From NCBI RefSeq assembly GCF_015206895.1, contig NZ_JADEXU010000023.1, positions 1 to 64,000 of the forward strand: a DNA stretch of 64,000 bases. The letters are read 5' to 3'. The notes under the pieces are model-generated. The model was not told where the DNA came from. It worked only from the letters and a program-made list of their open reading frames with translations, and did not search any database. The stretch is from Nostoc sp. LEGE 12450. Lineage in GTDB: Bacteria; Cyanobacteriota; Cyanobacteriia; Cyanobacteriales; Nostocaceae. Positions 1 to 64,000 of this stretch are shown here, piece after piece (position 1 is the stretch's first letter; each line of letters begins with the position of its first letter). Made by a program: the position numbers and the translations under genes.

Positions 1-1015
1 CAATTGTGGCTTGCTGGGTTTGCAAAAAGTGTTTACGGTCTATTTCTCCCTCCAGCATAGTATTAGCTGGGTAAAAGTGTGATTGGTGATAACTTTTGGC
101 GTATAGTTCAAAGCGTTGGCGGGCAAGTAAATTATGTAACCCCGGACGGCGGCGATCGCGGCGTAAGGCTCCTAAATCAATCTCGGCAAATGCTGCCATG
201 CTCTCACCTGCACCTGTCTCGGCTAAAACAATTCCGCGATGGTCAATAATTTTAGAGCCACCATCAGCCGAAGCTATGGGGATGGCAATATTAGCGATGC
301 CTGCGGTATTGGCTGAAACTACGTAAGTCATGTTTTCGACAGCGCGAGTGATTTTTGCCGCGTCTTTGGGAGTGAGGTTTTTGTTGTATACTTCCGAGGT
401 GGAGTGGACAAAAATCTCTGCTCCTCGCATCGCCAGACACCTTGCCACTTCTGGATATAAAATTTCTTCTGATGCTAAAGCTGCTAAATTACCGATCGCA
501 GTTTTGGCTACGGGGAAAACTCCCTCTAAACCATAACAGTCAAGATATTTATCCCAAACATCATGGGGAGTGGGAGCAAATAAGGAATTCAGCCGCCGAT
601 ACCGCAAGACGATTGAGCCGGAGGGGTCAAGAATAAAGCAGGTTTGGAAGTACAATCCAGGAAAGTTGGGATCAACTTCGTAGGCGTTACCAGCTAAAAA
701 GATTTTGTGCTTTTGAGCAATTTTACTCAGCGCCTCATACTCTACACCAGCCATTTCTATACAAGCTTTTTCTGCCCATCCTGCGAGACTATCTCCCATT
801 GGGAAACCAGTGAGGAAATATTCTGGCAGTACAATTAAACGACAATCAAAGCCAATGAAAGCGATACTGGCAGCAATTTGTTGAGCTAGGCGGTTGATGG
901 AGTTTTGCATGAGCGATCGCGCTTCGTGGCGATCGCTTGCTTGGTTGACTGCATGACAGGTAACTTGCAGGGCCAAGGCCCGGAATGAGTTGAGATTATC
1001 AGTATTATCTGCCAT
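1..1015 (-). CDS. Nitrilase-fold (carbon-nitrogen hydrolase) protein, 3' end outside window, catalytic Cys missing
   Basis: This frame is open from ATG 1015 to the window edge, so the ORF track, which needs a stop, omits it. It encodes about 338 residues beginning MADNTDNLNSFRALALQVTC. The nitrilase-superfamily Glu site is visible as LPEYFLTGF. The Lys site reads VLRYRRLN (Arg where YRK is usual), and the nucleophile site reads ALASEEILYPE, with Ser where CYDxxFPE has Cys. Two of three catalytic residues are therefore altered, so it may be a pseudoenzyme or have a different chemistry. It lies 25 bp upstream of the RCCR-like gene on the same strand, so the two may be co-transcribed. The fold assignment is fairly secure; the function is unknown. 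Confidence 0.8.
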   Translation of the reverse strand, partial: MADNTDNLNSFRALALQVTCHAVNQASDRHEARSLMQNSINRLAQQIAASIAFIGFDCRLIVLPEYFLTGFPMGDSLAGWAEKACIEMAGVEYEALSKIAQKHKIFLAGNAYEVDPNFPGLYFQTCFILDPSGSIVLRYRRLNSLFAPTPHDVWDKYLDCYGLEGVFPVAKTAIGNLAALASEEILYPEVARCLAMRGAEIFVHSTSEVYNKNLTPKDAAKITRAVENMTYVVSANTAGIANIAIPIASADGGSKIIDHRGIVLAETGAGESMAAFAEIDLGALRRDRRRPGLHNLLARQRFELYAKSYHQSHFYPANTMLEGEIDRKHFLQTQQATI

Positions 1016-1040
1016 GCTGTATCCAAATTTTTTTACTACC

Positions 1041-1802
1041 TTATAGAATACGCTCGCCACCCCAAAGCGATCGTACAAGTTTATCCGTCATTTCTGCCCC
1101 AAATAGCCGCACAGCAATTTGGTTGTCTGGATCGCGTTCTGCAACAGTACGGCGCACAAATAAGTCACGCTCAGATAAAGCAGCCCGTTCTGATTCCGCT
1201 ACTGGTTCAGCTTCATCTACCCAATCTAGCCAACGATCTATCATCTCATGCGCTACCGTGTGGATGCGATCAAGTGTCTCTTCTGTAACTGGACTGGTGT
1301 AACACAAACTAGTATGAGATTGTACCTGACGGATATACAGCGTTTTGCTAATATACTGCTGAAAACGTGAATCTTTCAGGAACGCCAAATATGTCTGGTT
1401 CACAGGTTCGTAGTAACGATCCAAATAGTCGAGGTCAGTGAATAGATCGGTGCGAGGGACGTAATCTATAAAAAAGAACAGTTCTGGAACCGTGGCAAAG
1501 ACAATAGCCAAATGAGGAACACGAATCTGCGACTTAAGCCAAACAGTTAGGTGCATATTGCAAAAGCCAGATTTAGGTTCGCGTAACCATGAATGCACAA
1601 GCCAATCAATTTCTGGGCCAGAGAAGGTATTGACCGAGCCGTGTGCTTCTCCAATCAAGGCAGAGTATTTTTTAAAGTTCTCAGTAGACGGATCTGAATG
1701 TAATTCAAAACGAGCGTCTATTTTCTCACGGAGTTCATTTGTCCAACCCCACAACTGCTCAAATAAGGCTGTATTGTCTACATTAATTTGCTGCTCAAGC
1801 AC
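1041..1802 (-). CDS. Red chlorophyll catabolite reductase (RCCR)-like protein, paralogue 1
   Basis: The 253-residue protein resembles plant RCCR along its length: IDWLVHSWL (plant IDFVIGSWL), a FIDYVPRTDL segment (plant LDLPPRKDL), a LDYLDRYYE segment (plant PDYLKEFYE), and a C-terminal RRTVAERDP...RLFG segment. In plants RCCR is a ferredoxin-dependent bilin reductase of chlorophyll breakdown. Cyanobacterial members are not known to me to have a settled substrate. From memory, plant Glu154 sits in VVELIQ; the aligned position here is Val (HLAIVFAT), whereas paralogue 2 keeps Glu. The Asp of ERDP near the C terminus is kept. It is close in length and sequence to the gene at 3121-3903, so the two are duplicates that have diverged. 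Confidence 0.8.
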   Translation of the reverse strand: MLEQQINVDNTALFEQLWGWTNELREKIDARFELHSDPSTENFKKYSALIGEAHGSVNTFSGPEIDWLVHSWLREPKSGFCNMHLTVWLKSQIRVPHLAIVFATVPELFFFIDYVPRTDLFTDLDYLDRYYEPVNQTYLAFLKDSRFQQYISKTLYIRQVQSHTSLCYTSPVTEETLDRIHTVAHEMIDRWLDWVDEAEPVAESERAALSERDLFVRRTVAERDPDNQIAVRLFGAEMTDKLVRSLWGGERIL

Positions 1803-1985
1803 TATTTGTACCCTTTTAGATCAGAATGCAAATAAACATAATATAAAAGCAAAAAACCAGCATCTAGCTTCTGCCAGAATTCTTTCACTGAGCCAAAACA
1901 ACTGTAAATGGCGTGGAATTATTGTTTGCTTCTCCTGTCTTTGGATAAACTTAATTTAAATCAAGAACTTCGGGTAGAAGAGAGA

Positions 1986-2921
1986 ATGTCAAATTTCCGC
2001 GATCGCACAGAGTCAAACACCGATAAAGTTTTACTCATCGGAGTTACTGGCGGCACAGGTGGAAATGTCGTTAAGGGATTTCTCGAACAGGGAGTTACCA
2101 ACCTGCGAGTCATCACTAGAGAAATTGATCTTAATCGTCCAACTCTTGCAAAGCTCAACAATGCCGGAGTTGAACTGGTAAAAGCCAACCTTGACGATGA
2201 AACTTCTCTCATAGCAGCCTTTGCAGGAATTTCGGCTGTTTACTGCCACGCCACTTCTGCGGACTCCGCTAAAATTGACCCGCTAGAGGTGGAGAGAGCA
2301 AGGCGAGTTGCACAAGCTGCCAAACAAGCTGAAATTAAGCACTTTGTCTACAATTCCGCAGGTGGAGCGGATAGGAATTCCGGCATCCCTCGCATTGAGC
2401 AAAAGTATAAAGTAGAGAAAATTCTCAAAGAAGCGGGCTTACCGACTACTATGTTGCGAGCCTGCTTGTTTATGGAGGAGTTTTGGAAAAAGTACACGCG
2501 ACCTTCTATTCTCAAAGGTAGTTTCCCATTTTCAATTCAGCCAGATAAACCCCTTCATCTAATTACAACTAAGGATATGGGCCGCGTTGCTGCCTACATA
2601 ATTAAACATCCTACCAAGTATATTGGCCAAGAAATTGAGCTAGCTGGCGATGTGCTGACTCCAAAGCAAATGGCAGAGGCATTCTCCCAAGCGCAGGGGA
2701 TAAAAGTTGTCCATAAAGAGACACCTGCTTGGATTTTCTTACTCTTGCTGCAAAAAGAACTGTTCGATTTGATTCAGTGGTATCGCAAAAAAGGTTATCA
2801 AGCCGATGTCCAGCGTTTACGAGAAGAGTTTCCTGGACTTCTAACAACATTTAGTGAATTTTTGGCAGAAACTCACTGGTCAAATGCGGAACTTACCTAT
2901 GAGAGTCTGCGATCGCATTAG
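1986..2921 (+). CDS. NmrA-like atypical short-chain dehydrogenase/NAD(P)-binding protein
   Basis: The track ORF opens at 1908, but ATG 1986, preceded by the purine-rich AGAAGAGAGA, gives a normal start (MSNFRDRTES), 311 residues. The Rossmann motif GVTGGTGGNV is near the N terminus, followed by a typical NmrA/HSCARG layout (RVITREIDLNRP; NLDDETSLIAAFAGISAVY; IKHFVYNSAGGAD). These proteins bind NADP(H) and act as redox sensors or as oxidoreductases. It is transcribed towards the second RCCR-like gene and away from the first, sitting between them. That placement suggests, but does not prove, a shared role in bilin or chlorophyll catabolite metabolism. Confidence 0.8.
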   Translation: MSNFRDRTESNTDKVLLIGVTGGTGGNVVKGFLEQGVTNLRVITREIDLNRPTLAKLNNAGVELVKANLDDETSLIAAFAGISAVYCHATSADSAKIDPLEVERARRVAQAAKQAEIKHFVYNSAGGADRNSGIPRIEQKYKVEKILKEAGLPTTMLRACLFMEEFWKKYTRPSILKGSFPFSIQPDKPLHLITTKDMGRVAAYIIKHPTKYIGQEIELAGDVLTPKQMAEAFSQAQGIKVVHKETPAWIFLLLLQKELFDLIQWYRKKGYQADVQRLREEFPGLLTTFSEFLAETHWSNAELTYESLRSH

Positions 2922-2940
2922 ACATAGGAGTGAAAATGAA

Positions 2941-2971
2941 TGTAGAGACGTAGCAGTGCTACGTCTCTACA
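2941..2971. repeat. Perfect 15-bp inverted repeat, possible bidirectional terminator
   Basis: Arms TGTAGAGACGTAGCA and TGCTACGTCTCTACA flank a single G. It lies 20 bp after the NmrA-like gene, in the gap to the convergent RCCR-like gene. It has the look of the dispersed palindromes common in Nostoc genomes and could terminate or insulate both transcripts. No T-run follows. Confidence 0.75.
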
Positions 2972-3043
2972 AGGATTCTGGATAACGCATATTTAATTTC
3001 TGGAGATGTCTATTAGTACACTGTGGCAAAAGTTTGCTTACCT

Positions 3044-3072
3044 TTAATCAGTTGCTCAGAGCAACTGATTAA
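3044..3072. repeat. Perfect 14-bp inverted repeat, possible terminator of convergent genes
   Basis: Arms TTAATCAGTTGCTC and GAGCAACTGATTAA are separated by one A. It is the second palindrome in the same convergent gap (2922-3120) and lies 48 bp beyond the stop of the minus-strand gene. It would fold as a near-continuous hairpin in either transcript. Confidence 0.7.
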
Positions 3073-3120
3073 GCTAGGTAACAGGTAACTTGCAGTGCCA
3101 AGACCCGATTATCTGCCCTG

Positions 3121-3903
3121 CTATGTACAAATTTTTTTAACGATTACACCTCCCCAGAGCGATCGCACAAGTTTATCTGTCAACTCAGAACCAAACATCT
3201 GTGCGGCAAATTTATTACCTGGATCGCGTTCAGCACTGCTACGGCGCAGCGCCAAATCACGAGCTGCCAAAGCTTTCCGTGCATCTTCTGATACTGGTTC
3301 AGCTGCATCTACCCAGGTTAGCCAGCGATCGAGGGTTTCGTGTGCAAGTGTGCGAATCAGTTCGAGGGTTTCCAAGGTGGGTGCTACGGTGTAGCACAAG
3401 CTAGCAGGCGATTGAAATAAGCGAATATAGGTGCTTTTGCTAGTAAATGTCTTTAAGCGCAAATCGTCTTGCAACTTTAAGAATGTTTGATTAACTGGCT
3501 CATAGTAGCGATCGAGATATGCCAAATCGGTTAAAAGCTCAGTTCGGGCAATGTAATCTATATAAAATAAAATATTTCCATTTGGAAGCGTGCCAAACTC
3601 AAAAGCCAAATGAGGAACCTGAATATGCGACTTCAACCAAGTGGTGAGACGCATAGTGCTAAAATTTGATTTTTCCGGGTTTCCTAGCCACGAATGAACT
3701 AACCAATCAATTTCTTTCCCGGAAAAAGCTGTGAGCGAACCCTTCATATTGCCATCAAGACTGCTGTATTGCTGTAAATCTTCTACAGAAGGGTCTGGAT
3801 GTAACTGGAAACGAGCCTCTAGTTTTTGGTGGAGTTCTTTTGTAATTTCCCACAACTGCTCAAATACAGCCTTATTGTCTAGATCGATTGGTTGCTGAGT
3901 CAT
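3121..3903 (-). CDS. RCCR-like protein, paralogue 2
   Basis: The 260-residue protein starts MTQQPIDLDNKAVFEQLWEI and is colinear with paralogue 1 (shared IDWLVHSWL, LTTWLKSHIQVPHLA, LDRYYEPVNQT, RSSAERDPGNK). Like plant RCCR it has Glu in the FEFGT segment, at the position that aligns with plant Glu154 as I recall it. It may therefore be the more RCCR-like of the pair. It runs convergently with the NmrA-like gene across two palindromes. A bilin-reductase-type reaction is inferred from family only; the substrate in a cyanobacterium is unknown. Confidence 0.8.
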   Translation of the reverse strand: MTQQPIDLDNKAVFEQLWEITKELHQKLEARFQLHPDPSVEDLQQYSSLDGNMKGSLTAFSGKEIDWLVHSWLGNPEKSNFSTMRLTTWLKSHIQVPHLAFEFGTLPNGNILFYIDYIARTELLTDLAYLDRYYEPVNQTFLKLQDDLRLKTFTSKSTYIRLFQSPASLCYTVAPTLETLELIRTLAHETLDRWLTWVDAAEPVSEDARKALAARDLALRRSSAERDPGNKFAAQMFGSELTDKLVRSLWGGVIVKKICT

Positions 3904-4633
3904 AGTTTGAGATTTCGGTTTTTCTATAGTAATCCGATTTGATTTTTGAAATTATTTGCGTGGTGCGCGAAGCGCCATAGGCAGGCAACAGGCAATAGGC
4001 AATCTTGCTACAGTCAAGAAGGCTCTTTGAGTTATACTGAATTTTTTCAAGAATCAAACATGAGTCCTATATAAACTTTATATTTAGTTTGACACTTTTC
4101 GGCATCTAGCTAGTTGCCCATATCGAGTAACGTATCCATCGAATTCAGGACTGTGATAAAAACCCCATCAACTAAACCATGATAAAGCTATTCCAACAAT
4201 CTTTATCAGCCAATGATTCTTCATTTGGCTTTTAATTTAGATGAATATTTTCAAATAATATAGAAATTCGGTTTGATTTCTGAAAATATAGGTAGTGTAT
4301 ATTAGCGATAGCGTAGATATATAAGCTCGATAATGGTGCATTACAAACTCCGTCATAACACATTCTACAATACCTAAATTTGTTCAACAATCAAATAGTA
4401 ATCTTAATATATAAAATAATTTTTAAAAGCAAACTTATTAGAATTAAGTTTACAAAAATAGCCGAAAAATGATTTAAAAATTTGGTTAATACATCATTTC
4501 AATAGTCTAGTAATCTTGCCTAAAAAAGTTTTTCAAAAAATTTATTCGGTATTAATACTGAAAAAAAGGCTTATTGAAGGTGTTAGATTTAGTTGATACA
4601 GAATTATAATGTATCTAAAAAAATAATATAAAA
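3904..4633. other. AT-rich intergenic region
   Basis: This 730-bp gap lies between divergent genes (RCCR-like to the left, histidine kinase to the right) and should hold both promoters. A short AGGCAACAGGCAATAGGCAA run at about 3982 is low-complexity repeat of the kind scattered in Nostoc. I see no convincing coding sequence; the 61-residue track ORF there is a shadow. Confidence 0.5.
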
Positions 4634-6241
4634 ATGCGCCTGCCTTACAAACTGAGATTTATTTCTTCTCAACTAGTAACTGTAACAGTACTGTTGACAT
4701 TACTTTTGTTTATTCCTCAAATTTGGCTCAACCTGCAAGTATATTATAACTTCAATAATATTATTAAACATGAATTTAAACTACAAACGCTGAGTGATGA
4801 AATTACTTATCTTGATGAAGTATTAACGATGTCCGCTCGGATGAATGCTGCTACAGGAAACTCTACCTGGGAAAAACGATATCGCCAATTTGAGCCTAAA
4901 CTCGATATTGCTATTAAAGAATCTATTAAACTGGCTCCTAAAGCATATCAAAATGAGGATGCCCAAAAAATTGATGTTGCTAATCAACTTTTGGTTGCAA
5001 TGGAATATAAATCTTTTGATTTAGTGAAAGAAAATCAAAAAGAGACAGCACAACTACTGCTTTCTAGCCGAGAATATGAAACTCAGAAACACATTTATGC
5101 TGATGGTGTTGCCAAAAGGAATCGTAATATATTAATTCAGTTGCAGCAGAAGGTTGATGAATATTATAAAAGAATATTTTGGGCAGTTTTAGAATCTGTT
5201 ATAAGTTTATCGCTACTGATTCCAGCATGGATTTTAGTATTGAATTTATTGCAGCAATACTTAAAAGATAAAAAAATTGCTCAAGCCGCCTTAGAAGAAA
5301 CGAATTATAGGTTGGAAATGCAAGTGACGGAAAGAACGGCAAAATTAGAACACAAAAATCTTCAACTAGAACAGACACTACAAGAATTACAATACACTCA
5401 AGTACAACTTGTTCAAACTGAGAAAATGTCCTCATTAGGTCAGTTAGTTGCAGGTGTTGCTCATGAAATCAATAATCCAGTTAATTTCATTTATGGAAAC
5501 CTGATGTATATTAGACAATATAGTCAGGAGTTAATTACTTTAATTAACCTCTATCAGCAAGAAAATTGTAATTACAACCCAGAAATAATTAGCCTGATTC
5601 ATAAGATAGATTTAGAGTTCATTATTGATGATATGCCGAAAATTTTATCGTCAATGACAATTGGTACTGAACGCATTTGCGAAATTGTGCTAACTTTACG
5701 GAACTTCTCACGTCTTGATGAAGCAGAGATGAAACCTGTTGATATCCATGAAGGAATTAATAGCACACTCTTAATTTTACAACATCGTTTAAAGGAAAAG
5801 CATAAACAGCAGCAGGAAATTGCAATAATCAAGGATTATGGGAATTTGCCTCTTGTTGAATGTCATGCAGGAGCATTAAATCAGGTATTTATGAATATCT
5901 TGAGTAACGCTATTGATGCTTTATGGGAACGGGAAGAAGATTCTTCAGCAGAAAATATTAAAAAACGACTTAATTCTATTATTATTCATACTAAAGTTGA
6001 AAACGAAGAATCTGTAATTATTAGTATTAAAGATAATGGGAGAGGAATAACAGAGGAAGCTAAAAATAGATTGTTTGACCCTTTTTTTACTACTAAACCT
6101 ATAGGGAAAGGAACTGGTCTGGGATTATCTATTAGTTATCAAATTATAGTAGATAAACATAAGGGAAAAATCAAATGTATTTCTGCACCTGATAAGGGCA
6201 CAGAGTTTATAATTGAGATTCCTATCAAGCAGATGTGGTAA
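4634..6241 (+). CDS. Membrane sensor histidine kinase
   Basis: The protein has 535 residues. TM1 is at about residues 12-34, followed by an extracytoplasmic or periplasmic sensor region to about 180, TM2 at about 181-204, and a coiled coil at about 210-260 (LEMQVTERTAKLEHKN). The HisKA H-box is SSLGQLVAGVAHEINNP with phospho-acceptor His277, and the HATPase domain fills the C terminus (DNGRGITEE, GKGTGLGLSISYQI). It has no receiver domain and no adjacent response regulator, so it is an orphan kinase. The H-box and C-terminal half closely resemble those of the kinases at 16015 and 42144, a lineage-expanded cyanobacterial class. The signal is unknown. Confidence 0.9.
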   Translation: MRLPYKLRFISSQLVTVTVLLTLLLFIPQIWLNLQVYYNFNNIIKHEFKLQTLSDEITYLDEVLTMSARMNAATGNSTWEKRYRQFEPKLDIAIKESIKLAPKAYQNEDAQKIDVANQLLVAMEYKSFDLVKENQKETAQLLLSSREYETQKHIYADGVAKRNRNILIQLQQKVDEYYKRIFWAVLESVISLSLLIPAWILVLNLLQQYLKDKKIAQAALEETNYRLEMQVTERTAKLEHKNLQLEQTLQELQYTQVQLVQTEKMSSLGQLVAGVAHEINNPVNFIYGNLMYIRQYSQELITLINLYQQENCNYNPEIISLIHKIDLEFIIDDMPKILSSMTIGTERICEIVLTLRNFSRLDEAEMKPVDIHEGINSTLLILQHRLKEKHKQQQEIAIIKDYGNLPLVECHAGALNQVFMNILSNAIDALWEREEDSSAENIKKRLNSIIIHTKVENEESVIISIKDNGRGITEEAKNRLFDPFFTTKPIGKGTGLGLSISYQIIVDKHKGKIKCISAPDKGTEFIIEIPIKQMW

Positions 6242-6415
6242 GGAAATATATACTAATTTGGGATTTTCTAGGCTTTTTGAACCTACCTAGGCAGCTCAAG
6301 GTTTTTAGAGCTAACCCAAGCAAATTAATTTATGGTCACATCTTTGACATAATCTTGCAACGGCTTTGTCAAGACAATCTGCAATAGTTTACTCATCAAA
6401 CTGTTTAACGGAACG

Positions 6416-6439
6416 AGGCAGGTAATCCCTGCCTTTTTT
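6416..6439 (+). terminator. Rho-independent terminator
   Basis: The 7-bp stem AGGCAGG/CCTGCCT has a 5-nt loop and is followed by TTTTT on the plus strand. It is 175 bp downstream of the histidine kinase, with no gene in between, and faces the oncoming end of pbpC. Confidence 0.7.
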
Positions 6440-6605
6440 AATCCAATAAGGTTCAGTTAAGCATTTTTTCCCTTTGCGGTAGACTGGGGCAAACTGCTTT
6501 GCGCCTACATTAAAAAAATTGACTTACTTTGATAAAGAGTTTTAGCTTTAATTGAACTGTATTAATTTTTAATCAATACCCTCTAGCACTGCATTGCCTT
6601 ACTAA

Positions 6606-8966
6606 TTAATTAGGGTGATTCCCCTTTACCTGAGAATTACTAATAGAAAATCCTCGACGCGTAGGTTTAATATTAGCTAATTCCACTTTAAAACTTACCT
6701 TGTCAGTCATTTCACCGCTTCTTGCTTCCAAAGTCCACTTACCAGGACGTAAATTCCAAAATAAAGAATTAGCTGAGTTTGTATCTAACTTTTCGCCATT
6801 TAGCCACCATTCAACAGGCGCAAATTTATTTCCTGCTATCTTAAATTCGAGTTTTTGCTTCGCTTCTTCACCTGGATACAGTAAAAATAAATCGCCATGA
6901 TGGGGAGATAAAATTCTCAAATTTCTAGAAACAAGACTCGATTGCTGTTGTTTTGCCAACCACTCGTTATACTCTGGTGGTAAGTTAAATTGATTGTTAC
7001 CTTCATAGGCAATTTTATCTTCTGGATAGAAATATTCCTGCACAACTGAGGTACAATCTGATGTCGGTCGTAATCCCGAAATTGCACAAATAGGTAATTG
7101 TATTAAACCTTTAGGAGACGGAAAAGCTGCTGGTTCTTGATGTTCGTGCAGGTGTAACATAATCCGATTCCACAAGGGTGCAGCCCCTGTCACACCTGAA
7201 ACTTGTCGCATCGGTTCGCCGTTGAAATTGCCTACCCAAGTAGCGACGGTGTAATCAGTAGTGAAGCCAACTGTCCAAGTATCACGAAAATTGGAAGAAG
7301 TGCCAGTTTTAACGGCAACAGGAAAGGGTAAATTTAACACAGAGTTTACACCAAATGCTGTGGCACGAGCATGATTATCACTGAGGATGTTAGTAATTAA
7401 TTGCCATATCGTCGTTGAATTTTGGATATTACATCGCATATTTGGTGCGCTTTCAGCGCAACTTGAATTTTGAATTGGAGAATCAGAAAATGTGCTTACT
7501 AAAGGGATAGACTCTCCAAGTCGTGCCATAGTAACGTAAGCTCTAGCTAATTCCCATAAACTGACTTCGCCGCTACCGAGAGTTAACCCTAAACCGTAAT
7601 GTTCTGGGGTTTGATTGAGATTTTCAAACCCAAGTTGATGCAATCGTTCTAAAAAAGTCTGCACACCTACTTTTTCTAAAACCCTGACTGCGGGTACATT
7701 CAACGAATTTGCTAAGGCGATTCGCACCCGCACAGGGCCAAGAAAGCGTTCGGTGTAATCGGTTGGGCTATAAAGTCTCGCACCAGGAATTGCATAACGG
7801 GCGGGGACATCTGCCAAAATGGTATTTGGGCGAATTAAACCTTTTTCTAAAGCTAATTCATACACAAAAGGCTTGAGGGTAGAACCAGGTTGACGTAGCG
7901 CTTGCACTCCATCATTGCGTCCTAGTTTTGCTTGATTAAAGTAATCAGGCGAACCTACATAAGCCAAAACTTCACCATTGTGGTTGTCAATTACCAACGC
8001 AGCTGCATCATGAACATTATTGGCAGCTAGGGAAGAAATCACCTGCTGCACCTGTGCTTCCACAAACTGCTGTAAAGGGCGATTTATAGTTGTGCGAATA
8101 ACGGATTTATCTCCCCAGCCTTGCTTTTCAAGGGAAGTTGGGGGGATTTGATTGGCTAACCAAAATAAAAAGTGTGGTGCGGCGATAATTCCTCGTGGGC
8201 GAGACTGAAACACAACTTTTTCGGTGTGTGTTCGGTCTACCATCGCACCACTAATATATTTTTCCTCTACCATACGATTAAGGACGTATTTTTGTCGCTG
8301 CTTCAACCGTTCCCAATGTTCATAAGGATTAAAATATGTGGGATTATTGGGGATAGCAGCCAACAAACTAGCTTGAGCAAGATTTAACTCACTCGCTGGG
8401 ATGGAAAAATAAGTCTGCGCGGCTGCTTCCACACCATATATATTCCCGCCCATTGGTAGCCGATTAATATATGCAGAGAGAATTTCATCTTTATTCATCC
8501 CTGCTGTTAACCGCCAAGATAGCCAAATCTCTTGCAGTTTACCAGAAAAGGTGCGGGGGACGGGATCTAACATCCGCGACAGTTGCATAGTAATAGTGGA
8601 AGCGCCGGAAACAATTCGTTTGGCGTGGATGGCTTCTTTGGTGGCGCGGATAACAGCTTTCATATCCAACGCGCCGTGATGGTAAAAGCTGCCATCCTCG
8701 GCGGCTAAAATAGCATGGATAAACTGGGGTGAAACTTGATTTAGTGGGACTACTGATGTATGTTCTTGGTCACGGGTGAGCAATGTTCCTAATGGTAAAC
8801 CATTGCGATCGCTAAATTGCATTGCCAGTTGATTTTGGGCAATATCTGCGGCTCGAACGGGCGCAAAATAGGGTAATAAGCGTATAATCAGGCAGATTAC
8901 CAGCACAGCTAGGATAAATTTGCTACTGTGCTTAATTTGGAGTAGCGATCGTAAAATTAGTTTCAT
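6606..8966 (-). CDS. pbpC: Penicillin-binding protein 1C, bifunctional peptidoglycan synthase
   Basis: The 786-residue protein has the class A PBP1C layout. It starts with an N-terminal membrane anchor (about 17-37). The GT51 glycosyltransferase follows, with EDGSFYHHG carrying the catalytic Glu near residue 90. The transpeptidase has PGSTLKPF (active Ser), SLNVP (SxN) and KTGTSSNF, and the C-terminal extension is typical of PBP1C (BiPBP_C). It polymerises and cross-links peptidoglycan outside the inner membrane. It is divergent from the alpha-2-macroglobulin gene at 9310; the same pbpC/macroglobulin association is established in many bacteria and supports both calls. Confidence 0.93.
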   Translation of the reverse strand: MKLILRSLLQIKHSSKFILAVLVICLIIRLLPYFAPVRAADIAQNQLAMQFSDRNGLPLGTLLTRDQEHTSVVPLNQVSPQFIHAILAAEDGSFYHHGALDMKAVIRATKEAIHAKRIVSGASTITMQLSRMLDPVPRTFSGKLQEIWLSWRLTAGMNKDEILSAYINRLPMGGNIYGVEAAAQTYFSIPASELNLAQASLLAAIPNNPTYFNPYEHWERLKQRQKYVLNRMVEEKYISGAMVDRTHTEKVVFQSRPRGIIAAPHFLFWLANQIPPTSLEKQGWGDKSVIRTTINRPLQQFVEAQVQQVISSLAANNVHDAAALVIDNHNGEVLAYVGSPDYFNQAKLGRNDGVQALRQPGSTLKPFVYELALEKGLIRPNTILADVPARYAIPGARLYSPTDYTERFLGPVRVRIALANSLNVPAVRVLEKVGVQTFLERLHQLGFENLNQTPEHYGLGLTLGSGEVSLWELARAYVTMARLGESIPLVSTFSDSPIQNSSCAESAPNMRCNIQNSTTIWQLITNILSDNHARATAFGVNSVLNLPFPVAVKTGTSSNFRDTWTVGFTTDYTVATWVGNFNGEPMRQVSGVTGAAPLWNRIMLHLHEHQEPAAFPSPKGLIQLPICAISGLRPTSDCTSVVQEYFYPEDKIAYEGNNQFNLPPEYNEWLAKQQQSSLVSRNLRILSPHHGDLFLLYPGEEAKQKLEFKIAGNKFAPVEWWLNGEKLDTNSANSLFWNLRPGKWTLEARSGEMTDKVSFKVELANIKPTRRGFSISNSQVKGNHPN

Positions 8967-9309
8967 CAGGGAATCCCTGTTAAGAAAACCTACCTTAATT
9001 TTGACGCAGCGATTACATCGATATCAGTAAATATGTCAAATCCTTAATAATTTATTTGAAATAACTTAGCAGATGTAAATTAATATTTGCAGAAGTTAAA
9101 TACTGATTCATAGTTAAGAATTGTAGTGATTTTTAGGAACAATCATACAGGATTAGTTATCTATGTAAATAAACATACTTAAATCCAAACTCTAGGTAAA
9201 AAATAGTCATATAGCATCCTTTCTTGTCTTGGCATTGCCAACTCAAGAAGATATGCAAAGTTTTGTTAGCTATAACTTGTGAATTTTTTATTTTAAATTA
9301 CTAAAAAAT
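8967..9309. other. Divergent promoter region of pbpC and macroglobulin gene
   Basis: This 343-bp AT-rich gap separates the two divergent genes and must contain their promoters. I see no strong repeat, RNA or coding signal in it. Confidence 0.5.
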
Positions 9310-12300
9310 ATGATTATCAGATTTTTACACCGTTTACACAATAAAATTGTCTATTTCTTCCTTAGCGTTCTTGGCGTACTTAGCGGTAGCCTGCAACAAG
9401 CCGTTCGCGTAGCGTCTCGTAGAGAAGCGTCTACGTTAAAAAAAATTAGCCATTCCTCACGCCAGAAGAGAAGGATACAGTTTTTTCTTCTCTTTACATT
9501 CATGCTAGTGATGACAGGGTGTAATTTTTTTGGTATCAACTCAAGTAGAGAACAACTCCCAGCAGTATCCCCACTTACACCACCAAAATTACCAGACTGG
9601 ATTGAACAAATTAGTCCTATTGGCGATGCAAAACCTCTCAACCAAATTCGCATCCGTTTTAAAGAAGCTTTAATTCCAGTTGAAAGTCTTGATAGTCCAG
9701 AACAACAGAAAATATTAGAAAAATTTGCCCTTTGGCCGCCTTTACCCGGTCAATTTCGCTTTTTAACACCGCGTATGGTAGGTTTTCAAGCTGAGAAAGC
9801 ATTGCCAATAGCGACAAGATTTCAAGTCACTCTCAAAGCAGGTTTAGCTGATTTAAAAAATCATCGCTTAGATAAAGATTTACCTTGGACTTTCAATACC
9901 GAATCTATCAACCTGACTAATTTACCCGGTGTCAATCCCATTGAGAAGGCTGATATCGAACCCATTGGTTTACAAGAAAAGCTACAGTTTACTTCCAACG
10001 TAGAATTAAATTTAGCTTCCGTACAAGAAAAATTACAGTTAATTCCTGAAGGAAAAAATAAGGGTGTAGGCTTCAGAGTCGAATTAAATAAAGAAGAGAA
10101 ACTAGTAAAAAACGAAGAAGACCCTTTAGAAAAATTTGACCCTTCAGCCCGCAATTGGATTTATAATCTCATTCCACAGCAAAACCTTGAAAAGGCAACT
10201 CCTTATCGCCTAGTCTTTTCTCCCGGAATACGCCCTGCTTATGGGAATCTCCCTACAGAGAAAGAATTTGCTAGTAAGTTAGTAACTTATTCACCTTTAG
10301 CATTCCAGAAAATTAACTTTTACGGACAGCCAGATTCCGGTGGAACTTTTGGAAGATTTATTAAAGGCAGTCCTCAGCTAGAATTTAATAACGTCTTATT
10401 GGCAGATTCAGCTAAAGAAAGTATTACTATTAACCCAGCACCAAAAGACATTTCGAGAATCATCCAAATAAATGATGAAGATAAAATTGTCGGCATCAAT
10501 CCTTATGCGCTAGAACCAGCTAAAACTTATACAATTACTATTGACGGAAATCTTAAAGATAAGTTTGGGCAGACTTTGGGTAAACCCGTCACCCTTAAAT
10601 ATGATACTGGAGATTTAGCCGGGGATATATGGGTACCATCAGATTTAAATATTTTCCCCACAGATAAAAATTTACAGCTAAATATTACTACCGGAAATCT
10701 GCCAGAATCTAAATATAAAGCAGCTTATCGAGCAGTTAAACCGACAGATTTAGTTTATTTTAATAATAGTAGTGATTTATTACCACAACCTTCTGATTGG
10801 CAAAGCTTTAAGGTATCGGGTAAGAAAAATCAATCAGTTGATATTGCTGTTCCTCTGCGGGAAAAAATAAGTGCAGCTACAGGAATGTTAGCTTATGGAG
10901 TCCAAGCCCGCACTAATAAATATCAGGAAAATGGAAAGGAACTGTGGCGAGAACCTACCACTTATGGCTTAGTTGAATTGACGAATTTGGGCGTATTTAC
11001 TCAGTGGTTCCCTGATTCAGGCTTAATTCGCGTCAATCATCTAACAGATGGTTCGCCTGTTCAAGCGGCGGCTGTGGAAATTTATCAATCAAAATTACAA
11101 GCAAAATCTCGCCCCGAACCAGTACCTTGTGCAACTGGTAAAACTGATGAAAATGGAATTTTTAGAATTGTTCGTGAAGGATTACAGCAATGTTATTCTG
11201 GCAATGAAAGTTCTAGTAAATCACCACAATTATTAGTAATTGCCCGTGAAAACCAAGATTGGGCATTCGCTAGAACTGAAGAATATAGCGGCGTTTATGG
11301 CTATGGTATTGATGCAGGTTGGCAAGATAGTAAGCCAGAATCACGCGGGGTAATTTTCTCAGACAGACACTTATATCAACCAGGTGAAAAGGCTTGGTTT
11401 ACTGGTTTTGCTGGCTTCTTGCAAAATGGCACAATCCAACAAGATAAAAATGCCGTTTACCAATTAACTTTAGTAAATCCTGATGGACAAAAGACCAGCT
11501 TAGGTACACAAACTACAAATGAATTTGGTACGTTTTCTCTGGAATTGCCAATCAAGACTACTCAGCGCTTAGGCTACCATACAATCCAAGCGAAGAGTAA
11601 AAATGGACAAGAACTTTCTGGGGAATTTCGGGTAGCTGAGTTTAAGCCACCAAATTTTAAAGTCGAACTGAACTTAGATAAAGAATTTGCTTATATTGAC
11701 GAGAAAGTTGATATTAATGCAACAAGCAATTATTTATTTGGTGCGCCTGTAGAAGGTGGAGAAGCAAAATACTTTATTACTCGTCAACAGGCTAATTTTA
11801 TTCCCAAAGGTTGGGACGAATTTACTTTTGGTCGGCAGTGGTTATGGCCAGAAGAATCTCCTAGTATCTCTAGTGATGTGTTGCAAAATAATACCCAACT
11901 AGATGCTAATGGTAAAAGTAGCCAAACAGTGAGTGTAGCTAATGATTTACCATATCCCATGACTTACCAAGTAGATGTGCAAGTTGCAGATGTTTCTAAT
12001 CTGTCTGTAGCGAATTCCAAAACTTTTACAGCCTTACCGAGTAATCGTCTAATTGGGTTAAAAAGTAATTTCATTACTGATGCTGGTAAGGCTTTTCCTA
12101 TTGATGTAGTTGTTACCGACCCTACAGGAAAACCGATAACAGGTCAACGAGTGCGCCTGGAATTACAAGAGATTAAATACAGCAGTGTCACTCAATTAGT
12201 TGAAGGTAGCCGAACAGCAAAAAATCAAGTTGAATATAAAACAGTCGGACAAGCAGAAATTACATCTGCTAGTACTCCCCAATCGGTAAATTTGACAGCA

Positions 12301-15180
12301 CCGGAATCTGGTTCATACCGGATTAGAGTTAATTTTAGCGATGCAAAATCTGAATTAAGTGCCACAGATTTACAAATTTGGGCAACTGGAGAAAATCCTG
12401 TATTTTGGGGTTCGAAAGAAAAAGATGTCTTAGAACTGAAATTAGATAAACAAGAGTTTAAACCTGGTGAAACTGCTACTGTACTAATTCAATCTCCCTA
12501 TCCAGACGCAGAATTGTACTTTGCGGTGATTAAAGACAAACCCCTTTATCAGCAAATTACCAAGGTTCAAGGAAGCGCACCACAAATTCAGTTTCAAGTT
12601 ACACCAGAAATGCTGCCAAATGCAGCCATTGAAGCTGTATTAGTAAGGCAAGGTAAACCTATCAGCCAAGTAGAAGTAGGAAGTTTAGATAACTTGGTGA
12701 AAATTGGTTTTGCACCTTTTAAAGTTAACTTAGAAGATAAATATTTAAAACTTCAAGTTAAGCCAGTGCAAGCATCATTAGAACCTGGTGCAGAAGAAAC
12801 AGTACAACTGGAACTGAAGGATAATCAAGGAAATCCCACCAAAGGACAGTTTACAGTCATGGTGGTAAATGAAGCGGTGTTACAACTTTCTGGTTATCGT
12901 CCGCCAGATTTAGTGGATACAGTTTATGCAGAACAGACAATATCTACCCGCTTTAACGATAATCGCGCGGATGTTATATTACAACCACAAGATGTAGCTA
13001 AACCAAAAGGTTGGGGTTATGGCGGTGGTTTCTCAACTGGTGCAGCTAACACTCGCACTCGCACCGATTTTAAAGCCTTAGCTTACTACAACGCTTCTGT
13101 ACTTACTGATGCAAATGGTAATGCACAGATAACCTTTAAACTCCCGGATGACTTAACTACATGGCGGGTGATGGCTGTAGCCACCGATGGAAATCTGCGT
13201 TTCGGGAATGGGGACGCGACGTTTATCACTACCAAACCACTGCTAACTAATGCCATCTTGCCACAATTTGCCCGTCCAGGCGATCGCATTCTCGCTGGTT
13301 TATCTGTCACCAATAACACCGGGAATCCAGGAAATCTCTCAATTAATGGCGAACTTAGCGGTAGTGTGAAGTTTGCTGACAAAAACCCCACAACTACTAC
13401 TTTGCAAACCAAAGCTGAATCTGCAACTCATGCTTATCGCTTTCCAATGGTGGCGGATAGCGTCGGAGTTGGTAAGGTTCGCTTTACCACTCAGCTAAAT
13501 GGTACAGCCGCAGATGCTTTTGAATTACCTTTGGAAATTAAGCCAGTTGAAATTACAGAACAAGTTGTTGAAACTGGTGTCACCGAAAAACAGGTGAAAA
13601 TTCCTCTGAATGTTGATAAAAATACCTTCCCTGATGCGGGAGGTTTAGATATTCAGTTGGCGAGTACTTTGATACCGGAGATTCAAGCACCAGCAAAGCA
13701 GGTTTTAAAAGATAATGATTTGCCGTTTACAGAACCTGCTGCAAGTCAATTAATGATTGCGGCTAATTTACAAACTATCGCCCAAAAATATGGTCAAACT
13801 TTTGCAGAATTTAATCCTAGCCAACAAGCTAATTTAGCAATCGAACAATTACAAAAACTCCAAATAGCCGATGGTGGTTTTGCTGCTTTCCCCGGACAGG
13901 AAAAATCCGACCCTTGGGTTTCTGCTTATGCGGGTGAATCTTTGGCTAAAGCTAGTGAGGTGTTCCCTAATTTAGTTGACTCTGGAATGCTGTCTCGCCT
14001 CAAAACTTATCTGCAAAAAGTTCTAGCGAATCCTGGAGAATACGATTTTTGCAAACAACTACTCTGTAAAAGGCAACTGCAAATTAATGCTTTAATCGCC
14101 CTAGGAGATTTAGGAGATAAACGCAACACTTTTCTCGCAGATATTTATGAACAGCGCAATAATTTTGATTTAGTGACTCAAATTAAACTAGCGCGATATT
14201 TATCTCAATTCCCAGAATGGCAAGATGAATCTCAACCATTAGTAAACAAGCTGCAACAGAATCTCTATGAAACTGGTCGCACAGCAGTTGTGAGTTTACC
14301 CAGTAGTTGGGGATGGATGAGTTCATCTACGACGACGCAAGCACAAGCTTTACGCTTATTTATTGCCAAGCAAAGCAAACCCGAAGTTATAGATAAGTTA
14401 TTCCAAAGCCTTCTCGCACTGCGCCGGGATGGTACATGGCAAACTAACTATAATAATGCCCAAGCTTTAACAGCTTTGGTAGAATATAGCCAACTGCAAC
14501 CCACACCGCCGAATTTTGTTGCCACTGTGCAATTAGCTGGTAATAAGTTAGGAGAAAATCGTTTTGAAGGTTACAAAAATCCTAGCTTACAACTAATTGT
14601 GCCGATGAATCTATTACCTCGTGGGCGTAATGATTTAACGCTGCAAAAAGCAGGTAATGGCACTTTACACTATCTGGTTGCTTATAATTATCGCTTGCAG
14701 GGAAATCAACCAGGCAGATTTAACGGGTTACGCATAACGCGAAGAATTAGTCAAGTAAATGAAGAGAAAGTTTTACAAAAAACGGGGATTTACGCTTTCG
14801 ATAAACCCTTGACTTTAACCTCTGGACAGGTGTTTGATATTGGTTTAGAAATCATCGCCGATCGACCCGTAGATCATATAGTAATTAAAGATCCTTTACC
14901 AGCAGGTTTTGAGGCGGTGGATGCAAGTTTTCAAACTACCACAGCTGCATTACAAGCAAAAGCCGATAATTGGGAACTTGGCTTTAGAAATATCTACCGC
15001 GATCGCATTATCGCCTATGCCGACCACCTGGAACCAGGAGTTTATAGCCTGCATTACTTAGTCCGTTCTGTCACCCCTGGTACATTTTCCTGGCCTGGTG
15101 CAGAAGTTCACCTGCAATATGCACCAGAAGAATTTGGGCGTACTGCTGAGTCTACATTGATATTGGAGGATGCGAAGTAG
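9310..15180 (+). CDS. Bacterial alpha-2-macroglobulin family lipoprotein
   Basis: The 1956-residue protein has a lipoprotein signal (LLFTFMLVMTGC) whose Cys is near residue 71, unusually far from the start. The N-terminal stretch is partly encoded by a dispersed repeat. The MG domains follow, with the A2M core motif segments (GGGFSTGAANTRT; FKLPDDLTTWRVMAVATDG) and an alpha-helical C-terminal barrel. The thioester CxEQ expected near LPFT is absent (DNDLPFTEPAASQL). By analogy with E. coli YfhM/YfaS it would be an envelope protease trap or guard of peptidoglycan repair, paired with the neighbouring PbpC. With no thioester it cannot trap covalently, as in YfaS-type members. Confidence 0.88.
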   Translation: MIIRFLHRLHNKIVYFFLSVLGVLSGSLQQAVRVASRREASTLKKISHSSRQKRRIQFFLLFTFMLVMTGCNFFGINSSREQLPAVSPLTPPKLPDWIEQISPIGDAKPLNQIRIRFKEALIPVESLDSPEQQKILEKFALWPPLPGQFRFLTPRMVGFQAEKALPIATRFQVTLKAGLADLKNHRLDKDLPWTFNTESINLTNLPGVNPIEKADIEPIGLQEKLQFTSNVELNLASVQEKLQLIPEGKNKGVGFRVELNKEEKLVKNEEDPLEKFDPSARNWIYNLIPQQNLEKATPYRLVFSPGIRPAYGNLPTEKEFASKLVTYSPLAFQKINFYGQPDSGGTFGRFIKGSPQLEFNNVLLADSAKESITINPAPKDISRIIQINDEDKIVGINPYALEPAKTYTITIDGNLKDKFGQTLGKPVTLKYDTGDLAGDIWVPSDLNIFPTDKNLQLNITTGNLPESKYKAAYRAVKPTDLVYFNNSSDLLPQPSDWQSFKVSGKKNQSVDIAVPLREKISAATGMLAYGVQARTNKYQENGKELWREPTTYGLVELTNLGVFTQWFPDSGLIRVNHLTDGSPVQAAAVEIYQSKLQAKSRPEPVPCATGKTDENGIFRIVREGLQQCYSGNESSSKSPQLLVIARENQDWAFARTEEYSGVYGYGIDAGWQDSKPESRGVIFSDRHLYQPGEKAWFTGFAGFLQNGTIQQDKNAVYQLTLVNPDGQKTSLGTQTTNEFGTFSLELPIKTTQRLGYHTIQAKSKNGQELSGEFRVAEFKPPNFKVELNLDKEFAYIDEKVDINATSNYLFGAPVEGGEAKYFITRQQANFIPKGWDEFTFGRQWLWPEESPSISSDVLQNNTQLDANGKSSQTVSVANDLPYPMTYQVDVQVADVSNLSVANSKTFTALPSNRLIGLKSNFITDAGKAFPIDVVVTDPTGKPITGQRVRLELQEIKYSSVTQLVEGSRTAKNQVEYKTVGQAEITSASTPQSVNLTAPESGSYRIRVNFSDAKSELSATDLQIWATGENPVFWGSKEKDVLELKLDKQEFKPGETATVLIQSPYPDAELYFAVIKDKPLYQQITKVQGSAPQIQFQVTPEMLPNAAIEAVLVRQGKPISQVEVGSLDNLVKIGFAPFKVNLEDKYLKLQVKPVQASLEPGAEETVQLELKDNQGNPTKGQFTVMVVNEAVLQLSGYRPPDLVDTVYAEQTISTRFNDNRADVILQPQDVAKPKGWGYGGGFSTGAANTRTRTDFKALAYYNASVLTDANGNAQITFKLPDDLTTWRVMAVATDGNLRFGNGDATFITTKPLLTNAILPQFARPGDRILAGLSVTNNTGNPGNLSINGELSGSVKFADKNPTTTTLQTKAESATHAYRFPMVADSVGVGKVRFTTQLNGTAADAFELPLEIKPVEITEQVVETGVTEKQVKIPLNVDKNTFPDAGGLDIQLASTLIPEIQAPAKQVLKDNDLPFTEPAASQLMIAANLQTIAQKYGQTFAEFNPSQQANLAIEQLQKLQIADGGFAAFPGQEKSDPWVSAYAGESLAKASEVFPNLVDSGMLSRLKTYLQKVLANPGEYDFCKQLLCKRQLQINALIALGDLGDKRNTFLADIYEQRNNFDLVTQIKLARYLSQFPEWQDESQPLVNKLQQNLYETGRTAVVSLPSSWGWMSSSTTTQAQALRLFIAKQSKPEVIDKLFQSLLALRRDGTWQTNYNNAQALTALVEYSQLQPTPPNFVATVQLAGNKLGENRFEGYKNPSLQLIVPMNLLPRGRNDLTLQKAGNGTLHYLVAYNYRLQGNQPGRFNGLRITRRISQVNEEKVLQKTGIYAFDKPLTLTSGQVFDIGLEIIADRPVDHIVIKDPLPAGFEAVDASFQTTTAALQAKADNWELGFRNIYRDRIIAYADHLEPGVYSLHYLVRSVTPGTFSWPGAEVHLQYAPEEFGRTAESTLILEDAK
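9412..9428. repeat. Dispersed cyanobacterial repeat inside the macroglobulin reading frame
   Basis: GCGTCTCGTAGAGAAGC occurs here and again, inverted, at 62901-62917 in an intergenic spacer. The copy here is embedded in a longer GC-rich run that encodes part of the N-terminal extension before the signal peptide, so the repeat has been captured in frame. Confidence 0.7.
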
Positions 15181-15192
15181 TAAGTATGAGAA

Positions 15193-15218
15193 TGCCTAGG
15201 TTGAGCTACGCCTAGGCA
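15193..15218 (+). terminator. Hairpin after macroglobulin gene, likely terminator
   Basis: The 8-bp stem TGCCTAGG/CCTAGGCA has a 10-nt loop and a short T-rich tail (CAACTTTT). It begins 13 bp after the macroglobulin stop codon. Confidence 0.5.
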
Positions 15219-15302
15219 CAACTTTTACTGCAATTAAGTACAATCAAATGTCGTCCTTATTTACTGGATACTAACATTTGCTTGGAATGAATGGGATTAA
15301 TT

Positions 15303-15563
15303 TCAGGATTTCTCTGGTGGTTCCTCACCAATGAACAATGCTTTTTTACTGTGCTTCAACTGTTTCCAAAGTGCTTTAATTTGTTTGTAAGCATCTTCTG
15401 GCTCAATCTTTCCAGATGTTTCTAGATTGGTAATGTAGCCAACTTTTTGAGCAAATTCTTGAAGGTTGGCATTAAATACTAAATTCTCTGGCTTAACTTG
15501 ACCGTAATAGCGACTACGAGGGTAAAGAAATTTGTTTTTGTCGTCAAGATTAGTCTCGTCCAT
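15303..15563 (-). CDS. Small conserved cyanobacterial protein (DUF7219-like)
   Basis: The 86-residue protein contains FLYPRSRYYGQVKPENLVFN and NLETSGKIEPEDAYKQIKAL, which I recognise as a widespread small cyanobacterial family of unknown function, annotated as DUF7219 from memory. It is soluble, charged, and has no signal peptide. It stands alone, convergent with the macroglobulin gene. Confidence 0.75.
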   Translation of the reverse strand: MDETNLDDKNKFLYPRSRYYGQVKPENLVFNANLQEFAQKVGYITNLETSGKIEPEDAYKQIKALWKQLKHSKKALFIGEEPPEKS

Positions 15564-16014
15564 TATTTCACCCCCAATAAGTGACTTTTACCAACGATAA
15601 TCACAACAAAGATGGCTTCAATGAAGAAATTGCCGCGATTATTGTGAACGATGAGCCAGTCTAAAAGGGAACACAAAATAAATTATACAGCAACTAGCTA
15701 CTTATTAGCTGTGATGATAGTAAGACTTTTGAATCATGCACATTAAGCTTAGACTATACCAGTTTCTGGTAATAATGTTGCAAGATTGAGTGGCTCTAAG
15801 CTTTCTATGTCCTCTGGATTAGCCTACAGCAAGCCGCTTCTAGGGTTTAAGTTGCTCACGAAATATATAGGCGTAAACTAAATTCCCCAGTGTTAACCAG
15901 GGGAATTATGTTAGGGCGATGTCCATCTCCTACCGCCTATCTACCCAATCATCGCTGCAATAACTCTAGCACACCGAAAAAACAACGGTAGTTATATAAG
16001 AGATAAGCCCAACT
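15564..16014. other. Intergenic region with no recognised feature
   Basis: This 451-bp spacer lies between two minus-strand genes. It contains AAGCCGCTTCTAGG and similar GC-richer islets reminiscent of dispersed repeats. I see no ORF or RNA I can support. Confidence 0.4.
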
Positions 16015-18036
16015 TTAAGGTAAAGAGTCAGTTGATGTTATTCCTGACTGCTGAAAATTCTGAATAGGAATTTCAATTTGAAATTCAGCTCCCTTACCTA
16101 ATACAGAAATACAATTTAGTTTTCCCTGGTGCTTTTCGACAATAATCTGATGACTGATTGATAACCCTAAACCAGTTCCTTGTCCAACAGGTTTAGTAGT
16201 GAAAAAGGGATTAAAAATCTGTTCCTGAATCTCTGACTTCATACCAGGGCCATTATCTTTGATACTAATTAAAAGCCTCTCGTTGTCTACTACTAAAGTT
16301 TTTATTTGAATAGTTGGTATCTTATTTGCAGACTGCCAATATTGCATATTATCCTTTAATGCATAAATTGCATTATTGATAATATTCATAAAAACCTGAT
16401 TCAACTGGTTGGCATAACAACTAATCTTAGGCAGTTGACCATATTCTTTAACTATCTGAATATCAGGTAATTTATTTGGTAGTGCCAACTGATGATTTAG
16501 AATCATCAATGTATTATCTATGCCTTCATGAATATCTACAGATTTAATTTTTGCTTCATCTAGTCGTGAAAAGTTGCGTAAGCCCAGAACAATATCTGTA
16601 ATTCGCTCACTACCTGTACTCATAGATGCCATTAACTTAGGCAAATCGTCACACAAGTACTCTAGTTCGATAGATTTTATTTTGGCTTCTATGGTGGGAT
16701 TTATTTGGGGATACTGCTCTTGAAAAACTGCAATTAAATCTAGTAAATCATTGATATACTGATTTGCATATCTGAGATTACCAGCAATAAAACTCACAGG
16801 ATTATTAATCTCATGGGCAATCCCTGCTACCATTTGTCCTAGACTTGACATTTTTTCACTATGAACCAGCTGAGCTTGTGTTTTTTGTAAGTCCAGCAAA
16901 GCTTTTCTTAATTCCGATGTTCGTTCTAAAACCTTTCGTTCTAACTCATTGTTAGCCTTTTGTAACGCTGCTGCGGCTCTGTAGGTTTCTGTAGCAATAC
17001 TGGCAATATGGGTGGCAGTTTTCAGAATTTCTAGATGATGCTGAGTCGGATGACAAGGAAATTTATGAGATATAGCAAATGTCCCTAAAACTTCACCAGT
17101 TTGCGAAGTAAAAGGTGATGACCAACAAGCTCTGATGTTATAACTCAAAGCGAAATCTCGGAAATCAGCCCATAAAGGATCATTAGCAATATCAGTAGCA
17201 AATACTGAATCTCCTCTATAAGCAGCAGTACCACAAGAACCACAACATTCACCAATCATCAAACCATCAACACCCTTAGCAAATTCTTCTGGGAGAGTGG
17301 GTGCTGCTCCTCCCCGTAACTGCCGCTTGTCTTCATCTACAACTAAAATGGAGCAATATGCCCCAGGTAATTGTTGCTCTAGCAAGATACAAAGGTTGTT
17401 AAAAATTTCATATAGGTTGACTCCAAACGCAACTTGTTCTAAAACTTGGCTTTGGGTGTAAACTAACGCTTCTGAACGCTTGCGTTCAATCGCTGTTGCT
17501 AAAATATGGGTTATAGATTGTAAAAAATGAACATCATCTGAAGAAAAAGTTCTGGCCTCAGTAGCATAGACTTCTAGCAAACCTAAAGGCTTACTCTCAC
17601 CTGGAATTAGCACACTCAAACCAGTAACGCTATCTGGCGGAGAAGGAATAGTTAAATCATCGATCTGACAATTGGGTGTGTTACAATTAACAACTAGCTG
17701 AGTATTATCCAAGAATTTTTGTACTTGCTGATTAGTTGTGACATTAATATCAGCAGAGTCTGTTTCTAAAGGTTTCTCCCCAACACTAGCTACTTGACGC
17801 AAAGCATTACTATCTGAAAGTACTTGCCAGATTCTACTGTATTTAACATTGAGTATTTGAGCTACTAAAGAAACTGTATCTTGGAACAAATATGATAATT
17901 CCAGTCCTGATAGTGCTTTTTGTCCAAGTGCATTCACTGCGGATTGATAGCTGAAATTCATTGATGAATTATCAAAATCATGCCAGTTATTGTTTGACTG
18001 ACTTGTTTTGCTTGATGCCTGTAAATTTAAGTTCAT
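16015..18036 (-). CDS. GAF-domain histidine kinase
   Basis: The 673-residue protein has no membrane segment. Two GAF domains can be seen (about 40-190 and 205-355, the second with the GECCGSCGTAAYRG pattern typical of these kinases). A coiled coil follows, then the HisKA H-box SSLGQMVAGIAHEINNP and a HATPase domain ending GQGTGLGLSISHQI. It is a cytoplasmic orphan sensor kinase. The GECCGSCG GAF pattern is common in cyanobacterial kinases; it does not contain an obvious bilin-attachment Cys motif that I can assert. Confidence 0.88.
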   Translation of the reverse strand: MNLNLQASSKTSQSNNNWHDFDNSSMNFSYQSAVNALGQKALSGLELSYLFQDTVSLVAQILNVKYSRIWQVLSDSNALRQVASVGEKPLETDSADINVTTNQQVQKFLDNTQLVVNCNTPNCQIDDLTIPSPPDSVTGLSVLIPGESKPLGLLEVYATEARTFSSDDVHFLQSITHILATAIERKRSEALVYTQSQVLEQVAFGVNLYEIFNNLCILLEQQLPGAYCSILVVDEDKRQLRGGAAPTLPEEFAKGVDGLMIGECCGSCGTAAYRGDSVFATDIANDPLWADFRDFALSYNIRACWSSPFTSQTGEVLGTFAISHKFPCHPTQHHLEILKTATHIASIATETYRAAAALQKANNELERKVLERTSELRKALLDLQKTQAQLVHSEKMSSLGQMVAGIAHEINNPVSFIAGNLRYANQYINDLLDLIAVFQEQYPQINPTIEAKIKSIELEYLCDDLPKLMASMSTGSERITDIVLGLRNFSRLDEAKIKSVDIHEGIDNTLMILNHQLALPNKLPDIQIVKEYGQLPKISCYANQLNQVFMNIINNAIYALKDNMQYWQSANKIPTIQIKTLVVDNERLLISIKDNGPGMKSEIQEQIFNPFFTTKPVGQGTGLGLSISHQIIVEKHQGKLNCISVLGKGAEFQIEIPIQNFQQSGITSTDSLP

Positions 18037-18464
18037 AAACGAATATATTATTTGTTCTGCGTATCTAATAGTTCCCTAAAAAACTTAGAATCTCTATCTA
18101 CTTTTCAAAACTTTAAGATAATGGAATATTTATAAATCAAAGATAAAGTAGGTTAAGCACATCTAAAATAATCTTGACAAAAGCATTGGTTAATGTATGA
18201 AAACAATAATCAGATTTATCGTTTGATAAGCTATTCCACATTTAAATTGCATATACTGGGCGGGCAGGATGCCCACCCCACAAGAGTTATATTTAATTCG
18301 ATTATGCAAATTAGATGTTTTTTAGCTTATTATGTCTGGTTAATTACTGTTGATATGTTATTGCTTTTGCCCTTGGCGTATCTTCTCCGTAATAAGAAGG
18401 GTAGAAAACAAAGTAAGCAGTTAAAGATTTAGCTGGCAAATTTTCAGATGCTGCACAAATCATA
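18037..18464. other. Intergenic region carrying a GGCGGGCAGGATGCCCACCC-type repeat
   Basis: This 428-bp gap sits between the GAF kinase and cobL. CTGGGCGGGCAGGATGCCCA at about 18258 is a short GC-rich palindrome-like repeat frequent in Nostoc intergenic DNA. The 79-residue plus-strand track ORF runs through it and is probably spurious. Confidence 0.5.
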
Positions 18465-19673
18465 TTATTTTACAACTACCCATTGCGTGACAGGTGCCAT
18501 TGCCCGCCAGCCCAAAAATTTCCCAATAGGTTCCGCCCGTTGAATAGCAACACGAGTTAAATCGCCACCGACTTGTTTATGCCATTGAAATAAAGTTTGC
18601 TCACCCTCTACCGTCACCACATTTGCCACCAAACGCCCACCGGGTCGCAGTGCTTCCCAGCAAATATCAAAAAGTCCCATTGCTGTCACTCCACCACCAA
18701 TAAAAATGGCATCTGGTGCTGGCAAGTCTTTCAGAGCATGGGGCGCTTTCCCTTCAATGATTTGCAGATTTGGAGTACCGAGAGTGGCCGCATTATCGGC
18801 AATATAGAGTAGTCTAGATGAATTTTGCTCGATCGCGATCGCCCGACATCGAGCATTACTCCTCATCCATTCAATAGAAATTGAGCCACAACCCGCGCCA
18901 ACATCCCACAACAACGCTCCCGGTGTGGGTGCTAAAGCTGCTAGGGTAATTGCCCTAACTTCACGCTTTGTTAACTGTCCATCGTGGTGGTAGGCGTTAT
19001 CTGGTAATCCTGGTAATCTTGGTAAAGGAATAACCCCAGCATCAGCAATACAATAAACTGCGATCGCATTCAAAGCCGCAACTTCAGTTTCACTCCAAGA
19101 TGCAGCCGTACCTTCCACAATTCTTTCATGAGTGCCGCCCATACGCTCCAAGACGGTAATTTTGCTGCCACCATAGCCACGATTTGTCAAAATTTTCGCA
19201 ACAATGCCGGGTGTGTCCTTCCCTTCACTCAAAATCAACAACCGCGCTTTTGGGTAAATGTAAGACTGAAGCAGAGAGGATGGACGACCATTCAAACTCA
19301 AGGTTTCCACCTCAGTTAAAGACCATCCCATCCTGGCACAGGCGAGGCTGAAAGCTGAAGGTGCGGGGATAATCGTCATTTCAGAGATGGGAATTCGCCG
19401 CATCAAAGTGACACCAATGCCGTAACACATAGGATCGCCGCTTGCGAGTATGCAGATTGATTGACCGCGACGCTGAATGATTTCGTCTACAGAAGTGCTA
19501 ATGGGGGATGTCCAGACTATTTTTTCACGTTGGTCATCTGTAGGGAGCATTGCTAAATGGCGATCGCCTCCGACAATTACTTTAGCTCGATCGACTAGAG
19601 AGCGAGCGATCGCGCTTAACCCCTGTAATCCATCTTCCCCAATGCCGACGATAGAAAGCCATTTCTTTGTCAT
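18465..19673 (-). CDS. cobL: Precorrin-6Y C5,15-methyltransferase (decarboxylating)
   Basis: The 402-residue fusion comprises a CbiE-type methyltransferase (1-205, starting WLSIVGIGEDGLQGLS, with LASGDPMCYGIG) and a CbiT-type SAM methyltransferase/decarboxylase (about 225-400, LLWDVGAGCGSISIEWM). It catalyses methylation at C5 and C15 and decarboxylation of the acetate side chain of precorrin-6Y in corrin ring synthesis. Length and domain order match CobL. No other cobalamin gene lies beside it. Confidence 0.93.
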   Translation of the reverse strand: MTKKWLSIVGIGEDGLQGLSAIARSLVDRAKVIVGGDRHLAMLPTDDQREKIVWTSPISTSVDEIIQRRGQSICILASGDPMCYGIGVTLMRRIPISEMTIIPAPSAFSLACARMGWSLTEVETLSLNGRPSSLLQSYIYPKARLLILSEGKDTPGIVAKILTNRGYGGSKITVLERMGGTHERIVEGTAASWSETEVAALNAIAVYCIADAGVIPLPRLPGLPDNAYHHDGQLTKREVRAITLAALAPTPGALLWDVGAGCGSISIEWMRSNARCRAIAIEQNSSRLLYIADNAATLGTPNLQIIEGKAPHALKDLPAPDAIFIGGGVTAMGLFDICWEALRPGGRLVANVVTVEGEQTLFQWHKQVGGDLTRVAIQRAEPIGKFLGWRAMAPVTQWVVVK

Positions 19674-19844
19674 ACTAATTCATGATTAATCCTTTATCGG
19701 TTTATTGAATTTCTCATAATAAATTTTAAAAATAGTGAACACTACTACTTTCTTAAGCTACTTTTGAGGGTTAGTAGTAAGGACTTCAGTCTTTATTTTT
19801 TCAGCACTCAATTCCTTACTAATAACTTGCTTACTTGATCACTG

Positions 19845-21053
19845 TTAAACCAGCGCTGCTGTTGATTTCACAGCAAAAATCTTCTCAATCACATCTTCTA
19901 CAACCTTATCTGGTGTAGAAGCACCAGAAGTTACTCCCACGACAATTTCACCATCTGGCAACCAGTTTTTTGTAGTTATTAACTGCCCATTTAATTGCCG
20001 ATGTTCTATAGAATCTCCTGATTTAATCCGCTCAACAGTATCAATGTGATAAGAAGGTATTCCTCGCTCAAAAGCAATTTGTTGCAATTGAGTAGTATTC
20101 GAGGAATTAAATCCACCAATTACTACCATTAAATCTAATTTATGTTCCACCAATTCCAACATTGCATCTTGCCGTTCTTGGGTGGCATCACAGATGGTAT
20201 TGAAGCTTTGGAAATGCTGATTTAACTCTATAGGGCCATACTTCTGCAACATAGTCCGCTCAAAAAGTTTCCCGATTTGCTCAGTTTCGTCTTTAAGCAT
20301 CGTAGTTTGGTTAGCAATGCCAACTCTTGCTAAATCTTGATCGGGGTCAAATCCTGCTGAACAAGCTTTAGCAAATTTTGTCAGAAATTCTTCACGGTTG
20401 CCACCATTGATAATATAGTTAGCAACATATTGTGCTTCTTGCAAATTCAAAACAATCAAATACTTGCCAGCAAAAGAACTAGTTGCAACTGTTTCTTCGT
20501 GCTTATATTTACCGTGAATTATTGATGTATAATCTATTTTTTTGTGCTTTTCTACTGTATTCCAAACTTTAGATACCCAAGGACAAGTTGTATCAACAAT
20601 TTTGCAGCCTTTCTCGTGAAGTATCTGCATTTCTTGAACGCTAGCTCCAAAAGCGGGTAATATCACTACATCACCAGTGCCAACAACAGAAAAGTCTTTA
20701 TTCTTTCCTTCAATGGGGATGAATTCTACTTCCATCTCCTGCATTCGCTGATTTACAGAAGGGTTATGGATAATCTCGTTAGTAATCCAGATGTGTTCTG
20801 TGGGGAAGTGCTGACGGGTTTCGTAGGCCATGGCCACAGCCCGTTCTACACCCCAGCAAAAACCAAAGGCTTGTGCTAGTCTGATCGTCACATCACCCCG
20901 TTGCAGGATGTAATTGCGATCGCGAATTTCTTGAATCAAGTTACTCTGATATTCAGATTGCAACTGGGTGGCAACTTCTGCTTGATGACCAAAGCCCTTG
21001 CGATTGTAATTTTCGGAATGTTGCAGGCTGCGCTTAAAAGCTTTTGTATCCAT
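19845..21053 (-). CDS. ispH: 4-hydroxy-3-methylbut-2-enyl diphosphate reductase
   Basis: The 402-residue protein is of the long cyanobacterial/plastid type. The three [4Fe-4S]-ligand Cys sites are visible in [23 protein letters not shown] and [13 protein letters not shown]. It is the last enzyme of the MEP pathway, making IPP and DMAPP from HMBPP with ferredoxin as the electron donor in cyanobacteria. It is transcribed alone on the minus strand with a 119-bp gap to the SGNH gene upstream. Confidence 0.95.
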
Positions 21054-21172
21054 TAGATTTGTCTACTTCAACCACTATTTTTTATTTTCTCGCGCCAAGC
21101 CGCGATTTATACAGGATTGTATTCAAAGATATTACTTCTTTTTGTCCTTTAACCTTTTTCCCCGAAAGGACG

Positions 21173-22006
21173 TTAACGCTGGGATTTTAATTCGATTTCG
21201 CTATAAATCTGCAATGCAGAACGCCAAACTATATACCCTTCGGGACTTAAATGTAAGCCATCAGTAGTAAATTCGCGGCGGAGATTTCCTTGCTTGTTAG
21301 TAAACAGGGGATATAAGTCAAGATATTTGACACCTTTTTTGGTAGAAATACTTTGCAGTTGCTGATTCAACCCCTGAATGCGACTATTGGCAACAGCTAG
21401 AAGTTTATCTCGTCCTTTCCAGGTTGCTTCCTCTGCCCCATGTGGCAAAATCGATTGCACAACAATTTGCGCGGCGGGATGCCTCTTTCGGAGGTAATTG
21501 ATAATTTGTCGCTGATTATCTAAAATTTCCTCGTTGCTTACCCCCCGAATTAGGTCATTAATGCCAATCATCACAAAAATGACCTCTGGTTTGCTGGGGT
21601 CAAATATTTTCAACCTGTTTAAGAGTCCATTACTGGTTTCACCAGAGATCCCTTGATTGAGCCAAGTTTTACCTTCGGGTAATAACTCAGGGGGAAACCA
21701 TAAACTCAGAGAATCTCCTGCCAGGATGGTTAAATGCGGAGGACGTTGGTCAGCAGCGACCTTGGCTTCTTGCTTGAGAATTTCTACCCACTCTTGGTAA
21801 GTGAGTTGGTGACGACGGCCCAAATCAGGTGTAGCAATTTGGGTTGAGTTGTTCAGGTTAATTTGTTCTGGGGATGTTACTATCCCAAAAAAAGCGGCCA
21901 ATTTCTGCTGTTGCCAAATTAGCAGAATGACCGCCAACATTAGGATGCCGTTGGTTAACAGCGAGAAAAATGCCCAGATAGGAAAGGTTTTTGCAGAAGT
22001 AGACAC
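21173..22006 (-). CDS. Membrane-anchored SGNH/GDSL hydrolase
   Basis: The 277-residue protein has an N-terminal membrane segment (about 9-30) followed by the four SGNH blocks: LAGDSLSLWFPP (Ser), GISGETSNGLLNRL (Gly), VMIGINDLIRG (Asn), and DGLHLSPEGY (Asp and His). These are esterases or lipases of the TesA/acetylhydrolase type. The anchor places the catalytic domain outside the cytoplasm. The substrate is unknown. Confidence 0.88.
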   Translation of the reverse strand: MSTSAKTFPIWAFFSLLTNGILMLAVILLIWQQQKLAAFFGIVTSPEQINLNNSTQIATPDLGRRHQLTYQEWVEILKQEAKVAADQRPPHLTILAGDSLSLWFPPELLPEGKTWLNQGISGETSNGLLNRLKIFDPSKPEVIFVMIGINDLIRGVSNEEILDNQRQIINYLRKRHPAAQIVVQSILPHGAEEATWKGRDKLLAVANSRIQGLNQQLQSISTKKGVKYLDLYPLFTNKQGNLRREFTTDGLHLSPEGYIVWRSALQIYSEIELKSQR

Positions 22007-22116
22007 GACTAGCGAAATTTACCAATTATTTGAATCAAATTTTAACGCTAGCGATCGCAAATTACACAATCTTAAATTGGAGAATGGGGAGCAGAGGGAG
22101 CAAGGGGGAAATAACC

Positions 22117-22151
22117 AATTCCCAATGCCCAATTCCCAATTCCCAATGCCC
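22117..22151. repeat. Short tandem repeats CCCAATGCCCAATTC
   Basis: Degenerate heptamers (CCCAATG, CCCAATT) are tandemly repeated just downstream of the ammonium transporter gene. The same type recurs at 58437-58485 and 59707-59735. They are typical short tandemly repeated repetitive sequences of heterocystous cyanobacteria. Confidence 0.7.
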
Positions 22152-22163
22152 ACTTCCTACTAA

Positions 22164-23606
22164 CTAAGTCGGACGATCGCCAAACTCGGAGTTGTAACCC
22201 TCTTCACCGTGTTCGTTGATATCCAAACCTTGCAATTCTGCTTCTTCTTTGACACGCAGCCCGACTGTAGCATCGATAACCTTGAGAATAATCCACGTAC
22301 CAACACCTGCGATCGCGTAAGCAATGGCAATTGCTAATAGTTCAACTCCTAATTCACCAAAATTACCACGCAGCACTCCGTCTTTACCTCCGCCGTTGAC
22401 TTGAGTTGTGGCAAAGATGGCCGTTAAAATCGCCCCCACTGTCCCACCAACGCCATGCACGGGATAGGTATCTAAAGCATCATCAATTTGCAGCTTATGC
22501 TTGAAACTCACAGCATAGAAGCAAACAAAGGCGGTGATGAAACCAATTAAAATAGCTGATAGCGGTGTTACAAATCCGGCGGCGGGAGTGATGCCTACTA
22601 AACCAGCAACGGCTCCTGTAGCTGCTCCCACGGCTGTGGGTTTACCCCGTAAAACTGCTTCCAAAATTAGCCACATTAAAGTCGCCGCCGCCGCCGACGT
22701 ATTGGTGGCAACAAAGGCTGTTGTTGCTAAATTTGTTGTTAAGTCACCAGAAGTTCCACTGGCAACAGTTAGGGCACTCCCCGCGTTGAAACCAAACCAA
22801 CCAAACCACAGCAAGCCAGCACCCAGCAAGATGAAAGGAACGTTGTGCGGCGGACTAAGGCGATCGGGATGGGTTTTCCGAGGGCCAAGAACGATCGCTG
22901 CTACCAGAGCAGAAATACCAGAACTAATATGAACTACTGTGCCACCTGCAAAGTCTAGGGCACCTAATCCACCATATAAACCCAAGAATCCACCTTTCGC
23001 CCATACCATGTGGGCTAGTGGGGCGTAAACAAAGGTTGACCACAGCAGCACAAACAGCGAATAGGCGCGGAAACTCATCCGCTCAACGAGTGCCCCAGAA
23101 ATTAAAGCTGGGGTGATAATGGCAAACATGGCTTGATAAATCGTGAATGCCTGGTGGGGAATCGTTCCGGCATAAGAGACGACATCAGCATATTTGGGGT
23201 CTGCTGCTTTGAGTGCATCTTCATAAGGTAGATGCGGTAAGTAGCCTTGAGTCTCTAAACCGACACCGTTCAACCCAAACCACTGCAATCCACCGATGAA
23301 TGGCAACCCTGGTGCAAAAGAAAGACTATAACCCCAGAGAATCCAGGTAACTCCCACGATCGCCATTAACACAAAGCTCATCATCAATGTGTTTAGGATA
23401 TTGCGCGATCGCACAAATCCACCATAGAAAAACGCCAATCCTGGTGTCATTAGCAGCACCAATGCTGCTGAAATCAGCATAAATGCTGTGTCTCCAGTAT
23501 CAGCAGCTGGTACAGCAACTGGTGTTTGGGCAAAAGCATTACCCATTAGCGGTCCTGCCAAAAATAGTAGGGTCATAGCCCCAATCATCACAACTTTCTT
23601 CAACAC
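22164..23606 (-). CDS. amt: Ammonium transporter
   Basis: The 480-residue protein starts at GTG 23606 behind AGGAAGAAAAAG. A signal-like N terminus (cleavage near AFA-QTP) is followed by eleven predicted helices with Amt motifs such as TPGLAFFYGGF, the DFAGGTVVHISSG block and LLGAGLLWFGWFGFNAGSAL. Conserved pore His residues are present (VVHISSG and TYPVHGVGG). It conducts NH4+/NH3 across the inner membrane under nitrogen limitation. The upstream GTAN8TAC box fits nitrogen control. No glnB lies next to it. Confidence 0.94.
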   Translation of the reverse strand: MLKKVVMIGAMTLLFLAGPLMGNAFAQTPVAVPAADTGDTAFMLISAALVLLMTPGLAFFYGGFVRSRNILNTLMMSFVLMAIVGVTWILWGYSLSFAPGLPFIGGLQWFGLNGVGLETQGYLPHLPYEDALKAADPKYADVVSYAGTIPHQAFTIYQAMFAIITPALISGALVERMSFRAYSLFVLLWSTFVYAPLAHMVWAKGGFLGLYGGLGALDFAGGTVVHISSGISALVAAIVLGPRKTHPDRLSPPHNVPFILLGAGLLWFGWFGFNAGSALTVASGTSGDLTTNLATTAFVATNTSAAAATLMWLILEAVLRGKPTAVGAATGAVAGLVGITPAAGFVTPLSAILIGFITAFVCFYAVSFKHKLQIDDALDTYPVHGVGGTVGAILTAIFATTQVNGGGKDGVLRGNFGELGVELLAIAIAYAIAGVGTWIILKVIDATVGLRVKEEAELQGLDINEHGEEGYNSEFGDRPT

Positions 23607-24173
23607 TTCTTTTTCTTCCTAAGCACCAACGATTTGTATCCTTAACTACATTTGATTATTTTTAGCTACACATTTTTGTCTTAAAAGTTACTTAACTTTA
23701 ATTTTGTGGAAATGTTAACAAAAATATAATCCGGATTGTAGTTGCCAAAATGGAAACAAGAGTGTAACGATGCAATGATTGCATCTTTTTGTGCAGGATA
23801 GCATTTTATGCAAGCGCTACAAAACTCCAAATTTTTAGTTACTTACTGTTACAAAACAAGATACTTGTAAAAATTGATAATTATTATCAATTTTCAGAAA
23901 ATTTGTACAAATTTATCATGAATTCTCTTTATCTCTACGCATTTACGCGGGAGATATACAGATTGTTGCTTATCTTCGGCTGGTTATTAAAAAACCTTGG
24001 CGATTTTTGGTCAGCTTATTATGTGTTTAGGGAATTCCAGCAAAAGAAACATCCCATCTCCAGATAGCACAGATGTGCTATCCAAACAAATTTACAAATA
24101 ATTTTGGATAATTTATTTTTTGTCAGTCTTTGAAAAGCGGGTATTAGAAAATTTATTAATCTAGAAGTTCTAC
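23607..24173. other. Regulatory and spacer DNA upstream of amt
   Basis: This 567-bp AT-rich stretch lies between amt and ynfA, both on the minus strand. Its left part must hold the amt promoter and the NtcA-like box. The 92-residue plus-strand track ORF at 23789 has no recognisable features and is probably chance. Confidence 0.5.
23636..23649 (-). promoter_or_regulatory. NtcA-type binding site upstream of amt
   Basis: GTAGTTAAGGATAC on the minus strand is a perfect GTAN8TAC match, about 30 bp upstream of the amt start codon. Canonical NtcA-activated promoters place the box near -41. Here that would put the transcript start almost at the start codon, so the leader would be very short, or the site works in another way, or it is chance. 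Confidence 0.45.
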
Positions 24174-24497
24174 TTAAGGTCTGGGTGCAAACATGATAAT
24201 GAGAACACTCACTAAAGCTAAACATGCTCCTATGAGGTCGTAGCGGTCTGGAATTACACCGTCTACCTTCCAACCCCAAAACATTGCTATTGCGATAAAA
24301 ACACCACCGTAAGCAGCATACACTCTGCCAAAATTTGCCGATTGAAGAGTTGCAATAATCCCATAGAAAGTTAAAGCAATTGCACCCAATATGCCCCACC
24401 AGAACGGCTTACCTTCGCGCAACCACAACCAGATTAGGTAGCCTCCTCCAATTTCAAATAAACCAGCCCACAAAAAATACAGCAGAGACTTAATCAT
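24174..24497 (-). CDS. YnfA/UPF0060 family small membrane protein
   Basis: The 107-residue protein has four predicted helices and the family motifs GLFEIGGGYLIWLWLREGKP, FGRVYAAYGGVFI and PDRYDLIGA. UPF0060 proteins resemble small multidrug resistance transporters; the transport role is not settled. Length is normal for the family. Confidence 0.9.
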   Translation of the reverse strand: MIKSLLYFLWAGLFEIGGGYLIWLWLREGKPFWWGILGAIALTFYGIIATLQSANFGRVYAAYGGVFIAIAMFWGWKVDGVIPDRYDLIGACLALVSVLIIMFAPRP

Positions 24498-24708
24498 TTG
24501 ACAAATTTATCCATCAGCTAGAACTCAGTGAAATTACGCTAACGCTTTTAACTAAACTATTGTCATTAATTGAAGTAAGTTTATTGACCTGGGCATTGGC
24601 ATTGGATATTAGGTATTAGGCATGGTGGGCAATCTCCTTGTCTCCCCTTTAATCTCCCTCATTTCCCTGCTTCTTCCCCAGCCCCCAGAATGTAGATAAG
24701 GCTTAAGG

Positions 24709-27700
24709 ATGAAAGCACCATTACCTAATAACGAAATACAGAGAATCGAGACACTTTTGGAGTATAAAATTCTCGACACACCATCTGAAGCTGCCTTTGA
24801 TGATCTCACCCGTTTAGCCTCGTATATTTGTCAGACTCCTATTGCCTTAATTAGCTTAATTGATACAAATCGCCAGTGGTTCAAGTCAAGAGTCGGTTTA
24901 GATACCCTAGAAACACATCGAGATTTAGCATTCTGTAGCCATGCTATTTTACAGCCTGACGTTTTTGTTGTGCCTGATGCAACAAATGACGAAAGGTTTG
25001 CCACCAACCCTCTGGTTACATCTGACCCCAATATTCGGTTTTATGCTGGTGTACCTCTGGCTAACCCTGAAGGATATGCTCTAGGAACTCTGTGTGTGAT
25101 TGATTATGTACCACGAGAACTTACTCCAGAGCAGATAGAGGCATTACGAGCATTAGGCCGTCAAGTCATCAAGCAACTGGAATTGCGCCGAAATTTAGCA
25201 AGTTTGGTACTTGTTACCAAGAAAAGCAAACAGGCACAGAAGGTAAGCAAACAATTTTTCAAAAAGATTGCAGCAGGTTTTGGTGTAGCATCGGTAATTT
25301 TAGTTTTGATTGGTGTATTTTCCTATCAAAATACAACAGTATCTACTAATAATCGCAGTATATTAAAAAATATTTCTCAAAAAATCAACAGTTTAGAAGA
25401 ACTACTGTCTCAAATAAAGGATGCGGAGACTAGGCAACGTAGTTACATTATTACTGGAAAACCAACTTATCTCAAACCCTATCAAGAATCACTTGCCAAT
25501 GTCGAGCAAGAAATTGCCAAACTAAAGAATTTAAGCACAGATCAACCAAACCAACAAAAGCAGATTGCAACGCTTGAAGTTCTAATTGCAGATAAACTTA
25601 CTGAACTAAACCAGACTATCAACTTACGCCAAAAAAAGGGAGTAGAGGCGGCGTTGCAAGTAGTACTGACAAATAAAAGTCAAAATCTCATGGATGATAT
25701 CCGCAAGGAGATCAATGAGATAGAGAACGAGGAAAGGGAGCGGCATCAGCAACTTTCACAAACAGCAAAAGCTTGGACTCGCAAAACAACTGTGACAATT
25801 GCGATCGCTATTTGCCTAAGTTTTATTGTTCTTGCTGTAGTTTACTACTTCATTTATCATGAGGTAACAGAGCGCAAAAAGACAGAAGAAAGCTTAAATC
25901 AAGAACGCAACTTTATCTCAGCAGTTGTTGATACAGCCAGCGCATTGGTAATAGTTCTCGATTCTCAAGGGGAAATTGTTCGTTTCAACCAAGCTTGTGA
26001 GCAAATAACAGGTTACTCCTTCGATGAGGTGAGGGGTAGGTATATATGGAACTTGTTGCTAATTCCTGAAGAGATGGAATCAGTTAAAGCAGTTTTTCAG
26101 GAATTGCTAACTGGTAGAGGCTTTTTGGAGAACGAAAACCATTGGATAATGAAGGATGGCAGTCGCCGACTTATTGCTTGGTCGAATACCTTCTTAAAAG
26201 ACTATGAAGGAGCAGTGGAATACATTGTTAGCACTGGCACTGACATCACCGATCGCAAACGAGTACAACAGCATTTAACTGCACAATATGCTGTAACTCG
26301 TGTTTTGGCAGATTCTACCACAATCAACGAGGCTAACCCCCGAATCCTGCAAGGAATCTGTGAGAGTTTGGAATGGGATTTAGGTGAAATTTGGATGGTC
26401 GATCAGCAAGCAAATGTGCTGCGTTTTCTTTCCATCTGGCATAAAGCATCCCTTGAAGTGCAAGAATTTGAAGCACTGAAGCGGCAAACCACATTTATAG
26501 AAGGAATTGGACTACCTGGACGTGTTTGGGCTAGTTCTGAAGCTGTTTGGCTGACTGATGTCGTTAATGATCTGAATTTTCCTCACTTCAAAATCGCGGC
26601 TCAATTAGGACTACACGCAGCTTTCGGTTTTCCAATTCGGACTGGTAACAAAATTCTGGGCGTGATTACTTGCTTCAATCGTGAAATCAAACCTCCTGAC
26701 CAAGATTTAGTTAACACGATGAATTCTATTGGTGAGCAAGTGGGCCAATTTATTCAGCGTAAGCGGGCTGAAGAGGAATTACAACGCCAAAACTTGCGAT
26801 CGCAACTTTTTACCGAAATCACTCTCAAAATTCGCCAGTCTTTGCAAATCGAAGAAATTCTCGAAATCACTGTCAAGGAAGTGCAAAAGATTCTCCAAAC
26901 TGACCGAGTTTTAATCTATCAGCTTTTACCAGATGAGTCTGCAACCTCCGTTGTTGAAGCAGTAATTTCTGGCTTACCAGAAATCAAAGAGCAAAATATC
27001 ACCGCCCCTTACTTACGAGCAGAATATCTGCGACAGTACTATCTACAAAAGTACCGTCAAGGAGAGATTTTAGGGCTGGCTGAGTTAGATTTACTCGAAG
27101 TCCAACAAAGTGACCTGAAATTAATCCAACAGTTTGGGGTCAAAGTCAACTTTGTTGTACCTATTTTGGTCAAAGAAGAACTTCGCGGTTTGCTCATAGT
27201 TCATCAGTGTGATGATTCTCACCAATGGTCTAGTTTTGAAACTCATCTCTTGCGGCAAATAGCTGACCAAGTAGGCATTGCTTTAGCCCAAGCTCAACTT
27301 TTAAAAGCAGAAATTCGTCAGCGAGAAGAACTTGAAATTGCACGTCACCAAGCGGAATTAGCTTCTCAGACTAAAAGTGCTTTTTTGGCAAATATGAGTC
27401 ATGAAATTCGCACTCCCATGAATGCTGTCTTGGGGATGACCAGTTTGGTTTTAGATACTCCCTTAAATCCAGAACAACGAGATTTTATTGAAACAATTCG
27501 GATTAGTGGAGATGCCCTTTTAAGTTTAATCAATGAGATTTTGGATCTTTCCAAACTTGAGGCTGGAGAAATGGTTCTCGAAGCTCTAGATTTTAACCTA
27601 TCCACTTGTGTTGAAGAGGTGGTGGAATTATTGGCTCCATCAGCCCATAATAAGGGGTTAGAAATTGCTGCACTACTTTATAGCAACGTCCCTACTCACC

Positions 27701-29436
27701 TCAAAGGCGATGCTAGTAGGTTACGGCAAATTCTGATGAACCTAATTAGCAACGCTATCAAGTTTACTAGCGTTGGTGAAGTCGTAGTGCAAGTAGAATT
27801 GCGATCGCCTTTGCCAAAGCCATCGCTTTCCTCCACAACAGCCACCATCTATTTTGCCATTACAGATACAGGTCTTGGCATTAGCCCTGAAGACCAACAC
27901 AAAATCTTTACGCCATTTACCCAAGTGGATGCTTCTACCACTCGCAAGTATGGCGGTACCGGTTTAGGATTAGCCATCTGCAAACAACTGGTGAATTTGA
28001 TGGGAGGAGTCATTGGGGTGGAAAGCGAGATGGGGAAAGGCTCTAAGTTTTGGTTTGAGGTGCCTTTTGCCAAACAACTTGAGTCTGTTTTGCCAAACTG
28101 CGATCGCTTGCCTGCGCCACGCTACGCAAAGGTAAGGGGCGATCGCGGATTTTTGAACAATCGCCGCTTGTTAGTGGTAGATAGTAATGCTACTAATTGC
28201 AAAATTATCTATCATCAAGCTACCGGTTGGGGAATGCAGGTAGATCGAGTTGATAGTGTTCCTGCTGCACTCATTGCTATTCAGGAAGCTTGTGAGCGGG
28301 GGAATTCTTATGATGTCGTCTTGGTTGATATGCAAATGGCTCAAACTTCTGGCATGACTTTAGAAGAACAAATTAAAGCCAATTTTGCAATTGCTAAGAT
28401 ACCTTTGATTATACTCTCCTCTATTAATCAACGCGCCCAATTGCAACGGGCGCTCAAAATAGGATTTGCTGCTTATTTAGTCAAACCCGTTAAGCCCTCT
28501 CGACTCCTTGATACCATTATGAATATTCTAAAAACTCAGCCTCAACCAGAAGAAGGGTCTAAAAAAAGAAGGCTAGACGCTACCACAAAAATCTCAAGTA
28601 CAGAAATTTCCTGTATTCTTACTTCCTCTGCCCCTAACCCCTCTACTCAATTCCAGTTAAGAATTCTCTTAGCTGAAGATAATTTGGTGAATCAAAAAGT
28701 CGCCCTGAAGCAACTTCAGAGTTTAGGCTACAAAGCCGATGTTGCTGCCAATGGAGAGGAAGTTTTGCAGCTATTAGAAAAAATTCCTTATGATTTGATT
28801 CTAATGGATTGCCAAATGCCAATTCTTGACGGTTTAGAAACCACAAAAGAAATTCATCGTTGGCAAGAAGACACTTTTGCTCTGCGTCGTCGTCCTGTAA
28901 TAATTGCAATGACGGCTAATGCCATGAAAGAAGACCAACAAATGTGTCTCAATGCAGGAATGGATGACTATCTGAGTAAGCCAGTGTTTAAAGAAAAATT
29001 AGCTGCCACTCTAGAACATTGGACAGGCGTTATCCTCTCAAAACAAGAGCTAGTTGTTGATGAACAGACAGTTTCGACCACAAACAACGACACAAATAAC
29101 CTAGCAATTGATTGGGAACACTTGCATCGTATATCGGAAAATGATGGAGAATTTGAATTAAATCTATTGCAAATATGCCTTGAAGATGTTAGACCCCGTT
29201 TAGAGATAATGATTGCAGCGATCGCATCTGATGACTTTGGGCAAATTGCGCGAGAAGCTCATCACCTTAAAGGTGCAAGTGCCAACGTTGGAGCCACAGC
29301 TATGTATCTAGCTGCTGACAAACTAGAAAAGTTAGCTTACGAGCAAGAGCTTAGAGATGCTACTAACTTAGTTTTAGAGTTAAAAGAATTTGTCAACTCT
29401 ATGCAAGACTTTTTAACACGAAAGAATTCAGTCTGA
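24709..29436 (+). CDS. Hybrid histidine kinase: GAF-CHASE3-PAS-GAF-GAF-HisKA-HATPase-REC-REC-HPt
   Basis: The protein has 1575 residues. GAF is at about 20-165 ([16 protein letters not shown]), TM1 at about 187-208, a CHASE3-like loop at 210-360 and TM2 at about 364-388. PAS follows at 403-525, then two GAF domains (about 530-690 and 715-870). The H-box is [18 protein letters not shown] and HATPase ends [16 protein letters not shown]1 has the acceptor Asp in VVLVDMQM and REC2 in LILMDCQMP. The C-terminal HPt has the phospho-His in [15 protein letters not shown] complete internal phosphorelay can therefore be read from one polypeptide. A GAF domain ahead of a membrane-spanning CHASE3 unit is an odd order. 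The output partner is not adjacent. Confidence 0.9.
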
Positions 29437-29739
29437 ATTCTACACGAGTAGCGGAAAAATATGTGAGTTTAAGTCCTACACTAATTAATTTTGAATTCTG
29501 GATTCTTTTTAATCAGAAATAAAGTAACAAATCACACCTCACTTCCCAACCAAAAATAATTGGGTATAAATTCCAAATTAATATACAAAAACAGCCTTGA
29601 TACAACTGTACCAATAAAAAAGATTAGCATTTACAGGAATAAAACTTGTATAGAATCTTCCTACATCTCCAGCAACTTTAGCTGATATAGTAGCTGATAC
29701 CGTCATTACTTGGCGATTTATGATTATTCAAGAGGTCTT

Positions 29740-30165
29740 ATGAAACGCTTAATCTACATCATCCCTGTGACTGCAATTAGCTTACTGACATTGGTAGGAT
29801 GCAACAGCGATCAAAAATCCACTACTCAAACTCCTACTACCACAGAAACCACTAAGGCGACAACAGGATCAAAAACTCCTGCTGCTACGCAGGGAGGTTT
29901 TGATACTTTGGCTAGTGTCGTTACAAATACAAAAACTGCGGTGCAAGGCGGAAACTTTGACAAAGCTCAACAGGAATTTAATAAGTTTGAAAATTCTTGG
30001 TCTAAAGTTGAGGATGGTGTCAAAACTAAATCTTCCAAAACCTATAATGTCATCGAAGATGCTGCGACCCAAGTGAAGGGTTCGCTGAAAGCAAAAGATA
30101 AAGCGAAATCTCTTAAAGGGTTACAAACACTTGAGACAAACATCGCCACTGTTTCTAAAAAGTGA
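29740..30165 (+). CDS. Small lipoprotein with Thr-rich linker
   Basis: The track ORF starts at 29710, but ATG 29740, with AAGAGGT upstream, gives MKRLIYIIPVTAISLLTLVGC, a clean lipoprotein signal (lipobox LVGC). The mature 120 or so residues begin with a Thr/Ser-rich linker and end in a helical domain (TAVQGGNFDKAQQEFNKFEN; QVKGSLKAKDKAKSLKGLQT) like helical-bundle periplasmic proteins. I do not recognise a precise family. It lies in line with the membrane-protein gene 135 bp downstream. Confidence 0.75.
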   Translation: MKRLIYIIPVTAISLLTLVGCNSDQKSTTQTPTTTETTKATTGSKTPAATQGGFDTLASVVTNTKTAVQGGNFDKAQQEFNKFENSWSKVEDGVKTKSSKTYNVIEDAATQVKGSLKAKDKAKSLKGLQTLETNIATVSKK

Positions 30166-30300
30166 TGTAAAACAAACATAGAGTAGGAGTTAAAAGACAA
30201 GATACACCAAGAAAAAAGTCTTTATATCTGGCTTTGGACAAATAATTATGTAGTTTATCAGGTTGCAAACTGCGATAGTTTCCACTGGAGATTTTGGATA

Positions 30301-30576
30301 ATGCGTTCATTTCGCAAATACCACCGGACTCTGGCGATTATTTTGGCTTTACCGCTTGCTGTAACATTGTTAACTGGTATTGCAGCTACCTTGGTAGGTG
30401 AGTGGTCAGCTAATATTGGAGTTCCACGTAGTCTACTACTTTCAATTCATCGTGGTGAAATCTTGGGTTTACAGGGAATCTACCCGATTTTGAACGGACT
30501 AGGATTATTAGGGTTGTTGGTTACTGGATTAAGTATGACTAGTTTGTTTCGTAAGAAAAGGTCAAAATCTGAGTAA
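30301..30576 (+). CDS. Small membrane protein resembling PepSY-associated TM proteins
   Basis: The 91-residue protein begins MRSFRKYHRTLAIILALPLA, a pattern common at the start of PepSY-TM proteins (RKxHR followed by a helix). It has two predicted helices (about 11-32 and 62-82) and a basic tail. It could be a truncated, stand-alone version of that family. Function is unknown. Confidence 0.7.
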   Translation: MRSFRKYHRTLAIILALPLAVTLLTGIAATLVGEWSANIGVPRSLLLSIHRGEILGLQGIYPILNGLGLLGLLVTGLSMTSLFRKKRSKSE

Positions 30577-31032
30577 GGATTAGTCAAAAGCGATCGCAGT
30601 CTTTTAAGGTATAAAAACAAGTCAGTTAACCTGCGATCGCAAATAGTGAAATTAAACCATAATCCATTCTCTCCAGTGTTGGAAAAGTCATTGTAGAAGC
30701 AGTTCCTAGACATATTGCTCCTGCTTTAGAACGGACTAGAATTTGGATAGACATAACTTTTTCAATTCTTTGACAAGCTCCTGTAACATCAAGCGATTAA
30801 CTTAAAAAATATTGCTTTTAACAAAATAACGACCCGTAGCAACAACTAAAAAATATTTCAAATTTCTTGACTTTTAAGTTACTCAGTACTGAATGCTGAG
30901 TAAAAAGTAACATTAGGACAAAAGCCAAGCAATTAGCGTGGATTTAGGGGAATACAAAACGTTTTGCTACTGCTAAGAGGACTTTTAAAACATCCTCTAA
31001 ACTAACAAATATTTTTGAAGGTTCAAATAACT
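30577..31032. other. Upstream region of the sigma factor gene with a hairpin
   Basis: This 456-bp noncoding stretch contains an 8-bp inverted repeat TTACTCAG/CTGAGTAA (30879-30903, 9-nt loop) about 130 bp before the sigma factor start, a possible operator or leader hairpin. No ORF is convincing. Confidence 0.45.
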
Positions 31033-32031
31033 ATGAATAATCTATCTCATCAGTATCTAGAAGAAAGTAATAAAAAGGAGAAGCTTTTATATACTGCTGA
31101 TACAGTGCGTGCTTATCTTCGCGAGATTGGACGGATACCTTTATTAACTTATGAGCAGGAGATTAATTTCGCCAAGCAAGTTCAAAAAATGATGGGTTTA
31201 CTAGCTACGAAAGAAAAATTAGCTATTCAATTAAAACGTCAACCAACACAACAAGAGTGGGTTGAAAATATAAATATTGGTGAAAAATCACTGCTACAAC
31301 AGCTACATCAAGGGCAAAAAGCCAAGCAGAAAATGATTCAGGCTAACCTGCGACTTGTAGTATCTATTGCTAAGAAATATCAAAGACATAACCTAGATTT
31401 TCTCGATTTAATTCAAGAAGGAAGTTTAGGCTTAGAGCGAGGAGTTGAGAAATTTGACCCAACTAAAGGGTACAAGTTTTCAACTTATGGCTATTGGTGG
31501 ATTCGTCAGGCAATTACACGAGCGATCGCCGAACAAGGACGTACTATCCGCTTGCCTATTCATATTACAGAAAAGCTGAACAAAATCAAGCGGATTCAAC
31601 GTGAACTAACTCAAAAGTTAGGTCGTACTCCTACCGCAGTTGATATCGCTGAAGAACTATCTTTAGACCCAAAACAAATTCGAGATTATTTACTTTTAGC
31701 ACGTCAACCTGTCTCTCTAGAATTACGAGTTGGCTCAGACAAAGATATAGAATTACAAGATATGTTGGAGGATAATGGACTTTCCCCAGAATTATACGCT
31801 GAACAGAAGTTTCTCCAACAAAATATTCAAAATTTATTGTCAAAATTAAATCCCCAGCAACGACAAATATTAACTTTCCGTTTTGGTTTAACAGATGGAA
31901 ATGAACTTTCTTTAGCAGAGATTGGTCAACGTATGGGTATTAGTCGAGAACGAGTGCGACAGATAGAGCAACAAGCTTTGGGTAGTCTAAGAAGACATAA
32001 GGATAAGATACACAGCTATCTAGCTAGTTAA
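31033..32031 (+). CDS. Group 2 RNA polymerase sigma factor (RpoD-like)
   Basis: ATG 31033 (332 residues) is preferred over the TTG at 31015 used in the track. Region 1.2 reads [19 protein letters not shown]. Region 2 has [23 protein letters not shown] and [20 protein letters not shown]. Region 3 is [13 protein letters not shown], and region 4 ends in an HTH ([20 protein letters not shown]). The long acidic region 1.1 of the primary sigma factor is missing, so this is an alternative group 2 factor such as the Nostoc SigB/C/D/E set. I cannot tell which. It would redirect transcription under stress or nutrient change. Confidence 0.9.
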
Positions 32032-32137
32032 TTCGTAAGCCGAATGTCTTGTTATTTGCTCTTTACTTAAATCCGCAGAGTTTGGTAAATCCTGATGGGC
32101 GATGCCTGTGACAAGGTGCTAAGAGCGTCTATGCAAT

Positions 32138-32776
32138 CTACAAAAACAGAGATTGAACAGTCAGATCCTTCTGGGTGATGCTGAAGTTATGTTGTTCTGC
32201 TGTCGCAATGAATGAAACGATCGCTTCACACGCCACAGCAACGGTTAACATCACCAGGTTTCGTGCCAACGGATAATCACAGACATCATCATTAACCTCG
32301 GAAGGAACGCGATAAACGTCATTCCAAATCACTTCTGCATAATCTGCTGCTAGCCCAGCATGAAGACAAGGAATGCTTAATTTTTCAGCATAATCTTTCA
32401 CTGCTTGACGTGCCACGCTATTGTCAAAAACATCGACAATTAGCTGGCTGTCTTTGAGTAGTTGAGTAGTATTTGCTGGTGTCAGCTCCTTTGTTTTGGC
32501 ATCAACTTTAGTACCAACTGCTCGATATAAATTATTTGCCAAAATTTTCGCCTTAAACGCTCCAACATCAGAACGGTAATAAGGCTGAGTCGAAAGGTTA
32601 CGCTCTTCAATGCGATCGCGATCAATCACTGTAAGTTTATCAAAACCAGACCGAGCTAAGTTTTCTGCAATGTTAGCTCCTAATGCTCCAGCGCCACAAA
32701 TTGTTACAGGATAATTTTTTAGCTTTGTCATCACAGCATTGGTGCGGTAAAGCTGTTCGTGAAAAAAGATGCTCAT
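32138..32776 (-). CDS. ThiF/E1-like ubiquitin-activating family enzyme
   Basis: The 212-residue minimal E1 domain has the adenylate-forming Rossmann motif CGAGALGANIAENLARSGF, DRDRIEERNLSTQPYY (the D..R..N..Q block) with a downstream Lys (GAFKAKI), and a probable catalytic Cys in NDDVCDYPLA. The zinc CxxC pairs of MoeB/ThiF are missing. It resembles the E1-like proteins of bacterial ubiquitin-like and PRTRC-type cassettes. A Gly-terminated ubiquitin-like protein lies 5.7 kb upstream on the same strand (38506). It sits 8 bp after the 280-residue ORF, so the two are one operon. I infer activation of the small Ubl in the Ro60 locus. Confidence 0.8.
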   Translation of the reverse strand: MSIFFHEQLYRTNAVMTKLKNYPVTICGAGALGANIAENLARSGFDKLTVIDRDRIEERNLSTQPYYRSDVGAFKAKILANNLYRAVGTKVDAKTKELTPANTTQLLKDSQLIVDVFDNSVARQAVKDYAEKLSIPCLHAGLAADYAEVIWNDVYRVPSEVNDDVCDYPLARNLVMLTVAVACEAIVSFIATAEQHNFSITQKDLTVQSLFL

Positions 32777-32784
32777 TGTGTTTA

Positions 32785-33615
32785 CTACTCTTGTTGTTCC
32801 ATCACACCTACTAAGGATTGCAAGTCAAAATCGCGATCGCGTCCACTCAGACAAATACCAGAACTGACAACAGTTAAATCAGTTTTAGCGATCGCACTAC
32901 TATGGCGAACACCATCAGCTGTTGTCCAATCGACTGTCCAGTAATCGCTGCGATCGTGAAATTGATTTAAGGTACCGCCACCCATTTGCAATGCCTTTCT
33001 CAACCGCTTTTCATCCTGTTGGGGTTGAGTAAATCCCTCAATGCGCCGAGTTGCTAATTCATACACTGTGCGGATTTCTGGAGTAATGCCTTTAAACTGT
33101 AATTCCTCAGCAGGAGTGAGTTGCTTGACGGCAGATTGCAGAGTTTCAGAAATTACCGGATCGGTGCGACGATCGACTTCCTCAAACCAGCATGAATGTC
33201 CATTCCATCGGGCAATGATTTGCTCAAAGGTAACGCCCTCGGTAACTAAGTGGACTGCGATCGGCTTAACTACCTTCAACCGTTGACGCATATCTACTTC
33301 ATTTACAGGATATGCTAACCAAGTTTGTCTCCGCAGTTGGTGTGCTAACCGCAGTCGTATTTGGGAAAAGTGTTGCAGGTATTCTGCAATTTGGGGTAAG
33401 TCTGCTTCTTCTACAACCGTTGCTGTTTTCTCATCCACAGCCTGAAAGATGCCCCAACCTTCAAATTTACTAGGCTTTGGACTGAAGGTGTAGATCATCC
33501 CGGCTACCCGTGTGCGAACTCGTCCACCCTTGACGCAGGGGGCAAGGAATTGGGTGGTATGTAACTGTGCTTCTGCGATCGCAATTTGGTTGATTAGCTT
33601 ACGGATGTCAGTCAT
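32785..33615 (-). CDS. Unrecognised protein of the Ro60 locus
   Basis: ATG 33615 gives MTDIRKLINQIAIAEAQ, 276 residues (the track starts 4 codons earlier at TTG). I do not recognise the family. It is soluble, with a first alpha/beta part (YTFSPKPSKFEGWGIFQA), a middle helical part (QLTPAEELQFKGITPEIR) and a C-terminal beta-rich segment (YWTVDWTTADGVRHSSAIAK). Cys residues occur at APCVKGG, HSCWFEE and SGICLSG. By position next to the E1-like gene it could be an E2-like or adaptor partner, but I see no clear E2 motif. It begins 89 bp after the Y-like RNA A. Confidence 0.6.
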   Translation of the reverse strand: MTDIRKLINQIAIAEAQLHTTQFLAPCVKGGRVRTRVAGMIYTFSPKPSKFEGWGIFQAVDEKTATVVEEADLPQIAEYLQHFSQIRLRLAHQLRRQTWLAYPVNEVDMRQRLKVVKPIAVHLVTEGVTFEQIIARWNGHSCWFEEVDRRTDPVISETLQSAVKQLTPAEELQFKGITPEIRTVYELATRRIEGFTQPQQDEKRLRKALQMGGGTLNQFHDRSDYWTVDWTTADGVRHSSAIAKTDLTVVSSGICLSGRDRDFDLQSLVGVMEQQE

Positions 33616-33756
33616 AACTAATACCAATTTTTTTAAACAAGGTTACAGATGCAACCCTATAAAATCTGACTTTCTTAATTACGAATTACGAATTAATATA
33701 ATTCTGCGTGCAAGTTGGTGGAGCATTGCGTGTTCTCAGTTACTAGAGGGACTCCG

Positions 33757-33812
33757 CTGGTGAGTTGTTACACACTCTTTCAAGGATGGCTACTTTTAAG
33801 CCTACCTCCCAG
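33757..33812 (-). other. GTPase-associated-centre (L11-site) mimic within RNA A
   Basis: It runs from CTGGGAGGTAGGC to AACTCACCAG and aligns by eye with E. coli 23S 1051-1108, better still with the cyanobacterial form. Equivalents of A1067 (GCTTAAAAG) and A1095 (GTAAC), the thiostrepton and EF-G contact bases, are kept. Confidence 0.85.
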
Positions 33813-33859
33813 GTTCTTCGCACTCCCCGTTCACACACGCCCACTGCATTTGGCAGTGT

Positions 33860-33881
33860 TACTTTTCCTCTCGTACTAGTA
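33860..33881 (-). other. Sarcin-ricin-loop mimic within RNA A
   Basis: TACTAGTACGAGAGGAAAAGTA: the loop AGTACGAGAGGA is exactly that of 23S helix 95, including the GAGA attacked by ricin, sarcin and VapC20-type enzymes. A 4-bp stem TACT/AGTA closes it. Confidence 0.88.
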
Positions 33882-34019
33882 TGTAGGCTCCAAGAGTTGG
33901 GGCACGCAGGATATTAACATAATACAATATACTACATAAGTTTGGAAGAGATGAAAAGAGAGATTTTGGAATAGAGCGATCGCTGTTAGTTTATATCCAT
34001 TATTCATACCGCTCATCAT
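33876..34019 (-). CDS. Possible 47-residue leader ORF running into RNA A
   Basis: AAGGAGG lies 5 nt before ATG 34019 (MMSGMNNGYKLTAIALFQNL), and the frame closes inside the 5' part of RNA A. The ribosome-binding site is excellent, but the peptide matches nothing I know and overlaps the RNA. It may be a leader peptide, a gene remnant or chance. Confidence 0.3.
   Translation of the reverse strand: MMSGMNNGYKLTAIALFQNLSFHLFQTYVVYCIMLISCVPQLLEPTY
33919..33947 (-). promoter_or_regulatory. Candidate promoter of RNA A
   Basis: The minus strand has TTCCAA (weak -35), 17 bp, then TATTAT (-10), which places a start about 8-10 bp on, at the 5' end of the RNA A terminal stem. The -10 is good and the -35 poor. 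Confidence 0.4.
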
Positions 34020-34133
34020 TATCGCCTCCTTGAGTTGAAGTTAAAAATATCTGGCGTAGTGCTGAAATTTTGAGATAAGTGATGGGAACCCTAAAGTTAA
34101 GGGAAATTTCTCTTTAGCAACTTAGGAGCAGTA

Positions 34134-34445
34134 ATGGTGATCCAGTTTGTTGTCGGATGGTTTCAGCAAAAATTCTTCAAACAAGTAGAAAAGATAACAC
34201 CCGCCAAAGAAGGGTTTAAGTTTGAGCATGAAGAACTAAAACGACTAATGAACAGATTGCGTAATTTTGAAACAGTTGAATTCAGGGATCTCTCTGGTTC
34301 TTTACTCAGTCCTGAGACAATTCATCTACGTTTTGGCCGAGATGGTGGAATTGATTGTGTTATTCGCATTGTTGCTCCTACAGAGGCAGGTGCAAGGAAT
34401 GTCGCTGGACGCATCAGAAATATCCTTATCAATGGAGACTACTGA
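34134..34445 (+). CDS. Unrecognised small protein, first of a coupled trio
   Basis: The 103-residue protein starts at ATG 34134 after CTTAGGAGCAGTA. It is basic and amphipathic at the N terminus (FQQKFFKQVEKI), then mixed alpha/beta (TIHLRFGRDGGIDCVIRIV). No family is recognised. Its stop overlaps the next start by one base (TGATG), so translation is coupled. It lies on the opposite strand to the rest of the Ro60 locus and is convergent with the Ro60 gene. Confidence 0.65.
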   Translation: MVIQFVVGWFQQKFFKQVEKITPAKEGFKFEHEELKRLMNRLRNFETVEFRDLSGSLLSPETIHLRFGRDGGIDCVIRIVAPTEAGARNVAGRIRNILINGDY

Positions 34446-34663
34446 TGGCTACTTACGACATTCATTTGGAATTCAAACATCGTCGTCTAACTCGCCCAAT
34501 TCTTGACCAGCTTGTAGGGACTCATGTGTGTGAAGGTGGAGATGAACTAATTGTTCGCTGCCTTAGTGCAACAAAAACCGTATACGAGGCTGTTGAGAAA
34601 TATAAAGCCAAAAAAATCAGGATCACTATAGTTGCTAGAGACTCTACTCCATACGAATCATGA
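34445..34663 (+). CDS. Unrecognised 72-residue protein, second of a coupled trio
   Basis: The start is ATG 34445, overlapping the previous stop; the longer track ORF (34355) is a read-through upstream. The protein begins MATYDIHLEFKHRRLTRPIL and is a small alpha/beta domain with one short helix and strands (DELIVRCLSATKTVYEAVEK; IRITIVARDS). The next gene overlaps by 4 nt (ATGA). No family is recognised. Confidence 0.6.
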   Translation: MATYDIHLEFKHRRLTRPILDQLVGTHVCEGGDELIVRCLSATKTVYEAVEKYKAKKIRITIVARDSTPYES

Positions 34664-35205
34664 GTTACCACCTACTTTTTGCATTAAATTTAGAACAGCA
34701 AGACTCTCAAATATTCTATAACCCGGAAGCGTTCGTAGGTAATCCAGTTGTCATCTCAGTTCCAGAAGTTAAAAAGCTAATTGATTGTTTCTTCCCAAAC
34801 CTAGAGCGAGTTGCTGTTGTTGAGAAGGAAGCAGCTAAAAAAACTTCAAAAGTAAAAAAGTTTAATAGTGATGAAACTAAAATATCTGAGAGCAATTTAG
34901 ATTCTGAGCCAGATAAAAATAAAACTAATACATTATTGAGAGAGGTGGCTGCTGAAGCCCATATACGTAAGGTTAAGGATTTAGACAAAACTTCTCTTGA
35001 AGAATTATGTACTGGAATTGCTATATACCTTACAAACAACGTTACAAAAATTTCTGCCGAAACTCTTCTCTCAATGGAAATTGATCCTGTCTTTTCAGGG
35101 CTTAAGGAAATTATTGATTTGCGAAACTATCTACTCAATTTCGTTAAAAACCCTAACAATAAGAAGACATATCGAGAAGGTTACATATACATTATGAATG
35201 TATAA
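34660..35205 (+). CDS. Unrecognised 181-residue protein, third of a coupled trio
   Basis: It begins with a strand-rich part (MSYHLLFALNLEQQDSQIFY), then a charged Lys/Glu/Ser-rich linker at about 60-95, then a helical C-terminal part (LREVAAEAHIRKVKDLDKTS). It has no signal peptide or membrane segment, and the ATGA overlap with the gene before shows one operon. A strong hairpin terminator follows. I do not recognise it; partnership with the Ro60 system is inferred from position only. Confidence 0.6.
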   Translation: MSYHLLFALNLEQQDSQIFYNPEAFVGNPVVISVPEVKKLIDCFFPNLERVAVVEKEAAKKTSKVKKFNSDETKISESNLDSEPDKNKTNTLLREVAAEAHIRKVKDLDKTSLEELCTGIAIYLTNNVTKISAETLLSMEIDPVFSGLKEIIDLRNYLLNFVKNPNNKKTYREGYIYIMNV

Positions 35206-35223
35206 ATTTGTAGAATTTTTAGC

Positions 35224-35257
35224 AAACACTGCCCATTCATATGAACGAGCAGTGTTT
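35224..35257. terminator. Bidirectional terminator between the trio and the Ro60 gene
   Basis: The 9-bp stem AAACACTGC/GCAGTGTTT is followed by TTATTTT on the plus strand, and on the minus strand it ends in a T-containing tail (AAACACTGC preceded by A-run complement). It separates two convergent units only 63 bp apart. Confidence 0.75.
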
Positions 35258-35268
35258 TTATTTTAACC

Positions 35269-36714
<1,446 letters not shown>

Positions 36715-36762
36715 CTAGTGGTGATGGATGAGGAGGCAGATGTTGCACGCGAGGTGATATCA

Positions 36763-36832
36763 CCGCGCAAGTTGTAGAAGCATTGTGTATAACTTGTGCA
36801 GAGTTATGTAAGCTTCTGCGATCGGGGCGCGG
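36763..36832 (-). ncRNA. Y-like RNA B, minimal form
   Basis: The element is 70 nt with terminal stem CCGCGC/GCGCGG, Y stem (5' GCGCCCCGAT, 3' CAACTTGCGC), upper stem AGAAGC/GCTTCT and an apical part TTACATAACT...AGTTATAC that folds into a 6-bp hairpin. It lacks any tRNA or rRNA module. It lies directly upstream of the Ro60 gene, the classical position of a bacterial Y RNA, so it may be the founding scaffold. Confidence 0.75.
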
Positions 36833-36867
36833 CAACAACTGCCAGTTTAAAGTATCGAAATCGTTGG

Positions 36868-37145
<278 letters not shown>

Positions 37146-37180
37146 CGGACTCACCTCCATATTGAAATGAAATAATATCG

Positions 37181-37302
<122 letters not shown>

Positions 37303-37310
37303 TGAAAAAT

Positions 37311-38039
<729 letters not shown>

Positions 38040-38159
38040 TCACGTTGTTTAAATGCAGTTGTTCTAATTGAGTTGTTCTTAAACATGAGTTAGCTAACAT
38101 CATTGAACTCACCTTCGTATTGAGTAAAGGTTATAGATAAATACGATTTAAATAATTGG

Positions 38160-38298
38160 AATTCCGCACAAGTTAGCAAAGCAGTTTTCACAATTGCCTA
38201 TACCAATTTGGCTACGCTCCCATTAGCGGGAGCGACAGGATTTGAACCTGCATTCCGTTGCCGGAGTGTGTAGGCTTTACAAGTTAGGGTGCGGAATT
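38160..38298 (-). ncRNA. Y-like RNA D1 carrying a circularly permuted tRNA with closed acceptor stem
   Basis: The terminal stem AATTCCGCAC/GTGCGGAATT (10 bp) and the Y stem (5' GCACCCTAAC, 3' TAACTTGTGC) show a compensatory swap relative to the other copies. The 5' to 3' order is a variable-arm hairpin TCCG-GCAA-CGGA, T arm GCAGGTTCAAATCCTGT, acceptor CGCTCCC-GCTAAT-GGGAGCG closed by a 6-nt loop, TA, then D arm GCCAAATTGGTATAGGC. The tRNA is thus opened in the anticodon stem, where the Y stem is attached, and shows its elbow and acceptor helix. This is the complement of RNA C, which shows the anticodon. It is related in idea to the tRNA-like module of YrlA Y RNAs. Confidence 0.82.
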
Positions 38299-38312
38299 AA
38301 ATCTTAATTCAT

Positions 38313-38493
38313 TCCGTGCAAGTTCAAGAAGCTTTTTACAGCTACGGCCGCTCTTACCAAATATTGGCAGTGGGCACGCACGCTAAATCTGCGAGAGACT
38401 TAGAAATCATGCTTCGCTTATTCGATCGCTCGAACTTTACTACCTTAGTGCCGTTATCAATGTGTATGTATGCTTCTTCTGTTAGGGCACGGA
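38313..38493 (-). ncRNA. Y-like RNA D2 carrying a permuted 23S helix 69-70 mimic
   Basis: The terminal stem TCCGTGC/GCACGGA, Y stem (5' GTGCCCTAAC, 3' GAACTTGCAC) and upper stem AGAAGC/GCTTCT surround a 120-nt insert. Its 5' side has GATAACGG..CTAAGGTAG..AA.TTC (38432-38460) and its 3' side GCGGCCGTAGC (38341-38353). In 23S rRNA these are GGCCGUAACUAUAACGGUCCUAAGGUAG, in the opposite order, so the helix 69 loop has been opened and attached to the Y stem. A GNRA hairpin (TTCGA-GCGA-TCGAA) stands where helix 71 should be. The rest (GCATG...CGTGC with an inner 8-bp stem) I cannot match. Confidence 0.78.
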
Positions 38494-38505
38494 TGACTAG
38501 GAAAT

Positions 38506-38727
<222 letters not shown>

Positions 38728-38728
38728 T

Positions 38729-38757
38729 TACGAATTACGAATTACGAATTACGAATT
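38729..38757. repeat. Tandem ACGAATT heptamer repeat
   Basis: Four near-perfect copies of TACGAAT/ACGAATT lie between the Ubl gene and the split tRNA-like element. Similar short runs occur at 33677-33695 and, inverted, at 62876-62895. Confidence 0.75.
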
Positions 38758-38765
38758 CGTATTAG

Positions 38766-38974
<209 letters not shown>

Positions 38975-39037
38975 AAGTTTGAATGATTGCGATGCTCTAA
39001 TTGGGTTATTGCAACCTTCAATCAAAGTCAAAGCAAA

Positions 39038-39118
39038 TGGAGCCGTCGGGAATTGAACCCGAATCCTGCAACCGTCCGTTTGTTGGCTTCGGAGCAGTCG
39101 AACACCAATCGCGGCCCC
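39038..39118 (-). ncRNA. Minimal tmRNA-like (tRNA-like domain) RNA
   Basis: This 81-nt element has acceptor GGGGCCG/CGGCTCC plus discriminator A, and a T arm TCGGGTTCAATTCCCGA directly before the 3' acceptor strand. In place of a normal D arm is CGATTGGTGTTCGAC, like the 5' end of tmRNA (GGGGxxG...GGxUUCGAC). The anticodon arm is replaced by a short helix (CTGCTCCG...CGGA...GCAG) where tmRNA has P2. The tag frame and pseudoknots are absent. CCA is not encoded. It is the first RNA after the locus promoter. An odd tRNA is the alternative, but the UUCGAC and long loop argue for tmRNA. Confidence 0.65.
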
Positions 39119-39191
39119 AAACAGTGGCATCTATGCAATTGTCTAGCTTGTGAGAGGTTTTAGTTTTGCCTTTGAGGAGGCTTTTCTTTTC

Positions 39192-39242
39192 ATACTACAA
39201 ATGTAATACAATCTCTACATAATGTCAAGGGGATACTACAAA
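39192..39242. promoter_or_regulatory. 10-bp direct repeats flanking the locus promoter
   Basis: ATACTACAAA occurs at 39192-39201 and 39233-39242, 41 bp apart (about four helical turns), one copy over the -10/start and one upstream of the -35. This is the arrangement expected for a repressor operator pair. Confidence 0.5.
39200..39228 (-). promoter_or_regulatory. Sigma-70 promoter of the RNA/Ro60 locus
   Basis: The minus strand has a perfect TTGACA (39223-39228), 17 bp, then TACATT, placing a start near 39193, 75 bp before the tmRNA-like RNA. It is the best promoter match I see in the locus. Confidence 0.65.
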
Positions 39243-39374
39243 TTTTGCAGTCCAATGCGCGTTATTTAGATTCTCTCTTCTAAAAGCCTTACTCCCCTTC
39301 CCTACAAGGGAAGGGGCTGGGGGTTAGGTCTTTTTTAAATAGTCTACTTAACTGAGAATCGCTGTATTGCAAAA

Positions 39375-40871
39375 TTAACTGCGGTTATCTATCTGAGCGC
39401 GTTGTAAACTTCCAGAGAAGTCAACATAAACACTTTTCCATTCTGTGAAAACGTCCATTGCAGTAGTTCCAGCTTCGCGGTGTCCGTTACCGGTTTGTTT
39501 CACACCACCAAAGGGCAAGTGTACCTCTGCGCCGATAGTAGGGCCATTAATATAGGTGATACCTGCTTCGATGTCGCGCATGGCAGTAAAAGCCCGGTTG
39601 ATGTCGCGGGTGTAAACTGAAGAAGAAAGACCGTAATTGCTATCGTTGAGAATTGCGATCGCTTCCTCAAAGGAACTAACCTCAATTAATGCCACTACTG
39701 GCCCAAATATCTCTTCACGGGCGACTCGCATATCGGGAGTTACATCATCCAAAATAGTTGGTTGAAAGAAGTAACCGTTTTTCAATGAGCCTTCATTGGC
39801 AATTTCTCCACCAATTAAAACCTTTGCACCTTCCTCACGAGCGATATCCAAATACTTGCTTACCTGTTGGAGTTGTTTTTCATTGATAATTGGGCCAATA
39901 TCTGTGTCGGTATCATTGCCAGCACCCAAGCGTAACTTACTAGTACGCTCGTAAAGCATGGCGGTAAATTTTTCTTTAATATCACGATGCAAAATCAGGC
40001 GACTAGTAGCCGTACACCGTTGACCGGTTGTCCCAAATGCTCCCCACACTGCTCCATCTAAGGCAAGTTCCAAATCGGCATCTTCCATCACTATTTGGGC
40101 ATTTTTACCACCCATTTCCAGACAGACACGTTTGTGAGTGCGTCCGCAAGTAGCGCCAACAAAAGCACCCGTTTCTGAAGAACCAGTAAACGATACCAAA
40201 TCTACATTGGGATGCTCAACTAAAGCTTTACCCGCCTCTTCTCCTACACCATGCACCAAGTTAATTACTCCTGGTGGTAAACCTGCTTGTTGGAAAATTT
40301 CAATCAATTTAGTTGCACAGGCGGAGGTATCTTCTGCAGGTTTAAGGATGACTGTATTGCCACATACCAAAGCTGGCATAGCTTTCCAGCAAGGAATTGC
40401 CACAGGGAAATTCCAGGGAGTAATTAAGGCACAAACTCCGATAGGCATTCGCACAGTCATAGCGAATTTATTAGACATTTCCGACGGTGTAGTTTGCCCA
40501 AATAGTCGCCGTCCTTCGCCAGCACTGTAAAAGGCACAGTCAATACCTTCTTGCACATCTCCCCTAGCTTCTGTTAGGGGTTTACCCATTTCCCGACTGA
40601 TTAACTGGGCAAGTTCTTCTTTATGCTGAAGTAATATTTCCCCGACGCGAAAGATGTATTCTGCCCTAGCTGGGGCCGGGACTGTGCGCCAACTGCGGTA
40701 GGCTTTACGGGCTGCGGCTACTGCTGTATCTACATCATTAACTTGGGAACGGGGGAATGTGGCAACGATTTCGGTTTTGTCCGCAGGGTTGCGACTTTCT
40801 AAAGTTGCTTCCCCTACAGCATTCAACCATTGACCATCGATGTAATTGCGGCAAGATAGCGGAGTTGTCAT
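39375..40871 (-). CDS. NAD(P)-dependent aldehyde dehydrogenase
   Basis: The 498-residue protein has the ALDH superfamily motifs: LEMGGKNAQIV (general-base Glu), GTTGQRCTATSRL (catalytic Cys), EEIFGPVVA, and PFGGVKQTGNGHREAG. Sequence around the C terminus resembles semialdehyde dehydrogenases (alpha-ketoglutaric or aminoadipic semialdehyde type), but the substrate cannot be fixed by eye. It lies alone, with an upstream spacer carrying CGCAAAGG-type repeats. Confidence 0.9.
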   Translation of the reverse strand: MTTPLSCRNYIDGQWLNAVGEATLESRNPADKTEIVATFPRSQVNDVDTAVAAARKAYRSWRTVPAPARAEYIFRVGEILLQHKEELAQLISREMGKPLTEARGDVQEGIDCAFYSAGEGRRLFGQTTPSEMSNKFAMTVRMPIGVCALITPWNFPVAIPCWKAMPALVCGNTVILKPAEDTSACATKLIEIFQQAGLPPGVINLVHGVGEEAGKALVEHPNVDLVSFTGSSETGAFVGATCGRTHKRVCLEMGGKNAQIVMEDADLELALDGAVWGAFGTTGQRCTATSRLILHRDIKEKFTAMLYERTSKLRLGAGNDTDTDIGPIINEKQLQQVSKYLDIAREEGAKVLIGGEIANEGSLKNGYFFQPTILDDVTPDMRVAREEIFGPVVALIEVSSFEEAIAILNDSNYGLSSSVYTRDINRAFTAMRDIEAGITYINGPTIGAEVHLPFGGVKQTGNGHREAGTTAMDVFTEWKSVYVDFSGSLQRAQIDNRS

Positions 40872-41151
40872 CTTAAAAATCCCCGGCTGATGATCGAGTG
40901 AAACTTGTGTACTAATACAACTTCTATATGAAGATGCGTCAAACTAATATGAGAAACGAACCGCAAAGGACGCAAAGGACACAAAGAAAGAAACAATCAG
41001 CCAAGAAAATTTCGCAATACCTGCGTACCTTTGCGTTTACTTTGCGTTTAAAAATTTAAGAGTTTACACAAAGCTATACTAAGTTTGCTTGCTTTCTAGG
41101 TTATCCTCAAGTTTAAAAAATTGGTGTGAGAAGCAAATATCGATATAAAAA

Positions 41152-41874
41152 TTAAGGCACTAACGCCAAGACACCGACAGGAGAACCAGAACCACCACGC
41201 AACCGAAGAATCCCGATCGCTAGAGTAGTACCTTTGGGTGGTAACTGATCCAAATTGGTGAGATTTTCTAAAACAATACGCGGTTTTTCCAATACCAAGC
41301 GATTAGTAGCAAAACTGTTATCCTGTCCAGGGTCTACACCATGAGTATCAATTCCTACCCCAGCAATTTGCCGATCCTTCAATAAGAATTGAGTTGCATC
41401 GCTACCAAACCCTGGAAAATGAGCAATACCTTGAGCATCATGATTTAAAAATGCACTTTTATCAAACCACTTTTTTTGCCAACCAGTATTCAGTATAACT
41501 ACGCTTCCTTGAGAAATCTCGCCGTATTCTTCTTCCCAAGCCACAACATCAGCAATAGTCAGGGCATAATCAGAATTCACGGCTGTGGCTTGACGAATAT
41601 CTATGACCACCGCAGGTACAACCAGAGATTGGGCGGGGTATTGGTCAATTCCCATACTATAGCTATGGAAGCTGTTAGGAGCGTTGATATGGGTAGCGCT
41701 ATGTTCCCCCAAGGATAAACGTCGGAGGTAATAGCCATCATTATTTAGTTCAGCCACAGTTTCAAATTCTACTGTGGGATCTCCAGGCCACTGGGGAATA
41801 TCTATGTCAATCACGTGACTTAGATGAATAACGCGTGTGTAGGTGATACTATTTTGACCTTGGGGTTGTATCAT
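41152..41874 (-). CDS. Cyclase-family (kynurenine formamidase-like) protein with altered metal motif
   Basis: The 240-residue protein has the family fold signature: IDIPQWPGDPTVEFE near the N terminus and LTIADVVAWE, GSVVILNTGW and FGSDATQFLL later. The metal-binding motif HxGTHxDxPxH reads HSATHINAPNS, with Asp to Asn and the last His to Ser, so metal use may differ. Members hydrolyse amides such as N-formylkynurenine or act on cyclic polyketides. The activity of this subgroup is unknown to me. Confidence 0.8.
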   Translation of the reverse strand: MIQPQGQNSITYTRVIHLSHVIDIDIPQWPGDPTVEFETVAELNNDGYYLRRLSLGEHSATHINAPNSFHSYSMGIDQYPAQSLVVPAVVIDIRQATAVNSDYALTIADVVAWEEEYGEISQGSVVILNTGWQKKWFDKSAFLNHDAQGIAHFPGFGSDATQFLLKDRQIAGVGIDTHGVDPGQDNSFATNRLVLEKPRIVLENLTNLDQLPPKGTTLAIGILRLRGGSGSPVGVLALVP

Positions 41875-42023
41875 CCCAGCCTTCTACTTTACTTGTATTC
41901 AAGGATTTTTTAAAGGTGCTATCGCCTGGGTTGGGCTATGCCGACGCAAAGATAGTACTACCATTACAGAGTAATTAAAGTGTAATATTTCTAGCCCTAA
42001 CCCCTCATAATAGTACAAATAAT

Positions 42024-42059
42024 CCCCCCAATTCCTGTAAATTTTAGGTTTTTGGGGGG
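42024..42059 (-). terminator. Probable terminator after the PAS/GAF kinase
   Basis: An 8-bp G/C-rich stem CCCCCCAA/TTGGGGGG with a 20-nt loop lies 85 bp beyond the minus-strand kinase stop. On the minus strand it is followed by ATTATTTGT. Confidence 0.5.
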
Positions 42060-42143
42060 TCAAATGTTGCAGCAAAAAGTGAATTGATCTTAGTTAACAA
42101 CCAATAGGTTAACTTTTTGGTTAAGAAAAGATTAAAGTTGTAT

Positions 42144-44990
42144 TTATGTTGAAGGTTGCTCATGTAGTGGAATCATGATGATAAACTCCGCACCTTCTCC
42201 TGGTGCTGAAATACACTTGATTTTGCCGCCGTGCTTTTGGACAACAATTTGGTAGCTAATTGATAAACCCATACCCGTGCCTTTACCCACGGGTTTTGTA
42301 GTAAAGAAGGGGTCAAATAAGCGTTTGCGTACTTCTTCAGTCATGCCTGGGCCATTGTCGGCAAAGCTAATGATTACACGGTCTTCTTTGATAAGGGTAC
42401 GAATGCGAATCTGAGGAGAAGTCATTTGTCCTTGGTCGTTTGTCCTTTGTTTAGAGTTATTTACTAATGACATAGGCGCTTCGCCTTCCCACAGGGTATG
42501 ACTAGTGACAAATGACTCTTCTAAAACATCGATCGCATTTGCCAGCAAATTCATAAACACCTGATTCATCTGTCCAGCGTGACAGACTACTGGTGGTAGG
42601 TTGCCATAGTCTCGGATTACTTGGATTTCGGGATATCCTGGTTTGGCTTTCAGACGATTTTGCAGCAGCAGTAAGGTGCTATCAATACCTTCATGAAGAT
42701 TTACTGCTTTCGTGCCGTCTTCATCAAGGCGAGAAAAATTGCGTAAAGATAGGACTATCTGCCGAATGCGTTCGGCTCCCATGTTCATAGAATCCAAAAT
42801 TTTCGGCAAATCTTGCTTGAGAAAGTCTAAATCTATGTTGTAGATTTGTTCGTGAATATCTGGTGTTGGTGGGCAGTAACTCTGTTGATAAAGTTCTACC
42901 AAGTGCAATAAATCTTTAGTATATTCACGGGCGTGGCTAATATTGCCGTAGATAAAATTGACGGGATTATTGATTTCGTGGGCAATACCTGCAACCAATT
43001 GTCCCAAACTGGACATTTTTTCGGTTTGAATGAGTTGCGCTTGAGTGTGTTGAAGTTCTAGTAATGCTGCTTCTAGTTGTTGGGCTTTGTCTTGGGCTGT
43101 TTGAGCAGCAATACGACTTTGGGTGTAGAGTTTAGCTTGGTCAATGGCGATCGCTATTTGAACTGTAACTGCCTGTAGTAATTCTACTTCGTTGTCTAGC
43201 CAAGGCCGGAAGCCACCACAAGAACCACAGCTAAATGTGCCTATTTCGCCAGATTTGGTGTGTACAGGTAGCGACATAAAAGCAGTGAAACCAAAATCTT
43301 GCAAAAATAGCTGTGCAGTGCGCTCGCCTACAGTCTCAACATCATTAATGCGAATAATTTCCCTATTCAATGTTTTGGCTGCAATGAGTTTGATTTCTCC
43401 ACTAGTTGCTTCTTGCTCGTCAAGCAGACAGGGTAAAAATGAACTTTTCGCTTCGTATACTTTCTCCCAGTAGGAAACTTCAGCGTCTTGCCGATACCAA
43501 AAGAAAGCGCAGCGATCAATCTGGAATAAGTCACGGATCTCCTGCACTGCGGTTTCCACAATGTAATTGAGATCCAAGGAAGCTCGAATCTGGTTAGAAA
43601 GACGATTGAGTAATGCTTCCCGTTGGGCACATTCGCTGAGTGCAACTTCTGCTTGTTTGCGATCGGTGGTGTCATAGCAAATACCAACGAAGTTTACAAC
43701 ATTACCATTAGTATCTCTAATAGCAGATGAGTTGCTTGTATGCCATCGCCAACTACCATTTTTGTGTTTTACTCGATATTCAATTGCGTCTTGCTTTTGG
43801 GTTGTTGTCGCAATTCTTTGGAAATAATCTACACAAATAGGTACATCGTCAGGATGTACAAAGGGAATAAAGGATTGGCTTTCAACTTCTGCAACCTCAT
43901 GCCCAAGAATTTCAGTCCAGTTAGGAGAAACGTAAGAAAATATCCCTTCAAGGGTCAGTGCAAAAATAATGTTATTGGCATTTTCAATAATGGTGCGAAA
44001 CTTGGTATCGCTTTCTATTAATGCTGCTTGTACTTTGTCGCTGGTGTCGCGGACTAGAACTATGATTTGCTGGTCTGGTAACGGCAATAACTTAGCTTCA
44101 AAATTATTATTCCCTTGTGGGAGCGGTAAGGTATATTCAAAACTGACTGAAGATTGAGTTTCTAGTACTTGAGTTATTGCTTGCTGAAAGCGATCGCAGA
44201 TAGCAGTCGGTAGGCATTCTCGCAAACTCTTGCCCTGAAAATCTCCTGTTAAAATATATGGGTTCTCCATCTTTCCTGGTTTGTAATCCAGAATACTTCC
44301 ATCAGCATCGATACGAAAGTACAAATCAGGAAGCACTTGCAAAATTGCTGTAAATTCTGATGTTTTTTGGCGTAACTGTGATTCAACTACTTGGCGTTTT
44401 GCAGTTTCGGCTTGTAGTTGCTTTTGTGCTTTTTTTAATTCTGCCGCCTGTTTTTGTTCTGTTAATTTGCAAAGACGATGAGATGAATTTATAGATGCCG
44501 AGCAGTTTTCTCTCAGGGTAGGTCGCACTTCTGTTACATCCACACAATAACCGATGTAACCCACAAACCTGCCATCTGCTGAAAATCGTGGCGCAGCTGT
44601 ATCTAAAATCCAGCGATATTTGCCATCAGACCGACACAGGCGATATTGCCTTTGGAAAGAATTATACGTTGCAAATGCTTTTAAGTATATATTCTTACAT
44701 TGTTGTCTATCTTCTGGATGGACGCTACAAGCCCAGATATGGCTTATCTCTTCTCCTCGAGCAGATGCAGGCCCGCCTTTTGTTAGATGGGTTCCAGTAA
44801 ATTCCAGCCAATTTGAATTTAAGTAGCAATAAAGTGCATTGCATCCAGCCATCCAAATCATCAGAGGAGAAGTGTCTGCCTGCTGGTAAAATACTTTTTC
44901 ATCCTGTTGTATTACTTCCTCTTGAACCATGATTTGGTTAATGTAGCTCTGCACCTTTTTAGAAAACACTTTTGCCTGCCTGCTCTGCAT
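42144..44990 (-). CDS. Multi-PAS/GAF histidine kinase
   Basis: The 948-residue cytoplasmic kinase starts with PAS (about 35-155, with PAC-like YIGYCVDVTE). A coiled-coil linker follows, then two more PAS domains (210-325 and 325-450, NVVNFVGICYDTTDRK) and GAF (465-625, with SCGGFRPW). After a helix comes the H-box SSLGQLVAGIAHEINNPVNF and a HATPase ending GKGTGMGLSISYQI. An insert in the HATPase (SLVNNSKQRTNDQGQMT) looks like read-through of an intergenic-type repeat (CTTTGTCC...). No response regulator is adjacent. Confidence 0.88.
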   Translation of the reverse strand: MQSRQAKVFSKKVQSYINQIMVQEEVIQQDEKVFYQQADTSPLMIWMAGCNALYCYLNSNWLEFTGTHLTKGGPASARGEEISHIWACSVHPEDRQQCKNIYLKAFATYNSFQRQYRLCRSDGKYRWILDTAAPRFSADGRFVGYIGYCVDVTEVRPTLRENCSASINSSHRLCKLTEQKQAAELKKAQKQLQAETAKRQVVESQLRQKTSEFTAILQVLPDLYFRIDADGSILDYKPGKMENPYILTGDFQGKSLRECLPTAICDRFQQAITQVLETQSSVSFEYTLPLPQGNNNFEAKLLPLPDQQIIVLVRDTSDKVQAALIESDTKFRTIIENANNIIFALTLEGIFSYVSPNWTEILGHEVAEVESQSFIPFVHPDDVPICVDYFQRIATTTQKQDAIEYRVKHKNGSWRWHTSNSSAIRDTNGNVVNFVGICYDTTDRKQAEVALSECAQREALLNRLSNQIRASLDLNYIVETAVQEIRDLFQIDRCAFFWYRQDAEVSYWEKVYEAKSSFLPCLLDEQEATSGEIKLIAAKTLNREIIRINDVETVGERTAQLFLQDFGFTAFMSLPVHTKSGEIGTFSCGSCGGFRPWLDNEVELLQAVTVQIAIAIDQAKLYTQSRIAAQTAQDKAQQLEAALLELQHTQAQLIQTEKMSSLGQLVAGIAHEINNPVNFIYGNISHAREYTKDLLHLVELYQQSYCPPTPDIHEQIYNIDLDFLKQDLPKILDSMNMGAERIRQIVLSLRNFSRLDEDGTKAVNLHEGIDSTLLLLQNRLKAKPGYPEIQVIRDYGNLPPVVCHAGQMNQVFMNLLANAIDVLEESFVTSHTLWEGEAPMSLVNNSKQRTNDQGQMTSPQIRIRTLIKEDRVIISFADNGPGMTEEVRKRLFDPFFTTKPVGKGTGMGLSISYQIVVQKHGGKIKCISAPGEGAEFIIMIPLHEQPST

Positions 44991-45846
44991 AAATTATTAA
45001 AGTAATATGTCTGAAAATAGAATTTGTTAATAAAGGGATATCATCTTGATTGCGGCCTGTTATTTTATCTTAATACTTTATTTATTTTTATATCTCCAAC
45101 AATTGCTTTTCTCTTGTAAATAAATGAAAAAAATGCTGAAGTTATCGTTAAGATTAACTTCATGATTTTTGGTGAAATTTAAAATAATCATTTGTCAGGA
45201 AAATTATTTAACTATGTTTCTTCTTAAAGTTACCTTGAAATTCATCTAAGCTATGTAATCACATAGCTAAAAACCTTATTTAGCTTCATAAAAACTATAT
45301 GAGTCGCTATGAGGCAATTACATCTTTATCAGAAATTCATAATAATCGGTAATTTCATATCAAATAAATATTGATTTTTTATCAAGAAGAATTCAGCATA
45401 AATTAGAGTCTTGAAGACTATACAGACAAAAGCGACCTCCGTAGATTTGAAATTTTTGATTTTTTATATCTTCCGTGTAAGTAAACTTTATTTGTGTAGT
45501 AGCGGATTATATTCACCTAATGTTTTTCAGGGATTCTCTTAAAATCACTGGTCTAAAAGGATTTAATGTCCACATCCATACTAAGCAATTTCTAATCATT
45601 TCGTGTATAAAAATCTACTTATTTTATTCTGTTTTCTGGATTCTGACTTCTGAATTCCTTTTCAACTTTCCCTGAAAAACCCGATTTTTCAAAATTGTCT
45701 TGACCGTTCAAAATGCTTCATTCCAAAATCGCAAATTAAATGAGAGAGATGCTAAATGTGATATCAACACGTTGCAACAATGGCTAGCTATCGTATTTTA
45801 TATGTTATAAAGCTCACAGAAATTCATGTTAGGCGGGAACTACTTT
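44991..45846. other. Long AT-rich intergenic region between divergent genes
   Basis: This 856-bp region contains promoters for the PAS/GAF kinase and the GTPase cassette. It is strongly AT-rich with no long palindromes, RNAs or ORFs that I can support. Confidence 0.45.
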
Positions 45847-48387
45847 ATGGAACCAGATAAACTGGGCCGTTTTAAGGAGTACGGCGAATTCATCCTCCGA
45901 AAGATAGATTCTGTGCCCCAGCACCCTTCAAAACAAGAAGATTGGGTTCCAGCTAGTCTTGATGACTGTCTCCTGCGTTTGCGGTCAGCTGCCCAGAAAA
46001 CTGTAGACCTTGCAACTTCACCTGTCAAAATTGGGGTGATGGGGGAATTCAGTAGTGGAAAAACTTTACTTTTAGGCAGTCTAATTGGATATGCAGATGC
46101 TTTACCAGTCAGTGAAAACCCCACTACAGGTAATGTTACCGCAATACACATCATCCCGCAAGACGACTTTGCAACTACCCAATTAAGTAATTTCACTGTA
46201 GAGTATCTTTCTCACGAAGGGGTACATGAGTGTCTACGCTTCATGCTAGGGGAAGCCCATAAACGCACGACAGCAGCAGGACTTCCTCCGATACCAGTAT
46301 CAAAACTCAACTCTGGTAAAGATATTATTAGCTGGTGTGAGGAGGCTTGGAATAGTAGCAACAATTTAGAGCTACGTTATTTACTCCGGGAGTTGGTATT
46401 ATTCCTGCGGGCTTATCAAGCTTATGGGGAAGTGATGTGTGGTGGGCACTACCAGATTGATGCTACCACCGCCCGTGAGGGACTACAACTGATCGAACAG
46501 CCAATGGCAATCCAAAATCTGAAATTTGAGGATTTACCGCCAGCGCATATCCGATTACCAAGTCCACCCCAGAGGCTACCAACAAAGTTATTGCAGAATA
46601 GCTTTCCACTCATCCGTCGCGTAGATATCGATGTGAAAATCTCACGGGAAATTTGGGATTTTACAGGTGCAGCTAAATTTATTCTGATTGACTTTCCAGG
46701 ATTGGGAGCTGCTAATTCGGGAGCTAGGGATACCTTTTTGTCACTGCGGGAACTGGCAGAAGTACAAACAATTTTGGTATTGCTAAATGGTAAATCTCCC
46801 GGTAGCGATCGCGCCAATAAAATTTTCACTATGATGCAGCAGCAGCGTCCAGGACAAGACCTGAAAGATTTAATTCTTGTAGGTGTAGGTCGCTTCGATC
46901 AACTCCCCCTAGACAGTGAAGGTGGCGAAAGAGAACTTGACCATTTGATTGAAGATAGCCATTTAAAAGAGGAAACCGTTTTCCAAAAACTCAAAGTTCT
47001 GCAAACTACCATTGATGGTGCAGAAGCTTTTACAACCCAAAAAGACCGGATCGTTTTACTGTCGCCACTGTTGGGACTAGCTGAATTAGCAAAACGTTCT
47101 ACTACAGTCAAAGCAGGCTCACCAGATTTTTTGGCTAACTTGGACTATCCTGATTACCTAGATCGGTCTAAACGCCTACAAGATAAATGGGAGCTATTAA
47201 GTGAACGGCTGTTAGAGACAGATCCCCGCAGTAATTTAGGCAAACAGCTAGGTTACTTTGGTCAAGATGGGGGACTTAGTAAGCTACGGGAATTGATTCA
47301 AACCCACGTAGCGACTCATGGTTTGAAGCAACTGTATGAAGATACTCGCAGAGCAGCTGATGTTGTGAGCCAGCAACAAGATCACTTGAAGGACATCATA
47401 GATGAAATTCACGAGCAAGGCATCCCCACAGGAGACAGTCCCGCCTTTATCGAGTTGCGCTTTGTCGTCGAAAGCTTAGATAAAATCTACAGGAATTTTC
47501 AAAAAGATTTAGGGACAGAACCACTTAAAGATCGGCGCGGTGTTGTCGTCAGCGATGTAGTTAAAGACGAACTCACTTTTAGAATCCTCAATTGGAACCA
47601 GTGGACTTTACTCTTCAACAAAGCCAACAATGGAGCGATCGCTCTGGCAGAATCTAAAGGTGCAGCCGGAAAATTATTTGATCGAGGAAACCGTGTAAAT
47701 ACTTCCCTTCCAACTAAAAGCGATGATTTTTATCCAGTATTTGAGAAAACCGTTAAAGAAGTAGAAGATTTTGCCCGCGATCGCATTCATCAAGCAGTGG
47801 TAGATTTGTTGAATCAATTGTCAAATTATGTCGCCCCAGAACGCGAACAATTGCAGGTATTTTTCCATCCAGATATGGAACAACAAATTGAAGAAAAATT
47901 TGGTTTTGAAGATGCCGATCTCTTTTACAAATTATTACTAGGATGCGATCCTAACGAATGGAAAGAAGCAATCATCTCGGAAATCAGTAGTAAAGATAAA
48001 ACAGTTGCACCTGAAACCATCTTTCCTCTAGCGCGTCAAGACGAGAAACACAACGTTGGTCAAATCTTTGACTGGGCACCAGAAAAAAGCCAAGGTTTAT
48101 CTAGATCGAGCAATCACCAACTTTTAGTACTGCGGCTGCGAGATGAAATCACTGCTAGCGCTAGTCTTCATCTTGTACAGTATGTTAGCGAAGTTAATCA
48201 GCAAATTAATTCAGAAATAGCAGGCATTTTGGATCAAATTATTCCTAGTTTGCAAAACCTTTCAAAAAAAGAAACTTTGCTGAGATATTTGGCGGCTGGG
48301 GACTTACCACCTGAGATAGCGATTCCTACTTGGTTGCAGATTATTTCAGAACTTGCTGCTGTTTCTTACTTAGATGATTTGAGATAA
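45847..48387 (+). CDS. Dynamin-like GTPase
   Basis: ATG 45847 (MEPDKLGRFKEYGEF) follows AGGCGGG; the track starts 7 codons earlier at 45826. The protein has about 846 residues. G1 is GEFSSGKTLLLGSLIG, G2 is a Thr in NPTTGNVTA, and G3 is DFPGLGAANSGARD. G4 is degenerate (VGRFDQLP). Long helical regions follow, with no membrane segment. Bacterial dynamin-like proteins remodel or patch membranes. With the Hsp70-fold ATPase and helical protein that follow, it resembles the SrfB/SrfC type of gene set known from enterobacteria; I make that link from memory of architecture and size. Confidence 0.85.
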   Translation: MEPDKLGRFKEYGEFILRKIDSVPQHPSKQEDWVPASLDDCLLRLRSAAQKTVDLATSPVKIGVMGEFSSGKTLLLGSLIGYADALPVSENPTTGNVTAIHIIPQDDFATTQLSNFTVEYLSHEGVHECLRFMLGEAHKRTTAAGLPPIPVSKLNSGKDIISWCEEAWNSSNNLELRYLLRELVLFLRAYQAYGEVMCGGHYQIDATTAREGLQLIEQPMAIQNLKFEDLPPAHIRLPSPPQRLPTKLLQNSFPLIRRVDIDVKISREIWDFTGAAKFILIDFPGLGAANSGARDTFLSLRELAEVQTILVLLNGKSPGSDRANKIFTMMQQQRPGQDLKDLILVGVGRFDQLPLDSEGGERELDHLIEDSHLKEETVFQKLKVLQTTIDGAEAFTTQKDRIVLLSPLLGLAELAKRSTTVKAGSPDFLANLDYPDYLDRSKRLQDKWELLSERLLETDPRSNLGKQLGYFGQDGGLSKLRELIQTHVATHGLKQLYEDTRRAADVVSQQQDHLKDIIDEIHEQGIPTGDSPAFIELRFVVESLDKIYRNFQKDLGTEPLKDRRGVVVSDVVKDELTFRILNWNQWTLLFNKANNGAIALAESKGAAGKLFDRGNRVNTSLPTKSDDFYPVFEKTVKEVEDFARDRIHQAVVDLLNQLSNYVAPEREQLQVFFHPDMEQQIEEKFGFEDADLFYKLLLGCDPNEWKEAIISEISSKDKTVAPETIFPLARQDEKHNVGQIFDWAPEKSQGLSRSSNHQLLVLRLRDEITASASLHLVQYVSEVNQQINSEIAGILDQIIPSLQNLSKKETLLRYLAAGDLPPEIAIPTWLQIISELAAVSYLDDLR

Positions 48388-48574
48388 GCTAACTCAGAGC
48401 CTACGCCCTTTCATATAAAAGCGTAGCCCGACGTAGATATAGCGCCAAATAAAAAAGCCAGTGCTAAAGAGAATCAATGGTACAAGACCAAAGATTCTCT
48501 AAATTCGTAATTTTATAATACAACATTACAATTTTTAGCCAGCTATAAAACAAACAACAGAAAGTGATACTATA

Positions 48575-51550
48575 ATGAACCCTTTTCAACTCAACAAATA
48601 TAGCGAACAAGAACCAAGCGAGAAACAACAAAAAAGATTTCCAGGATGGTTTGCTTTAGATTTTGGCACATCGAACTCTACAGTTACACTATTCGATCCC
48701 ATTGAAGTGCCGATCGCAGAAATTCTACCAAAAGAACAAGAAATGCGGTTGCGCGATCGCTTATCACAATGGCTGAGTTCTCCCGCTTCAGTCGCTTTAC
48801 CAGATGTCAGTGATGATGATTGGGCAAAGTTCATCACAGAAATTAGCAAAAACCTGGAGATAGATCCAAGAAAGTTGAGTGAAGTATTTGAAAGTGACAA
48901 TAAAGAGCGATTTTTGGAAGCAATTCGCCAAATTGAGCTTTCTTTAGGAAATAGCGAGAGGTTTCGCCGTGCTGTCAGCAAAAAACTTTACCAAATTTAT
49001 CATGAGGTATTCCGCGTCCCTACCCTAGAGTCGCAAAATTTGATCCCAGTTGTGCTGGATATCGATCGCCGCGATACGGAAATTCCCAGCGAGTTGGAAA
49101 TTTCGCAGTTAGGGGACTTAAAACTGCGGATGGGTAGGGAAGCTAGAGATAACCGCAAAAAAGCGATCGCTCAAGGTACAAGCGGTTCTCTAAAGGAAAT
49201 TATCAGCAGGTTTCACCATTCACCCAAGCGCTATTTTGGTCAGGAGCGATCGTTTTCGGTTATTTTGGATGGTAAAGAAGAAATAATTACCGCAAATCAA
49301 CTGATTCAATCTGCTTGGGCGCATTTAATCGAGTTAACTGAAGATTACCGCCAACGCGCCCAACGTAGATTTTCAGAAGGAACTTTTTTGACAGCAGTTG
49401 TTACCTACCCCACCGTCGCCCCACCAGTTGTTCGCAAGGAAGTTAAGGAATTTGTTGAGCAATTGGGGATCGATGATGTCCAAACTGCTTATGATGAAGC
49501 CGTTTCTGTGGCAATATTCTTTTTGTGGCGAGAATTTGGCGGTAATCTGAATATTGGCATCGAATCATTCAAAACTCGTTGCCGTCAAGTAGGAAATAAA
49601 TGGTCACAAAATGTCCTCGTTTTGGATATCGGCGGCGGAACCACAGACTTAGCTTTAATTGAACTGACTTTAGAAGATAAAACCCCTACTTTTGCTGATT
49701 ATGAAGACCGGGGTTTAGGAGGACGTTACTATAAACTCACCCCCAAATTATTAGGTTCATCTGGTCATTTACAGTTAGGTGGTGAGTTAATCACGCTGCG
49801 GATTTTTAGATTATTAAAAGTTGCGATCGCAGACTTCTTGTTGACAGCAGTAACAACAGGTGATATTGAAAGCGAAAAGCTAGAAGATTTAATTAGCTCT
49901 GAATTAAACGAACGATTTTTAGAACAAGGTAAATTCAAAAGTGGTAGTCTTTTAAAATGTCTAGATAAAGAGAATCCAGAAGGTGATATTGCTTACAAAG
50001 ATGCCCTAGATACTGCCGAGAAAATATTACCCACTCGTTGGCAACAAACACCCCAACGCCTGCAATCCTTTTATATCCTCTGGGATCATGCAGAGGCAGC
50101 TAAACTTAAACTTGGGCAAAAAGCACCAGCAGATAATTCTCTATTAACCTTCACACTTTCTGAACAACAAATTTCCGAACTGCTCACTCAAAGCGCCGTC
50201 AAATTGCAAGTCAAAGAGCCAAATAGCATCTGCGTTACTCTAGATAACCACCAGTTTGAACGAGCCACCGTTTCAGGAATTAAGGAAGCGATTGGTATTG
50301 CTAAAGGATTGATGGAAAGTCGCTTACGTCCTGATGATCTCACCAAAGATTCTTGGAATTCCCAAAAAGTTGATTGGTTAATTTTGTCTGGAAAAACTTG
50401 TAATTTAGACATAGTGCAGCGCCAAATCTACCAAGAATTTAGTAAATCTCCATATTTTGTGTGGAATCCAGAACGAATTACCTTTGTGTTGGAATTTACC
50501 AAATTAGCTACCTCTGCCGGTGCTTGCTATGCCGAAAAACTACGAAGATTGAGATTCGATCCAGAAGAGTCTAAAAGCTTGCTGCGTAAGGGAGCCAATC
50601 AACTAGAAATTGATGTCAAAAACCTGTTTTATTATTTGCCTTGCAACTTCAAACGCAAAACCCAAAGTAACGATTTACTAACCATATTTAAAGCTGGACA
50701 AGAACTCTATCAACTCGCACCTTGGGAAAGTGTCGCCAAGGTTCGTACTGCATGGCAAGGAATCCAATTAACTAATATTATTTACCGTCAAGACTACGAA
50801 GATGGAGATTTACGACTATGGGGTAGCTTTGACGGCAAAAACCTCATGAATAAACTGGGAATGCAAGAAGCCGAGTTTCTGAAAAAAATTAAAGTCCAGT
50901 TTGAAATTGACCAAACCCTTGAATTTAATGTGTTGCTTTGTCAGGGAAATCCTCATTATTTAATTGATATCCCTGGCATTGATTTGGAATCGGTTGTTTC
51001 AGAAACATCACCGTTATTTGCTGATGGTAAATTAAACTGGAATATTGCCGTTGAGGGTTTAAATAAAGATTTAAATGATGGTGATATTGCCGTCAATGTT
51101 ATTGAGTCGGCAACTGTCGATCAACCAGATGCTTATCATCTTGTCTTTGAAGTAGGAAATGATGGTAGTAAGTTGTTCCAAAAATTTCACTATCTGCGCG
51201 ATGGTGTGACGGAACCAGGAATTGGGTTAATTAGTAATCCTTTACCTCCCTTCCCACAAACAGGCCAACACACCTTCTATATTTATCAAACAGATGCGGA
51301 AACCAACAGCAAAAAATGGATACGAATTGGCGCACTCAGCAAGCCAGATGTGACAACAGATTACCCTTGCCAATATCGTGTAACTCTAGACGATCAAGGT
51401 ATCCTACGGATGCACGCTGGTGAAGTACCTTACTGGACATCAAACAGTCAGGAATGCCTAAAAGAAGAGGGATGTATTTATATTGCTGAATTAGAATTGC
51501 AACCCAATGAAGTTGATAAAGAACGCGATCCATTTTGCGGTATACATTAA
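48575..51550 (+). CDS. Large Hsp70/actin-fold ATPase (SrfB-like)
   Basis: The 991-residue protein has the phosphate-1 loop GWFALDFGTSNSTVTLF, the phosphate-2 loop NVLVLDIGGGTTDLALIE, and an adenosine-type segment WLILSGKTCNLDIV. The C-terminal 350 residues are beta-rich and unlike DnaK's substrate domain. Size and layout recall SrfB-family proteins. It follows the dynamin-like gene by 187 bp and precedes the third gene by 138 bp. An ATP-driven scaffold or chaperone for the GTPase is inferred. Confidence 0.8.
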   Translation: MNPFQLNKYSEQEPSEKQQKRFPGWFALDFGTSNSTVTLFDPIEVPIAEILPKEQEMRLRDRLSQWLSSPASVALPDVSDDDWAKFITEISKNLEIDPRKLSEVFESDNKERFLEAIRQIELSLGNSERFRRAVSKKLYQIYHEVFRVPTLESQNLIPVVLDIDRRDTEIPSELEISQLGDLKLRMGREARDNRKKAIAQGTSGSLKEIISRFHHSPKRYFGQERSFSVILDGKEEIITANQLIQSAWAHLIELTEDYRQRAQRRFSEGTFLTAVVTYPTVAPPVVRKEVKEFVEQLGIDDVQTAYDEAVSVAIFFLWREFGGNLNIGIESFKTRCRQVGNKWSQNVLVLDIGGGTTDLALIELTLEDKTPTFADYEDRGLGGRYYKLTPKLLGSSGHLQLGGELITLRIFRLLKVAIADFLLTAVTTGDIESEKLEDLISSELNERFLEQGKFKSGSLLKCLDKENPEGDIAYKDALDTAEKILPTRWQQTPQRLQSFYILWDHAEAAKLKLGQKAPADNSLLTFTLSEQQISELLTQSAVKLQVKEPNSICVTLDNHQFERATVSGIKEAIGIAKGLMESRLRPDDLTKDSWNSQKVDWLILSGKTCNLDIVQRQIYQEFSKSPYFVWNPERITFVLEFTKLATSAGACYAEKLRRLRFDPEESKSLLRKGANQLEIDVKNLFYYLPCNFKRKTQSNDLLTIFKAGQELYQLAPWESVAKVRTAWQGIQLTNIIYRQDYEDGDLRLWGSFDGKNLMNKLGMQEAEFLKKIKVQFEIDQTLEFNVLLCQGNPHYLIDIPGIDLESVVSETSPLFADGKLNWNIAVEGLNKDLNDGDIAVNVIESATVDQPDAYHLVFEVGNDGSKLFQKFHYLRDGVTEPGIGLISNPLPPFPQTGQHTFYIYQTDAETNSKKWIRIGALSKPDVTTDYPCQYRVTLDDQGILRMHAGEVPYWTSNSQECLKEEGCIYIAELELQPNEVDKERDPFCGIH

Positions 51551-51688
51551 CTCTTGCATTAAACCTTTGCGTTCCTCTACGTTGAAAAAATTAAGATTTT
51601 TAAACGCAGAGGGGCGCGGAGTAAACGCAAAGGTACGCAGAGGTTTGCCAAGTTTAATTCGCTATAAAAATATTTGGAGGTGAGATTC

Positions 51689-52780
51689 ATGCAGCACTTG
51701 CGTCAATTATTAGAGATAGAAAACTCACAGTTAGCCCAGTTACTGCGGTTTAGTTTGTATGGACTAGAGGCGACTTTAAATCAGGCTCGCACAGAATTAC
51801 CACTAGATCCAGGATCTAAAATATGCGATGAGGTGCTGCAAGAACTTCATAACCTGTTGGAACCTGTACCCCCACAGCAAAATACTGGTTGGGAAGATGC
51901 GCCAGATGATTTAAAACTAAGTCACCTGCGGGAAGTTTTTGATTCTGACTCAGAACTTAATTATTATCTGGGTAATTCCCAACTGCAAAGCACAACGGAT
52001 TCTGATTTATGGAATGAGATTCAACGCAAGCTGCTGCGAGTACCAGAAGATTTAGCTGCAACTTGGCGATCGCGCACTTTAGATTTAGCTCAAGAAGTTG
52101 GTGCGATCGCAGATAATTCTAACCTCTATCAACTTCCCTTTATCCGCGACGAAATTATCTACCCTGGCCTTAGTGGTACTGTTCAAACTCAGGGATTGAC
52201 CTTGTATCAGCAGGCACTCTCAACTTCTAAAATTCCCCAAGGTAATGTATCCGATTTACCAGCAGCATTCCTATTTTTATATATGAATTTTATTGAAATA
52301 GACCCCGATTTACATCATGCTTTAAAGAGCGTTTTTAGCTTCGATGTCATTTCCTTGCACTCCAAAGCAGAACAGCGCGATCAATATATTGATGCTTTAA
52401 GCGATCGCTTCCAACGCACCCAAAAAGCTGAGAAAAACACTGATCCCCTGTCAATTCTTCGTGCTTGGATTGACATGGATGAAGCAATACATTCCTTAGT
52501 ATTCGTACCACCGGCTGAACGCTATTCTTGGTGGGGGAAGCTACAACATGAATCACGGCGCATCCTGAAGAAAGTTGTTGATGAGGCAATTAATGCAGGT
52601 AATGAAGTGCGAATTCGCCAATTATCAGGGCTTTATGCAGATATCTGTGCTTCATCCAAAGATGATTTACAACTAGACTGTGGTGGTATTCCTGGCGAAG
52701 TCTTAACTTGTCTGCGAGTATATGCGCGAATTAATCAGGAAGAATCCCCAGGTCGTGTAATATTTCGCTCATCACGGTAA
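51689..52780 (+). CDS. Helical protein, third gene of the GTPase cassette
   Basis: ATG 51689 sits 5-6 nt after GGAGGTGAG; the track start at 51674 is a TTG inside the ribosome-binding site. The 363 residues are almost wholly helical (LLEIENSQLAQLLRFSLYGL; QRKLLRVPEDLAATWRSR; RILKKVVDEAINAGNEVRI), with no signal peptide or TM. I do not recognise the family. Operon position makes it the likely partner of the two NTPases. The spacer before it holds an inverted CGTTTACTCCGC-type repeat (AAACGCAGAGG...). Confidence 0.7.
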   Translation: MQHLRQLLEIENSQLAQLLRFSLYGLEATLNQARTELPLDPGSKICDEVLQELHNLLEPVPPQQNTGWEDAPDDLKLSHLREVFDSDSELNYYLGNSQLQSTTDSDLWNEIQRKLLRVPEDLAATWRSRTLDLAQEVGAIADNSNLYQLPFIRDEIIYPGLSGTVQTQGLTLYQQALSTSKIPQGNVSDLPAAFLFLYMNFIEIDPDLHHALKSVFSFDVISLHSKAEQRDQYIDALSDRFQRTQKAEKNTDPLSILRAWIDMDEAIHSLVFVPPAERYSWWGKLQHESRRILKKVVDEAINAGNEVRIRQLSGLYADICASSKDDLQLDCGGIPGEVLTCLRVYARINQEESPGRVIFRSSR

Positions 52781-52867
52781 GAGAATTTCCTTATAAAGGA
52801 AAGGCAGACAATTTTATGAATCGCTGCCTTTCCCGATCATCTAATGAAGCTATAAAAACCTTTAAAT

Positions 52868-53047
52868 CTATAGAATGCCCCAGAAGTGTAAAATCCCTTG
52901 ACCAGAAAACACTTCAAGCGCAACAGCAGATAAAAAACCAATCATTGCAAAACGACCGTTCCAGTTTTCGCTCTGAGGAGTGAAGCCCCAGCGCAAAGCA
53001 TTGGGATCTTGTGAAACTGAAGGCGTAGTCTTTTTAACGTCTGCCAT
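52868..53047 (-). CDS. hli: High-light-inducible (HLIP/Scp) chlorophyll-binding protein
   Basis: The protein has 59 residues, one short of the track cut-off. It begins [20 protein letters not shown] and has the single Lhc-type helix [20 protein letters not shown], including the chlorophyll-ligand ExxNGR motif, and ends GILHFWGIL. HLIPs bind chlorophyll and carotenoid, protect photosystem II assembly and are induced by high light. It stands alone between the GTPase cassette and the cytochrome gene. Confidence 0.93.
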
Positions 53048-53233
53048 AAATAATACTCCGAGCTTTTATGTTGTAACAGGTATAACTGCCTGTAAAGTAA
53101 TGTAACAGATTTTTAAGAGAATGCAACATAAACTCGATATAAAATTCAGTAATATATATTACGGGTGCGTAATTTTGTGTTAGTAGATTTGCGATCGCCT
53201 ACGGTGGCAAGCTACGCACCAACAGCCAATTAA

Positions 53234-53962
53234 CTATGACTCACTACCGGGAAAAAATATAGGTAAGACAAACGCTGTCAGAATTCCACCCAGCACAATA
53301 ACCTCAATAATTCTGAGGTAAAAATTGTTTTGCATAAAATTATTCATTCCCGCACCAAAGTTAGTTTGTAAGCTAGTCAACCAAGCACGGAAACGACTAG
53401 ACCATTTATCAGGGCTATCTTCTGGGCGAAACTTCCATGAAAACATTGAAAGTAACAACGGCGCACCACCGACCTTGGTAGACATCAAAACATGAATCGC
53501 CACACAGCCAACCATCACAACCCAGCCACTAAGGTGAAGGGAGTACCAAATATGATCTAGCTGCCCTGCTGGAAGCCATTCTTCCTTCATCATCCTGCCA
53601 GAGTTCACAACCAAAATAGCGGCGATGAGCATGAGAGTATTTGATAGACGTTGCAAGCTAACCCACCAAATCGGCTTGCCAACCTGGGTTAGTTGCTGCA
53701 ATGAATCAGATTGAAGCAAACGCTTTTGTCCAGCATGAAAGCTATAGAGGGCAAAAGCAGGGAGAATAAGCAAGAAAAATAATGCAAAAGTGCCGTGAAT
53801 ACCCTGAATATCCCCAATTTGAGGAAATGGTATTTTACCAAATCGGCGATCGTAAGTGTTGTAAACCAAAAATCCAGTAACAATTGCTGCAATAACTAAA
53901 ATTCCACTCGCGCCGTGAAGAATTCGCAACAACAAAGGTTGATAAGGTGCAGAACGGGGCAT
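53234..53962 (-). CDS. Cytochrome b561-type membrane protein
   Basis: The 242-residue protein has about five predicted helices. His residues sit at spacing suited to haem ligation in RILHGASGIL, IQGIHGTFALF, WYSLHLSGW and CVAIHVLMS. It fits the Ni/Fe-hydrogenase-type or b561-like cytochrome b domain that passes electrons across the membrane. The C-terminal helix (IEVIVLGGILTAFVLPIFF) is a single extra anchor. Redox partners are not adjacent. Confidence 0.82.
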   Translation of the reverse strand: MPRSAPYQPLLLRILHGASGILVIAAIVTGFLVYNTYDRRFGKIPFPQIGDIQGIHGTFALFFLLILPAFALYSFHAGQKRLLQSDSLQQLTQVGKPIWWVSLQRLSNTLMLIAAILVVNSGRMMKEEWLPAGQLDHIWYSLHLSGWVVMVGCVAIHVLMSTKVGGAPLLLSMFSWKFRPEDSPDKWSSRFRAWLTSLQTNFGAGMNNFMQNNFYLRIIEVIVLGGILTAFVLPIFFPGSES

Positions 53963-54102
53963 AAAATGAGCCTTGGTAGCTTACTTCAGAAAATTGTAAC
54001 CATTCAGGAAGAAATTAACTCTTGCTTGGTTATTTCTATGCTTTAATAGCCAATGCTGAACTAAACTATGGCAAAGAGAAATATTAAGAAAAATTTGAAT
54101 AT

Positions 54103-55239
54103 ATGGCAGAAGTTCTCCATTTTACAGAATTTATCAAAGGAGTAACCTATAAAACTTACTTGGATGATAATTTAAGCAGGATTAGTTTAGATGTATTTGA
54201 TGTCAATAAAGAAAGGGGTTATGGATTAATCAAGTCACCTACAACTGAAATTGCTTATTCAAAATGGGTATCTCCTAAGAGAAGCAAAAGTTATCCATTT
54301 GCTAGAATTTATAATACATATAATTCATCGAAAAAAATAACTATTATCCCGGTGATTAAAGATGAGGGCAAAGATGGCGATATAGATAAGATTCAATACT
54401 CCACAATTTCTTGGATGAATTTGCTTAATATCTATATAGTACTTGCTTATTACGAAACAGCAAAAAAAAGTACTAAAAAGAGCCACTTTAATAAAAATAG
54501 GTTGAGTAATCAGAAATTTGCTAATGATTTTGTTAAATTTCAAATTAGTGAAATATTAGCATATCACCAAAGCGCACTGCATTGGAACAAGAATCTATTT
54601 GAAGAAAGATTTACACAAACTTTTGAAAAAGCTCTAGATTCTTATGATTCTATTTCTAATAGAACTGGAGTAATAACTCACTCACGAGAAGGCTCAGATA
54701 AATATTTATATAAAATCAGAGAACAGTTTGATGAATTTAAGAATATTTCTCTTAAAGGTTCTCAAAGAGCTAGTAAGAGAGAAGCGTTGACTTCTCATAA
54801 GCTAGAATATTTAGCGGATGGATTAAAAGCAACTTTTAGTATTGAAAACTATCTTGGCGGAATTTACTATTTGACTCCTGATGAGATAATATTTGAGAAC
54901 AACATGTATGTTATACAAGAGTCAAAAAATACTTCAACAGGATCTTTGCCAAAGCTCCCTGATATTAAAGATGGTTTATTCAAGCTAATTTTATTTTCTA
55001 ATTTAGATTCTTTAATATTGAACGATAAGCCAGTATTATTTATTACCAAACTAAAGCTTACGGGCAAAAACGTTGTTGGTTCTATTGTTTTTCCAGATGC
55101 ATCTATAGAAGACCTAGAATACTTTTTAGAAGTTAATATTAAAATTTTTAATACAAATCAAAAAGCAATTATAAAAAAATTGGCTTTAGAAGCTCAAAAC
55201 AATCATAAACTTAAAATAGAAGTATCCAGTAATTTTTAA
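54103..55239 (+). CDS. Probable restriction endonuclease (PD-(D/E)xK-like)
   Basis: The 378-residue protein has low GC and many Lys and Asn, unlike the flanking genes. A nuclease-like segment occurs late: TPDEIIFENNMYVIQESKNT, with Asp/Glu, a hydrophobic strand and ESK as in PD-(D/E)xK enzymes. The N-terminal half (EFIKGVTYKTYLDDNL) is unassigned. It ends 17 bp before an adenine methyltransferase gene, so the pair reads as a type II restriction-modification module. The target site is unknown. Confidence 0.6.
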   Translation: MAEVLHFTEFIKGVTYKTYLDDNLSRISLDVFDVNKERGYGLIKSPTTEIAYSKWVSPKRSKSYPFARIYNTYNSSKKITIIPVIKDEGKDGDIDKIQYSTISWMNLLNIYIVLAYYETAKKSTKKSHFNKNRLSNQKFANDFVKFQISEILAYHQSALHWNKNLFEERFTQTFEKALDSYDSISNRTGVITHSREGSDKYLYKIREQFDEFKNISLKGSQRASKREALTSHKLEYLADGLKATFSIENYLGGIYYLTPDEIIFENNMYVIQESKNTSTGSLPKLPDIKDGLFKLILFSNLDSLILNDKPVLFITKLKLTGKNVVGSIVFPDASIEDLEYFLEVNIKIFNTNQKAIIKKLALEAQNNHKLKIEVSSNF

Positions 55240-55256
55240 ACATTATAATCTTGGTT

Positions 55257-56144
55257 ATGATTAAAAGCCCTCTCCGATATCCTGGTGGGAAGTCAAAAGC
55301 AATAAATCAGATAGCTGAATACTTACCAGAGAGCTTTTCAGAATTTCGAGAGCCTTTTGTAGGCGGTGGTTCTGTATTTATTTATTTAAGACAAAAGTTT
55401 CCTCATATCAAGATTTGGATTAACGATTTAAACCGCGAACTCTTTTTATTCTGGAAGTTTGCCCAATCTGATATAGCTCAGTTAGTTAAAGAAATTCGAA
55501 ATATTAAAATCAAATATACAGATGGCAAATTACTCTTTAGAGATTTAACTAGTGTAGATGTCAATAATTTACCTGATTTAGAAAGAGCAGTTCGCTTTTT
55601 CGTACTCAATAGAATTACTTTTTCAGGAACTGTAGAATCAGGCGGTTTTTCTGAACAAGCTTTCCATAAAAGATTTACTGATTCTTCAATAGAACGGCTA
55701 GAAAAGTTAGAAAATATTTTATCAGAAAATGTCCAAATTACTAATTTGGATTACAGCCACCTATTAAAGCCAGAAGGGGAAGATGTATTTTTATTTTTAG
55801 ATCCACCATATTTTAGCGCTAAAAAATCAAAGCTATATGGTAAAGATGGTAACTTGCACACATATTTTGAGGATCAGAGATTTGCTGAACTTTTGCAACA
55901 ATGTCATCATCGCTGGCTAATTACCTATGACAACTCAACGCAAATTCTAGAAAATTTCCAATGGGCTAATATTGCAGAATGGGAATTACAGTATGGCATG
56001 AATAACTATAAACAGAGTGGTGCAGCCAAAGGAAAAGAATTATTCATTACTAACTACGAAGTTAAACTTTATTTGGATAAAAAAGCAAAAAATCAGAAAC
56101 TTGTTAATCCAGATTTGCAGTTGAGCCTTGATATTTCAACCTAA
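55257..56144 (+). CDS. Dam/D12-class adenine-N6 DNA methyltransferase
   Basis: ATG 55257 (the track starts two codons earlier at TTG) gives 295 residues. Motif I-type [34 protein letters not shown] and the catalytic LDPPYF (motif IV) show the D12 class. Members methylate GATC or other adenine sites. Low GC and coupling to the nuclease-like gene suggest a horizontally acquired restriction-modification pair. Confidence 0.9.
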
Positions 56145-56226
56145 CTTTAATAGCAACCAATTTTCCGGTAGTATAGCTCCCATACCCTTCAACCTAGCTA
56201 CACCTACCAAACTACAAACCTTAGCT

Positions 56227-57294
56227 ATGACAACTTTTCCAATCCCTGCTCAAGAATCGTCTGTTAGCTGGTATATGTTACTGCAACAATTAATAGATGG
56301 CCAATCCTTGTCTCGTACTCAAGCTGCTGAATTGATGCAAGGTTGGCTCAGTGAAGCGGTTCCCCCAGAGTTATCAGGCGCTATTTTAACAGCGCTGAAC
56401 TTTAGAGGGATTTCTGCTGATGAGTTGACTGGTATGGCTGAAGTCTTACAATCTCAATCTTCTCCACTCAACACTCAGAAATCAGCACTTAGCACTGTAA
56501 TAGATACCTGTGGAACTGGTGGAGATGGTTCATCAACCTTTAATATTTCTACAGCAGTTGCATTTGTAGCCGCAGCATCTGGTGTACCCGTTGCTAAACA
56601 CGGCAATCGTTCAGCTTCAAGTCTCACGGGGAGCGCAGATGTTTTGGAAGCCTTGGGTGTAAACTTGAGCGCATCCAGTGACAAGGTGCAAGCCGCACTA
56701 CAAGAGGTGGGGATCACTTTCTTATTTGCACCTGGTTGGCATCCAGCACTGAAAGCAGTTGCACAATTGCGGCGGACTCTCAGGGTACGAACGGTGTTTA
56801 ATTTGCTGGGGCCATTAGTAAATCCTTTGCGTCCCAATGGGCAGGTGGTGGGGTTATTTACTCCCAAACTTTTGGCGACTGTTGCTCAAGCATTAAACAA
56901 TTTGGGCAAGGAAAAAGCGATTGTTTTGCACGGGCGAGAAAAACTTGATGAAGCGGGGTTAGGAGATGAAACAGACTTGGCAGTTTTATCAGATGGAGAA
57001 GTGCAGGTAACTACCATTAATCCCCTAGATTTGGATCTAACGCCTGCTCCCATAGGTATGCTTCGGGGTGGGGATGTCCAAGAAAATGCGGTAATTCTCA
57101 AGGCTGTACTCCAAGGTAAGGGAACTCAGGCGCAACAAGATGCTGTTGCGTTGAATGCGTCGTTGGCGTTGCAAGTAGCAGGTTCGATCGCACTTCTGGA
57201 TCACGCCCAAGGGATTAAAATCGCTAAGGATATCCTACAAAGCGGGGCAGCTTGGACGAAGTTGGAGCAGTTAGTTGAGTTTCTGGGGAATTGA
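56227..57294 (+). CDS. trpD: Anthranilate phosphoribosyltransferase
   Basis: The track ORF opens at 56128 inside the methyltransferase, but ATG 56227 ([18 protein letters not shown]) gives the usual 355 residues. Motifs are [16 protein letters not shown] (PRPP binding), [20 protein letters not shown] and [15 protein letters not shown]. It transfers phosphoribose to anthranilate in tryptophan synthesis. The 3' end overlaps the convergent lipoprotein gene by 71 bp. Confidence 0.95.
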
Positions 57295-58261
57295 TTTGCG
57301 ATCGCGATTGCGGACGAAATTCTACGACATTACGTTTGATGGTGACATCGTAGTTGCCAAAAAAGTCATGGCCTAAAAGTCCAGTTTCTAGTTCCGCACC
57401 TGCGATCGCTACTGGGATTTTATTCACTATTACCCCACCAACGGCCATCGAATTAACATAACCCACAGGAAATTCTACCGCTCTGGAACTCGCGGTATTT
57501 GCCTTGGCTCTCCCTACTGTCACGATTCCCAAAGCATTGGCCATCTGTTGGGTGATGACAGTGCCACTGGCTCCTGTGTCTACAATCATCTCAAATTGTC
57601 GCTGTCCATTGAAAGTGACTTCGACAATTGGCGTTCCACCAATTCGCCTTTTAATCGGGGCTGTAAATACTTCCTGATCTGGAATTACTACTGCTGATGA
57701 GGGCAAACCTGGCTCTATTGGTAACGGTTTTGTTTCTTGTGGAGGCGAGGTATACTTTGGTGTAATTGTTGCTTGGGGAACCACAACCACTATCCTCTTC
57801 GGTTCGGCAAGACGCACAGGGCGAGGAGTAGCTTGTTTTTGGGCATATTTAATTTGGCGGCGATATTCAGTAATTTTGGTTTGAGCGATCACAAATTCTG
57901 GGCTTTGTCGCCGGACTCTTTGCATCAGCGCGATCGCATCCTGGTACTGATTCGCCACCAAAATCCAATCACCTGGAGATTGAGCAGAACGGCTGATACT
58001 CCAAGCGCCAACCGCTTTGTCTAGCCCCTGTTCAAAAATACTGGGTTCACTTTCAGACGGCTCTAGCGGCTGTATTTCTGGGGTAAATGCTGGTGTTCGT
58101 GGTTTGACGGCAGGCTGTGCTGATGCCAGATCCCCAGGCGCGGGTTGCTCATTGCCACCAGTCGCAGTGTTCTGTTTGTCTTCACTACAGGCAACACACA
58201 AAACCGCTAGAGCGCTTGATAAAAAAATTAGGGTTGCACGGGATAAAAAAGACTGAAGCAT
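57224..58261 (-). CDS. Retropepsin-like aspartic protease lipoprotein
   Basis: ATG 58261 begins a lipoprotein signal ([20 protein letters not shown], lipobox LCVAC); the track start at 58297 adds 12 implausible residues. The 345-residue protein has a Pro-rich linker and the single catalytic motif [19 protein letters not shown], followed by [16 protein letters not shown]. One DTGA motif means it works as a dimer, as in retropepsins. It would act in the periplasm or at the thylakoid lumen face. The last 71 bp overlap trpD on the opposite strand. Confidence 0.85.
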
Positions 58262-58436
58262 AATTAATTTTAACTGCCCAAGCTTTGCCAAATCCACTGC
58301 CGCTACTTTAATTCCTTTTTAATTTTAATTAACGATCCTAAAAACTCCCAACTGCCCAACTCATGGGATAATTAACAATCGCAGTATTGGGGAATGGAGA
58401 CTAGAGACTGGGGACTAGGTGGGGAAGAGTTTTCCC

Positions 58437-58485
58437 AATCCCCAATTCCCAATTCCCAATTCCCAATTCTCAATTCCCAATTCCC
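58437..58485. repeat. Tandem CCCAATT heptamers upstream of carA
   Basis: Six or seven imperfect copies of CCCAATT lie immediately before carA, ending 10 bp before its ATG and so occupying the ribosome-binding region. Confidence 0.8.
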
Positions 58486-58494
58486 CAACTTACT

Positions 58495-59661
58495 ATGCCC
58501 CTGACTGACGCAATACCTGCTTTACTTGTCCTGGCAGATGGAACCACTTATCGCGGTTGGTCTTTCGGTGCTACAGGAACCGCGATCGGAGAAGTGGTGT
58601 TCAACACTGGCATGACCGGCTACCAAGAAGTACTGACTGACCCTAGTTACTGCGGTCAGATTGTCATTTTTACCTATCCTGAATTAGGCAATACTGGTAT
58701 TAATCTTGAAGATGAGGAATCAGATGGTCCTCAAGTGCGGGGTGCGATCGCCCGAAATATTTGTCAACGACCAAGTAACTGGCGATCGACACAATCCTTA
58801 CCAGACTACCTCAAACAAAATCAAGTACCAGGGATCTACGGCATCGATACCCGCGCCCTCACCCGCAAAATTCGGATGTTTGGAGCCATGAACGGTGGCA
58901 TTTCCACAACCATTCTCGATGAGGCGGAATTACTAGAACAGGTACAGGCGGCTCCCAACATGGCGGGATTGAATCTGGTTCGGGAAGTCACCACCCCAAC
59001 GGCTTATGAATGGTCTGATCCCACAATTCCAGCTTGGGAATTCAACTGTGAGGCTGCGGAAAATCTTGGAGAAGCCTTTATCGTTGTTGCCCTTGACTTT
59101 GGCGTAAAACGCAACATTTTGCGTCGTTTAGTAAGTTATGGTTGTCGGGTAATTGTTGTGCCTGCTGATACGCCACCAGAAAAAATCCTCAATTACAATC
59201 CAGATGGTGTGTTTCTTTCTAATGGGCCGGGCGACCCGGCTGCCGTCACTGGAGGGATTGCAACTGCCAAAGCGCTCCTCTTAAGTCAAAAACCCATTTT
59301 TGGTATTTGTATGGGGCATCAAATTTTAGGTCATGCATTAGGGGCAGGAACTTATAAACTCAAATTTGGTCATCGTGGTTTAAATCAGCCTGCGGGTTTA
59401 CAACAACGGGTAGAAATTACCAGCCAAAACCATAGTTTTGCTATTGACCCAGATTCTTTACCTACCGCAGTTGTGGAAATCAGCCATCTAAACTTAAACG
59501 ATCGCACCATTGCCGGGGTACGTCACAAATCTCTACCTGTATTCTCTGTACAATATCACCCAGAAGCCAGCCCTGGCCCACACGATGCTGATTACTTGTT
59601 TGAGCAATTTGTTCAAGCTATGCAAGCAGCACGTCAAGCCGCAACAGCCGAGGTTAAGTAA
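58495..59661 (+). CDS. carA: Carbamoyl-phosphate synthase small (glutaminase) subunit
   Basis: The 388-residue protein has the CarA N-terminal domain ([20 protein letters not shown]) and a class I amidotransferase with Cys in [15 protein letters not shown] and His/Glu in [13 protein letters not shown]. It releases ammonia from glutamine for CarB, feeding arginine and pyrimidine synthesis. carB is not adjacent, as usual in cyanobacteria. The start ATG follows the CCCAATT array with no clear Shine-Dalgarno. Confidence 0.96.
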
Positions 59662-59806
59662 AAATAGGGAATGGGTACAAGCTAGGGACTAAGAAAAAGT
59701 TTTTCAATGCCCAATGCCCAATGCCCAATGCCCCAAAAGATTGTAGACAACTTGCTCAAAAACCATCTATACTTGAGCGTTCACTTTAACTCATGAGGAG
59801 GGAATT

Positions 59807-60169
59807 ATTGCTGAGCCACTGAATCTAACCGTTAGCCTGAGGGGTACTCGTGAAGTCCGGGATAACTGCCAGCTATTCCGCCTCACAGGTTTGTTAGATG
59901 CCTTTTCTGAACCCACATTTCGCAAAGTGCTTGGCAGCAAGATTGAAGAGGGCCCTAAGCACATTATTTTGGATCTCTCACAAATCGATTTTATTGATAG
60001 CTCTGGCTTGGGCGCTTTAGTGCAGCTAGCCAAGCAGGCTCAAACTGCTGAAGGCACTTTGCAAATTGTCACGAATGCCCGCGTAACTCAAACGGTCAAG
60101 CTTGTTCGTCTAGAGAAGTTTCTCTCCCTGCAAAAATCAGTTGAAGAAGCTCTAGATAACGTCAAGTAG
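59807..60169 (+). CDS. STAS-domain anti-sigma-factor antagonist with ATT start codon
   Basis: The track starts at TTG 59891, inside the domain. The frame is open from an upstream TGA at 59774 and shows GAEPLNLTVSLRGT-like N-terminal strands (AEPLNLTVSLRGTREVRDNC). No ATG, GTG or TTG occurs in this extension. A strong GAGGAGGG lies 4-5 nt before ATT 59807, giving 120 residues. The STAS core is HIILDLSQIDFIDSSGLGAL with the Ser that an anti-sigma kinase would phosphorylate. It is likely part of a partner-switching cascade. Confidence 0.88.
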   Translation: MAEPLNLTVSLRGTREVRDNCQLFRLTGLLDAFSEPTFRKVLGSKIEEGPKHIILDLSQIDFIDSSGLGALVQLAKQAQTAEGTLQIVTNARVTQTVKLVRLEKFLSLQKSVEEALDNVK

Positions 60170-60748
60170 TCTTGATTGCTTGAACCGAGAGACTAATTCA
60201 GCTATCCAGATTCAACATCGGGTAGCTTAATTTTTAAAACTTCTGGCAGCAAACCTCTCTCCTTGTGGGAGAGGCAAAAAGCCAGTTGCGCTATTATGTT
60301 TAAAGTAGAGCAATCAAAAAAATATGTATACCAAGTGATTGCAGTGTAATCGCTTACTAGAATATCCGGTTAAATAACCAAGTCTGAAAAAGTTGTAAAA
60401 AATACAAATTTAGCAGATTTGTCTATAGATAAACTTGACTTGATACTGTATAGTTAAAAATTGTCACTTACTAAGTAAGCATAGCAATGCTATCTGGTAA
60501 CGGGGTTCTATTTGATGTTCAGATTTTACCCTATCTTAGAGACAGACTACAAGAAGTAGGCGAAATTTGGTTTACAGGCGTTGACATCAGGGTGATTTTA
60601 AATGCCAACTCTCAATCAAAAAGATGAAATTAAGAAGTAATTTTGATAGTATTGATTATGCTAAGTATACTATCATGGCATACTTCAGAAAAATCAGTCT
60701 TTGCGAAGAATGCCTTCCTAATCTAGCCCGTCAAGGAATGATTTATTT
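60170..60748. other. Intergenic region with a weak 46-codon ORF
   Basis: This 579-bp spacer lies between the STAS gene and mrnC. ATG 60487 opens a short frame (MLSGNGVLFDVQILPYLRDR, to 60627) that looks more protein-like than chance and may be a remnant of a larger gene. No ribosome-binding site is seen. Confidence 0.35.
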
Positions 60749-61228
60749 GTGAAGTCACAGGAGGAAGAGCTATTAGATGGACAAGATAAAACTCCCAAGC
60801 AGAGTTTATCTTGGACTGAAGCACTCTTGGCAACCACAGGGCCATTCCAACAGATTTCCCTCTCACAAGTGCAACAAATTTCTCCTACTGCTTTAGCATA
60901 TTTGGGGGATGCAATTTATGAGTTGTATGTTAGAATGTTCTATCTGCTGCCATTGCAGCGGTCGGGAATTTACCATAGTCTGGTAGTGGAGCAGGTAAGA
61001 GCAGAAACACAAGCGCTACATTTGCGATCGCTAACTCCTCATCTGAGGGACACCGAATTAGAAATTGTCCGACGGGGTAGAAACGCCGCGACAGGCCGCC
61101 CTAAGCGACTTAATCCCGAAATTTATCAACAGGCAACTAGTCTAGAAACCCTAATAGGCTATTTATATCTCACCGATTACCAGCGTCTAACCGAACTGTT
61201 GCAAATGCTTCATGTAGAAAAAGGGTGA
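60749..61228 (+). CDS. mrnC: Mini-ribonuclease III
   Basis: GTG 60749 starts a 159-residue protein with the RNase III catalytic half-domain only: SPTALAYLGDAIYELYVR and ATSLETLIGYLYLTDYQRL, no dsRNA-binding domain. Mini-III matures 23S rRNA ends. It is followed by rlmB at 95 bp, the same mrnC-rlmB pairing as in Bacillus. Confidence 0.92.
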   Translation: MKSQEEELLDGQDKTPKQSLSWTEALLATTGPFQQISLSQVQQISPTALAYLGDAIYELYVRMFYLLPLQRSGIYHSLVVEQVRAETQALHLRSLTPHLRDTELEIVRRGRNAATGRPKRLNPEIYQQATSLETLIGYLYLTDYQRLTELLQMLHVEKG

Positions 61229-61323
61229 AAACTCAATTTCACAACAATAGGTACAGCAGTAGATTAGGTTCCAGAAATTACGGTAATCGGTATGTTCAAC
61301 CATAAGCTATATCCATAAATCAA

Positions 61324-62466
61324 ATGCAGAATAAACCTAGAAAAATCATCAGCACTAACACTTCTACTGGCGAACCCAATCGTGGTAAACCTATAAAAAT
61401 TAAGGGTAAGCGTGTTGTTAGTAATCCGACTCGCAATCCCCGAAAAATAGATAGTAACCCCATTTCTGCGGCGAATCAGACTCGTAATCCTCGAAAAATA
61501 GATAGTAACCCCATTTCTGCGGCAAATCCGACTCGTAATCCTCGAAAAATAGATAGTAACCCTATTTCTGCGGAAAATCCCACTCGCAATCCCCGGAAAT
61601 TCGATAGCAGCTCTATTTCTGGCAATTTCCGACAACGAAATAGCAACTTCTCTCAGTCGCCTGTATCTACACAACCAATAGAAGAAGATAACGATCTCAT
61701 CTACGGTCGTCATCCAGTATTGAGTGCGTTGCAAAAACAGCGCAATCTTAACCGCATCTGGATTACGACCCGTCTGCGCTACGATCCCAGCTTTCACCAT
61801 TTTCTGCTGCAAGCTAAAGAAAATGGCACCGTTATTGATGAAGTTGAGCCCAAGCGCTTAGACTATCTCACCAATGGGGCTAATCATCAAGGTGTGGCTG
61901 CACAAACTGCTCCCTACGGCTATATCGAATTAGCCGATCTCATTGAACAGTCTAAATCTGTAACCGATCCCGTTATTGTAGTCGCTGACGGAATTACTGA
62001 TCCCCACAACTTAGGAGCAATTATTCGCACCGCCGAAGCAATAGGCGCTCAAGGATTGGTAATTCCCCAAAGACGGGCATCTGGGATCACTTCCACTGTT
62101 ATGAAAGTAGCAGCAGGCGCTTTAGAAAACTTTACTGTATCTAGAGTTGTTAACCTCAGCCGCGCCTTAGAAGAATTAAAAGAAGCTGGCTTTTGGATTT
62201 ATGGCACTGCTGCAAGCGGAAGTGAACCCGTGCATACTGTCAATTTCAAAGGCCCAATCGTTTTGGTAATCGGTTCAGAAGGCGAAGGTCTGGGTATGTT
62301 GACTCAACGTTCCTGTGATTTCTTGGTATCGATTCCTCTGCAAGGTAAGACTCCTAGCCTGAACGCTTCTGTAGCAGCAGGGATGGCGCTTTATGAAATT
62401 TATCGTCAGCGATCGCTAAATACGCTGTACTTAGATAAGGTACAAAAAATTTCTTTGAAAAAATAA
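61324..62466 (+). CDS. rlmB: 23S rRNA 2'-O-ribose methyltransferase (SpoU/RlmB family) with repeat N terminus
   Basis: The protein has 380 residues. The first 110 are a basic, disordered tail built of a 17-residue repeat ([17 protein letters not shown], four copies). The substrate-binding domain ([15 protein letters not shown]) and SPOUT methyltransferase follow: [30 protein letters not shown] and [20 protein letters not shown] (knot). It methylates a guanosine ribose in 23S rRNA. Adjacent mrnC fits an rRNA-maturation operon. Confidence 0.92.
61423..61623 (+). repeat. 51-bp tandem coding repeats in rlmB
   Basis: Four copies of a 51-bp unit (AATCCGACTCGCAATCCCCG and variants) encode the 17-residue repeats of the N-terminal tail. 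The copies differ mostly at synonymous sites and degrade in the last unit. Confidence 0.85.
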
Positions 62467-62552
62467 CAGTAACAGAGTATAAAGAAATGTAAAAGATAAT
62501 AAAGCACCATATCGTTTAACACCCTGTAGACGTTTATAAATCGGCGAAAAAC

Positions 62553-62855
62553 ATGAAAACCCTTTGGCATAACCTCAAGGAAGTGTTGATTAACACATTC
62601 GACTCCATCGGCCTGGCTTGGTGGGTAGAGATTGTGACGCAAAATCCCCGGTGTACTTACTACTTTGGGCCATTTCTGACTTCTTCTGATGCAAAATTTT
62701 CAAGCGTTGGATATATAGAAGATTTGGAAGTCGAAGGAGCTACGGGAATTACTATGCGTGTCAAACGTTGCAAACCTAATACCTTAACAATTGCTGAAGA
62801 CTTGGGGGAAAGATTTGACCGCAAAGTACAGCCTGCCTTTGGCGGTCAGATTTAA
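62553..62855 (+). CDS. DUF1816-family small protein
   Basis: The 100-residue protein has SIGLAWWVEIVTQNPRCTYYFG and the following SVGYIEDLEVEGATGITMRV, a common cyanobacterial small family (DUF1816 from memory) of unknown role. There is no signal peptide. It is transcribed in the direction of rlmB but separated from it by 86 bp. Confidence 0.8.
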   Translation: MKTLWHNLKEVLINTFDSIGLAWWVEIVTQNPRCTYYFGPFLTSSDAKFSSVGYIEDLEVEGATGITMRVKRCKPNTLTIAEDLGERFDRKVQPAFGGQI

Positions 62856-62900
62856 GTTAGGCCAAAATCAAGATAATTCGTAATTCGTAATTCTTAATGG

Positions 62901-62917
62901 GCTTCTCTACGAGACGC
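62901..62917. repeat. Second copy (inverted) of the GCGTCTCGTAGAGAAGC repeat
   Basis: GCTTCTCTACGAGACGC is the exact reverse complement of the repeat at 9412-9428. It lies in the spacer before the convergent hydrolase gene. Confidence 0.8.
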
Positions 62918-62975
62918 TAACGTAATTTCGAGTTCTAATTGCGAATTATGTGGTTCAGAGTTTTTAACTCTCGGA

Positions 62976-63824
62976 CTATTGAATACCAATTACCTGCGGA
63001 TGTTCTTCCAGCCAATGGTCAATGTCATTCAGCACCTGCTGGGGGACTTCCCACGGGAAAAGATGGGCGGTGTTTGAATAGCACTGCCACTGAGCATTTT
63101 GGAGGTGTTGAGCAGTTTCTAGGCTCGAATCAGATGTGATGTGGCGGTCTTTATCGCCAGCAAGTACCAAACCAGGACATTGTATTTGTGGCAAATCTGG
63201 AAGCCGATTGTATCCTGATTGAATGGCGCTATAGAGGGCGCGAGTAGCAGCAGGAGAGGTTTGCAGATAAGCTGGTACTGCTTCTTTGGCGATATAGTTG
63301 TAAGTTGTGGATGTATGTTGTTGAACTAAGTAGCGGAAAAGCGATCGCTTGCCAAAAGTTTCAATATTCCATCGCCAACTCGGTTTTATATAGTTTAATA
63401 GGCCAGCAATGCCAGTATATAAATTATCTTGCCAAGTGATGGTCGGATGACTACCACGGGGTTTTGCGGCTGTCGCTACTAAAATCAGCCCAGTAACGCG
63501 CTCTGGTAAACGCAATGCCAGTTCCATTGCTAGAATGCCCCCAAGTGACCATCCCAATACTAGGCATTTTTCAATATTTAAGCGGTTTAGCAGCGCTTCT
63601 AAATCAGTTAAATGGTCATTCATAGCAAAATTGCCATTCCACCGACTTTTGCCATATCCGCGTAAATCAGGGGCAATAGTCTGATAGCGTTTTGATAAAT
63701 GATTGGTGAAGACAGAAAGACTACGACCAGTACCAGGATGACCATGTAAACCTAGAATGGGGAATCCTTGACCTTGGATGTAAACATTGAGACGTGCAGC
63801 AGTAGTAGGATGGCGATCGCTCAT
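62976..63824 (-). CDS. Alpha/beta hydrolase
   Basis: The 282-residue protein has an oxyanion region ILGLHGHPGTGRSL, nucleophile elbow CLVLGWSLGGILAM, acid in VLAGDKDRHITSD and catalytic His in SNTAHLFPWE. It has a cap region in the middle. The substrate is unknown. Its ATG overlaps the stop of a 32-codon ORF (TAATG), suggesting translational coupling. Confidence 0.9.
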   Translation of the reverse strand: MSDRHPTTAARLNVYIQGQGFPILGLHGHPGTGRSLSVFTNHLSKRYQTIAPDLRGYGKSRWNGNFAMNDHLTDLEALLNRLNIEKCLVLGWSLGGILAMELALRLPERVTGLILVATAAKPRGSHPTITWQDNLYTGIAGLLNYIKPSWRWNIETFGKRSLFRYLVQQHTSTTYNYIAKEAVPAYLQTSPAATRALYSAIQSGYNRLPDLPQIQCPGLVLAGDKDRHITSDSSLETAQHLQNAQWQCYSNTAHLFPWEVPQQVLNDIDHWLEEHPQVIGIQ

Positions 63825-63922
63825 TACTTGCCATTCTCCCGTCTAGCGAACACAGCGATCGCTTCAGTCCTTTGTGCTGTCCGCTCTATAATCATCTCAA
63901 TCTGGCCTAACCTTTCTTGCAT
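63824..63922 (-). CDS. 32-residue upstream ORF coupled to the hydrolase
   Basis: The frame MQERLGQIEMIIERTAQRTE, ending NGK, is an amphipathic helix like those found in small cyanobacterial coiled-coil proteins. Its TAA shares one base with the hydrolase start. Too short for the track. It may be a real microprotein or a coupling leader. Confidence 0.4.
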   Translation of the reverse strand: MQERLGQIEMIIERTAQRTEAIAVFARRENGK

Positions 63923-63954
63923 AGTACTTCGTTCGTTATATTATTCTTGACAAA

Positions 63955-63979
63955 TGACCAATGACCAATGACCAATAAC
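63955..63979. repeat. Tandem AATGACC heptamers
   Basis: Three to four copies of AATGACCA lie near the right edge, another short tandem repeat of the kind seen throughout the window. Confidence 0.75.
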
Positions 63980-64000
63980 TAAGATATTAAGAAATTGGTT

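What the first reader, a model, noticed from the sequence alone, without database searches (positions are those of the whole stretch)
45847..52780. Three-gene cassette of dynamin-like GTPase, Hsp70-fold ATPase and helical protein
Two large NTPases of membrane-remodelling and chaperone type with a helical third partner look like a self-contained machine. The combination resembles the srfB/srfC pair of enterobacteria, whose role is unclear, and dynamin-like cassettes have been tied to phage defence and membrane repair.
Basis: inference. Interest (0 to 1): 0.6.

Follow-up and report, generated by a model that had tools for sequence, protein, structure and literature searches.

The report
Dynamin–Hsp70-like operon of filamentous cyanobacteria
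Three genes that always travel together, encoding a membrane-bending motor, a chaperone-like ATPase and a protein found nowhere else, are kept by almost every heterocyst-family cyanobacterium examined, which points to a membrane-protecting machine in filamentous bacteria whose job is still unknown.

Summary
DYN (45847-48387), HSP (48575-51550) and HEL (51689-52780) are intact, under purifying selection (dN/dS 0.05-0.16) and form a conserved gene set. DYN is a dynamin-family GTPase (its model matches SynDLP, BDLP, MxB and mitofusin). HSP has all three Hsp70/actin ATPase motifs. HEL is mixed alpha/beta, not purely helical, and matches no known family.

HSP and full-length HEL are both present in 10 of 100 genomes of the order and both absent from the other 90. 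HSP occurs in 143 of 147 genomes of the window's family, but in none of about 259 other cyanobacteria in one sample. Members in Streptomyces, Nocardia and two more actinobacteria keep the gene order.

SrfB is only a distant relative (below cut-off in every member); SrfC was not detected in the window protein. The dynamin/DnaK pair was noted in 2018 as the 'chaperone clade'; the third gene, near-universality, actinobacterial members and conflict-system links appear undescribed. In one Nostoc paralogue DYN-HSP sits in a MoxR-vWA-iSTAND conflict operon; in Nocardia the cassette abuts a double-GTPase/GAP1 system.

Best reading: an Hsp70-gated dynamin machine that protects membranes in filaments, possibly recruited into immunity. 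The mechanism is inferred.

The parts
45847..48387 (+). DYN: dynamin-like GTPase, 846 aa, 95 kDa (P-loop GEFSSGKT at residues 66-73, G3 DFPG 282-285, G4-like GRFD about 348-351; long stalk helices 477-524, 629-669, 757-807)
   Evidence: Dynamin_N above cut-off; AlphaFold model matches SynDLP/BDLP/mitofusin/MxB; dN/dS 0.06-0.09. ATG 45826 is an alternative start.
48575..51550 (+). HSP: Hsp70/actin-superfamily ATPase, 991 aa, 113 kDa; lacks the ~145-aa N-terminal domain that most relatives carry
   Evidence: Phosphate-1, phosphate-2 and adenosine motifs conserved; best Pfam SrfB, sub-threshold; DnaK 1dkg_D weak profile hit E=0.0099; dN/dS 0.05-0.08
51689..52780 (+). HEL: third, cassette-specific protein, 363 aa, 41 kDa; mixed alpha/beta, with a detachable ~60-aa N-terminal helical module
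   Evidence: AlphaFold pLDDT 89.8; no Pfam family; full-length copies only in genomes with HSP; N-terminal module triplicated in Okeania; weak structural hit to GrpE. TTG 51674 is an upstream alternative start.
48388..48574 (+). intergenic stretch where most relatives encode the N-terminal domain of HSP; domain lost here
   Evidence: NTD profile positive in most relatives; absent from this genome and 7 close ones
51551..51688 (+). intergenic stretch with an ACGCAGAGGGGCGCGGAG repeat-like sequence and the ribosome-binding site of HEL
   Evidence: sequence; single copy in the window

Best explanation
DYN, HSP and HEL are subunits or partners of one ATP- and GTP-driven machine that acts at the cell membrane of filamentous bacteria. 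DYN oligomerises on membrane and tethers, fuses or seals it, as other bacterial dynamins do. HSP, an Hsp70-type ATPase, controls DYN by holding it inactive or taking its oligomers apart, in the way Hsc70 strips coats in eukaryotes. HEL is the dedicated co-factor of HSP (possibly a nucleotide-exchange or adaptor protein). The job is keeping membranes intact after damage or infection in filaments of joined cells; some lineages have plugged the same module into dedicated conflict systems. Shown: the three intact genes, their linkage, selection, the dynamin fold of DYN and the ATPase motifs of HSP. Inferred: physical complex, membrane action, gating of DYN by HSP, co-factor role of HEL, physiological purpose.
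For: HSP and full-length HEL are both present in 10 and both absent in 90 of 100 genomes; DYN in 10/10 genomes with HSP and 0/16 without. Order DYN-HSP-HEL is kept across cyanobacteria and in all four actinobacterial genomes examined, with overlapping genes in several relatives. Strong purifying selection. Dynamin fold of DYN. Intact ATPase motifs in HSP. HSP in 143/147 genomes of the window's family, with conserved surroundings in the Nostoc/Anabaena branch, which suggests a regular function. No relative found on plasmids, phages or viral contigs. Cyanobacterial and other bacterial dynamins have been linked to membrane fusion and repair (PMC9950537, PMC10104851). The named hosts are, from general knowledge, filamentous or mycelial genera.
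Against: No expression, localisation or interaction data. No strongly hydrophobic membrane segment in DYN (top 19-residue hydropathy 1.36), although dynamins need none. In G018 and G084 the P-loop is degenerate (GEFNTTKT, GEFKATKT), so GTP binding may not be needed everywhere. HSP's C-terminal part has no detectable relative of known structure, so substrate binding is unsupported. Three loci have no HEL next to HSP (L026, L044, L055).
Confidence: 0.45

Rival explanations
1. The cassette is an anti-phage or self-sacrifice module of the NTP-dependent conflict-system kind described in multicellular prokaryotes: HSP and HEL set the threshold and DYN attacks or seals membranes of infected cells.
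For: In Nostoc sp. [quoted passage not shown] its DYN is fused to a 245-aa N-terminal region (48% and 62% identical to the window proteins). In Nocardia the cassette is followed by an Hsp70, DO-GTPase2 and GAP1-N2. A vWA gene sits directly upstream in G018 and G084. In actinobacteria it is rare and sporadic (2/149, 2/150). Such systems are enriched in multicellular prokaryotes (PMC7159879). A B. subtilis dynamin is reported to give phage resistance (cited in PMC9950537 and PMC10104851).
Against: Near-universal in the window's family with conserved surroundings; no MoxR, vWA or iSTAND relative in the window; PADLOC gives only a weak LeoA match; only one of the loci examined has the iSTAND coupling.
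Confidence: 0.35
2. It is a distant cyanobacterial/actinobacterial branch of the SrfABC operon, with HSP = SrfB, DYN = SrfC and HEL = SrfA, and works as SrfABC does.
For: SrfB is the best Pfam family for HSP in the window and matches all ten members and actinobacterial ones; Virul_Fac/SrfC appears weakly for two actinobacterial DYNs (E 0.011, 0.036); sizes are parallel (41/113/95 kDa against 51/114/102 kDa for SrfA/B/C; PMC6950479).
Against: All SrfB hits whose scores were shown are below the curated cut-off and limited to the shared ATPase motif region; no SrfC hit for the window protein; gene order differs; SrfA not compared.
Confidence: 0.2
3. HEL is a GrpE-like nucleotide-exchange factor and the cassette is a complete, private Hsp70-NEF pair driving a dynamin.
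For: Best Foldseek hit of HEL is GrpE from the DnaK complex (1dkg_A, E=0.039, prob 0.89), with human GrpEL1 entries at ranks 8, 23 and 26; HEL sits next to an Hsp70-type ATPase.
Against: The hit is not significant and the TM-score is low (0.35 by target); profile-profile comparison with GrpE is no better than reversed or shuffled controls; the PF01025 search did not list HEL.
Confidence: 0.2

Closest known systems
'Chaperone clade' of cyanobacterial dynamin-like proteins (Jilly et al. 2018, PMC5827413)
   Same: A cyanobacterial dynamin-like gene followed by a gene with a DnaK domain; very probably the same pair
   Different: The passages read do not mention the third gene, the N-terminal domain, near-universality in one family, actinobacterial members or conflict-system links; no experiments on this clade
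SrfB/SrfC (SrfABC operon of enterobacteria and others; PF07520, PF10139)
   Same: Triad of similar-sized proteins; SrfB profile touches the ATPase motif region of HSP
   Different: Below family cut-offs; other gene order; third protein not compared
SynDLP and Nostoc BDLP dynamins
   Same: Overall dynamin fold
   Different: About 11-13% identity; described without an Hsp70 partner
MoxR-vWA ternary (iSTAND) and GAP1/double-GTPase conflict systems (Kaur et al. 2020, PMC7159879)
   Same: Chaperone-type NTPases with GTPases in multicellular bacteria; direct linkage in single relatives (L044, L065)
   Different: The window cassette has none of the defining MoxR, vWA, iSTAND, DO-GTPase or GAP1 genes; the word dynamin does not occur in that paper's main text

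Membership tests
Dynamin superfamily (DYN) | Dynamin_N GTPase domain with P-loop | tested here: met
   29.4 bits, cut-off 27; P-loop GEFSSGKT
Dynamin superfamily (DYN) | GTPase head plus long helical stalk | tested here: met
   AlphaFold model; the strongest Foldseek hits are dynamin-family structures
Dynamin superfamily (DYN) | GTP hydrolysis and membrane remodelling | not testable with these tools
   needs biochemistry
Hsp70/actin superfamily (HSP) | phosphate-1, phosphate-2 and adenosine motifs | tested here: met
   DFGTSNST, DIGGGTTD, DWLILSG conserved
Hsp70 family PF00012 proper (HSP) | score above the family cut-off | tested here: not met
   10.2 bits, cut-off 20.6
Hsp70 family PF00012 proper (HSP) | C-terminal substrate-binding domain | tested here: inconclusive
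   no PDB relative of residues 666-991 by sequence; not modelled
SrfB (PF07520) | match over the family cut-off along the protein | tested here: not met
   23.4 bits, cut-off 27.1, residues 297-370 only
SrfC (PF10139) | match over the family cut-off | tested here: not met
   no hit for the window protein; weak hits in two actinobacterial members
SrfABC operon | third gene homologous to SrfA | not tested
   SrfA sequences were not fetched
'Chaperone clade' dynamin-like proteins (Jilly 2018) | DnaK-domain gene directly downstream | tested here: met
   HSP follows DYN here and in all 45 named loci
'Chaperone clade' dynamin-like proteins (Jilly 2018) | placement in the published tree | not tested
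   the paper's sequence list was not available
MoxR-vWA ternary conflict system | MoxR, vWA and VMAP/iSTAND genes in the operon | tested here: not met
   none in the window; met only for paralogue L044
GrpE (HEL) | sequence profile match | tested here: not met
GrpE (HEL) | GrpE-like fold | tested here: inconclusive
   top structural hit but E=0.039 and low TM-score

The most novel reading that the evidence does not exclude
An old dynamin effector module, gated by its own Hsp70-type ATPase and a new co-factor protein, has become a core part of heterocyst-family cyanobacteria, where it seals or sacrifices damaged or infected cells to protect the filament, and is also traded into MoxR-vWA-iSTAND and GAP1 conflict systems: a new class of chaperone-controlled dynamin immunity.
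Probability: 0.2. Interest if true: 0.85.

Novelty: new variant of a known kind. Interest (0 to 1): 0.58.

Why it matters
Bacterial dynamins have few known partners and mostly unknown jobs. Here is one with two fixed partners, including an Hsp70-type ATPase, kept by nearly every member of a family of multicellular bacteria that includes genetically tractable strains. That makes the question 'what regulates a bacterial dynamin, and for what' directly testable. The links of relatives to conflict systems would connect membrane upkeep and immunity in filaments.

Tried and rejected
1) Mobile defence-island reading: rejected as the main reading for the window, because the cassette is near-universal in the family, sits in conserved surroundings and is not found on plasmids, phages or viral contigs. 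2) HEL as an effector-associated domain protein: only an EAD9 hit at E=0.07 in one of ten members. 3) HEL as GrpE by sequence: hhalign no better than reversed or shuffled controls; two earlier attempts used badly trimmed or wrongly oriented GrpE rows and were discarded, the corrected run is (a few actinobacterial GrpE rows there still look out of frame). 4) Lost N-terminal domain of HSP moved elsewhere in this genome: not found. 5) Other second copies as conflict-system variants: none of those examined except L044. 6) RNA elements: none at gathering threshold; promoter and terminator scans no better than chance. 7) Literature on SrfB/SrfC with dynamin, Hsp70 or cyanobacteria: nothing relevant; dynamin with conflict-system terms: nothing.

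Full report
OBSERVATION. Three + strand genes fill 45.8-52.8 kb. DYN starts best at ATG 45847, HSP at 48575, and HEL at ATG 51689 behind GGAGGTGA. The window lies in contig C190 of an 8.8-Mb genome; Desmonostoc muscorum FACHB-395 has an HSP identical at protein level, so the host is a Nostoc-like cyanobacterium. dN/dS against five relatives is 0.05-0.09 for DYN and HSP and 0.12-0.16 for HEL: all three are maintained genes.

DYN. It passes the Dynamin_N cut-off with an intact P-loop GEFSSGKT and a G3 motif DFPG. The AlphaFold model (pLDDT 83.5, pTM 0.60) matches SynDLP (E=1.6e-14), Nostoc BDLP, MxB, IniA, DRP1 and mitofusins. Low TM-scores may reflect different placement of head and stalk or model uncertainty; the family assignment is consistent. 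In two distant members (G018, G084) the P-loop is degenerate.

HSP. Phosphate-1 (DFGTSNST), phosphate-2 (DIGGGTTD) and adenosine (DWLILSG) motifs are invariant or nearly so. Pfam gives SrfB for all ten members (best E 4.4e-6; below cut-off for the window) and HSP70 for one. Most relatives carry an extra ~145-residue N-terminal domain with no Pfam or PDB relative. It is missing in the window and close Nostoc and is not elsewhere in those genomes; in G018 it is a separate overlapping reading frame.

HEL. No family matches. The model is confident (pLDDT 89.8) and mixed alpha/beta. A ~60-residue N-terminal helical module precedes a disordered linker; in Okeania this module occurs three times in one protein. 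The best structural neighbour is GrpE (E=0.039, prob 0.89), attractive next to an Hsp70-type ATPase, but profile comparison does not support it. It is kept as a hypothesis.

CO-OCCURRENCE. In 100 genomes of the order, HSP occurs in 10 and full-length HEL in the same 10, plus one HEL remnant in G032. DYN was checked in 26 of these genomes: present in all 10 with HSP, absent in 16 without. All 45 named loci have DYN before HSP, and HEL follows except in L026, L044 and L055 and where contigs end. Actinobacterial members in Streptomyces, Nocardia and two more genomes keep DYN-HSP-HEL; in G539 and Nocardia the genes overlap or abut.

DISTRIBUTION. In the window's family 143 of 147 genomes carry HSP. 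In a phylum-wide sample of 291 genomes all 32 hits were in this family; in the order sample 5 of 95 outside it had one. In two actinobacterial orders it is rare (2/149, 2/150). In the Nostoc/Anabaena branch the cassette often sits between a PAS histidine kinase and a cytochrome b561 / Dam methylase / TrpD2 / CarA block, whereas deep branches have other surroundings. No relative was found on plasmids, phages or viral contigs. This is the pattern of a core gene set in one family with occasional transfer elsewhere. Named hosts are filamentous or mycelial (general knowledge of the genera); the named list is not exhaustive.

CONFLICT-SYSTEM LINKS. Nostoc sp. KVJ20 has a second DYN-HSP pair (L044; 48% and 62% identity to the window; [quoted passage not shown] This is the composition of an iSTAND ternary system (PMC7159879); DYN is fused behind a 245-residue N-terminal region, HSP follows with a different N-terminus, and HEL is missing. 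It is the only such case among loci examined. In Nocardia (L065) the cassette is followed by an Hsp70-like protein, DO-GTPase2 and GAP1-N2 (the last just under its cut-off). A vWA gene precedes DYN in G018 and G084. None of these genes is near the window's cassette.

PRIOR KNOWLEDGE. Jilly et al. 2018 (PMC5827413) define a 'chaperone clade' of cyanobacterial dynamins with a DnaK-domain gene downstream and suggest a link between membrane remodelling and chaperone activity. That covers the pair. No paper found describes the third gene, the distribution or the links above. SrfABC is reported to form a complex (PMC6950479), a useful analogy for complex formation, but membership is not supported by family cut-offs.

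MECHANISM. The economical reading is a dynamin whose assembly on membrane is controlled by a private Hsp70-type ATPase and co-factor. Direct support ends at fold, motifs, linkage and selection. Whether the purpose is repair, filament integrity or immunity is open; the core-gene pattern favours upkeep, the links of relatives favour conflict, and both may be true.

LIMITS. HSP was not modelled. SrfA/B/C sequences were not compared directly. The confidences of the explanations are not exclusive: the GrpE reading refines the best explanation rather than competing with it.

Noticed in passing
L044 (Nostoc sp. KVJ20, NZ_KV757644.1) 27-10961: Operon-like run Trypsin_2 / EAD1-VMAP-M1-iSTAND / MoxR-like AAA / VWA_CoxE / N-terminal region fused to DYN / HSP: a dynamin-Hsp70-type module inside an iSTAND ternary conflict system.
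   Followed up: partly
L065 13019-18499 (Nocardia tenerifensis): Second Hsp70-like protein, coiled-coil protein, DO-GTPase2 and GAP1-N2 directly after the cassette.
   Followed up: partly
window 54103-56144: Unannotated 378-aa ORF followed by a D12-class adenine methyltransferase, possibly a restriction-modification pair; the ORF has no Pfam match.
   Followed up: no
L019:1949-2701 and L020:5005-5685: vWA gene directly upstream of DYN in the two most distant cyanobacterial members, whose DYN P-loops are degenerate.
   Followed up: partly
L059 11203-12993 (Okeania sp. SIO2B3): HEL protein with its N-terminal helical module in three tandem copies.
   Followed up: partly
G032:C53:16915-17190: Remnant of HEL (last ~92 residues) in a genome without HSP or DYN: a trace of loss of the cassette.
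   Followed up: no
L014 (G035) 12002-14589; L016 (G002) 11597-12934: DYN split into two frames in G035; a membrane-transporter-like gene inserted between HSP and HEL in G002.
   Followed up: no
window 51604-51621: ACGCAGAGGGGCGCGGAG repeat-like sequence in the HSP-HEL gap, single copy in the window.
   Followed up: partly
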